Positions 1 to 33,288 of a stretch of DNA of 33,288 nucleotides are shown here, piece by piece. The notes beneath the pieces were generated by a model. It saw nothing but the letters and a program-made list of their open reading frames with translations. It was not told where the DNA came from and searched no databases. The DNA lies in assembly GCA_913062925.1 (NCBI GenBank), contig CAJXWJ010000041.1, forward strand, positions 1-33,288, written 5' to 3'. The DNA is from an uncultured Pseudorhodobacter sp. GTDB lineage: Bacteria; Pseudomonadota; Alphaproteobacteria; Rhodobacterales; Rhodobacteraceae. Within the stretch, counting starts at the first letter, position 1, and each line of letters begins with the position of its first letter. The translations under genes and the position numbers were made by a program.

Positions 1-2
1 AC

Positions 3-608
3 CTTGGGTTTATGACATCAGACCGGATGGCGCAGTTCCCTTCGCATATCCATGCCATCTCGCCGATGCTGACGTTGCAGGGTGCTGTGGCGCATTGCGA
101 TATGCCGGTCAGCACTGGCCCCACGATGCTGCTGCCATTTTCGCAGCAGTTTTTCGAAGGCTATCTGGCCTTTGCGCGCCCCGAGTTTCAGGCCTATTTC
201 GCGCAGCATTTTGTGCAACTGCCGCTGGAAAAGGGCGATTTGCTGTTCTTCAACCCCGCTGTGATGCATGGCGCGGGCACCAATCACACAACCGACCGCT
301 TTCGCATGGTGAACCTGTTGCAAGTCTCTTCTGCCTTTGGCCGGGCGATGGAAACGGTCGATCGCAGTAAAATGGTGCGCGCGCTTTATCCGGTGCTGCA
401 AACGGCTGTTGGGGTGAATGTCGCCAATGTCATTGCGGCTTCGGCCGAGGGCTATCCCTTTCCGACCAATCTGGACAACAACCCGCCCATCGGTGGCATC
501 GCGCCAAAGTCGCAGGCGCAGTATATGCAGCAGGCCCTGGCCGCGGGCCAAACGGCGGCAGAGTTCGTCGCCCAAATCGACGCGCTTGATGCCATGAACA
601 AATCATAG
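3..608 (+). CDS. Phytanoyl-CoA dioxygenase (PhyH) family Fe(II)/2-oxoglutarate oxygenase, 5' partial
   Basis: The C-terminal part of a non-haem Fe(II)/2-oxoglutarate dioxygenase of the PhyH family. The frame is open to the window edge, and the His-x-Asp iron-binding motif expected upstream is not present, so the gene almost certainly begins outside the window and the ATG at 12 is probably internal. What remains has the family's back half: a stretch reading FFNPAVMHGAGTN, whose His is the likely third iron ligand, followed by DRFRMVNLLQVS, whose Arg would bind 2-oxoglutarate. The family hydroxylates small molecules or acyl-CoAs. The stop lies 8 bases before the SDR gene, so the two are probably co-transcribed. 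They converge on the sugar transporter operon, so they may modify the same imported compound. That link is inference. Confidence 0.8.
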   Translation, partial: LGFMTSDRMAQFPSHIHAISPMLTLQGAVAHCDMPVSTGPTMLLPFSQQFFEGYLAFARPEFQAYFAQHFVQLPLEKGDLLFFNPAVMHGAGTNHTTDRFRMVNLLQVSSAFGRAMETVDRSKMVRALYPVLQTAVGVNVANVIAASAEGYPFPTNLDNNPPIGGIAPKSQAQYMQQALAAGQTAAEFVAQIDALDAMNKS

Positions 609-616
609 GAGCCATA

Positions 617-1429
617 ATGAACCGTATTGACGGAAAAATTGCGCTGATCACCGGAGGCACGCAGGGATTGGGTGCGGCGATTGCGCGGCTTTTTGTGCAG
701 GCAGGGGCTGCGGGAATTGCACTTGTTGGCCGCGATCAGGCGAAGGGAGAGGCGCTTGCCCAAAGCATTAGCGCCGAAAGCGGTGTGCCCGTCGTGATGA
801 TCGCGGCGGATTTGGCCGAGATTGCCGCCGTGCAGCGGGTGGTGCCTGCGGTGGTGGCGCGGTTTGGTCAGATTGATATTTTGGTCAATGCCGCAGGGCT
901 AACCGACCGTGGCAATCTGTTTAACACCGCACCCGAGCTGTTTGACCAGATGTTTGCCGTCAATGTCCGCGCGCCGTTTTTCCTGATGCAGGATGCCGCC
1001 AAAGATATGGCGCGCAGAGCGACTGAGGGGCGGATCGTCAATATAGGCTCGGCTTCGGCCCGCGCGGGGCAACCCTTTTTGGCAGCCTATAGCGCGTCAA
1101 AAGCCGCCCTCTCGACGCTGACACGCAACTCTGGCTTTGCGCTGATGCGCAATCGCGTCAGGGTCAATCAGCTGGATATCGGCTGGATGCTGTCAGACCA
1201 CGAAAAGACGATCCAGCTGCAAGAGTCTGGAGACCCCGATTGGCAAGCAAAGGCAGAGGCGGGCCTGCCGTTCGGCCGGCTTTTGGATCCGGCCGAAGTG
1301 GCAAAGGCGGTGCTGTGGCTGGCATCAGACGACAGCGGCATGATGACAGGATCGGTCGTGCATTTCGATCAGTCGGTCTGGGGTGGCTATGACGGTCAAG
1401 CCCCTGCACCGGCGCAGCTGCTCGCGTGA
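617..1429 (+). CDS. Short-chain dehydrogenase/reductase (SDR) family oxidoreductase
   Basis: A 270-residue classical SDR, the usual length. It has the Rossmann nucleotide motif TGGTQGLG at residues 12-19, NAAG at 91-94, the active-site Ser at about 145 and the catalytic YSASK pair (Tyr158, Lys162). It should be a cytosolic NAD(P)-dependent alcohol or polyol dehydrogenase. The substrate cannot be read from sequence, though close relatives often act on sugars or cyclitols. The start is supported by an AGGAG-like site just upstream of ATG 617. It follows the PhyH-type dioxygenase by 8 bases and ends 18 bases from the convergent ABC ATPase gene. A role in oxidising an inositol-like product of the neighbouring locus is inferred from context only. 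Confidence 0.9.
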   Translation: MNRIDGKIALITGGTQGLGAAIARLFVQAGAAGIALVGRDQAKGEALAQSISAESGVPVVMIAADLAEIAAVQRVVPAVVARFGQIDILVNAAGLTDRGNLFNTAPELFDQMFAVNVRAPFFLMQDAAKDMARRATEGRIVNIGSASARAGQPFLAAYSASKAALSTLTRNSGFALMRNRVRVNQLDIGWMLSDHEKTIQLQESGDPDWQAKAEAGLPFGRLLDPAEVAKAVLWLASDDSGMMTGSVVHFDQSVWGGYDGQAPAPAQLLA

Positions 1430-1447
1430 TCCTAGCCCCGCCAGCAG

Positions 1448-2212
1448 TTACAGATCGCTGTCGGGGTTGCCTTTGACGCCGGTGATATAGCTTACAATAT
1501 CATTGCCATCGGTCTCGCCCTTGTTCAGCGAGGCGACAATGCGGCCGCGCCGAAATACCACGATGCGGTCCACCAGATCAAACACTTGCCGCAGGTTATG
1601 GCTGACCAAGATCAGCGGCACGCCGCGCGCCTTCAGCCCGCGAATGATGTTTTCGACCTGCGCGGTTTCCTGCACCCCCAAGGCCGCCGTCGGCTCGTCC
1701 ATGATCACCAGTTTGCTGGCAAAAGCGGCGGTGCGGGCAATCGCCACACATTGCCGCTGCCCGCCTGACATATTGCGGATCGGGTTGTCGACATTGGGGA
1801 TTTTAACCGCGGTGGTCTTCAAAGCCTCGAGTGTGCGTGCGCGCATCGCCTTGCGGTCCAGAATCGAGAACGGCCCCAGCCGCAGCTTGAACAATTCGCG
1901 CCCCAAAAACAGGTTTGACGGCACATCCAGATCATCGGCCAAAGCCAAGGTCTGAAACACGGTTTCGATACCGGCTTCGCGCGCTTCAAGCGGGCCTGCG
2001 TGGCTGACGGGCTGACCGTCGAAATAGATCTCGCCGGCGCTGCGCTGCTCGACGCCGGTGATCTGGCGCACGAAGGTGGATTTGCCAGCGCCATTGTCGC
2101 CCACCACGGCCACATGCTCGCCCGGGCGCAGGGTGAAATCGGCACTCTCTAGCGCATGCACGCCGCCGTAGCGTTTGGTCAGGCCGCGGGTCTCTAGGAT
2201 GAATTCGCTCAT
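1448..2212 (-). CDS. Sugar ABC transporter ATP-binding protein, FrcA/ribose-inositol type
   Basis: A 254-residue ABC ATPase of the carbohydrate uptake CUT2 class. The Walker A motif GDNGAGKST is at residues 38-46, the signature MSGGQRQ at about 148-154, Walker B LVIMDEPTAAL at about 168-178 and the switch His in VSHN near 205. It has one nucleotide-binding domain, as in FrcA of rhizobia, not the tandem duplicated form of RbsA or MglA, so it would work as a homodimer. It is the last gene of the minus-strand transporter operon, starting 2 bases after the permease stop. Together with the permease and binding protein it forms a complete importer, probably for a monosaccharide or cyclitol. Confidence 0.92.
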   Translation of the reverse strand: MSEFILETRGLTKRYGGVHALESADFTLRPGEHVAVVGDNGAGKSTFVRQITGVEQRSAGEIYFDGQPVSHAGPLEAREAGIETVFQTLALADDLDVPSNLFLGRELFKLRLGPFSILDRKAMRARTLEALKTTAVKIPNVDNPIRNMSGGQRQCVAIARTAAFASKLVIMDEPTAALGVQETAQVENIIRGLKARGVPLILVSHNLRQVFDLVDRIVVFRRGRIVASLNKGETDGNDIVSYITGVKGNPDSDL

Positions 2213-2214
2213 AA

Positions 2215-3285
2215 TTATGCCCTAGCCCGCCCTTGTTGCCGATATTGGTCCAGCACAACTGCACCGACGATAATCGCGCCTTTCACCATTTCTTGGTAAT
2301 AGGCATCCAGCTTTAGAAAAGTGAAGCCCGAGATAATCACGCCAAAGATCAGCGCGCCAATCACCGTGCCAAGGATCGAGCCGCGCCCGCCTTGCAGCGA
2401 CACGCCACCAATCACCGCCATAGCGATGGCGTCCAATTCATACATCACGCCCATATTGGCCTGCGCGGTCTGTCCCTTGGAGGAGACCACCACCGCCGCA
2501 AGGGAGGCAAGCGCCGAGGCGATCACATAGACCAGCACCTTATGGCGATCGACATTGATCCCCGACATGCGGGTGGCTTGTTCATTGGATCCAATGGCAT
2601 AGCTGTGCTTGCCATATTTTGTGTAGGTCATCAGCAGGTGAAACAACACCGCAAGCCCAACAAAGATGATCACCGGATTCATGCCGCGCCCAATGGCGTT
2701 ATAGCCTTCGGTCGGGAAGGAAATCGGATTGCCGTTCGACCACCAACGCGCAAAGCCGCGCGCCGAGACCATCATGCCCAAGGTGGCAATAAAGGGCGGG
2801 ATTTTTGTGTAAGCGATCAGTGCGCCATTGATCAGACCGGCCAGAACGCCCACCGTCATGCCGATCAAAACTGGCAAGATCACGGGCAAATCCATTGCCC
2901 AATCGCCAAAAATCGCCTTTGGATTGGGATTTCCATTCACCAAAGCGGTCTGGGCAAAGCTCATCGCGACCATGGCCGAGGCCCCAACAATCGAGCCCGA
3001 CGACAGATCAATGCCGCCGGTAATAATCACCTGCGTCACGCCAAGGGCAATGATGCCCACGGTGGCCACCTGCAAAATGATGATCGACAAGCGAGCGGTG
3101 TTGAACATGCCTTCAACATTCTCGCGGGTGTTGAACAGAAAACTATCGCCCACCATGATGCGCCCCAGCAGCTCAAAAGCCACCACGATAATCACAAAGG
3201 CAATAAAAACGTTCAATTCCGGCGGGCGTGCTTTTTTGCTTGGATCGTATTTTAGGCCGCCTAGGCCATGCGTCGGTGTGGACAC
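2215..3285 (-). CDS. Sugar ABC transporter permease, FrcC/RbsC type
   Basis: A 356-residue inner-membrane permease of the BPD_transp_2 (ribose/xylose/inositol) family. It has many hydrophobic segments and the family's GGIDLSSGSIVGASAM stretch after TM3-4, plus the AVIGGVSLQGGRGSILGT loop near the C-terminus that contacts the ATPase. The N-terminus is a cytoplasmic Lys/Arg-rich tail before the first membrane span at about residue 27. A strong AGGAGG-like site lies just upstream of the start (reverse strand of 3293-3298). The gene follows the binding protein after about 100 bases that hold two stem-loops, and is nearly fused to the ATPase gene. A homodimeric permease is expected. Confidence 0.92.
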   Translation of the reverse strand: MSTPTHGLGGLKYDPSKKARPPELNVFIAFVIIVVAFELLGRIMVGDSFLFNTRENVEGMFNTARLSIIILQVATVGIIALGVTQVIITGGIDLSSGSIVGASAMVAMSFAQTALVNGNPNPKAIFGDWAMDLPVILPVLIGMTVGVLAGLINGALIAYTKIPPFIATLGMMVSARGFARWWSNGNPISFPTEGYNAIGRGMNPVIIFVGLAVLFHLLMTYTKYGKHSYAIGSNEQATRMSGINVDRHKVLVYVIASALASLAAVVVSSKGQTAQANMGVMYELDAIAMAVIGGVSLQGGRGSILGTVIGALIFGVIISGFTFLKLDAYYQEMVKGAIIVGAVVLDQYRQQGRARA

Positions 3286-3314
3286 AAATTTTCCTCCTGT
3301 TGTCGTCTTTTGGG

Positions 3315-3337
3315 TCTGGCGGCTGAAGTTCGCCAGA
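3315..3337 (-). terminator. Second stem-loop between binding protein and permease genes
   Basis: A perfect 7-base inverted repeat, TCTGGCG (3315-3321) and CGCCAGA (3331-3337), with a 9-base loop. It can be extended by about two pairs, one of them G-U. It sits downstream of the stronger hairpin at 3343-3368 and has no U-tract. It may act as an mRNA-stabilising or processing stem. Confidence 0.45.
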
Positions 3338-3342
3338 TCCAG

Positions 3343-3368
3343 AAAAAGGGCGACGCACTGCGCCGCCC
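3343..3368 (-). terminator. Intrinsic terminator-like hairpin after the binding-protein gene
   Basis: On the minus strand, GGGCGGCGC (3368-3360) pairs with GCGTCGCCC (3356-3348) around an AGT loop. This gives 9 pairs with one G-U, and a TTTTT run (3347-3343) follows directly. It is 17 bases past the binding-protein stop and lies inside the operon, before the permease. Known ABC operons use such hairpins as partial terminators or 3' stabilisers so that the binding protein is made in excess. That role is inferred here. Confidence 0.65.
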
Positions 3369-3384
3369 CTCCCTTCTGCTTGGC

Positions 3385-4326
3385 TTAGTTCTTGTTCAGG
3401 AAGTCTGCGACATTGGCAGAGGTTACCAGCTGGAACGGAATATAGACCTTTTGCTCGACAGCTTCGCCCTTGCTGAGTTTAATCGCCGCCTCAAGCGCAC
3501 CCGCACCTTGGCCTGCGGCGTCTTGGAACACGGTCACATCCTGATCGCCGGCCTGCATCGCAACCAAAGCGTCTTGGGTGGCGTCAACACCGCCGACCAC
3601 AACGGATGCCATGTCGATGCCCGCAGCTTTCATCGCCTGAATGGCACCAATCGCCATCTCGTCGTTGTTGGCGATCACACCATCAAAGGGCGCACCCGAA
3701 GACAGCCAGTTGGTCATCAGCGACTGAGCTTGGTCGCGCGACCAATTGGCGGTCTGCTCGTCGAGGATTGTCAGCTCGACCGCGCATTTACCAGCGGCCA
3801 TCACATCATGGATGTCAGCGGTGCGCTGCACGGCAGCTTGGTTGGAAAGCTCGCCCATCATGACGTAAACGCTGGCCTTGTCCTTGCCAGCTTCTTTCAG
3901 CTGACGGCATACTTCGATGGTCTCCAAAGTGCCCGAGTCAACTTCGTTCGAGGCTACAAAAGCCTGATTGTCTGGCAAAGTATCGACGTTGATCGGCTGA
4001 CGGTTGACATAGACCAGCGGGATATTGGCCGCCGCTGCCGCATCGGTCATCGCTTGGGTGGCCGAGGTGTCAACCGGATTGACGATAATCGCCGAGACGC
4101 CCGAGGCGATAAAATTGTTGATCTGGTCCAATTGCTTGGCCACATCATTCTTGGCGTCTTCGATCTGTAGCTCGACGCCAAGCTCTTTGCCTTTGGCATC
4201 CATGCCATTGCGCAAAACGGTCAGAAAGTTGTCGTCAAACAGCGCCATCGAAACACCGATGCCACCCGCCATAGCGCTTGTGCTCATCAAAGCTGCAAAG
4301 CCTGCGATCATAAGGGTCTTTTTCAT
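3385..4326 (-). CDS. Periplasmic sugar-binding protein, ribose/inositol/rhizopine (MocB-like) type
   Basis: A 313-residue class-B (Peripla_BP_4) substrate-binding protein. I chose the ATG at 4326 (MKKTLMIAGFA) because GGAGGAGAGAG precedes it; a GTG five codons upstream is less likely. A Sec signal peptide ends at about STSAMA-GG. The mature start GIGVSMALFDDNFLTVLRNG, the FIASGVSAIIVNPVD segment and the GGVDATQDAL segment resemble, from memory, rhizobial inositol and rhizopine binding proteins, so a cyclitol ligand is a reasonable guess. It would deliver its ligand to the permease and ATPase encoded downstream. The upstream neighbour is an IolI/MocC-like isomerase, which supports the cyclitol idea. 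Ribose, xylose or a related sugar remains possible. Confidence 0.88.
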   Translation of the reverse strand: MKKTLMIAGFAALMSTSAMAGGIGVSMALFDDNFLTVLRNGMDAKGKELGVELQIEDAKNDVAKQLDQINNFIASGVSAIIVNPVDTSATQAMTDAAAAANIPLVYVNRQPINVDTLPDNQAFVASNEVDSGTLETIEVCRQLKEAGKDKASVYVMMGELSNQAAVQRTADIHDVMAAGKCAVELTILDEQTANWSRDQAQSLMTNWLSSGAPFDGVIANNDEMAIGAIQAMKAAGIDMASVVVGGVDATQDALVAMQAGDQDVTVFQDAAGQGAGALEAAIKLSKGEAVEQKVYIPFQLVTSANVADFLNKN

Positions 4327-4349
4327 GTCTCTCTCCTCCACAATTCGGT

Positions 4350-4395
4350 GTCCGGCACACCTTTTCTCCCCGCCGGACCGCCCGCTTAGGGCGGT
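4350..4395 (-). terminator. Paired stem-loops between isomerase and binding-protein genes
   Basis: Two adjoining inverted repeats fill the 73-base gap. GTCCGGC (4350-4356) pairs with GCCGGAC (4372-4378), and ACCGCCC (4377-4383) pairs with GGGCGGT (4389-4395) around GCTTA. The two stems share bases 4377-4378, so they may be alternatives. Neither has a U-tract on the transcribed strand. They could tune expression between the enzyme and transporter genes. Confidence 0.45.
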
Positions 4396-4399
4396 ATTC

Positions 4400-5209
4400 C
4401 TACGCGCTGGCGATACCTGCGCGGATGAATTCCATTGAAGCCGCCAAAGCTGGTTTGGGGGCGGTTAGGTCGTGAACCTGTTTTGAAAACGGCTCGTAGC
4501 TGATCGGGCCGCGATATCCTGCCGCCACCAGCGCGCGGATCTGCGCCACATTGCCCAGCAAATCATCACCATCGACCAAGACGCGGTGTTCGTCGCGCAT
4601 GTCACTAAGGTAGATCGGATCTTTGACGCCAGAGACATGCACGATTCCGGTCATCTCGGCATAGATCGGACCGCCGCCTGCCAAAGCGTGGTGAAAGGTG
4701 TCATGCACCATAAAATAGGTGCCTTGCCCGCCAACCGCATCGATAGCTTGGGCCAGAACATCCTTATAACGAAGACTGCACACCTCAAACCCCAAGGGTT
4801 CCACCATGGCCTTCAAGCCGTGATGACGCAGCATCGGCAGCAGCTCGCGCAGCGCGGTCTGCGTCACCGCCAAACTGTCGGCGCGCGCGGTTGCCACATT
4901 GTCGTTGCGCGGGATCAGGCTGATCGCCTCGGCCCCTGCGGCGACAGCGATTTTCATCAGCGCTTCGGCCTCGGCGCGTTTGGCCTCGGACCAATCGTTG
5001 AACATCTTGACCTCGGCCAAAGCCAGAAAACGCAGCCCCAAAGCCTTTACCGCAGCGCCCACATCCGCCGGATCATCGCCGCCAAACAGCGGACCTTGCA
5101 GATCATTGCGAAATTCAACCCCAACACAGCCCAGATCCTTGGCCAGCGCCAAGAAAGACTGCCAACCCAAGCTGGGGGTGGTCATATGGTTCAGCGCAAA
5201 AGGCAGCAT
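4400..5209 (-). CDS. Sugar phosphate isomerase/epimerase-like TIM-barrel protein, IolI/MocC-like
   Basis: A 269-residue AP-endonuclease-2-like TIM barrel, the family of IolE, IolI, MocC and hydroxypyruvate isomerase. The four expected metal ligands can be placed: Glu137 (MVEPLG), Asp170 (MVHDTFHH), His191 (GIVHVSG) and Glu239 (SYEPF). The LALAEVKMFND segment near residue 62 resembles the LALNALVFFNN region of 2-keto-myo-inositol isomerase IolI as I remember it. It should be a soluble metal-dependent isomerase or epimerase acting on a keto-cyclitol or ketose. It is the first gene of the minus-strand operon after the regulator, 73 bases before the binding protein. IolI is the best guess, but IolE/MocC-type dehydratases share the fold. 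Confidence 0.8.
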   Translation of the reverse strand: MLPFALNHMTTPSLGWQSFLALAKDLGCVGVEFRNDLQGPLFGGDDPADVGAAVKALGLRFLALAEVKMFNDWSEAKRAEAEALMKIAVAAGAEAISLIPRNDNVATARADSLAVTQTALRELLPMLRHHGLKAMVEPLGFEVCSLRYKDVLAQAIDAVGGQGTYFMVHDTFHHALAGGGPIYAEMTGIVHVSGVKDPIYLSDMRDEHRVLVDGDDLLGNVAQIRALVAAGYRGPISYEPFSKQVHDLTAPKPALAASMEFIRAGIASA

Positions 5210-5310
5210 TTAGATCAAACTCCAGAGAATCGCCGGAACGCCCGACAATATGGAATTGTTATTCTATTATTCAGGTCGAGCAATTATAAAGTTCTGCGAC
5301 GAAATTCAGT

Positions 5311-5329
5311 CTTGATGGTTTTTGACGAA
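5311..5329. promoter_or_regulatory. Candidate operator, copy 1 of a 19-base element
   Basis: The element CTTGATGGTTTTTGACGAA matches 16 of 19 bases of the copy at 6402-6420, in the same orientation. It lies upstream of the isomerase gene that starts at 5209 and just beyond the lacI stop. Its presence in two promoter regions of the locus makes it a candidate binding site for the LacI-type regulator. LacI operators are usually palindromic and this one is only weakly so. Confidence 0.45.
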
Positions 5330-5347
5330 TTTTGGCATTCTGAGAGA

Positions 5348-6373
5348 TTAAAGCGACTCTGCCACATGCAAATCGGGGGGAAGGAAAAACTGTGCCGTGC
5401 CTTGCACTTGCCCTTCTTGCCGCAGGCTTACCATTTTGGCTACGACAAAGCGGCAGAGTTTTTCCAGCGGTGTGTCAATCACCATAGCCACAAGACCCTC
5501 TGCCAGCCCCGCGCGGCTGTCTGGGGTCAGCGCCGAGACGATGATCGGCACACGCTTGACCAGAGGCGTTTCGCGCATCGCCGCCATCGCCCCCTCCATG
5601 CCGCCGCCCGCCACATAAATGCCGCGCAGCTTGGGTTGCCGTGCCACAAGCCCCAAAGTTGCATCATAGGTCAATTGGCGCGTCTCAAGATTAACCAAAG
5701 GATCAAGCACCGTCAGATGCGGCGCGCATTCGCGCAGATAACCACGAAAACCGGTTTCCCGCAGATCATGACCGTGCCAGCGGTGGCCGCCGACAAAGAT
5801 TGCCATCACCCCCGGCTCGGGTGAGAGCGTCGCCATCAACCAGCCCGCGGTGCGACCAACCTTCAGATTGTTTAGCCCAACATAGCCCGCGCGCGCGCCT
5901 TGCGCGAAATCGGACAGCAGAGAAAACACCGGCAGGCCCTGCGCGCGCAGATCCTCCACCGCCGCCGAAACCTCGGGGTGGTTGACCGAGGTAGCGGCCA
6001 AAACATCGCAGCGCCCCGCCATGGCGCGCAGATGTCCGGCCATCTCGCTTGGCGCTTGGCTTGCCGAAAACTCCAGCACCAACTCGGCCTGCACTCCAAC
6101 CGCTTGCGTGACGGCAAGGGCAATTTCTTCGGCAAAAGCCTTATAGAAATCCTGCCCCTGCTTGTGCAAAAGCACTCCGATCCGACACCTTGGCAGATCT
6201 GCGGCCTGCGGCAACAACCGTCTTGCGGCTGGATGGCCAATGCGTTGCGCGGCCTCGGCCACACGCACCCGCGTGTCGTCGCGCACCGCCTCTCGGCCAT
6301 TCAGAACCCGATCCACCGTCGCCACTGAAACCCCCGCCGCCGCGGCCAAATCCACCATGCCCATGCGCTTCAT
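5348..6373 (-). CDS. LacI-family transcriptional regulator
   Basis: A 341-residue regulator with an N-terminal LacI helix-turn-helix (VDLAAAAGVSVATVDRVLNG, residues about 7-26) and a periplasmic-binding-protein-like ligand domain from about residue 57 (CRIGVLLHKQGQDFYKAF). The VDRVLN recognition helix is typical of the subgroup whose ligand domain resembles CUT2 sugar-binding proteins, which fits the adjacent CUT2 transporter. The ATG at 6373 has a GAGAGGG site upstream; a TTG two codons earlier is possible. It stands between the isomerase-transporter operon and the divergent oxygenase operon, so it probably controls both in response to the transported substrate or its product. The shared 19-base element supports this. 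Confidence 0.9.
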   Translation of the reverse strand: MKRMGMVDLAAAAGVSVATVDRVLNGREAVRDDTRVRVAEAAQRIGHPAARRLLPQAADLPRCRIGVLLHKQGQDFYKAFAEEIALAVTQAVGVQAELVLEFSASQAPSEMAGHLRAMAGRCDVLAATSVNHPEVSAAVEDLRAQGLPVFSLLSDFAQGARAGYVGLNNLKVGRTAGWLMATLSPEPGVMAIFVGGHRWHGHDLRETGFRGYLRECAPHLTVLDPLVNLETRQLTYDATLGLVARQPKLRGIYVAGGGMEGAMAAMRETPLVKRVPIIVSALTPDSRAGLAEGLVAMVIDTPLEKLCRFVVAKMVSLRQEGQVQGTAQFFLPPDLHVAESL

Positions 6374-6401
6374 CGTCAAACCCTCTCAGCTTTTGCCGAA
6401 G

Positions 6402-6420
6402 CATGATGATATTTGACGAA
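6402..6420. promoter_or_regulatory. Candidate operator, copy 2 of the 19-base element
   Basis: CATGATGATATTTGACGAA, 16 of 19 identical to the copy at 5311-5329, lies in the 127-base divergent region between the LacI gene and the MocD-like gene. An inverted TCGTCAAA also overlaps the lacI start (6373-6380), forming a spaced inverted repeat with TTTGACGA at 6412-6419. A repressor bound here could act on both divergent promoters. Confidence 0.45.
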
Positions 6421-6500
6421 AAACTACAAGCTCCGCGTTGCCGGATTTTGGAATTTACGTTCTATTGTCTTTAGACTTTTGACAGCAGCGAGAACACCAA

Positions 6501-7577
6501 ATGGCGAAACGCGATTACAATTTGCTTGGGCCGGATGGCGTGCGGGCGGTGGAAACAGGGCTTGCGGCGGCCGAGTGGTATCACAGCGAGGTGCCGCGCA
6601 AAGTGATGAAGCAGCTGATGCAACGCTCTGACGGACCAGCCCTGCGCGACACGGCTTTGCTTTACGCCCTTATGATCAGCTTTGCGACAGCGGGCGTTTT
6701 GCTTTGGCCCAGCGCCTGGTCACTGCCATTTTGGCTGGCTTATGGCGTGCTCTACGGCTCGGCCTCGGACAGCCGCTGGCATGAAACCTCGCATGGCACG
6801 GCATTCAAAACCGCTTGGATGAACGCAGTGGTCTATCAGATTGCTTGCTTTATGATTGTGCGCAATCCGGTCAGTTGGCGCTGGAGCCACGCGCGCCACC
6901 ATACCGACACCTATATCGTCGGGCGCGACCCCGAGGTGGCGATCATGCGCCCACCTGTGCTGTTCAAACTGATCGGCAACTTCTTTGGGTTGTTTGATGC
7001 CTATGCGGGCTGGTCGCGGATGCTGCTGAACGCGGCGGGGCGGCTCGGCGCCGAAGAAGCAAGCTATATTCCGGCAAGCGAGGCTGCGAAAGTCATCTTT
7101 GTGGCGCGTATCTGGACGCTGATCTATGCCGCCACCCTTGTGCTTGCGCTGATCTTGCACAGCATTTTACCCTTTATGGTGATCGGCCTGCCACGACTTT
7201 ATGGCGCTTGGCATCATGTGATGACCGGGCTTTTGCAGCATGGCGGTTTGGCCGATAACGTCACCGATCATCGGCTGAATTCGCGCACCGTCTATATGAA
7301 CCCGATCTCGCGATTTATCTATTGGAACATGAACTACCATATCGAACACCACATGTTTCCGATGGTGCCCTATCACGCGCTGCCCGCACTGCATGCGCTG
7401 ATCAAACACGATCTGCCCGCGCCAAGTCGCTCGATCTTTGCGGCTTATGCCGAGATGTGGCCCGCGCTGCGGCGGCAATTGCACAATGAAGAGTATTTTC
7501 TGCGCCGCGATCTGCCCACCAGTGCCATGCCTTACCGTGAAGATTTCCACAAAAGCGCCCTGGGCGCTGCCGAATAG
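6501..7577 (+). CDS. Fatty-acid-desaturase-superfamily di-iron membrane oxygenase, MocD-like
   Basis: A 358-residue integral membrane di-iron enzyme. The three His boxes are clear: HETSH (94-98), HARHH (130-134) and HIEHH (within YHIEHHMFP, 280-284). There are also accessory His in WHHVMTGLLQHGG near 238-247. Hydrophobic pairs lie at about 50-90 and 205-230. The superfamily covers desaturases, alkane hydroxylases and MocD, which with ferredoxin MocE is linked to demethylation of the rhizopine 3-O-methyl-scyllo-inosamine. The gene begins the plus-strand operon divergent from lacI and is followed 9 bases later by a MocE-family ferredoxin, so a MocD-like oxygenase is the best reading. Its substrate could still be a lipid or another methylated compound. 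Confidence 0.87.
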   Translation: MAKRDYNLLGPDGVRAVETGLAAAEWYHSEVPRKVMKQLMQRSDGPALRDTALLYALMISFATAGVLLWPSAWSLPFWLAYGVLYGSASDSRWHETSHGTAFKTAWMNAVVYQIACFMIVRNPVSWRWSHARHHTDTYIVGRDPEVAIMRPPVLFKLIGNFFGLFDAYAGWSRMLLNAAGRLGAEEASYIPASEAAKVIFVARIWTLIYAATLVLALILHSILPFMVIGLPRLYGAWHHVMTGLLQHGGLADNVTDHRLNSRTVYMNPISRFIYWNMNYHIEHHMFPMVPYHALPALHALIKHDLPAPSRSIFAAYAEMWPALRRQLHNEEYFLRRDLPTSAMPYREDFHKSALGAAE

Positions 7578-7586
7578 GAGCCAAAA

Positions 7587-7901
7587 ATGACCAACTGGAT
7601 TGACGCCTGCGCCACTGATGACATCGACCAAGAAGACCTGATCCGCTTTGATCATGCGGGGGCTACCTATGCGATCTATCACGCCCCCGAGGGCGATTTC
7701 TATTGCACATCAGGGCTTTGCACCCATGAAAACGTGCATCTTGCCGATGGGCTGGTGATGGAGCATTTGATCGAATGCCCCAAACACAACGGCCAGTTCG
7801 ACTATCGCACGGGCGAGGCGAAACGCTCACCGGTCTGCATCAACCTGAAAACCTTCCCCGTCAAGGTTGCAGGCGGCCGCGTCTTGATTCAGGTGGCATA
7901 A
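7587..7901 (+). CDS. MocE-family Rieske [2Fe-2S] ferredoxin
   Basis: A 104-residue stand-alone Rieske ferredoxin, a normal length. The cluster ligands are C45-T-H47 and C64-P-K-H67. It carries electrons in the cytoplasm to an oxygenase. The context is the MocD-like di-iron oxygenase directly upstream, to which it is almost certainly the electron donor. A GGAG site precedes the start and the stop overlaps the next ATG by one base (TAATG), so translation is coupled. No ferredoxin reductase (MocF-type) is encoded in the window, so the electron source must lie elsewhere. Confidence 0.93.
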   Translation: MTNWIDACATDDIDQEDLIRFDHAGATYAIYHAPEGDFYCTSGLCTHENVHLADGLVMEHLIECPKHNGQFDYRTGEAKRSPVCINLKTFPVKVAGGRVLIQVA

Positions 7902-8701
7902 TGGCACAGCGTTTGACAGTAAAAGATCTGCTTGACCAACGCGGCAAGCATCAGTTTGCCATGCTGCGGGTCGAAACTTTGGCCGAAGCAGAGGCGGCAG
8001 AGGCCGCGGGCATCGAACTGCTCTCGGTACCAGCAGCGATGATCTTTGACCGCCAGTTCCGCGACGCGGCCCCCACGGCATTTGCGTTTCCAGGTGATAA
8101 TTTTTACGAAATTGGCGACACTGCGGATTTCTTGAAGTGGGCCTTTCCGCTTTTCAAGCATGGCGCAGATGGCGTTTACTGCTCGGGCAGTTTGCAAACC
8201 GTGCGAGCTTTGGCTGATCACGGGATTCCGGTCTGCGGACATGTCGGTCTGATCCCCTCCAAGGCCACCTGGACGGGCGGCTTCAAAGCGGTCGGCAAAA
8301 CGCTCGACAGTGCAAAGTTGGTCTACCAGCAGTGCAAAGCGCTTGCCGATGCCGGCGCTTTTGCGGTTGAAATTGAGGTGGTGCCGTCAGAGATCACCGC
8401 TGCCATTGCAGAAAAGACCGGACTTTTCCTTATTTCGATGGGGGCGGGCTCGGCTGGGCATGCGCAATATCTGTTTTCAGACGATGTTTTAGGCCAAAAC
8501 TTGGGCCATGTTCCGCGTCATGCCAAACGCTACGCAGATTTCGCCGCGGAATATGCGCGCTTGCAACAGATGCGCATCGCTGCAATGGCAGATTTTGCCC
8601 GCGAGGTGCATGACGGGGCCTATCCTACGCCAGCCCATCTGGTTTTTTGCGAGGCCAACGTGGTGGCAGATTTTCGCGACTGGTTAGAGCGCGAGGCTTA
8701 G
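7901..8701 (+). CDS. Ketopantoate hydroxymethyltransferase (PanB)-like paralogue
   Basis: A 266-residue PEP-mutase/PanB-type TIM barrel. The PanB signature is evident: PVCGHVGLIPSKATWTGGFKAVGKT (from residue 110, in two parts), then IEVVP with Glu159 at the position of the PanB catalytic Glu181, MGAG, and LGHVPRHAKRYADF. But where PanB has metal ligands in GDSLG and KIEGG, this protein has VPAAM (43-47) and YCSGS (93-97), and ADLPF is replaced by FPGDN. So it is unlikely to be the housekeeping pantothenate enzyme. It is translationally coupled to the Rieske gene. PanB handles a hydroxymethyl group from methylene-tetrahydrofolate, so a one-carbon or aldol/retro-aldol role in the neighbouring pathway is possible (inference). 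Its stop overlaps the convergent yaeQ gene by 4 bases. Confidence 0.8.
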   Translation: MAQRLTVKDLLDQRGKHQFAMLRVETLAEAEAAEAAGIELLSVPAAMIFDRQFRDAAPTAFAFPGDNFYEIGDTADFLKWAFPLFKHGADGVYCSGSLQTVRALADHGIPVCGHVGLIPSKATWTGGFKAVGKTLDSAKLVYQQCKALADAGAFAVEIEVVPSEITAAIAEKTGLFLISMGAGSAGHAQYLFSDDVLGQNLGHVPRHAKRYADFAAEYARLQQMRIAAMADFAREVHDGAYPTPAHLVFCEANVVADFRDWLEREA

Positions 8702-9243
8702 GCCGCCGTCTTCCAGCTTTGCAGGGTCACATAGACGATGCTCTCACCCAAACTGACCATCACTTCGCCGTCCTGAATATTCACCTGAAGTCGCATCGCG
8801 CGACTGGCCAGTTTCGCCAAAGCGCTGGTGTCTTGCTCGGAAAAACTTGCCACCTGAAGATTGTCAAATCGAGTGGTGCTGTTTTTGACCTTATCCCACC
8901 AGATTTCCGCCGTCCGGCCGCCATAGGGGTAAATAAAGACCTTGCTGGCCTTATTGCAGGATTGCCGCATCACCTTCTCGCTTGGCAGACCCAAGGCCAC
9001 CCAGACATCCAACTCGCCGCTTAGGCTTTTTTGCCAAATATCCGGCTCGTCATCGGTTGACAGCCCCTTGGTCATTTCCAGATTTTCATGGGCATTAAGC
9101 GCGAATGCGACAAGGCGCAGCATGAGCCGCTCGTCGGTCTCGGAGGGATGCTTGGCAACGGTCAGCTTATGGGTCTCGTAATAGTGACGATCCATGTCAG
9201 AGACCGAAAGCTCGACTTTATAAATAGTGGCATTTTGCGCCAT
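8698..9243 (-). CDS. yaeQ: YaeQ family protein
   Basis: A 181-residue member of the YaeQ family, which has a PD-(D/E)XK nuclease-like fold and an uncertain cellular role. Recognisable segments are the start MAQNATIYKVELSVSDMDRHYY, the ETDERLMLRLVAFALN helix, SLSGELDVWVALG and the C-terminal YVTLQSWK. I placed the start at ATG 9243 because the family begins here; the open frame extends 35 codons further upstream but that part looks non-coding. The gene is single, convergent with the PanB-like gene, and its promoter should lie in 9244-9469 shared with the divergent VIT gene. No link to the catabolic locus is apparent. Confidence 0.92.
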   Translation of the reverse strand: MAQNATIYKVELSVSDMDRHYYETHKLTVAKHPSETDERLMLRLVAFALNAHENLEMTKGLSTDDEPDIWQKSLSGELDVWVALGLPSEKVMRQSCNKASKVFIYPYGGRTAEIWWDKVKNSTTRFDNLQVASFSEQDTSALAKLASRAMRLQVNIQDGEVMVSLGESIVYVTLQSWKTAA

Positions 9244-9469
9244 GATCTGTCCAAACCTGCAAAGATTGGCATGCATACAGGGTCTGATAGGCTTGTGAAA
9301 GCCCCTAAACCGGCGTGAGCGGTTCACGCGGCATAGGCCTAGAGCCAAAAACTGCGGGCTGGGCGGGGCTTGCCTTCGCGCGCAGAAGTGCCTAGCCCAG
9401 TGGAATTGCCCTATTTTGGCGCAAGCACGCGGTTTTCAGGCGGCCGCCTTTCGACCACAGGAGTTTCCG

Positions 9470-10177
9470 ATGTCTCAGCCGTTTCAATCAGCGCATGAGG
9501 AAGTGCATTTCGTCAATCGAACCGGCTGGCTGCGTGCGGCGGTTTTGGGCGCGAATGATGGCATCGTCTCGGTGTCTTCTTTGATTGTGGGCGTTGCGGC
9601 GGCAGACCCAAGCCCTGCGGCGATTTTGGTGGCTGGGGCTGCGGGGCTGGCTGCGGGGGCTATGTCGATGGCGGCGGGCGAATACGTCTCGGTCAGCTCG
9701 CAATCTGACACCGAACGCGCCGATATTGCGCGCGAAAAACAAGCGCTGATCGATACGCCAGCCGCAGAAGAGGCCGAACTGGCCTCGATCTATGAAAAGC
9801 GCGGCTTGTCGACGGCGACAGCGGCGCTGGTTGCGCGGGAGCTGACGGAAAAAGACGCTTTGGGCGCCCATGTGCGCGATGAATTGGGCCTGTCCGAGGT
9901 CCATGCCGCCAACCCGATGCAGGCCGCGCTTGCTTCGGGGCTGACCTTCACCATCGCCGCGGCTCTGCCGCTTGCCGCCGCCGTCTTGGCGCCAAGCAAT
10001 GCCATTATCCCAACGGTGGTCGTTTCAACTCTGATCTGCCTTGCAGGTCTGGGCGCGCTTGGGGCACATGTTGGGGGCGCGCCAAAATTGCCCGCGACAG
10101 CGCGAGTTTTGTTCTGGGGTGCAGCGGCCATGGCGATTACGGCCGGTGTCGGTTGGGTGTTTGGCATCAGCGTCTGA
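9470..10177 (+). CDS. VIT/CCC1-family iron or manganese transporter
   Basis: A 235-residue membrane protein of the VIT1/CCC1 (vacuolar iron transporter-like) family. It shows the family hallmark GANDGIVSVSSLIVGVAAA near residues 27-41, then GAMSMAAGEYVSVSSQSDTE, a charged cytosolic helix region (about 80-140) that in relatives binds metal, and three C-terminal hydrophobic spans. It probably moves Fe(II) or Mn(II) out of the cytoplasm, or acts in detoxification. ATG 9470 has a CAGGAG site 7 bases upstream; an upstream in-frame ATG at 9416 lacks one. It is a single gene, divergent from yaeQ, and ends 22 bases before the convergent CheW-like gene. The metal specificity is not readable here. Confidence 0.93.
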   Translation: MSQPFQSAHEEVHFVNRTGWLRAAVLGANDGIVSVSSLIVGVAAADPSPAAILVAGAAGLAAGAMSMAAGEYVSVSSQSDTERADIAREKQALIDTPAAEEAELASIYEKRGLSTATAALVARELTEKDALGAHVRDELGLSEVHAANPMQAALASGLTFTIAAALPLAAAVLAPSNAIIPTVVVSTLICLAGLGALGAHVGGAPKLPATARVLFWGAAAMAITAGVGWVFGISV

Positions 10178-10199
10178 CCAAGCGGCAGCGTCGCGTAAC

Positions 10200-11738
10200 C
10201 TAGGACAAAATGCCCTGATGATCTGCCGCAGCTGCGGGTATTTGGTGGATGTTTCTCTCCTTTTTGACCGCAGGCTGCACGGGCCAAAGCGCCACAAACC
10301 GAGCGGAGGTGTGGCTCTGCCGCATCGCCAGTCGCGTCGCGGGGCCGCCTGAAAACTCTGGAACATCGTCAATGAAGTGAACACGCTCGATACCAACGAT
10401 GTCTTCAACAAGCAGGCCGATCCGCTCGCCCGCCTTTCTGACCACAACAATCCCCGGACGTTGGCCTGGCTGCGGGTCACGCTCGCCTGCCAGCCAAGAC
10501 ATGCAGAAAACCGCCAAAAGCGAGTCGCGATAAAACAGACTGTCAATAAAGCCATCGTATCGGGGCTTGGTCTTACAAAAGGCAGCTGGCAGCTGCAAAA
10601 TTTCCACCACATCCTCAATCGCTAAGGCCCGCAGACCACCGGCGCGCACAAAGATTGCCGTTCCCGGAACCCCTTTTGCCGCGCCGCTTGTGCTGCTGTC
10701 TGCGCGATTGCCTTCGTCTTTGCGATGGGCGATTCTCGCCAAAGCCTGCGCCTCCGGGTCGGCGGTAAGCCTATCGATATCAAGAACATAGCACGGAAGA
10801 CCCTTTGCATCAAACACCACCCCCTGAAACAGATCGGGGCGGTCACAGACCGTTGGCGGAATAGCGGTGATCTGACTGCGCTGAAGGTGCAGAATATCGG
10901 TGATACGGTCGGCGCGCAGGGTCAGGCCACGGCCCGGCTCCAGCTTAAGGACGATGCCGCCAGAGTGCGCGGGCCGCGCGCCGCCTTTGACAAATCCGGT
11001 AAAGATCTGCGGGTTCATTAAGGCCATCTTGAGCCCATGCCGCTCGATCGCGCCCTCGCAAGAGCCTTGAGCCAAAACGCTGCTGTCGACGGCGGTCTCG
11101 GCCAAGGTCGCCTCGATGTTGCGCACCGAAACGCAGTAGCGCCACCCGCCGATTTCGCAGAGCAGAAACTGGCTCGAGCGATCCAAATGGCGCGACCGCG
11201 TCGGCTGTTCGGCCGTATGCGGCACCTCGGCGGCGGTGAGCAGCGCGCTGGCGTCAAGCAGGCTGACAACCTCCAGGCCGACCAAGGCAACACGCGGCAG
11301 CACAAGCCGTGCCATCTCGGACCCGGCCGGCGTCATCTCTTGAACCAGCACTTCACTGGACTGGACGATGCGCCGGACCGCTTGTGCGCGCAAACCAACG
11401 ACGCGGCTTTCCCAACGCAAAATCGCAATGATATTGCACCCCTCGCGTGAGGGTGGCAGGTTAAGGGCGGCCGAAAGATCCAGCACGGGTATGACCTGCC
11501 CGCGCAGGGCAACGCAGCCCATGGCGAAGGGGCCGCCAGCGGGCAAAGGTTGCAGGCCGGGCGGATGCACCATAACCTCGCGCAAATTCGCAACCGGAAT
11601 GCCAAGGGTTACGCCGCCCATCGCGATCAAAGCCGTTGCGGGATAGACGGTTGGCGCATGCGCAGTCGCGGTGACCGCAGGCGCCCGGCCCGCGACCTGC
11701 ATCGCTGTCAGCCCAAGCGCGTCGCTGTCTCCCTGCAT
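10200..11738 (-). CDS. Protein with three tandem CheW-like domains
   Basis: A 512-residue soluble protein built of three CheW-like adaptor modules, at about residues 33-170, 188-335 and 355-500. Module 1 shows the CheW pattern IPVANLREVM...FAMGCVALRGQVIPVLDLSAAL. Module 3 ends with a similar GIVVVRKAGERIGLLVEDIVGIERV pattern. Module 2 is more diverged (CVSVRNIEATL...GLTLRADRITDIL). There is no kinase, receiver or membrane segment. Ordinary CheW has one such domain and couples receptors to CheA; a triple version could scaffold larger arrays. Its ATG follows the stop of the PAS-receptor gene by one base (TGAGATG), so the two are co-translated and probably partners. No cheA, cheY or cheR is present nearby. 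Confidence 0.85.
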   Translation of the reverse strand: MQGDSDALGLTAMQVAGRAPAVTATAHAPTVYPATALIAMGGVTLGIPVANLREVMVHPPGLQPLPAGGPFAMGCVALRGQVIPVLDLSAALNLPPSREGCNIIAILRWESRVVGLRAQAVRRIVQSSEVLVQEMTPAGSEMARLVLPRVALVGLEVVSLLDASALLTAAEVPHTAEQPTRSRHLDRSSQFLLCEIGGWRYCVSVRNIEATLAETAVDSSVLAQGSCEGAIERHGLKMALMNPQIFTGFVKGGARPAHSGGIVLKLEPGRGLTLRADRITDILHLQRSQITAIPPTVCDRPDLFQGVVFDAKGLPCYVLDIDRLTADPEAQALARIAHRKDEGNRADSSTSGAAKGVPGTAIFVRAGGLRALAIEDVVEILQLPAAFCKTKPRYDGFIDSLFYRDSLLAVFCMSWLAGERDPQPGQRPGIVVVRKAGERIGLLVEDIVGIERVHFIDDVPEFSGGPATRLAMRQSHTSARFVALWPVQPAVKKERNIHQIPAAAADHQGILS

Positions 11739-11739
11739 C

Positions 11740-14508
11740 TCAGGCCGCCTGCGTAACCGAAGCCAGTTCGGAAATCAGGCCAACCACCTCGCGCGAGACC
11801 GTTTCCTGCTCGGCCGCAGACTCTGAGATGCGATCAATCGAGGTTGCGGTTTCACCAACACTTTGCACGATGCGTTCAAAGGCCGTCCGCGCCGCGTAAG
11901 AGCGTTCCGTGCCCAAGCCCACGCGCGCCGTGCTTTCCTCGATCAACTTGCCGATTTCAAGGGCTGCGGTCGAACTGCGCTCGGCCAGTTTGCGCACCTC
12001 ATCCGCAACGACGGAAAAGCCGACACCGTATTCGCCAGCCCGCGCCGCCTCGATCGCGGCATTGAAGGCCAAGAGGTTGGTCTGATTTGCGATTTCTGTG
12101 ATAACTTTGATAATGTTTGATATTTCACTGGATGAGGCCGAGATCAGCTCGATCGAACCGATAGCGTTATTCAGTGCCTCAAACCCCTGCGAGGCATTGG
12201 TACGGGTTTCGCCAGAGTGACTGAGGCTTTGTGCCGTCGAGGCATTGATCTGATGGATCGAATTTGAAAGCCGATCGACCACCTTGGACATCAGCGCCGC
12301 CTTATTGCGAATCGTCCCCTCTAATGCGACCTGGGCAGTGATGTCATGGGCGTATTTGATCACGCCGACGGGCTTGCCGTGAAAGTCGAGCAAAGGCGAA
12401 TAGCTGGCCTGAATCCACAGATCACAATCGAATTTGCCAATGCGGTGAAAGCGGCCATGTTGCGCTTCGCCCTTGCGAAGACCGACCCAGAAATCGCGAT
12501 AGGCCTGCGATTTGATGTGATCCGCGGTGCAAAAGATCGCATGATGTTGGCCGATGATCTCGCGCAGGGAATATCCTGTCAGGCGCAGGAAATTCTCGTT
12601 TGCTGACTTCACCTTACCTTCAAGATCAAACTCGATAATGGCCTGACTGCGATCAATTGCGTCGAATTTGCTTTCGAATTGCGCCGTGGCCAGACGTTCA
12701 GCGGTGACATCGGTGGCAAATTTAATGATCTTGGTCGGGCGACCGTCAAGATCGAAGATCGGGTTATAGGTGGCACGAATGAAAACCTCGCGGCCATCCT
12801 GGGTCACGCGGCAATATTCGGCTGCGTCATATTCTCCGCGCGAGAGTTTTTCCCAAAAATTTCGATAGGCTTCCGAGGCGGCATGGTCCTTGGGGCAAAA
12901 AATGCGGTGATGCTGGCCCTGCACCTGATCCGACGTATACCCCATCAAGGCAAGGAAATTGGCATTTGCGGTCAAGACATTGCCCTGCAAGTCAAATTCG
13001 ACGATGGCGAGCGAGCGGTCGCAGGCCCGCAGCGTGCCTTCAAAATCAGCGTTGCGCAGCCGGTCTGTCGTAACATCCTGACCGTGAAGCAGCACGCGGC
13101 GCACATTGCCATCCAGATCGTAAATCGGGCTGTAGGTTCCGTTCACAAAGAAACTTTGGCCGCCACGGCCATAGCGGCGGAATTCACCCGATTGCGGCTC
13201 CCCCTTTTTTAGGCGCTGCCAATGCAGGCGAAAGTCATTAGATTCAGCAGCGTCAACATGCCAAAACATCGCTTCTGCCTTGCCGCGCAGATCTTCGATT
13301 TGGTAGCCGGTTTGGGTCAAAAACAGGTCATTGGCCGAAAGGATCGAGCCGCGTTCATCCATTTCCAGCATCATTTCCGTGCGCGACAGCACCGAAACGC
13401 GGCTCTGAAGATCCGACATCGTCAAGCGCTGCTCGGTGACATCCATCGCAACTTTGACCACGCGCGCAATTTCGCCATCCGGACCCGCAATCGGGTTATA
13501 GCTGGCCTGCAACCAAACCGGACGCCCTTCTTTGGCAAAGCGTTTGTACTCACCCATGTCGAAGGCACCGCCGGATAGCTTTTGCCAAAACTGCTTATAA
13601 GCTGCGCTGCGGACATAGTCTGGGTCGCAGAAGATGCGGTGGTGCTGGCCCATCAACTCTTCCTTGCTGTAGCCCATCAGTGCAAGAAACTTCTGATTTG
13701 CTTCGATAATATTACCGTCAAGATCGAATTCGATCATCGCCATAGCCTTGCCAAAGGCATTCAGCCGGCCGGCATTTTCGGCCGAGATGGTCTTGGCCGC
13801 CGTCACATCCATTGCAAATTTGGCCACGCGGGCCACGCGGCCATCGGGGCCAAATATCGGATTATAGCTGGCCCTAATCCAGACCGACGCCCCGGCAGAG
13901 GTGATCCGCTCGAACTCGCCATCCACAATCTCGCCACCAGCAAGCCTGCGCCACATCTCGGCATAATCGCTGGAGGCCACATAGGCCTTGCGACAAAAGA
14001 GGCTGTGGTGGCGGCCTTTAAGCCCGACCTCTTCATATCCCATCAGGGTAAGAAAATTATCATTGACCCGCAGGATATTGCCCTCGGTGTCAAATTCGAT
14101 CACCGCCTGAACCCGCTCGATCGCTTGCATCTTGCTGACAAGGTCAGCATCTTTGGGCACCAGACGGCCATTCAGCACCAGCGTTGGCACGTCCTCTTGC
14201 GCATCACGCAAGAAACCGTGGAACGTGACGACCGCATCTTCCTCGGCAAGATGGACATGAAATTCAACCGGATCGCTGGCCTGCACCGCCGCGCCGAGGC
14301 AGTCGAGCAGATAGTCACCCTCGCGCACAAGCTCTGGCAGTTTGCAGCCCACAACGGGGACATTGCCACCGCCCACCAGCCGATCAGCCGCCGCATTGGC
14401 CATCAGCACCATGCCGTCGCTTGCACGCACACGCATCACCATGCTGGTCAACAGCATTAGCCGGTTGGCCGTTTCAATATCCGTGGTCTCTAGGGTCTTT
14501 AGGGTCAT
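11740..14508 (-). CDS. Soluble methyl-accepting chemotaxis protein with tandem PAS repeats
   Basis: A 922-residue cytoplasmic chemoreceptor with no membrane segment. A degenerate PAS-like N-terminus (1-120) is followed by five PAS-PAC repeats of about 120 residues (about 125-240, 243-362, 365-483, 486-605, 608-726) and a C-terminal MCP signalling domain. That domain contains the conserved hairpin tip [20 protein letters not shown] (about 805-824) and [13 protein letters not shown]. Four repeats carry an HHxxFC motif (HHSLFC, HHRIFC twice, HHAIFC); the third (GKAEAMFW) lacks it. I start at ATG 14508, preceded by GGAG; a GTG four codons earlier is possible. It is transcribed with the triple-CheW gene. 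It probably senses an internal signal such as redox state, a bound cofactor or a metabolite. The ligand is unknown. Confidence 0.93.
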
Positions 14509-14609
14509 CAGCAACTCCACTGCGCGCAGGTTCGGATAGCCTATCCCAAGAGAGCTGAATCGATGATTAACGCCGCAAAAATCTCTGCCCGCCCAGCAAA
14601 AGCATCGGT

Positions 14610-15443
14610 TTAGCGCGGCTGCACGGCCAAAGCCTGTCCCAGATGATGCAGCATCCGCGCGCCATAAACGCCGTTTGCATGCAAAAAATCATTTGCGGCT
14701 TGGCGTTGCAGCCTTGCAGGATCAGCCGTCAGGCGCGGGGCATTTTCGGTATAGGCCACCGCGGTCAGCAAACCTTTGTGCCGTGTTTCAGGCGGTTGTG
14801 GCAGGTAGTGATCCAGACAGGCCAATGCGGCGGCCTGCTCAAACAGGGCGCTAAGAGCTTGTGCATCGCCACGCGCTACGGCGCGACGCAGGCTTGGATA
14901 GTGCTTTTGCAACAGCAATGTCTCGGCAGGGCGGGGCTGCGCCTGCTGAAAGATCGGCTTGTCCGAGCCTTGGCGCAACAAGGCCGCGACCCGTCCCGAC
15001 AGGCAGCTGCGCAAAGGCGCCGCAATCATCTGTCTCATCGCGGCCTCTGAGACGAGGCTGCGTTTTGGATGGGCGCTTTGCCAGCCATTTAGCCCGGGGC
15101 AGCGATATTCACGATAAAGCGGTTCAAGGCCGTAAACGTTAAAACCAAGGCCAACGATCAGGAAAAAATCGTACTCGGCCAAAGGGATGCGCGCCCGCGC
15201 CCCAAAGCGCAGGAAATCTGCAGCGGTGCGGGGCGAGGTGGCAATAAGATCCCCCCGATCAAGAGCGATCTCTGCCAGCCCCGCCTGACCCGAGGCCAGA
15301 AACTCAAGCACAAGCCCCGGCGGACGATCTTGTATTTGGGTATAAGCAAGGCGGAGGGCGGCCACATGCGAATTGCCCAAGGCGAGACCCAAAAGCGGAC
15401 GCGCAAGCGGGGTGGCTGGAACTGGCGGATTGAAAAAGGTCAA
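14610..15443 (-). CDS. Conserved hypothetical protein, partner of GSCFA gene
   Basis: A 277-residue soluble protein I cannot assign to a named family. It has [16 protein letters not shown] near residues 18-33, which looks like an SGNH-hydrolase-type block I (GxSH), and [15 protein letters not shown] at about 91-105, typical of a buried beta strand. The start is a TTG whose TGA overlap with the GSCFA stop (TTGA) implies translational coupling; no ATG exists nearby. It has no signal peptide or membrane span. The fixed pairing with GSCFA suggests a common role, perhaps in modifying a surface polymer or another esterified substrate, but this is inference. Confidence 0.7.
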
Positions 15444-16507
15444 GGTGGCGCAAAGGCGTCGAGCAGCGCCTCTTCACATATCAGGCGGTCATCTGCGTCG
15501 TCGCTTTGCGCAGGCGTGGGCGCAGCGGCAAGAGCAAGATCTTTAGGCATCACCGGCGCAAGACCATAGGCCTGCATAAAAAGCGCCATTATGGCATCCA
15601 CCGTCTCGGCACGCACATGTCGCAGGTTTTGTTCAAACCGCGGGCTGCGTGCGGCCGGAGAGGTGACAATCTCGAAAGAGGGAAAGTAATCAACATCGGC
15701 GTGCGCATCGGCAAAATCTTCTGCGGCGGCGCGCAAGGTGGCCTTAGAGCGGGTGCTGGCGGCCAGCACATGGCGGCCCGAAGCTGTTGCGGCCAGCGGC
15801 ACCGGCGAGACTGTCAGCAAAAGCCGCATCTGAGGATTGAGCCGATGCAACAGGTTACGCAGGCGGGTCAGATCCTCCATCACCTCTGGATAGCGGAAAG
15901 TCACAAAACGCGTGGTCAGATCAGAAAAACTGCCGGCAATGACGCCAGGGCAGACTGGCAAGGTACGGCCGCTGGCCAGATCTTGCCAAGCCTCTGTCAT
16001 GCCAAGGGTAAACACGAACAGGCTGCACTCTGGCAGTCGGGCTTTTAGGGCGGCAAGATGCTCTTTACGCTGAACCGCCACCTCCAGCTGGCTGGCCAGT
16101 CCCTCGGGTTCAAGCCTGGGGCGCAGCGCATCCACCCAGCCCGCACCAAGCGGCCAGCACAGCACTGGCTGCGCGGGCGTGCAGAAAATCTCTTCCAACA
16201 GCTCTCGCATCTGGCGCGCGGTATAGATATTGCCATAGCGCCCCGAATAAAGACCATAGCCAAAGGCTTTGGCCGTATCGGGCGGCAGCTGGCGGGGGGC
16301 AGGCTCTGCGTCAAGCATCCGACAGCCGGCAGCGATCAGCGCGCGGCTGATATGTTGGGCAAAACAGCTTCCCGCGGTGGCGATGACATCGTTTTGGTCG
16401 ATCGAGAACTTTGGCGTGAAAAGATGGGAGAAATCTTCCCCCTTAGATGCCGCCACGCCATGGCGCCAAAAGGCCTGTAACGGTGCAGAAAGATAGGGGT
16501 TGGCCAT
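15440..16507 (-). CDS. GSCFA domain protein
   Basis: A 355-residue GSCFA-family protein, named for the motif seen here at residues 46-50 within VIATAGSCFAQHIS. The family has an SGNH/GDSL-hydrolase-like fold, and its members are often found with polysaccharide or surface-modification genes. Other recognisable parts are AFGYGLYSGRYGNIYTARQM (about 81-100), VFTLGMTEAW (about 165-174) and a C-terminal segment with LRHVRAETVDAIM. No signal peptide is visible, so it is probably cytoplasmic. The downstream hypothetical gene overlaps its stop codon. A small ORF with a good ribosome-binding site precedes it by 12 bases. Confidence 0.88.
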   Translation of the reverse strand: MANPYLSAPLQAFWRHGVAASKGEDFSHLFTPKFSIDQNDVIATAGSCFAQHISRALIAAGCRMLDAEPAPRQLPPDTAKAFGYGLYSGRYGNIYTARQMRELLEEIFCTPAQPVLCWPLGAGWVDALRPRLEPEGLASQLEVAVQRKEHLAALKARLPECSLFVFTLGMTEAWQDLASGRTLPVCPGVIAGSFSDLTTRFVTFRYPEVMEDLTRLRNLLHRLNPQMRLLLTVSPVPLAATASGRHVLAASTRSKATLRAAAEDFADAHADVDYFPSFEIVTSPAARSPRFEQNLRHVRAETVDAIMALFMQAYGLAPVMPKDLALAAAPTPAQSDDADDRLICEEALLDAFAPP

Positions 16508-16519
16508 GCGTAAAACTCA

Positions 16520-16711
16520 CTAAAACAAAAGCCTGAGCCGCGGGGCTAACCCTTGCCAGGTTTCTTGGTCACGACCAAGGCATCGCCGCCGCCGATCCGA
16601 TCGTTGCCCAAGCGCCGCTGCGGCCTGCATGCCTCCGCTGCTTGGGCCGGTTTGCAGCACGTTTGACTGGCCCGCCAATACGGCAATGGCGACAGCTTGG
16701 TTCACAGACAT
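16520..16711 (-). CDS. Small ORF of unknown function, possibly frameshifted
   Basis: A 63-codon ORF with an excellent GGAGG site 5 bases before its ATG (16711), so it is probably a genuine start. The first half (MSVNQAVAIAVLAGQSNVLQ and on) has normal composition. The second half becomes Arg-rich (RSDRRRRCLGR), while the +1 frame at the same place reads naturally as LGNDRIGGGDALVV-TKKPGKG and stops at 16546. The switch point is a GGG run at 16607-16609. One extra G there would turn a 54-residue protein into the frame seen, so this may be a mutation, a sequencing error or a programmed shift. I do not recognise the family. It precedes the GSCFA gene on the same strand. Confidence 0.55.
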   Translation of the reverse strand: MSVNQAVAIAVLAGQSNVLQTGPSSGGMQAAAALGQRSDRRRRCLGRDQETWQGLAPRLRLLF

Positions 16712-16863
16712 CCCGACCTCCGAAACACGACAAGGCCAGTGTCTGGCAAAGCGCCTAACAGGAATTTAAGACAGGAGGGCGCTGTACCATGCATTCAATT
16801 CAAACATGAAACAGCAAGCATTTTACTGCCCTTTCAACCGGCGGCTTCAAGGCCAGTGCCGCG

Positions 16864-18711
16864 CTAGATCGGGGCCAAGACCCAGCCCATTGCGTCAAAG
16901 ATCGGGGCATAAAAAGGGATCAGCGCGCGCAAACGCGCCGGCGAGGTGGTGGCTTGCGGCTCCCAGGCCTTGCAGGCAAGGCCGAAAATGCGGGGGGCGA
17001 TCATCGCCTCGGCCTGAGCGTCTTGGGTGGTGAATTCACCCCAAAAACAACCCTGAACGCCCAAGATACGCGCGGCAATATCCTGACTTTCGGCTGGCAC
17101 AGGATCCCATAACAGCGTCTTGTCCAACGGCAAAATCCCCGCCCAAGTCGCGCCCCAATCCTCGGGATCAGAGCTATGAGCCAAATCGAAATAGGTGTGC
17201 GCAGCAGGGCACATCACCACATCATAGCCGGCATGGGCGGCGGCGAGACCTGCACCCTGCCCTGTCCAGCTGAACAAAATCGCACCATGACCAATGCCGC
17301 CATTCTTGCCCTTGGCGGCCTCTTCCCAAGCCGCTGCGCGAATGCCTTTGGCTGCCAGATGTGCCGCCAATCGCGCCATCATCCAGCCTTGAACATCGCC
17401 CCAAGTCTGCAAGTCCTCTTGCGCCATAAGCGCTTGAACCGCAGGGCTGCCCGACCAGACGCCAGACGGGGCCTCATCGCAGCCCAAATGCAGCAGCTGC
17501 ATCGGAAACAGGCTGGCGACCTCCTCGATAATGGCGGGCAAAACTTGCCATGTTTCAGGCATCGCGGGGTTCACCACATTATCAAGATAGCCCTGCACCG
17601 AGATCTCTTCGCCATTATCGCCTGGATCGCGCAGACCCGAAATCGCCTTGATCAGCGCATGCGAATGCGCCGGACTCTCAATCTCGGGCATGACTTCAAT
17701 ATGCAACGAGGCAGCATGGGCCAGCACGCGGGCGACATCGGCTCGGCTGTAGCTGCCGCCTGCCAAAATCCCGCCACCAAAAACCGCAGGCATCATCTGC
17801 CCCTCGCCGCGCCAAGCGGTTTTGCGGGCCAGTTCGGGGGCATAGTCCAACTCAAGCCGAAACGCCTCATCATCAGCGAAATGCCAGTGAAAACGGTTCA
17901 GCTTCAGCAGTGCCATCACATCCAAAAGACGCATGATGCTATCTAGGCTGAAAAAATGCCGAGCGCAGTCAAGATGTTGTCCGCGCCAGACAAAACGGGG
18001 CGTGTCGCTGATGATGCCACAGGGCAGCCGACCGCCACAAGTTTCGCGCAAACTTAGCAGGGTGATCGCCGCATAATGCGCGCCCGCAAGACTGCCTGCC
18101 ACAATCGAAATGCCAGTCGCGGTGATGCCAATACGATAGGCTTCCGGCGCCAAATCGGTGGTGATCTCTGGGCGCACCTCGAGCCCCTCAGCGGCGGTAA
18201 AGGCCGCAAGCCCTGCCCGCTGCGCAAGGGCTGCAACCCCTGCAAAGGCAGGATCAGGCCGCAGCGTGGCAAAGGCCAAGTTCCCACCCGTCGCCTGCCA
18301 GCTTTGCGGCGGCGGCAGCAGCGGCAAGACATCGGGCGGCAAGGCTTCGGGGGATGGCGCGCGGTCTTGCGCCGCCAAGCCCAGCCGCACCCCCAGCGCA
18401 AAACCCTCTGGCAAGGCATGAACGATTTTGCCCACCCGAAGATAGGCCCCCAGCGGCAGCCAAGCGCGGTTCTTTGGGCGATAGTCGGGCGACTCATAGG
18501 CCAGCACAAGCCGATGGCTCTGCCCCGCAGCGATATCGGGCAAAATCACCTCGCCATAGCCCGCAAGCCGGCGCTGCATCACCCCACCCGAGACGACGCG
18601 CGGTGCGGCCATCAGCGAAAAGCAAAACACAGGCGCAGTCAGCGCGGTATCACTGCCAATTTCGCAAATAATCTCTGCGCCCTCGATCCGGGCGGAAAAT
18701 CGAAGCATCAT
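16864..18711 (-). CDS. Family 20 glycoside hydrolase, beta-N-acetylhexosaminidase
   Basis: A 615-residue GH20 enzyme. The catalytic Asp-Glu pair is Asp412-Glu413 in HLGCDEAP. The barrel begins at about DTPRFVWRGQHLDCARHFF (236-254), with LNRFHWHFADDEAFRLE (271-287) and EVMPEIESPAHSHA (339-352). An N-terminal region of about 150 residues and a GH20b-like domain (about 145-235) precede it. There is no signal peptide, so it should act in the cytoplasm on imported oligosaccharides, releasing GlcNAc or GalNAc from non-reducing ends. Its ATG overlaps the gntR stop (ATGA), so regulator and hydrolase are co-expressed, divergent from the transporter operon. Substrates could be chitobiose, peptidoglycan fragments or glycan pieces. 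Confidence 0.93.
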   Translation of the reverse strand: MMLRFSARIEGAEIICEIGSDTALTAPVFCFSLMAAPRVVSGGVMQRRLAGYGEVILPDIAAGQSHRLVLAYESPDYRPKNRAWLPLGAYLRVGKIVHALPEGFALGVRLGLAAQDRAPSPEALPPDVLPLLPPPQSWQATGGNLAFATLRPDPAFAGVAALAQRAGLAAFTAAEGLEVRPEITTDLAPEAYRIGITATGISIVAGSLAGAHYAAITLLSLRETCGGRLPCGIISDTPRFVWRGQHLDCARHFFSLDSIMRLLDVMALLKLNRFHWHFADDEAFRLELDYAPELARKTAWRGEGQMMPAVFGGGILAGGSYSRADVARVLAHAASLHIEVMPEIESPAHSHALIKAISGLRDPGDNGEEISVQGYLDNVVNPAMPETWQVLPAIIEEVASLFPMQLLHLGCDEAPSGVWSGSPAVQALMAQEDLQTWGDVQGWMMARLAAHLAAKGIRAAAWEEAAKGKNGGIGHGAILFSWTGQGAGLAAAHAGYDVVMCPAAHTYFDLAHSSDPEDWGATWAGILPLDKTLLWDPVPAESQDIAARILGVQGCFWGEFTTQDAQAEAMIAPRIFGLACKAWEPQATTSPARLRALIPFYAPIFDAMGWVLAPI

Positions 18712-19469
18712 CCGGCATCCAATCGCAATTCTGCAATGAAATCATAGATATCCGAGCGATAAAGCCCACGGGTAAACTCGATTGGCCGCCCGTTTGGCAA
18801 ATAGGCTGTGCGGTCAATTCGCAGCACGGCCGCTCCTTCGGCCAGATTCATCCGCCGCGCATCTTCGCCCGTGGCATTGATCGCCGTAATCCGCTGCACC
18901 GCCCGTGTTGGGGCGACGCCACGGGTGCGCAGCACATCATAAAGCGAGACATCGACCAGATTAGGATCGGGCAAAATATCGCGCGGCAAAGACGATCGCT
19001 CCAGTGCCATCGGCACATCATCGGCAAAGCGCAAACGCTCGACTCGCGCCAACATCTCGGCTCCGGGCAGGCCCAGCGCCATCTGCTCGTCGGGCGTGGG
19101 CGAGAACATGCCACGCTGAAGAATACGGCTGGTCGAGGCCTTGCCACGCTGGCGCATATACTCGGTAAAGGACATCAGCGCCGATAAGGAATGCTCCATT
19201 TTCGACGGCGGTGAGCGCACAAAGCTGCCTGCACCGCGCCGCTGCTCTAACACGCCGTCTTCCACCAATTGCGCCACGGCTTTGCGGATCGTCACACGAC
19301 TTACCTCGGCCAACTCGGCCAGATCGCGTTCGGGCGGCAGTTGCGACTGACTGGCCAGTTGACCCGAGGTGATTGCCGCCAGCAGATGGCGGTACAATTG
19401 TTCATATCTGGGGCCTTGCCCGCTCTGCAACCAGGCCGCGGGGCGAAACAGTGCCAAATCATCCTGCAT
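18708..19469 (-). CDS. GntR-family (HutC/UTRA) transcriptional regulator of amino-sugar genes
   Basis: A 253-residue regulator with a GntR winged helix-turn-helix (about 20-86; LPPERDLAELAEVSRVTIRK is the core) and a UTRA effector domain (about 95-245, ending IEFTRGLYRSDIYDF). This is the NagR/DasR/YvoA-type architecture that senses phosphorylated amino sugars. Its location between hexosaminidase and the divergent transport/catabolism operon, and the repeated TTGGTAT motifs in the shared promoter region, suggest it represses both sides until an amino-sugar phosphate binds. The GGGGGCG site upstream of ATG 19469 supports the start. Confidence 0.93.
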   Translation of the reverse strand: MQDDLALFRPAAWLQSGQGPRYEQLYRHLLAAITSGQLASQSQLPPERDLAELAEVSRVTIRKAVAQLVEDGVLEQRRGAGSFVRSPPSKMEHSLSALMSFTEYMRQRGKASTSRILQRGMFSPTPDEQMALGLPGAEMLARVERLRFADDVPMALERSSLPRDILPDPNLVDVSLYDVLRTRGVAPTRAVQRITAINATGEDARRMNLAEGAAVLRIDRTAYLPNGRPIEFTRGLYRSDIYDFIAELRLDAG

Positions 19470-19481
19470 TTTCGCCCCCTA

Positions 19482-19507
19482 ATTGGTATTATTTTGACAT
19501 TACCAAT
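19482..19507. promoter_or_regulatory. Candidate GntR operator, inverted repeat
   Basis: A perfect inverted repeat of ATTGGTA (19482-19488) and TACCAAT (19501-19507) with a 12-base spacer, 12 bases upstream of the gntR start. The TTGGTATNAT core recurs at 19587 and 19620. It fits autoregulation by a HutC-type repressor, though the spacer is longer than in typical NagR/DasR sites. Confidence 0.5.
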
Positions 19508-19518
19508 ATCGCGTAATT

Positions 19519-19644
19519 TCGTCTAGATGAATATTTTTCAGGAAAAAACCACAGAAATATGCACCACTTAGCAGATTCTTTGGCATTTGGTATTATATTG
19601 GCAGCATTTAAATTAATTTTTGGTATCATAATTTATCTAGACGA
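19519..19644. repeat. Long-spaced inverted repeat in the divergent promoter region
   Basis: TCGTCTAGATGAAT (19519-19532) and the reverse complement of ATTTATCTAGACGA (19631-19644) match at 13 of 14 bases, with 98 bases between. It brackets the promoter of the amino-sugar operon and contains the other two TTGGTAT motifs. It may be a second regulator's paired site or may be chance. Confidence 0.35.
19587..19635. promoter_or_regulatory. Two further TTGGTATNAT motifs
   Basis: TTGGTATTATATTGGCA (19587-19603) and TTGGTATCATAATTTA (19620-19635) repeat the core of the inverted repeat next to gntR, in the same direction. The AT-rich stretch they occupy should contain the promoter for the transporter operon starting at 19673. 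Confidence 0.4.
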
Positions 19645-19672
19645 TTCGCTGATTTCAGGAGGGCGTCACTGC

Positions 19673-20593
19673 ATGCAGGATTCTGGCCGCACCGCGCCGA
19701 TTATGGCGCGCTCTGGATTGTCTGAAGCGGCCTTTGCCTGGATGCTGATCTCGCCTGCACTTTTGTTCATCGGGGTGATCGTCGCATGGCCCTTGGCAGA
19801 AACCATCCGTTTGTCGTTTACCGATGCCACTTTGGGCGGCGAGTCTTATGTCGGGCTCGCTAATTACGCCGCGCTGATGGCCAGCCCGAAATTCTATGAC
19901 ACGGTGGCGCGGACATTTTATTGGATGTTTTTATCGGTCAGCCTGAAATTAATTATGGGGCTGATCGGGGCGACGCTTTTAAATGCGGCGATTCCGGGCA
20001 AAGCGCTGTTCCGAATTTTGGTCATGCCGCCTTGGGTCATTCCTGTAGCGATTGGCGTGATTGGCTGGAAATGGATGTATAACGGCTATTTCGGTTTGAT
20101 CTCGGGTCTGCTGCAAGAGTTTGGCCTTGTACAGGATCGTGTTGCACTTTTGGCCAGTAAAACCTCGGCGTTTTATTCGGCGGTGGTGACGGATGTTTGG
20201 GTCGGCACGCCAATGGTGACGCTGTTTCTGCTGGCGGCAATGCAAGGCGTATCCCGCGATCTTTATGAGGCGGCTTGGGTCGATGGCGCGGGGCGCTGGT
20301 ATCGGTTTCGCCGCATCACAATTCCGCAAATCATGCCCGTTATTGTCTCGATGGCGCTGCTGTCGGCGATTTGGACGTTCAACAGTTTCGAGATTATCTG
20401 GATTTTAACCGAGGGAGGTCCTCGCGGGGCGACCACAACCTTGATTATCGACACCTATAAGGTCGCGATTTCCAGTCAGCGCTTTGGCGAAGGGGCGGCG
20501 CGGGCCGTGGTGATTGTGACGCTGCTGGCCCTGTTTTCATTGGCCTATCTTTACTTTTTAAACCGTGTGAACCGCTATTATGGGGCGAAATAA
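19673..20593 (+). CDS. Sugar ABC transporter permease, MalF/UgpA type
   Basis: A 306-residue CUT1-class inner-membrane permease, with about six spans and the cytoplasmic EAA loop LYEAAWVDGAGRWYRFRRITIPQI near residues 200-222 that contacts the ATPase. I start at ATG 19673 because AGGAGGG precedes it; the frame runs back to 19559 but that part lies in the AT-rich promoter region and looks non-coding. It opens the amino-sugar operon and pairs with the MalG-type permease directly downstream. With the binding protein and UgpC-type ATPase it forms an oligosaccharide importer, probably for aminosugar-containing sugars. Confidence 0.93.
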   Translation: MQDSGRTAPIMARSGLSEAAFAWMLISPALLFIGVIVAWPLAETIRLSFTDATLGGESYVGLANYAALMASPKFYDTVARTFYWMFLSVSLKLIMGLIGATLLNAAIPGKALFRILVMPPWVIPVAIGVIGWKWMYNGYFGLISGLLQEFGLVQDRVALLASKTSAFYSAVVTDVWVGTPMVTLFLLAAMQGVSRDLYEAAWVDGAGRWYRFRRITIPQIMPVIVSMALLSAIWTFNSFEIIWILTEGGPRGATTTLIIDTYKVAISSQRFGEGAARAVVIVTLLALFSLAYLYFLNRVNRYYGAK

Positions 20594-20594
20594 G

Positions 20595-21440
20595 ATGCTG
20601 ATTGACCGTCTGAATATCTGGCAAAAAATCGGGCTTTATATCGCCACCTTTCTGTTTTTGTTGTTTATCTTGATGCCCTTTATTGAAATGCTGCGCGTCA
20701 GTTTGCGCCCCATGTCGCATTTGATGACGGCCGAGTTTTCCTGGTGGTCCAAGGATTTCTCTTTGCAGGCTTACCGCGATATGTGGGTGACCGTACCGCT
20801 TTTGGGGCGCTATATTTTTAACTCGGTGTTTATTGCTCTGGCGGTGACCTTGGCCACGATGATTGTGGTGGTGCCGGGCGCTTATGCCTATGCGCGACTG
20901 GAGTTTCCATTCAAAGCCCTGTCCTTGGGCGGTTTCTTGGCGGTTAATATGTTCACCGGCGCGGTGCTTTTGATCCCGCTGTATCGGGTTTTGCGCACGC
21001 TTGGGCTTTTAAACACCTATTGGGCGATGATCATTCCGGGGGTGGCGTTTTTGATCCCGACGGGAATTTGGTTGCTGCGCTCGTATCTAGAAAAGATCCC
21101 GCGCGAATTGGAAGAGGCCGCCTATGTGGATGGCGCATCGCGGCTTTATACCCTGCGCCGCGTGGTTATTCCGCTGGCAACGCCGGGGCTGATTGTGGTG
21201 GCGACCTCGGTTTTTATCGGTGCCTATGCCCAGCAATTTTTGTTCGCCATCACCTTTAACAACAAACGCGAATTCCAGCCGCTGCCGGCGGGTCTGTTTG
21301 AATTCGTCGGTTATCAAGACACCACTTGGAACGAGATGATGGCCGCAGCCTTGACCGGCGTGCTGCCGGTGCTGCTGTTTTTCTTGTTCCTTCAGAAATA
21401 CCTCGTCGCTGGTCTGACAGCGGGCGCGGTGAAAGAGTGA
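20595..21440 (+). CDS. Sugar ABC transporter permease, MalG/UgpE type
   Basis: A 281-residue CUT1 permease. The EAA motif is ELEEAAYVDGASRLYTLRRV (about residues 171-190). Hydrophobic spans occur at the N-terminus and across 75-160 and 195-275. I prefer ATG 20595, one base after the MalF-type stop; the ATG at 20580 overlaps the upstream gene and would add five residues. It is the heterodimer partner of the preceding permease, and the binding protein follows after 30 bases with a GGGAGA site. Confidence 0.92.
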   Translation: MLIDRLNIWQKIGLYIATFLFLLFILMPFIEMLRVSLRPMSHLMTAEFSWWSKDFSLQAYRDMWVTVPLLGRYIFNSVFIALAVTLATMIVVVPGAYAYARLEFPFKALSLGGFLAVNMFTGAVLLIPLYRVLRTLGLLNTYWAMIIPGVAFLIPTGIWLLRSYLEKIPRELEEAAYVDGASRLYTLRRVVIPLATPGLIVVATSVFIGAYAQQFLFAITFNNKREFQPLPAGLFEFVGYQDTTWNEMMAAALTGVLPVLLFFLFLQKYLVAGLTAGAVKE

Positions 21441-21470
21441 CCATCAGACATCCAACCAAGGGAGACTAGA

Positions 21471-22679
21471 ATGACATCTATAAAAACACTTTCCGTCGCC
21501 GCAGCGCTGTTGGCAGGCTCGGCCCTTTCCGCCCAAGCCGAAGAGTTGCATTTCATCATGTGCGGCGGCGAAGTGCGCCCTGCCGACCAAAAAGTGATCG
21601 ACACCTTTATCGGCGAAAATCCGGGGGTTACGGTGAATATGGAGGCGGTGGAATGGGGCACCTGCCAAGATAAATCCATGCAACTGGCAGCCGCCGGCGA
21701 TCCGCCGTCGCTGGCCTATATGGGCTCGCGGACCCTGCGGCAATTGGCCAAGAACGACCTGATCGTTCCGGTCAGCTTTACCCCCGAAGAACAGGCCAAG
21801 TTCCAACCCGGCGTGCTGTCTACGGTGTCTTCAGGCGGCCAATACTGGGGCATCCCGCATGCCTTCTCGACCAAGGCGCTTTATATCAACTGCGCGGTCG
21901 TCGAGGCCGCAGGTGCAGCCTGCAAAGCGCCCGAGACCTATGCCGATCTGGTGGCCTTGGCGAAAACCGTGACCGACAACACCGATGCAGCAGGCATCGG
22001 CATTGCGGGCAAGGATTTTGACAACACGATGCATATGTTCCTTGATTTCCTGTATTCCAACGACGGACTTGTGTTTGACGCCGAAGGCAAGCCCGCGCTT
22101 GACAGCAAAAACACCCGCGAGACCTTGCAGCTTTACGCAGATCTTTTGCCCTATATGCAATCTGGCCCCATCGAATGGGAGCGTGACCAGATGAAGGATC
22201 TGTTCAACGACGGCCAGATTGCGATGTATGTGACCGGCCCATGGGGCAAGGGGCAGCATGCCGAAAAAGTGCCAAGTCAGATGATCGTACCTATTCCACA
22301 CGGCCCATCGGGGGATTCCGGCACGATTCTGATCACGGATTCGATTGCTGTGTTCAAAGGCACCGGCCACGAAGATCTGGCGGTCAAACTGGCCAAGGCG
22401 CTGACCTCGGGCGAGGCGCAATATGATCTGGACAGCACTTGGGGCCTGACCCCGATCTTGGATTACCAAAAAGCGGGCATGAGTGAGGTCTACTACACCC
22501 AAGATCCATGGCCGGTCTTTGTCGCCGGCATCTCGACAGGCGGCCCAGAGCCAATGGTTGAAGATTTCAAATCTCTGCAAGCGGTCTTTACCAATATGGT
22601 TCAAGGCATCCTGTTGGGCGAAGGCTCGGTCGATGAATTGGTGACAATCGCAGGCCAAGAACTGGCCGCCGTGCGCTAG
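21471..22679 (+). CDS. Extracellular solute-binding protein, family 1 (sugar)
   Basis: A 402-residue MalE/UgpB-type periplasmic binding protein with a Sec signal peptide (cleavage at about SAQA-EE, residue 23). Family features include the AAAGDPPSLAYMGSRTLRQLA region (about 65-85), YWGIPHAFSTKALYIN (about 123-138) and LFNDGQIAMYVTGPWGKG (about 243-260), which includes the typical solute-binding-protein family 1 pattern. The mature protein contains several Cys (CGGEV, WGTC, NCAVVEAAGAACK) that could form disulfides. It delivers sugar to the two permeases upstream. Amino-sugar oligosaccharides are the expected cargo given the downstream enzymes. Confidence 0.92.
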   Translation: MTSIKTLSVAAALLAGSALSAQAEELHFIMCGGEVRPADQKVIDTFIGENPGVTVNMEAVEWGTCQDKSMQLAAAGDPPSLAYMGSRTLRQLAKNDLIVPVSFTPEEQAKFQPGVLSTVSSGGQYWGIPHAFSTKALYINCAVVEAAGAACKAPETYADLVALAKTVTDNTDAAGIGIAGKDFDNTMHMFLDFLYSNDGLVFDAEGKPALDSKNTRETLQLYADLLPYMQSGPIEWERDQMKDLFNDGQIAMYVTGPWGKGQHAEKVPSQMIVPIPHGPSGDSGTILITDSIAVFKGTGHEDLAVKLAKALTSGEAQYDLDSTWGLTPILDYQKAGMSEVYYTQDPWPVFVAGISTGGPEPMVEDFKSLQAVFTNMVQGILLGEGSVDELVTIAGQELAAVR

Positions 22680-22695
22680 GCGCGTAAACCACGGC

Positions 22696-22724
22696 AGAGG
22701 CGCGGGACGACCGCGCCTCTTTTC
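22696..22724 (+). terminator. Strong hairpin with U-tract between binding protein and ATPase
   Basis: AGAGGCGCGG (22696-22705) and CCGCGCCTCT (22711-22720) form a perfect 10-pair stem around GACGA, followed by TTTCTC. It has intrinsic terminator form but sits inside the operon, 16 bases after the binding-protein stop. It probably lets a share of transcripts end here, so the binding protein is in excess over the ATPase and enzymes. Confidence 0.75.
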
Positions 22725-22746
22725 TCTGACTCAATAGGTTTTCGAC

Positions 22747-23856
22747 ATGGCCCGGCTGGAACTTTCCCATTTGACCAAATCTTTTGGCACGGCCAAGGTG
22801 CTGCATGGCATCGACTTAGCCGTGCGTGACCGTGAGTTTGTGGTTTTTGTTGGACCCTCGGGCTGTGGCAAATCTACGCTGTTGCGGATTATTGCGGGGT
22901 TGGAAGAGGCCAGTTCTGGCAGGATTTTGATTGACGGTGTCGATGTCTCACGGGCGGCACCAGTGGATCGCGGCATCTCGATGGTGTTTCAATCCTATGC
23001 GCTTTATCCGCATTTGACGGTGTTTGAAAACATCGCCTTTCCGCTGCGTGTCGCCCGACTGCCCGAAGAAGAGGTGCGCCAAAAGGTTGGGCGTGCGGCG
23101 GATATTTTGCAATTGAATGACAAGCTGCACCTAAAGCCCGGGCAGCTTTCAGGAGGGCAGCGGCAGCGGGTTGCGATTGGGCGATCCATTGTGCGCAATC
23201 CGCGGGTGTTTTTGTTTGACGAGCCTCTCTCTAACCTTGATGCGGCGCTGCGCGGCGAAATGCGGGTCGAACTTTCGGCGCTGCAACGGGATCTGGACGC
23301 GACGATGATCTATGTCACCCACGATCAGATCGAGGCGATGACGATGGCCCACCGCATCGTGGTCCTGAACAAGGGGCGGATCGAACAATTCGGCACGCCG
23401 ATGGAGCTTTATCATCACCCCGCCACGCGCTTTGTCGCAACCTTTATCGGTCAGCCCAATATGAACCTTTTGCCGGCAACCGTGGTGGGCACGGGGCCGG
23501 ATGGGCTAACGGTTGATATCACTGGTGGTGCGCGGATAACCCTGCCGGTGGCTTTTGGCGACGCCAAGATCGGCGATACGGTCGAGGTGGGGATACGCCC
23601 CGAAAACCTGACCTTGGGCGCAGGCCTTACGATGAAACTGCGGGTTCTAGAGCGGCTGGGCGGAGTGGCGATTGCTTATGGCGTCATGCTGGGCGGGCCA
23701 AAGATCTGCGCCGCCCTGGCTGGCGACAGCCTTCTGCATGAGGGCGAAGACATTGGCCTCAGCTTTGCCCCGCAAGACGCACATGTGTTTGATGCAAACG
23801 GCGCAGTCATGCCGCGCCTGCAAGCCCCGTCTTTGGCGGATGAACAAAGGAAATAA
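22747..23856 (+). CDS. Sugar ABC transporter ATPase, UgpC/MsmX/MalK type
   Basis: A 369-residue CUT1 ATPase. Walker A is GPSGCGKST (36-44), the signature is LSGGQRQRVAIGRS (about 134-147), Walker B is VFLFDEPLSNLDA (about 156-168) and the switch His is in VTHDQIEAMT. A C-terminal TOBE/MalK-like regulatory domain follows, including VEVGIRPENLTLG at about 278-290. It energises the permeases encoded upstream, but such ATPases often serve several transporters. It is separated from the binding protein by a terminator-like hairpin and is 3 bases from the Gfo/Idh gene. Confidence 0.95.
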   Translation: MARLELSHLTKSFGTAKVLHGIDLAVRDREFVVFVGPSGCGKSTLLRIIAGLEEASSGRILIDGVDVSRAAPVDRGISMVFQSYALYPHLTVFENIAFPLRVARLPEEEVRQKVGRAADILQLNDKLHLKPGQLSGGQRQRVAIGRSIVRNPRVFLFDEPLSNLDAALRGEMRVELSALQRDLDATMIYVTHDQIEAMTMAHRIVVLNKGRIEQFGTPMELYHHPATRFVATFIGQPNMNLLPATVVGTGPDGLTVDITGGARITLPVAFGDAKIGDTVEVGIRPENLTLGAGLTMKLRVLERLGGVAIAYGVMLGGPKICAALAGDSLLHEGEDIGLSFAPQDAHVFDANGAVMPRLQAPSLADEQRK

Positions 23857-23859
23857 GCC

Positions 23860-25008
23860 ATGCGCATTGTCACAGCGGGAATGGGCCTGCGGGCCGGACA
23901 TGTTCTCAGCACGCTTTTGGCCGAGATGCCCGAGGCGAAAGTGGTGGGCTATTACGACCCGAACCCGACACATCTAGAGATGCTGGGCGGCGGCGAGGCG
24001 ATTGAGCGTTATGACGACATCTCCAAGATGCTGTCAGAGGCCAAGCCTGACCTTTACTGCGTTTTCTCGCCCAATGTGTTTCACCTCGAGCAAATCCGCC
24101 TTGGTCTTGAGGCGGGTGTGCAGATCTTCACCGAAAAGCCGGTGGTAATTTCGATTGCCCAGACACTCGAGCTGGCGCGGCTTTTGGCCAAACACGGCGG
24201 AGCTGGGCGCGCCATGGTGGGCTTGGTGCTGCGCTATTCGCAACATATGGTCGATCTGCGCGCAGCACTGGCAGCTGGGCAGTTGGGCGAGATCGTATCG
24301 CTTGAAGCCAATGAGCATATCGCGCCCTATCATGGCGCTTTTTTCATGCGCGACTGGCGGCGAAAAACCGATCTGACCGGCGGCTTTATGCTGGAAAAAT
24401 GCTGCCATGATCTTGATATCTATAACATGATCACCGGATCACGGCCTTTGCGGGTTGCATCCTTTGGCGGGCGCAAAAGCTTTGTGCCCGCCTATGCGCC
24501 CGCCTCGAATGCCGAGGCAGAGATTTTTCATGTCAAGAAATCGGTGTGGAACGCGACGGATGATCCCTTCCATTCGGATGGCGATATTATCGATTTTCAA
24601 ACCGCAATTCTCCACTATGAAACCGGCAGCAGCCTTGCCTTTCACACCAATCTGAACGCGCCGGACGAGCATCGCCGCTTTTGCGTCATGGGCGCGCAGG
24701 GCATGGCCGAGGGCGATTTTGTGCGCGGCTTTTTGAAGGTGACCGCGCGCGATGGCAGGCGGCTTGCTGATCATGATTACACCAGCGGCGCAGCCGGCAA
24801 AGGCGCGCATTATGGCGCCGATGCGATGATGTGCCGTGACATTGCCCGCTTTATGCGCGGCCAATCGGCAGGCTTGCCGGTGTCGATCCTTGACGCGATG
24901 GAAGCGGGGATTGCCGCTCTTGCACTGGACGAGGCGCGCCAATCGGGGCAAGTCGTCGATCTGACCGAGGTTTGGGCGCAGCTTGACGCCTTTGGTTTGC
25001 GCAAATGA
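23860..25008 (+). CDS. Gfo/Idh/MocA family oxidoreductase
   Basis: A 382-residue NAD(P)-dependent enzyme. The N-terminal Rossmann fold starts MRIVTAGMGLRAGHVLST; the glycine motif is altered to GMGLRAG. FTEKPVVIS holds the family's EKP (about residues 94-96), and LEKCCHDLDIYNMI holds the conserved His of the second domain (about 183-190). The family includes sugar and inositol dehydrogenases and the NAD-dependent glycosidases of GH109. In an amino-sugar operon either a sugar 3-oxidation/epimerisation step or GH109-like glycoside cleavage is possible. It follows the ATPase after 3 bases and its stop overlaps the next start (ATGA), so it belongs to the pathway. Confidence 0.88.
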   Translation: MRIVTAGMGLRAGHVLSTLLAEMPEAKVVGYYDPNPTHLEMLGGGEAIERYDDISKMLSEAKPDLYCVFSPNVFHLEQIRLGLEAGVQIFTEKPVVISIAQTLELARLLAKHGGAGRAMVGLVLRYSQHMVDLRAALAAGQLGEIVSLEANEHIAPYHGAFFMRDWRRKTDLTGGFMLEKCCHDLDIYNMITGSRPLRVASFGGRKSFVPAYAPASNAEAEIFHVKKSVWNATDDPFHSDGDIIDFQTAILHYETGSSLAFHTNLNAPDEHRRFCVMGAQGMAEGDFVRGFLKVTARDGRRLADHDYTSGAAGKGAHYGADAMMCRDIARFMRGQSAGLPVSILDAMEAGIAALALDEARQSGQVVDLTEVWAQLDAFGLRK

Positions 25009-26012
25009 CTGCGCATGCGCCACAATTAACGACGCATATGGCCGCCGAAATCGCCCAAGCCCCAGCGGTTTTTGCCAAGGCCGTCGCACAACAGCTGCGC
25101 CTGCCCGATCTGGGTGATCTGCGCGCGATCTATACCGTAGCGCGCGGCTCTTCGGATGCTGCGGCCAATATCCTAAGCTATGAGATCATGCGTGAATTGG
25201 GTTTACCGATGACCTCACTTCCACCTTCGGTGTTTTCGCTTGGGCAGGGGGTTCGGCTGCAAGAGGCGGCGGTTTTGGTGATCAGCCAATCGGGCGCCTC
25301 GGAAGATCTGCTACGCTCGGCGCAAGGAGCAAAGGCGGCGGGCGCGCGGGTCTTGGCATTGGTCAATGCCACAGATAGCGCGGTCGAACAGGCTGCCGAA
25401 GCGACGCTGCGCATTCATGCGGGCCCCGAGCTGGCGGTGCCCGCCACGAAATCCGTGGTCGGCGCGATCGGGGGGGGCATGGCACTGCTGGGCCAGCTGC
25501 GCCCCGATTATGCCCCGCGTGCGGCAGCTTCGGCAGCAGCGATCCAAGCGCTTGCAAGTGTCAGCCTGCCGCAAACCTCGGCCGTCTTGGCAGCCCTGTT
25601 ACGCGCGCGCCATGTCTATGTGATTGGCCGCGATACAGGCTTTGGCGCGGCGCAGGAATTGGCGCTGAAGCTGAAGGAGTGCTGCGCTTTGCATGCCGAG
25701 GCCTATTCCAGCAGCGAGGTGTTGCATGGGCCAATGCAATTGGTCACAAACCCATTGCTGATCTTGATCTTGGATACCGAAGCCCCCGATGTGCAAGACA
25801 GCCTTGATACCGCCGAGGCCCGCTTTCGCGCCGCAGGGGGCACAGTGTTTCGCCTGCGGCCTTCGGATGCGGGCGCGCAGGGCCTGACGCCCGCGGCCGC
25901 AGCGGCGGCTTTGCTTTGCCTGACCTATCCACTTGCACTCAACTTAGCGCTTGCTCTAGGGCTGAACCCCGACCAGCCCAGCACCCTTTCCAAAGTGACG
26001 CAAACCCGATGA
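25005..26012 (+). CDS. SIS-domain sugar isomerase, NagB-II-like glucosamine-6-phosphate deaminase
   Basis: A 335-residue protein with two SIS (sugar isomerase) domains, like the C-terminal half of GlmS but without the glutaminase domain. Phosphosugar-binding motifs are visible: VARGSSDAAANILSYE (about 45-60), VISQSGASED (about 92-101), VIGRDTGFGAAQELALKLKE (about 205-224) and AEAYSSSEVLHGPMQL (about 230-245). Such proteins include NagB-II, which converts glucosamine-6-phosphate to fructose-6-phosphate and ammonia, and fructosamine deglycases. It overlaps the oxidoreductase and AgaS-like genes by ATGA, implying coupled translation. NagB-II is the best match given the NagA-type gene downstream. 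Confidence 0.85.
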   Translation: MTAHAPQLTTHMAAEIAQAPAVFAKAVAQQLRLPDLGDLRAIYTVARGSSDAAANILSYEIMRELGLPMTSLPPSVFSLGQGVRLQEAAVLVISQSGASEDLLRSAQGAKAAGARVLALVNATDSAVEQAAEATLRIHAGPELAVPATKSVVGAIGGGMALLGQLRPDYAPRAAASAAAIQALASVSLPQTSAVLAALLRARHVYVIGRDTGFGAAQELALKLKECCALHAEAYSSSEVLHGPMQLVTNPLLILILDTEAPDVQDSLDTAEARFRAAGGTVFRLRPSDAGAQGLTPAAAAAALLCLTYPLALNLALALGLNPDQPSTLSKVTQTR

Positions 26013-27070
26013 TGCCCCTATCCCAAACCGCCACATGGCGCGAGATACATGCGCAACCCGCGATCTGGCAGGCCTGGGGGCAAACACTTGATGTCGCAGC
26101 CTTGCGGGCCTGGATTGCGGCGCTGCAAGTGCCCGAGATTTGGCTCTGCGGTGCGGGCAGTTCGGCCTATATCGGCGAGATCATTGCCGCAGGTCTGCAA
26201 GGCCAAACCGGCCCGCGCCTTTGCGCCATAGCCACAACAGACATCGTCGCGCGCCCGCATGCCTATTTGCGCGGCGAGCCAAGACTGGTGATTTCCTTTG
26301 GCCGCTCGGGCAATTCGGCAGAATCGATTGGGCTATTAGACGCGCTGGACGCGCTTGCGCCCGATTGGCCAAGGCTGAACGTCACCTGCAATGCCGCCTC
26401 GCATCTTGCGGCGCGTGCGGGTTGCAAAGTGATCTGCCTGCCCGAAGCTTGCCATGATGCAGGCTTTGCAATGACCTCCAGTTTTTCGACCATGCTTTTG
26501 ACCGCGCTTTCGCTGTTGGATCAGACCCTTACGCCCAAACAAAGCCCCAAGCGTTGGGCCGATTTGGCCAAAGACCTTACCGCCCTGCTGCCCGCTTATG
26601 CGGCCCAAGCCTCAGGCCTGCGCCGCCCAGATCGCGCGGTGTTTTTGGGCAGCGGCGCGCTGGCCTTTGCCGCACGCGAGGCTGCGCTGAAAGTGATGGA
26701 GTTGTCGGCAGGCCAAACCCCTGCACTCTGGGACAGCGCCTTGGGCTTTCGGCATGGGCCAAAAAGCTTTGTCGATCAAGGCACCCAGATCTGGCTTTTT
26801 CGCAGTTTCACCGCGCAAACGCTTGCCTATGAGGCCGATCTTGCAGTCGAGCTTGCGCAGCAATTCCCTCATAGCCCGCTACATCTGCCGCAGTTGCCGC
26901 AGCCCTATCCCGAACCTTGGGCGGCACCGCTTTATGTGGCCTTGGCGCAGGTTTTGGCGGCGGTATGGTCAGATTCGATGGGGTTTGACGTCGATGATCC
27001 CTTTGCGGGCAAGGGCACGCTGACGCGGGTGGTGGCGCATGTACGGCTGCATCCCGTGGAGGCGTGCTGA
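26009..27070 (+). CDS. agaS: AgaS-like SIS protein, galactosamine-6-phosphate deaminase/isomerase
   Basis: A 353-residue SIS protein that closely follows E. coli AgaS as I recall it: WLCGAGSSAYIGEIIAAGL, TTDIVARP, LVISFGRSGNSAES, ETHDRGFAMTSS-type segment (here EACHDAGFAMTSS), VFLGSGALAFAAREAALKV-MEL and FRHGPKSFVD, ending in VAHVRLHP. E. coli AgaS is 384 residues. I use ATG 26009, overlapping the previous gene by ATGA; the frame is open 31 codons upstream without support. AgaS deaminates galactosamine-6-phosphate to tagatose-6-phosphate. Its presence beside NagB-II means both GlcNAc- and GalNAc-derived sugars could be processed here. Confidence 0.9.
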   Translation: MMPLSQTATWREIHAQPAIWQAWGQTLDVAALRAWIAALQVPEIWLCGAGSSAYIGEIIAAGLQGQTGPRLCAIATTDIVARPHAYLRGEPRLVISFGRSGNSAESIGLLDALDALAPDWPRLNVTCNAASHLAARAGCKVICLPEACHDAGFAMTSSFSTMLLTALSLLDQTLTPKQSPKRWADLAKDLTALLPAYAAQASGLRRPDRAVFLGSGALAFAAREAALKVMELSAGQTPALWDSALGFRHGPKSFVDQGTQIWLFRSFTAQTLAYEADLAVELAQQFPHSPLHLPQLPQPYPEPWAAPLYVALAQVLAAVWSDSMGFDVDDPFAGKGTLTRVVAHVRLHPVEAC

Positions 27071-27975
27071 TGGCGGCGGGGATTGATCTGGGCGGCACCA
27101 AGATCGAGGCGCAGGTCTTTGACGCGGCTTGGCAGCTGACCGCCCGCACCAGATGGCCAACACCGAAATCCTATCGCGATTTGGTCGCAGCTATGGCCGA
27201 TGCGGTGGCTTGGTGCGAGGCACAAGCCGGAGCTGGCGTTGCGGTGGGCGTCTCGGCTGCGGGGTTGATAAACCCTGCCACGGGCCTTGCCTTGACGGCA
27301 AATCTTGCCGCCTCGGGGCAGCCGTTTGTTGTCGATATCACCCGCGCAGCCGGACGCGAGGTGGTATGGGTCAATGATTGCCGCGCTTTGGCGCTGTCAG
27401 AGGCGCGCTTTGGCGCCGCCCAAGGCTGTGATCCCGCGCTGGCGCTGATCTTTGGCACCGGACTTGCTGGCGGCGTGGTGACAGGCGGGCAAGTGATGCC
27501 GGCCTTTGCGGGATTGGGTGGCGAGTTTGGGCATTTCCCGCTGCCCGCGGGGCCGATGATCGCGCATGGCCTGCCGGTTTTGCCCTGTGGCTGCGGACGA
27601 AAGGGCTGCACCGAGACGCTACTCTCGGCCCCGGGGCTGGCGCGGATCGCGGCGCATGTGACGGGCCGCATCCTAAGCCCAGAGCAGGTGATCGAGGGGC
27701 GCAACACCGACGCGGGCCTGCAACAGGCTTGGGCGATTTGGCTGGATCTGGCCTGCGATTTTCTGATCACACTCTGCTTTACGCTTGACCCTGCGGTGAT
27801 CGTGATCGGCGGCGGCCTCTCGAATGCGCCGGGGCTTGTCGATGATCTGGCCCAGCGGCTTGCCGCGGCGACGCTGAAGGATTTTGCGATCCCGCCACTG
27901 CGTTTGGCACAGGGTGGCGATGCCTCTGGCGCACGCGGGGCGGCCTATGCCGCTTGGCACGAGGCGCAGCCATGA
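27070..27975 (+). CDS. ROK-family sugar kinase, N-acetylhexosamine kinase candidate
   Basis: A 301-residue ROK kinase. The ATP motif is GIDLGGTKIEAQ (residues 4-15). The zinc-binding signature is CGCGRKGCTET (about 178-188) after GGEFGHFPLP (about 154-163). It would phosphorylate a free amino sugar or its N-acetyl form after ABC uptake, which, unlike a PTS, delivers an unphosphorylated sugar. ATG 27070 overlaps the AgaS stop (TGATG) and is preferred to a GTG two codons earlier. It fits the missing phosphorylation step of the pathway between import and NagA. Confidence 0.92.
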   Translation: MAAGIDLGGTKIEAQVFDAAWQLTARTRWPTPKSYRDLVAAMADAVAWCEAQAGAGVAVGVSAAGLINPATGLALTANLAASGQPFVVDITRAAGREVVWVNDCRALALSEARFGAAQGCDPALALIFGTGLAGGVVTGGQVMPAFAGLGGEFGHFPLPAGPMIAHGLPVLPCGCGRKGCTETLLSAPGLARIAAHVTGRILSPEQVIEGRNTDAGLQQAWAIWLDLACDFLITLCFTLDPAVIVIGGGLSNAPGLVDDLAQRLAAATLKDFAIPPLRLAQGGDASGARGAAYAAWHEAQP

Positions 27976-29246
27976 CCCAGCCTCTGCGCCGGATCATCGC
28001 GCAAAATCGCAGTGGGCAGGCTGTTGCTATCCCCTCGATCTGTTCGGCGCATCCTGCGGTGCTGGAGGCATCGTTGACTCTCGCGCAGACTTTGGGCGCG
28101 CCTTTGGTGATCGAGGCCACTTCGAACCAAGTCAACCAAGACGGCGGCTATACAGGCATGACCCCGCCAGATTTTATTGCCTTTGTGACGGCAATTGCGC
28201 AGGCGGCGGGAGTCGAGCCAAAGAGCCTGCTGTTTGGTGGCGACCATCTGGGGCCTCAGGCTTGGCGCGCCCTACCCGCGGCGGCGGCAATGGACAAAGC
28301 ACGCGATCTGGTGGCCGATTATGCTCGGGCTGGCTTTGGCAAATTGCATCTGGATTGCTCTGAAGGCTGTGCGGGTGAAACCGCACAACTGCCCGATGCC
28401 GTAACCGCCGCACGCAGTGCAGATTTGGCCGCCGTGGCCCTGCGTGCGGCACCAAATCCTGCGGATCTGTTGTTTGTGATTGGCACCGAGGTGCCCCCAC
28501 CGGGGGGCGCGCGCGCTGATGAGGCAGGCGATATCCCCGCCACCACGCCGGCTGCCGCAATGGCCACCTTGGCCGCGCATAAGCTGGCTTTCGAATCGGC
28601 AGGCATCGGCGCTGCCTTGGATCAAATCGGCGGGCTTGTGGTGCAGCCGGGGGTCGAATTCTCGCCCCAGAAGGTGCATGCTTTACCGCTTGCGCGCGAC
28701 CCAGAGCTGTTGCGCGCGCTGCAAGATTGGCCGGCGGTCTGCCTCGAGGCGCATTCAACCGATTACCAAGATCCCGCCGTGTTTCCCCGCCTTGCCGAAC
28801 TTGGCTTTGCCTTTCAAAAGGTTGGCCCCGCACTGACCTTCGCTTGGCGCGCGGCACTTTATGCGCTGGACCAGATCCGCGCAGATCTGGGGGGTCCGCA
28901 TGGACCCCGCCTGGCCGATGTGATGGAGGCCGCGATGCTGGCTGCTCCGGGCTATTGGCAAGGCCATTATAACCAAAAGGCAGGCGATCTTTATGACCAG
29001 CGCCATTTCGGCCTTGCCGACCGCATTCGCTATTACTGGCCCGCCCCGCAAGCCGAGGCCGCAGTGGCCGCGCTGTTTGCCGATCTAGAGCGCGTCACTT
29101 TGCCCGATCACGCGCTTTTGCGCCATTTTGCAGCAGCAGAGGTTGCAAGCGCGCGGCGCAGCGCGCATGGCTTGCCGCGCGCTTTGGCCTTGGCAAAGGT
29201 GCAATCCGCCCTGCGACCGTATTTCTTCTTGTTTCCAACGACATAG
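27972..29246 (+). CDS. GatZ/KbaZ-like D-tagatose-bisphosphate aldolase subunit family protein
   Basis: A 424-residue GatZ/KbaZ/AgaZ-family protein (the usual length is about 420-430). Recognisable parts are GQAVAIPSICSAHPAVLEAS near the N-terminus, LVIEATSNQVNQDGGYTGM (about 45-63), LLFGGDHLGP (about 86-95), KLHLDCSEGCAGE (about 123-135), VIGTEVPPPGGA and QKVGPALTFAWRAALYAL. In E. coli this family forms the non-catalytic subunit that stabilises the tagatose-1,6-bisphosphate aldolase catalytic subunit (GatY/KbaY). No GatY-like gene is in the window. It overlaps the kinase gene by ATGA, so it belongs to the pathway. It may have an independent activity here. Confidence 0.92.
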   Translation: MTQPLRRIIAQNRSGQAVAIPSICSAHPAVLEASLTLAQTLGAPLVIEATSNQVNQDGGYTGMTPPDFIAFVTAIAQAAGVEPKSLLFGGDHLGPQAWRALPAAAAMDKARDLVADYARAGFGKLHLDCSEGCAGETAQLPDAVTAARSADLAAVALRAAPNPADLLFVIGTEVPPPGGARADEAGDIPATTPAAAMATLAAHKLAFESAGIGAALDQIGGLVVQPGVEFSPQKVHALPLARDPELLRALQDWPAVCLEAHSTDYQDPAVFPRLAELGFAFQKVGPALTFAWRAALYALDQIRADLGGPHGPRLADVMEAAMLAAPGYWQGHYNQKAGDLYDQRHFGLADRIRYYWPAPQAEAAVAALFADLERVTLPDHALLRHFAAAEVASARRSAHGLPRALALAKVQSALRPYFFLFPTT

Positions 29247-29256
29247 GATCTCGCCC

Positions 29257-30405
29257 ATGTGCGCAACCCTTGCCGCCCCAATCTGGATCGCCCCCGACGC
29301 GCTGTTTGACGGGCAGCGGCTGCGGCAAGGCATGGCGCTTGCGGTGACAGGAGCGCGGACGGGAGACCTGCGCGCGCGCGCTCAGGTGCCTGCCGATGCG
29401 CGGCTGGTCAAGGTTGCGGGGACAGTCTGCGCGGGGTTTCTAGATTTGCAGGTCAATGGCGGCGGGGATGCGTTGCTGAACAACGATCAATCGGTGACGA
29501 CACTTGCCCGTATGGCCGCCGCGCATCGCCGCTTTGGCACCGTCGGCATTCTGCCCACAGTCATCACCGATGCGCCCGAGGTCTTAGAACGCGCGGTCGA
29601 AGCCGCGCTTGCCGCTCAAGGGTCACAGGGTCTTTTGGGGCTGCATATTGAAGGACCGCATATTTCGGTGGCAAGGCGCGGCACGCATCTGGCGCAATAT
29701 GTCCGCCCCTTCGAGCCGCAGACTCTGGCTCATATTCAGCGTCTGCGTGCGGCAGAGATCTTTGTTAAAATCACGCTGGCCCCCGAAAGCACGACCCCTG
29801 CCCAAGTGGCGCAGATTGTGGAAACGGGCGCTGTGGTGTCGATTGGCCACTCGGACGCCACGGCAGAGCAGGTGCGTGCGCTGCTGGATGCCGGAGCAAG
29901 CTGCTTTACCCATTTGTTCAACGCGATGTCGCCAATGCTGAACCGCGCAGCCGGGGTGACGGGGGCCGGCATCAACTCGGCAGCCTATGTGGGGATCATC
30001 TGCGACGGGCATCATGTGGCCGATGAAATGCTGGGGCTTGCCATCCGCGCCCGCCCCGTTCCAGGCCGGATGTTTTTGGTTTCTGATGCGATGTCAACCG
30101 TCGGCGGCTCGCCCAGCTTTACGCTTTATGGCCAGCATTTGCATCTTGAAGCCGGACGGCTGGTCAATGCCGAAGGCTCGCTTGCAGGCGCCCATATCAC
30201 CATGGCGGAGGGTCTAGCCCGGCTGATCAAAAACGTCGGCATCGCGCCAGAGCAGGCGCTGGATATGGCAATCTCGGCCCCCGCGCGTCTGCTCGGCCGC
30301 GATGCGCTGGCAAGCCCCTGCGCGCGCGCACTGGAAGATGTGCTGCTGCTTGGCACCGATTGGAGCGTGACCCCGCTTGCCACAGCCCTGACAGAGATCA
30401 GCTGA
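29257..30405 (+). CDS. nagA: N-acetylglucosamine/galactosamine-6-phosphate deacetylase (NagA family)
   Basis: A 382-residue amidohydrolase of the NagA family. Landmark motifs are AGFLDLQVNGGGD (about 61-73), LHIEGPHIS (about 129-137, Glu metal ligand), SIGHSDA (about 195-201), HLFNAMSPMLNRA (about 217-229), DGHH and LVSDAM (about 273-278, catalytic Asp). It removes the acetyl group from GlcNAc-6-P, or GalNAc-6-P in AgaA variants, before the SIS deaminases act. ATG 29257 starts 10 bases after the GatZ stop; the longer frame from 29128 overlaps gatZ and is not supported. It is the last gene of the operon, facing the convergent membrane-anchor gene 157 bases away. I saw no intrinsic terminator in that gap. 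Confidence 0.93.
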   Translation: MCATLAAPIWIAPDALFDGQRLRQGMALAVTGARTGDLRARAQVPADARLVKVAGTVCAGFLDLQVNGGGDALLNNDQSVTTLARMAAAHRRFGTVGILPTVITDAPEVLERAVEAALAAQGSQGLLGLHIEGPHISVARRGTHLAQYVRPFEPQTLAHIQRLRAAEIFVKITLAPESTTPAQVAQIVETGAVVSIGHSDATAEQVRALLDAGASCFTHLFNAMSPMLNRAAGVTGAGINSAAYVGIICDGHHVADEMLGLAIRARPVPGRMFLVSDAMSTVGGSPSFTLYGQHLHLEAGRLVNAEGSLAGAHITMAEGLARLIKNVGIAPEQALDMAISAPARLLGRDALASPCARALEDVLLLGTDWSVTPLATALTEIS

Positions 30406-30562
30406 CAGCTTTGCAAAGTTTGAGGGTGGCCTTCGCCAGATCAAAGAATGTGCGAAATTGCGCCTGAGCAGTGGGACGGTTGCTTGGGCGCACCGAGCCA
30501 CCGACAGGCCTTGACGCAGAGGATGGGTGGCGACCCAATTGAACCGCCACCGGTTCCGCAAG

Positions 30563-31357
30563 CTATGGCGCTTTCAACTGAGCATAATCGCCTGCGGTGC
30601 GCAGGGTGACGACGACAGGCGCTTCGGTTCGGTTACGCCAGAACCAGCCGTGGTTGCCGGAAAAAGCGGCAGTCAATTCTCCCACCTGTCCCGGCGTGCT
30701 GCGGCCCTGTTCATAGCTGGTTTTTTGTCCGTTACCGTCGCCATGCGTGTCGTAGTTCACAACAGAGCCGTTCGCGGTCCATTCAAAACGGGCCACTTCG
30801 CCTTGCTGCATGGCAAGCTTCACTTCGATCCCCTCGCCGGGCGCAAGGGTGTAGCTGACCTCGTCGCGCCAGATTGGGGTGGTGCCTGACGAAGTATCAG
30901 GCGCTTGGCTGGCAGGGGCCTGTGCATTTAGCACCGCTGCCGGACTGGAAAGCGCAATAGCTGCCGTCGTGGATGCCGGAGCTATAGCAGGCGCCCCAAT
31001 GGCAGCCCTGATACTGGCAAGCTGCGCTTCAATCTGGTCGAGCCGCGCCATAACCGCTGGATCTGATGCCATAAGACCAAAGCGCGGGTCTGTGTCATCG
31101 GCCTCGGCCTCGGCATAAAGTTGCTGCTTGATCTGGCCCATCTCGGCCAGACCCAGCACGGCACCAAGGCCTGTCGGGTCAACCCCATATTCGGCGGGCA
31201 TGTAGACGATGCCAAGCACCGCAAGAGCCGTCACGCCCGACAAAAGACTAGAGCGCAGCAAGCCTGTCGATGTGGCCGCAATTGTGCGGACCTGATTTGA
31301 GCGTTCAGCGCGAAGCGGCTGTGGGGCAGAGCGGCGGGTGTCTATGTTCTGTTGCAT
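30563..31357 (-). CDS. Conserved membrane-anchored protein (HupE partner)
   Basis: A 264-residue protein with one membrane span near the N-terminus (about residues 33-53, LLSGVTALAVLGIVYMPAEY), a conserved EYGVDPTGLGAVLGL segment after it, a short helix (MARLDQIEAQLASIRAAIG), a Pro/Ala/Ser linker and a C-terminal globular domain with YTLAPGEGIEVKLAM and GNHGWFWRNRTEAPVVVTL. Similar proteins are annotated only as transmembrane anchors and commonly stand beside HupE/UreJ genes, as here. The globular part should face the periplasm. I prefer ATG 31357; a TTG at 31375 that overlaps the HupE stop is possible. Function unknown, probably metal-linked by context. Confidence 0.75.
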   Translation of the reverse strand: MQQNIDTRRSAPQPLRAERSNQVRTIAATSTGLLRSSLLSGVTALAVLGIVYMPAEYGVDPTGLGAVLGLAEMGQIKQQLYAEAEADDTDPRFGLMASDPAVMARLDQIEAQLASIRAAIGAPAIAPASTTAAIALSSPAAVLNAQAPASQAPDTSSGTTPIWRDEVSYTLAPGEGIEVKLAMQQGEVARFEWTANGSVVNYDTHGDGNGQKTSYEQGRSTPGQVGELTAAFSGNHGWFWRNRTEAPVVVTLRTAGDYAQLKAP

Positions 31358-31371
31358 GTGTTTCCAGTCCT

Positions 31372-32079
31372 TCAAGCCATTGCCAAACCGAGGAGCTGAA
31401 AGCCCATCAGGTAAAAGCCAAGTCCCATCATGATGACGTTTGCGCGATAAGCCTGCGCTGCGAATGCAGGTGAGGCACGCCAGCGCTGCATCACCAAAAG
31501 GATCATCGCCAGCGCTGTCAGCTGCCCAATCTCGACGCCTGCGTTGAAGGCGATCAAGTTCACCAGCAGCCCATCTGGCGCAATGTTGTATTCAATAATC
31601 TTTGAAGCAAGCCCGAAGCCATGCAAAAAGCCAAAGATCAGCGTCGCGATCTTGGTGTTTGGCTGAATGCCAAACCAAACCCGAAACGCCCCAAGGTTAT
31701 CAAGCGCTTTGTAAATCACCGAAAAGCCGATGATGGCGTCGATAACATAAGCGTTGATGCCAAAGTTGAACCAAACGCCTGCCAGCATCGTTACCGAATG
31801 CCCGATGGCGAAGAGCGTGACGTAAACGCCGATCTCGCGCATCCCATACAAAAAGAAGATGACGCCAAACAGAAACAGGATGTGATCGTATCCCGTCACC
31901 ATGTGTTTGGCTCCAAGATACAGGAAGGGAATAATCTGTGGGCCGCTGATTTCTTGAATATAGCCCTTGTCGCCAAGAGTGACGGCATGCGCCAGCGCTG
32001 TGCTTGCCCAGAATAGGCAAAGCAATATCGTGGCAAGCGGCAGTGCGACGCGTTGCAGCGCCGTAGAAAAAATGGTCAT
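31372..32079 (-). CDS. HupE/UreJ family metal permease-like protein
   Basis: A 235-residue membrane protein with a signal-like N-terminus ending at TALAHA and about six further spans. HupE/UreJ features are MVTGYDHILFLFGVIFFLYG (about 60-79) with the GxDHxLF motif, AIGHSVTML (about 92-100) and FGFLHGFGLASKI (about 148-160). Some HupE proteins import nickel or cobalt; the many His and Asp in the membrane helices fit a divalent-metal path. No hydrogenase or urease genes are present, so the metal serves something else or the protein has another substrate. It lies between the His-rich protein and the anchor gene on the same strand. Confidence 0.88.
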   Translation of the reverse strand: MTIFSTALQRVALPLATILLCLFWASTALAHAVTLGDKGYIQEISGPQIIPFLYLGAKHMVTGYDHILFLFGVIFFLYGMREIGVYVTLFAIGHSVTMLAGVWFNFGINAYVIDAIIGFSVIYKALDNLGAFRVWFGIQPNTKIATLIFGFLHGFGLASKIIEYNIAPDGLLVNLIAFNAGVEIGQLTALAMILLVMQRWRASPAFAAQAYRANVIMMGLGFYLMGFQLLGLAMA

Positions 32080-32141
32080 AAAGTTGTCCTGAAGCGGGAG
32101 ACATCGATCTGGTTGGCGTCAGCAGAGCCTGGCCATCCGGT

Positions 32142-32519
32142 TTAAACGATCGACAAGCCGCTTCTTGGCGGCCGTCTGAGGCCATCGCGCGCGATACCCG
32201 ACCTCTGTTGATTTTGGAATATCGACAGGCCTTGTGGCGCAGCAGGCTCGGTTACGGTGCTTGTCTGCAGGATGACGCTTGTCGAATGATCGTGATCAAA
32301 GCCAGCGTGGTGCCCTCGATCCTGCGTATCGGTACGATGATCCTCGGGCCGGTCTGGCAGCTTTTGTGCCGCCTGTTCGCTGCCCCACGCGGAATGGTCT
32401 GCTTGGGCGGCCAGGTTGCCCGGGCCGTGGCTCACCGCATCCGCCGCCGGAGCAATGCTCATCGCCAGGATCAGCACAAAGGCTGCAAGTCCTTGAAGGG
32501 CATGGGTGATCCGACGCAT
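32142..32519 (-). CDS. His/Asp-rich exported protein, candidate metal binder
   Basis: A 125-residue small protein with a Sec signal peptide (positive start MRRITHALQG, hydrophobic core, probable cleavage at about PAADA-VS). The mature part carries a cluster of His, Asp and Glu (DHSAW, EDHRTDTQDRGHH, FDHDHST, about residues 41-80) able to bind divalent metals. The C-terminus is basic (RSGIARDGLRRPP). It is the first gene of the cassette, 62 bases before the HupE-like gene, so it may bind metal in the periplasm for that permease. I do not recognise a named family. Expression would start from the divergent region 32520-32593. Confidence 0.7.
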   Translation of the reverse strand: MRRITHALQGLAAFVLILAMSIAPAADAVSHGPGNLAAQADHSAWGSEQAAQKLPDRPEDHRTDTQDRGHHAGFDHDHSTSVILQTSTVTEPAAPQGLSIFQNQQRSGIARDGLRRPPRSGLSIV

Positions 32520-32570
32520 CTGCTCTCTCGTGTTCCTATCGTCTTAGGCCGGTCTTTTTCATTGAAATAT

Positions 32571-32581
32571 CCCCTCGGGGG
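32571..32581. promoter_or_regulatory. CCCC/GGGG palindrome, candidate CsoR/RcnR-type operator
   Basis: CCCCTCGGGGG flanked by AT-rich ATAT lies in the divergent region between the His-rich gene and the decayed repressor gene. G/C-tract palindromes of this kind are typical operators of CsoR/RcnR/NreA-type metal sensors. It is one site only, so this is suggestive. Confidence 0.4.
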
Positions 32582-32593
32582 CCACAGGGATCT

Positions 32594-32800
32594 ATGATAA
32601 AGCCGCACCCTCACGCAAGCCACCCCGACATGGCAAGCAGGCTGAAATGCGCCGAATGGCATCTACGCCGCGATCGACAAAGGCCGGCCCGGCCTTGATC
32701 TGGCCACCCAACTGCACGCCGTTGAACCCGCGCTGGCAGAGGCGCGAGACGCCCCCTATGGCAAGATTGCCTGCTTGACGTTAAACTTTGCACACACTTA
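32594..32800 (+). pseudogene. Decayed CsoR/RcnR-family (NreA-like) metal-sensing repressor
   Basis: ATG 32594, with AGGGA upstream, starts MIKPHPHASHPDMASRLKCAEWHL. This resembles the conserved SHPDIIKRLKRAEGHL start of NreA-type CsoR-family repressors. The frame then runs into a stop, but a second frame (from about 32669) continues as IYAAIDKGRPGLDLATQLHAVEPALAEA, matching the family's MIEEGRPCLDIAQQLHAVEKA helix. The metal-binding Cys there is replaced by Gly and the C-terminal DHIDHC is lost. At least one frameshift and missing ligands mark it as a pseudogene. It is divergent from the metal cassette it presumably once controlled. The comparison is from memory of the family. Confidence 0.6.
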
Positions 32801-32914
32801 TGCATTGATCGCATCTCGTCACCGGCCTATCACGCGCATTTCGAGGCATCAGAACCTGCGTTCTTTTTCCGCCACGTTGACGCAGAGCTGCCAGTCACCC
32901 AAATAAATTCCCGA

Positions 32915-33288
32915 TTGAAGTTCGACTTCGTGGCACAATCGGCGGCGAGCGAGACGGTGAGCACCGCGGCGATTGATGGCGGGCGAAACTTTGTGATCCG
33001 AAACGCCGAGCCGGCAGGCTTTATCTTCGTACTGCCGAACCATCCTAGCAAAACGAGTGGAAATACCGATGCCGCGGCTGCGGCTCGGGTGTGGGAACGG
33101 CCTGCCGATGTATCTGCTGTGCTGGGCGAGGTGAAGGTGCAGCTGGATGCCTACCCGTTTATCAACAAGAACCGGGTGTCGATGATGGGTTTTTCGGCTG
33201 GCGGGTATACGGCCATGTCGACTGCCGCTTAAGGCATATCCGTGCACGCGACTGCGCTCGAATGCGATTTTTCTGCCGGGGTGTTGAT
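32915..33288 (+). pseudogene. Degenerate dienelactone-hydrolase-like alpha/beta hydrolase
   Basis: The frame at 32915-33232 has no good start (a TTG without a ribosome site) but contains GFIFVLPNHPSKTSGN, ARVWERPADVSAVL and MMGFSAGGYTAM. These match a dienelactone-hydrolase-like family pattern (AAPDHP, WERP.D.S.VL, GFS.GGYTAL), with the nucleophile Ser in GFSAGG. It stops right after the nucleophile elbow (STAA), while another frame continues as RDCARMRFFCRGVD, which could be the next part of the family. The start of the domain and one or more bases are lost, so I read it as a pseudogene running to the window edge. A truncated but expressed protein cannot be excluded. Confidence 0.5.

Follow-up and report, generated by a model that had tools for sequence, protein, structure and literature searches.

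A conserved MocD-MocE-PanB-like gene cassette of Rhodobacterales and Rhizobiales as a candidate for O-methyl-inositol demethylation

Introduction

What is a homolog of ketopantoate hydroxymethyltransferase (PanB, EC 2.1.2.11) doing in an apparently catabolic locus, next to a membrane oxygenase, a Rieske ferredoxin and the genes of an importer? The question is raised by a stretch of 33,288 nucleotides from an uncultured Pseudorhodobacter sp., the whole of which is termed the window. The oxygenase and ferredoxin resemble MocD and MocE. MocDE is known for the oxidative demethylation of rhizopine, in which formaldehyde would be released, and MocDEF is the demethylase of rhizopine catabolism. The title of the paper on mocABCDEFR joins a ferredoxin oxygenase complex to the inositol pathway, and MocR is the regulator in rhizopine catabolism (Bahar et al., 1998). 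An initial annotation of the window had proposed that the importer, TIM-barrel, LacI, oxygenase, ferredoxin and PanB-like genes form one set with a rhizopine- or inositol-like binding protein, in which the PanB paralog might capture or move the one-carbon unit that the oxygenase would set free.

Gene Content of the Window

All of the genes named in that annotation are present in the window (Table 1), with the importer, TIM-barrel and LacI genes divergent from those for the MocD-like, MocE and PanB-like proteins. The importer reaches to the left past the 3385-8701 region in which the pathway had been placed, as far as 1448, with the permease and ATPase genes outside it. The binding protein and permease have the Peripla_BP_4 (PF13407) and BPD_transp_2 (PF02653) domains of a CUT2 importer. 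The CUT2 ATPase is typically a two-domain protein of ∼500 residues; that of the window aligns only to the first half of models of this length, while in the Rhizobiales loci the ATPase is about 512 residues, or two-domain-sized. Neither iol genes nor PurU are found within the window, and no MocF ferredoxin reductase is encoded in its operon. The PhyH and SDR genes at 3-1429 were considered as cassette members and left out, PhyH being at none of 80 related loci and an SDR (40-43% identity) lying beyond the ATPase in eight.

Table 1. Features of the cassette, with their positions in the window and the matches or conservation on which each assignment rests.
Feature	Position	Strand	Basis
ABC ATPase of importer, single-domain, 254 aa	1448..2212	-	PF00005; orthologs at equivalent place in related loci
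ABC permease, BPD_transp_2	2215..3285	-	PF02653; at expected place in 61/80 loci
Periplasmic sugar/cyclitol-binding protein	3385..4341	-	PF13407; ortholog in 64/80 loci
Xylose-isomerase-like TIM-barrel protein	4400..5209	-	PF01261; in 65/80 loci
Putative LacI operator upstream of TIM-barrel/importer operon	5251..5266	+	exact TGGAATTNNNNTTCTA match
LacI-family regulator	5348..6379	-	PF00356 + PF13407; in 75/80 loci
Putative LacI operator upstream of mocD	6449..6464	+	second of two exact pattern matches in window
MocD-like membrane di-iron oxygenase (fatty acid desaturase family)	6501..7577	+	PF00487; adjoins PanB-like in 77/80 loci
MocE-type Rieske ferredoxin	7587..7901	+	TIGR02377; in 78/80 loci
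PanB-like enzyme without PanB metal/2-oxo-acid site	7901..8701	+	PF02548 over residues 77-243; PanB fold

Conservation of the Cassette

The main comparison covered the 80 closest loci with a close PanB-like relative, 31 from Rhizobiales and 49 from elsewhere. The MocD-like oxygenase gene adjoins the PanB-like gene in 77 of these and MocE is found in 78, which bears out the proposal that the parts are joined, as one conserved cassette. The order LacI / MocD-MocE-(MocF)-PanB is repeated across Rhodobacterales and Rhizobiales and, because it recurs in this way, the arrangement in the window is not due to chance. In most of the 80 closest loci the PanB-like and oxygenase genes do not stand apart from the importer, a binding-protein ortholog being present in 64, but the importer is not adjacent in two annotated rhizobial records examined, pSymB of S. 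meliloti and p42e of R. etli. A ferredoxin reductase (MocF) is encoded near the PanB-like gene in all 31 Rhizobiales loci compared with 2 of the 49 others. Some cassette loci add a ferredoxin reductase and PurU.

In a wider sample of Rhodobacteraceae, MocE is found in 29 of 35 holders of the PanB-like gene versus 10 of 125 genomes without it, a comparison that ignores shared ancestry. No MocE is encoded within 5 kb of 21 of 58 PanB-like matches, nor a PanB-like protein within 5 kb of 18 of 55 MocE matches. A Pfam scan of the neighbors of four PanB-like relatives without MocE (L119, L125, L128, and L129) gave no clear function. MocD homologs are also seen beside a ferredoxin with no PanB-like gene listed nearby, and the PanB-like protein and MocE are also found with a second oxygenase family, of the PF04116 type. 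The MocD-like protein has no relative among PDB sequences at an E value of 0.01.

The PanB-Like Protein and Its One-Carbon Context

The PanB-like protein matches PF02548 with 128.3 bits, and PanB chains take ranks 1-28 in a Foldseek search with its AlphaFold model, in which the loop at 119-127 is poorly predicted. Its scores against the two PanB equivalog models, TIGR00222 (96.7 bits, cut-off 207.55) and NF001452 (116.4 bits, cut-off 272), are both sub-threshold, and an ordinary panB (345.5 bits) is located on another contig of the same genome. Asp45, Ser46, Asp84, Lys112, and Glu114, which we take to be the metal and 2-oxo-acid residues of PanB, occur in all 29 true PanBs compared; the window protein has Ala, Ala, Gly, Tyr, and Ser in their place. 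None of Asp45, Asp84, Lys112, and Glu114 is kept in any of the 40 close PanB-like relatives, and Lys112 and Glu114 are missing from all 60 wider ones as well. PanB and the PanB-like proteins thus share a fold and the positions of His136 and Glu181, which are retained in every one of the 40 close and 60 wider relatives, but they differ in the metal and 2-oxo-acid residues, in the catabolic-cassette context of the PanB-like genes, and in phylogeny, where the PanB-like proteins form a separate long branch. Judged by its sequence, the protein is very probably not ketopantoate hydroxymethyltransferase. Capture of the one-carbon unit by the normal aldol chemistry of PanB is ruled out by the active-site comparison, since such chemistry depends on the metal site that has been erased, and because of this loss the protein probably acts on a one-carbon unit in some other way. 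It is predicted to be a metal-independent hydroxymethyl/folate enzyme.

The part of the initial proposal that concerns a one-carbon unit as such receives support from PurU, the formyl-folate deformylase. By a strict count PurU is near the PanB-like gene in 12 of the 80 loci, with none beside it in the other 68; it is also near the PanB-like gene in L118, L158, and L166, and the genome from which the window comes carries PurU. Its proximity points to a one-carbon product.

Link to Inositol Catabolism

A tie to inositol catabolism is supported. In several relatives (L132, L133, and partly L136) the importer, oxygenase and PanB-like genes are in a single run with iol genes, as they are in an annotated Marivivens (L203), where the cassette genes continue into iolG-iolC-iolD-iolE. 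The gene iolD is present in every one of the 40 genomes with the cassette that were tested, 23 of them Rhodobacterales-type, versus 58 of the 125 Rhodobacteraceae that lack the PanB-like gene, a comparison that likewise takes no account of shared ancestry. The genome of the window has iolB-E-D-C on another contig. Among the 35 sampled Rhodobacteraceae with the PanB-like gene, iolD is missing from six, and three of these six have MocD with the PanB-like gene but are without orthologs of the TIM-barrel and binding proteins. In rhizobia, iolD is common regardless of the cassette. The TIM-barrel protein has no match among NCBIfam models and is taken as IolE/IolI-type from its gene context. The cassette resembles bacterial iol pathways with a CUT2 importer, in that its importer, TIM-barrel and LacI orthologs occur inside iol operons of some relatives, but the window lacks the iol enzymes and has the oxygenase, ferredoxin and PanB-like genes in addition.

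The more specific suggestion of rhizopine as substrate, with a rhizopine-type binding protein, is not supported. The binding protein fails the rhizopine binding-protein model NF052284 (37.6 bits, cut-off 420), and for this reason rhizopine was rejected as the default substrate. The best-scoring NCBIfam models are MglB and RbsB, the former with 125.6 bits, which is also under its cut-off of 420, and the best solved relative (176 bits) is 4yo7, presumably a myo-inositol complex. Membership of the MocE family is clear (TIGR02377, 170.6 bits, cut-off 136.15); the regulator is of the LacI family and is not MocR. In four genomes with a rhizopine-type binding protein, which exceeds the cut-off in three, the stretches analyzed around it carry no MocD, MocE or PanB-like label; one of these genomes lacks the PanB-like gene, two have it at a distance of over 100 kb and one has it on a different contig. 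The cassette shares with mocABCDEFR the MocD-like oxygenase, the MocE ferredoxin and, in Rhizobiales, a MocF-like reductase. It differs in its regulator, LacI where mocABCDEFR has MocR, in its binding protein and in the extra PanB-like enzyme.

Putative LacI Operators

The two exact matches to TGGAATTNNNNTTCTA in the window are not an independent test, because the window itself had been inspected before this pattern was chosen. With two mismatches allowed there are four window matches versus 1.29 expected, and 8 of 100 shuffles reach four. Using a looser pattern of the authors' choosing, with first-order Markov resampling as control, a similar palindrome is found upstream of the TIM-barrel gene in 30 of 65 loci (shuffle mean 0.64) and upstream of mocD in 21 of 77 (shuffle mean 0.47), the Rhizobiales contributing only 5 of 26 and 2 of 31, respectively. 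These palindromes may function as operators.

Discussion

The reading that we favor, to which we give about an even chance, is of an inducible cassette for the uptake and demethylation of an O-methyl-inositol, such as a cyclitol of the ononitol or pinitol type. The binding protein, permease and ATPase would bring in the cyclitol, and the compound would release LacI and derepress both divergent operons through a common GGAAT-N4-ATTC(T/C)-type operator. With electrons supplied through MocE and a ferredoxin reductase, which is adjacent in Rhizobiales but not here, the MocD-like oxygenase would hydroxylate the methyl carbon to give a hydroxymethyl ether. The PanB-like enzyme would pass the hydroxymethyl or formaldehyde unit to tetrahydrofolate, independently of the metal-dependent enolate chemistry of PanB, and PurU and other folate enzymes would clear the one-carbon unit as formate. 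The freed inositol, perhaps with the aid of the TIM-barrel protein, would enter the iol pathway, the genes for which lie on another contig. The substrate, its demethylation and folate as the acceptor are what we infer from the genes. A more general proposal, which we advance tentatively and consider somewhat doubtful, is that the PanB-like family, annotated panB, is an unrecognized type of folate enzyme that needs no metal and transfers to tetrahydrofolate either the nascent hydroxymethyl group of an oxygenase product or newly forming formaldehyde. In bacteria that demethylate O-methyl carbohydrates, the family would then be an adaptor of general use, combined with both desaturase-type and hydroxylase-type di-iron oxygenases.

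The role of the PanB-like protein can be read in other ways. With the same substrate and oxygenase, it could be, rather than a folate enzyme, a lyase that accelerates the decay of the hydroxymethyl ether, or could assist the oxygenase and ferredoxin as a partner with no catalytic role, with formaldehyde cleared by general pathways. The erased metal and 2-oxo-acid residues, the small number of loci in which PurU adjoins the gene, and the persistence of the PanB-like protein beside MocE even where a different oxygenase family is present would all fit; however, the invariant His136 and Glu181 suggest retained catalysis and PurU, where found, points to folate, and we regard this reading as unlikely. 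It is far less credible, indeed highly improbable, that the gene is an ordinary second panB, for ketopantoate synthesis or for a metal-dependent aldol reaction of formaldehyde with another 2-oxo acid. The PanB fold agrees with this, as do the names of five annotated features among the 25 plasmid matches listed, all called 3-methyl-2-oxobutanoate hydroxymethyltransferase, but the sub-threshold equivalog scores, the replaced residues and the true panB elsewhere in the genome oppose it.

Other readings concern the substrate and the oxygenase reaction. The cassette might act on an O-methyl or other alkoxy sugar in place of an inositol, in which case the link to iol genes seen in some relatives would reflect a substrate switch. 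This accords with MglB and RbsB as the top models for the binding protein, and with related MocD-PanB sets (L137-L139, L142, and L143) that have other importers or an epimerase-like neighbor, three of their genomes being without iolD. Those sets, however, lack orthologs of the TIM-barrel and binding proteins of the window, and the loci that have these orthologs are the ones inside iol operons, with iolD in every window-type genome tested, which makes a sugar substrate quite improbable. More improbable still is hydroxylation of a ring or chain carbon with no methyl group removed, followed by lyase action of the PanB-like protein on the hydroxylated product. The oxygenase family does include hydroxylases, the GntB arginine hydroxylase model matches weakly, and a MocD homolog (L206) sits with a 5-guanidino-2-oxopentanoate decarboxylase, but no PanB-like gene is listed in those hydroxylase-like contexts and PurU near the PanB-like gene fits a one-carbon product.

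Ononitol and pinitol are described as naturally abundant cyclitols (PMC6668481). Among the papers listed in a literature search, none describes oxidative ononitol or pinitol demethylation with a PanB-like step. A comparable system is known from marine bacteria, where a cytochrome P450 oxidatively demethylates 6-O-methyl-D-galactose (PMC10033563). There, too, an oxygenase removes the methyl group of a carbohydrate to give formaldehyde; the oxygenase is a P450, however, where the cassette has a membrane di-iron enzyme, and the opening of the abstract names no PanB-like enzyme. The cassette is a testable candidate for ononitol/pinitol-type demethylation in rhizobia and Rhodobacterales and, if the proposed chemistry is true, it would represent a new way of handling the toxic formaldehyde from demethylation. 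It also exposes a misannotation, as in the annotated relatives examined the PanB-like gene is labeled 3-methyl-2-oxobutanoate hydroxymethyltransferase.

Organization and Conservation of the Cassette

The initial annotation had proposed that inositol-type uptake, a MocDE-like oxygenase and a paralogue of ketopantoate hydroxymethyltransferase (PanB) might be joined in one pathway, and its genes and coordinates were correct, except that the importer reaches further left, with the ATPase gene from 1448. The longest open frame of the PanB-like gene begins at 7775, but starting it at the ATG at 7901 gives an overlap with the stop codon of mocE and agrees with the relatives. The ordinary panB of this genome lies on a different contig and scores 345.5 bits, versus 124.5 for the cassette gene.

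Cassette genes in the window, each called from an open frame and profile search
Gene	Position	Strand	Remark
ABC ATPase	1448-2212	-	
Permease	2215-3285	-	
Binding protein	3385-4341	-	
TIM-barrel protein	4400-5209	-	
LacI regulator	5348-6379	-	
MocD-like oxygenase	6501-7577	+	Divergent from importer side
MocE ferredoxin	7587-7901	+	
PanB-like gene	7901-8701	+	

The cassette is real and conserved. A scan of the GTDB genomes for relatives of the PanB-like protein confirmed 271, and the best 80 of these 271 loci, 49 Rhodobacterales-type and 31 Rhizobiales as split by record names, were analyzed with strict position and identity limits. MocD was present in 46/49 and 31/31 of these, respectively, MocE in 47/49 and 31/31, LacI in 44/49 and 31/31, the TIM barrel in 39/49 and 26/31, the binding protein in 37/49 and 27/31, and the permease in 37/49 and 24/31, with contig ends accounting for several of the misses. 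The proposed association thus holds in relatives, where the oxygenase accompanies the PanB-like gene at 77, MocE at 78 and the binding protein at 64 of the 80 loci. A ferredoxin reductase (PF07992 and PF14759, with the Pfam call made on locus L068 only) is near the PanB-like gene in 31/31 Rhizobiales loci, at a median of 1.3 kb before it, versus 2/49 of the others, and the formyl-folate deformylase PurU (ACT and formyl transferase domains, with the Pfam call made on locus L051 only) is encoded on the same strand no more than 4 kb away in 11/31 versus 1/49. The PanB-like gene of Rhodobacter kunshanensis (L015, 10001-10798) has a stop codon within the matched range.

A profile built from 40 PanB-like sequences had matches in 25/387 alphaproteobacterial genomes (E 1e-50) and 58 matches in 35/160 Rhodobacteraceae genomes, among which MocE (TIGR02377, E 1e-25) had 55 matches in 39 and iolD (TIGR04377, E 1e-100) was found in 87. 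MocE occurs in 29/35 PanB-like holders versus 10/125 non-holders (p 1e-17) and iolD in 29/35 versus 58/125 (p 1.1e-4), both p values ignoring shared ancestry. In these 160 genomes MocE lies within 5 kb of 37/58 PanB-like matches (21 without), a PanB-like gene within 5 kb of 37/55 MocE matches (18 without), and iolD within 25 kb of 8/58 PanB-like matches. Among 72,556 plasmid records, 280 match the PanB-like protein, some of the weaker ones perhaps being ordinary panB, and 275 match MocD, 247 of them at 60-80% identity; these plasmids are mostly from Rhizobium and Sinorhizobium. In two genomes listed at 1.4 Mb, PanB-like and MocD-like genes adjoin (L116, 8887-10654; L117, 8705-10473), and no importer, MocE or LacI was called near either pair.

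Link to Inositol Catabolism

A link between the cassette and inositol is well supported. In Marivivens sp. LCG002 the order in the public annotation is LacI, desaturase, MocE, alpha/beta hydrolase (opposite strand), PanB-like, TIM barrel, binding protein, permease, ATPase, iolG, iolC, iolD and iolE. Three Rhodobacteraceae loci, where iolD calls agree with the iolD profile search and other iol labels come from similarity to L118, are comparable: L133 has the same set with iolG-iolC-iolD-iolE-iolB, L132 has a Marivivens-type set in which MocE was not called (a different contig of that genome holds its MocE match), and L136 has only PanB-like, LacI, permease and ATPase genes alongside iol genes. 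L118 itself reads importer, dehydrogenase, TIM barrel, MocE, TIM barrel, PanB-like, two dehydrogenases, PurU, iolC (PfkB and DUF2090), iolD and a last gene that we read as iolB, and one dehydrogenase is above the iolG equivalog cut-off (422.3 versus 355). The best solved relative of the binding protein is 4yo7 (176 bits; next 128.2), which we take to be a myo-inositol complex. Above-cut-off iolD was found in 40/40 cassette genomes tested from the 80 loci (23 Rhodobacterales-type, 17 Rhizobiales), of which the rhizobial part counts for little, since iolD is widespread in rhizobia anyway. In the genome of the window, contig C16 carries iolB-iolE-iolD-iolC, and a 20-kb stretch holding these genes yielded no importer orthologue.

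Other loci depart from this pattern. Six of the 35 PanB-like holders are without iolD (G419, G452, G468, G469, G490 and G513), and MocD is present with the PanB-like gene in G469 (L137), G513 (L138) and G490 (L139) though these genomes lack iolD; at these three loci LacI is distant (32%, 29% and none called, respectively) and TIM-barrel and binding-protein orthologues were not found. An epimerase-like gene, read from sequence and without a family call, is common to L138, L139, L142 and L143. S. meliloti pSymB and R. etli p42e have a LacI-MocD-MocE-reductase-PanB-like run with no importer adjoining, and Rhizobium sp. K102 has an importer after the PanB-like gene, without iol genes. PMC11387232 gives S. 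meliloti 1021 SMb20817-20820 as a LacI regulator with mocD, mocE and mocF, expressed as neighbors. MocD homologues of 31-36% identity have a ferredoxin nearby and no PanB-like gene listed. Because of the loci without iolD, an adjoining importer or iol genes, we regard MocDE-PanB as probably a general module for carbohydrates, with the inositol-linked version in the window.

Palindromes are consistent with joint control of the two operons. TGGAATTNNNNTTCTA matches the window exactly at two sites, 5251-5266 upstream of the TIM/importer operon and 6449-6464 upstream of mocD; when two mismatches are allowed, there are four matches versus 1.29 expected. A GGAA-N6-TTC-type palindrome is upstream of mocD in 21/77 loci (mean 0.47 in resampled sequence), of the TIM gene in 30/65 (mean 0.64) and of both in 15/65, with only 2/31 (mocD) and 5/26 (TIM) in Rhizobiales. 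Such putative operators upstream of both genes support a single LacI regulon spanning both operons, at least in Rhodobacterales.

The PanB-Like Protein and Its Possible Role

The predicted structure of the PanB-like protein is a confident model (pLDDT 88.4, pTM 0.80), and its Foldseek ranks 1-28 are all PanB chains, followed by isocitrate-lyase/PEP-mutase relatives. Asp45, Ser46, Asp84, Lys112 and Glu114 (E. coli numbers), which presumably bind the metal and the 2-oxo acid in PanB, are invariant in 29 true PanBs. In 40 PanB-like proteins these columns hold Pro/Ala, then Ala, Ser, Glu, Val or Asp, then Gly, Tyr and Ser/Ala/Pro, respectively, and His136 and Glu181 are retained in 40/40. Sixty further relatives, a few shared with the 40, have His136 and Glu181 in 60/60 and Lys112 and Glu114 in 0/60; Asp is found at the Asp45 position in 10 of them and at the Asp84 position in 3, in a gappy part of the alignment. 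Since PMC4814558 describes PanB as a class II aldolase that needs a metal and proceeds via an adduct between the 2-oxo acid and methylene-THF, this loss argues against PanB chemistry. In a FastTree tree the PanB-like sequences are on one long branch apart from the 12 true PanBs included. The possible functions of the protein are sharply constrained, and the cassette possibly has a new enzyme at its center. The Lys112 position is occupied by Tyr in relatives with a MocD or MocE gene close by, and mostly by Met or His in those without MocE nearby (L119, L122-L126); the latter may be a family with a different function.

At several loci the PanB-like gene, usually with MocE, occurs with a fatty-acid-hydroxylase-type oxygenase, called as PF04116 on L121 and by similarity on L145, L147, L148, L155, L159, L164, L165 and L167, with L121, L147 and L159 additionally holding a MocD-type gene. 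By inspection, these loci are scattered over several places on the PanB-like tree. Because the PanB-like gene stays while the oxygenase changes, its product probably acts on what the oxygenases share, the one-carbon product or the ferredoxin. At L147 (G541, contig C21) two PanB-like genes face each other within ~2.1 kb, one in a window-type and the other in a hydroxylase-type cassette.

From gene context, O-methyl-inositol is the likely substrate and demethylation the likely reaction. The importer would take up O-methyl-inositol, MocD would oxidize its methyl carbon with electrons delivered via MocE, and the PanB-like protein might pass the hydroxymethyl unit to tetrahydrofolate, the presumed acceptor. 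The one-carbon unit would leave as formate via PurU (contig C8 in this genome, 333.3 bits), and the freed inositol would enter the iol pathway. Among described systems the closest is rhizopine catabolism, which Bahar et al. (1998) reportedly modeled as a ferredoxin oxygenase complex combined with the inositol pathway. The rhizopine-like parallel drawn initially holds for the MocE-family ferredoxin, but the cassette is without a rhizopine-type binding protein, MocR or an adjoining MocF. A literature search returned, among the matches listed, no title or abstract start that joins MocDE with a PanB-like enzyme, an absence that is unproven as subscription journals are mostly outside its coverage.

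Neighboring Genes

Convergent to the importer are a phytanoyl-CoA dioxygenase (PhyH) fragment truncated at the window edge (3-608, +), PhyH being found at 0/80 related loci, and a short-chain dehydrogenase (617-1429, +; NF004847, 386.9 bits, cut-off 240). Downstream of the cassette, YaeQ-family and VIT-family (metal transporter) genes (8698-10177) have no visible connection to it, and a 926-aa PAS-repeat chemotaxis receptor is directly followed by a 512-aa CheW-domain protein (10200-14520, -). At 16864-25008 a GH20 family hydrolase gene is close to a CUT1-type importer (permease, SBP_bac_1 binding protein and MalK-like ATPase) and a Gfo/Idh/MocA dehydrogenase, which suggests an amino-sugar uptake cluster.
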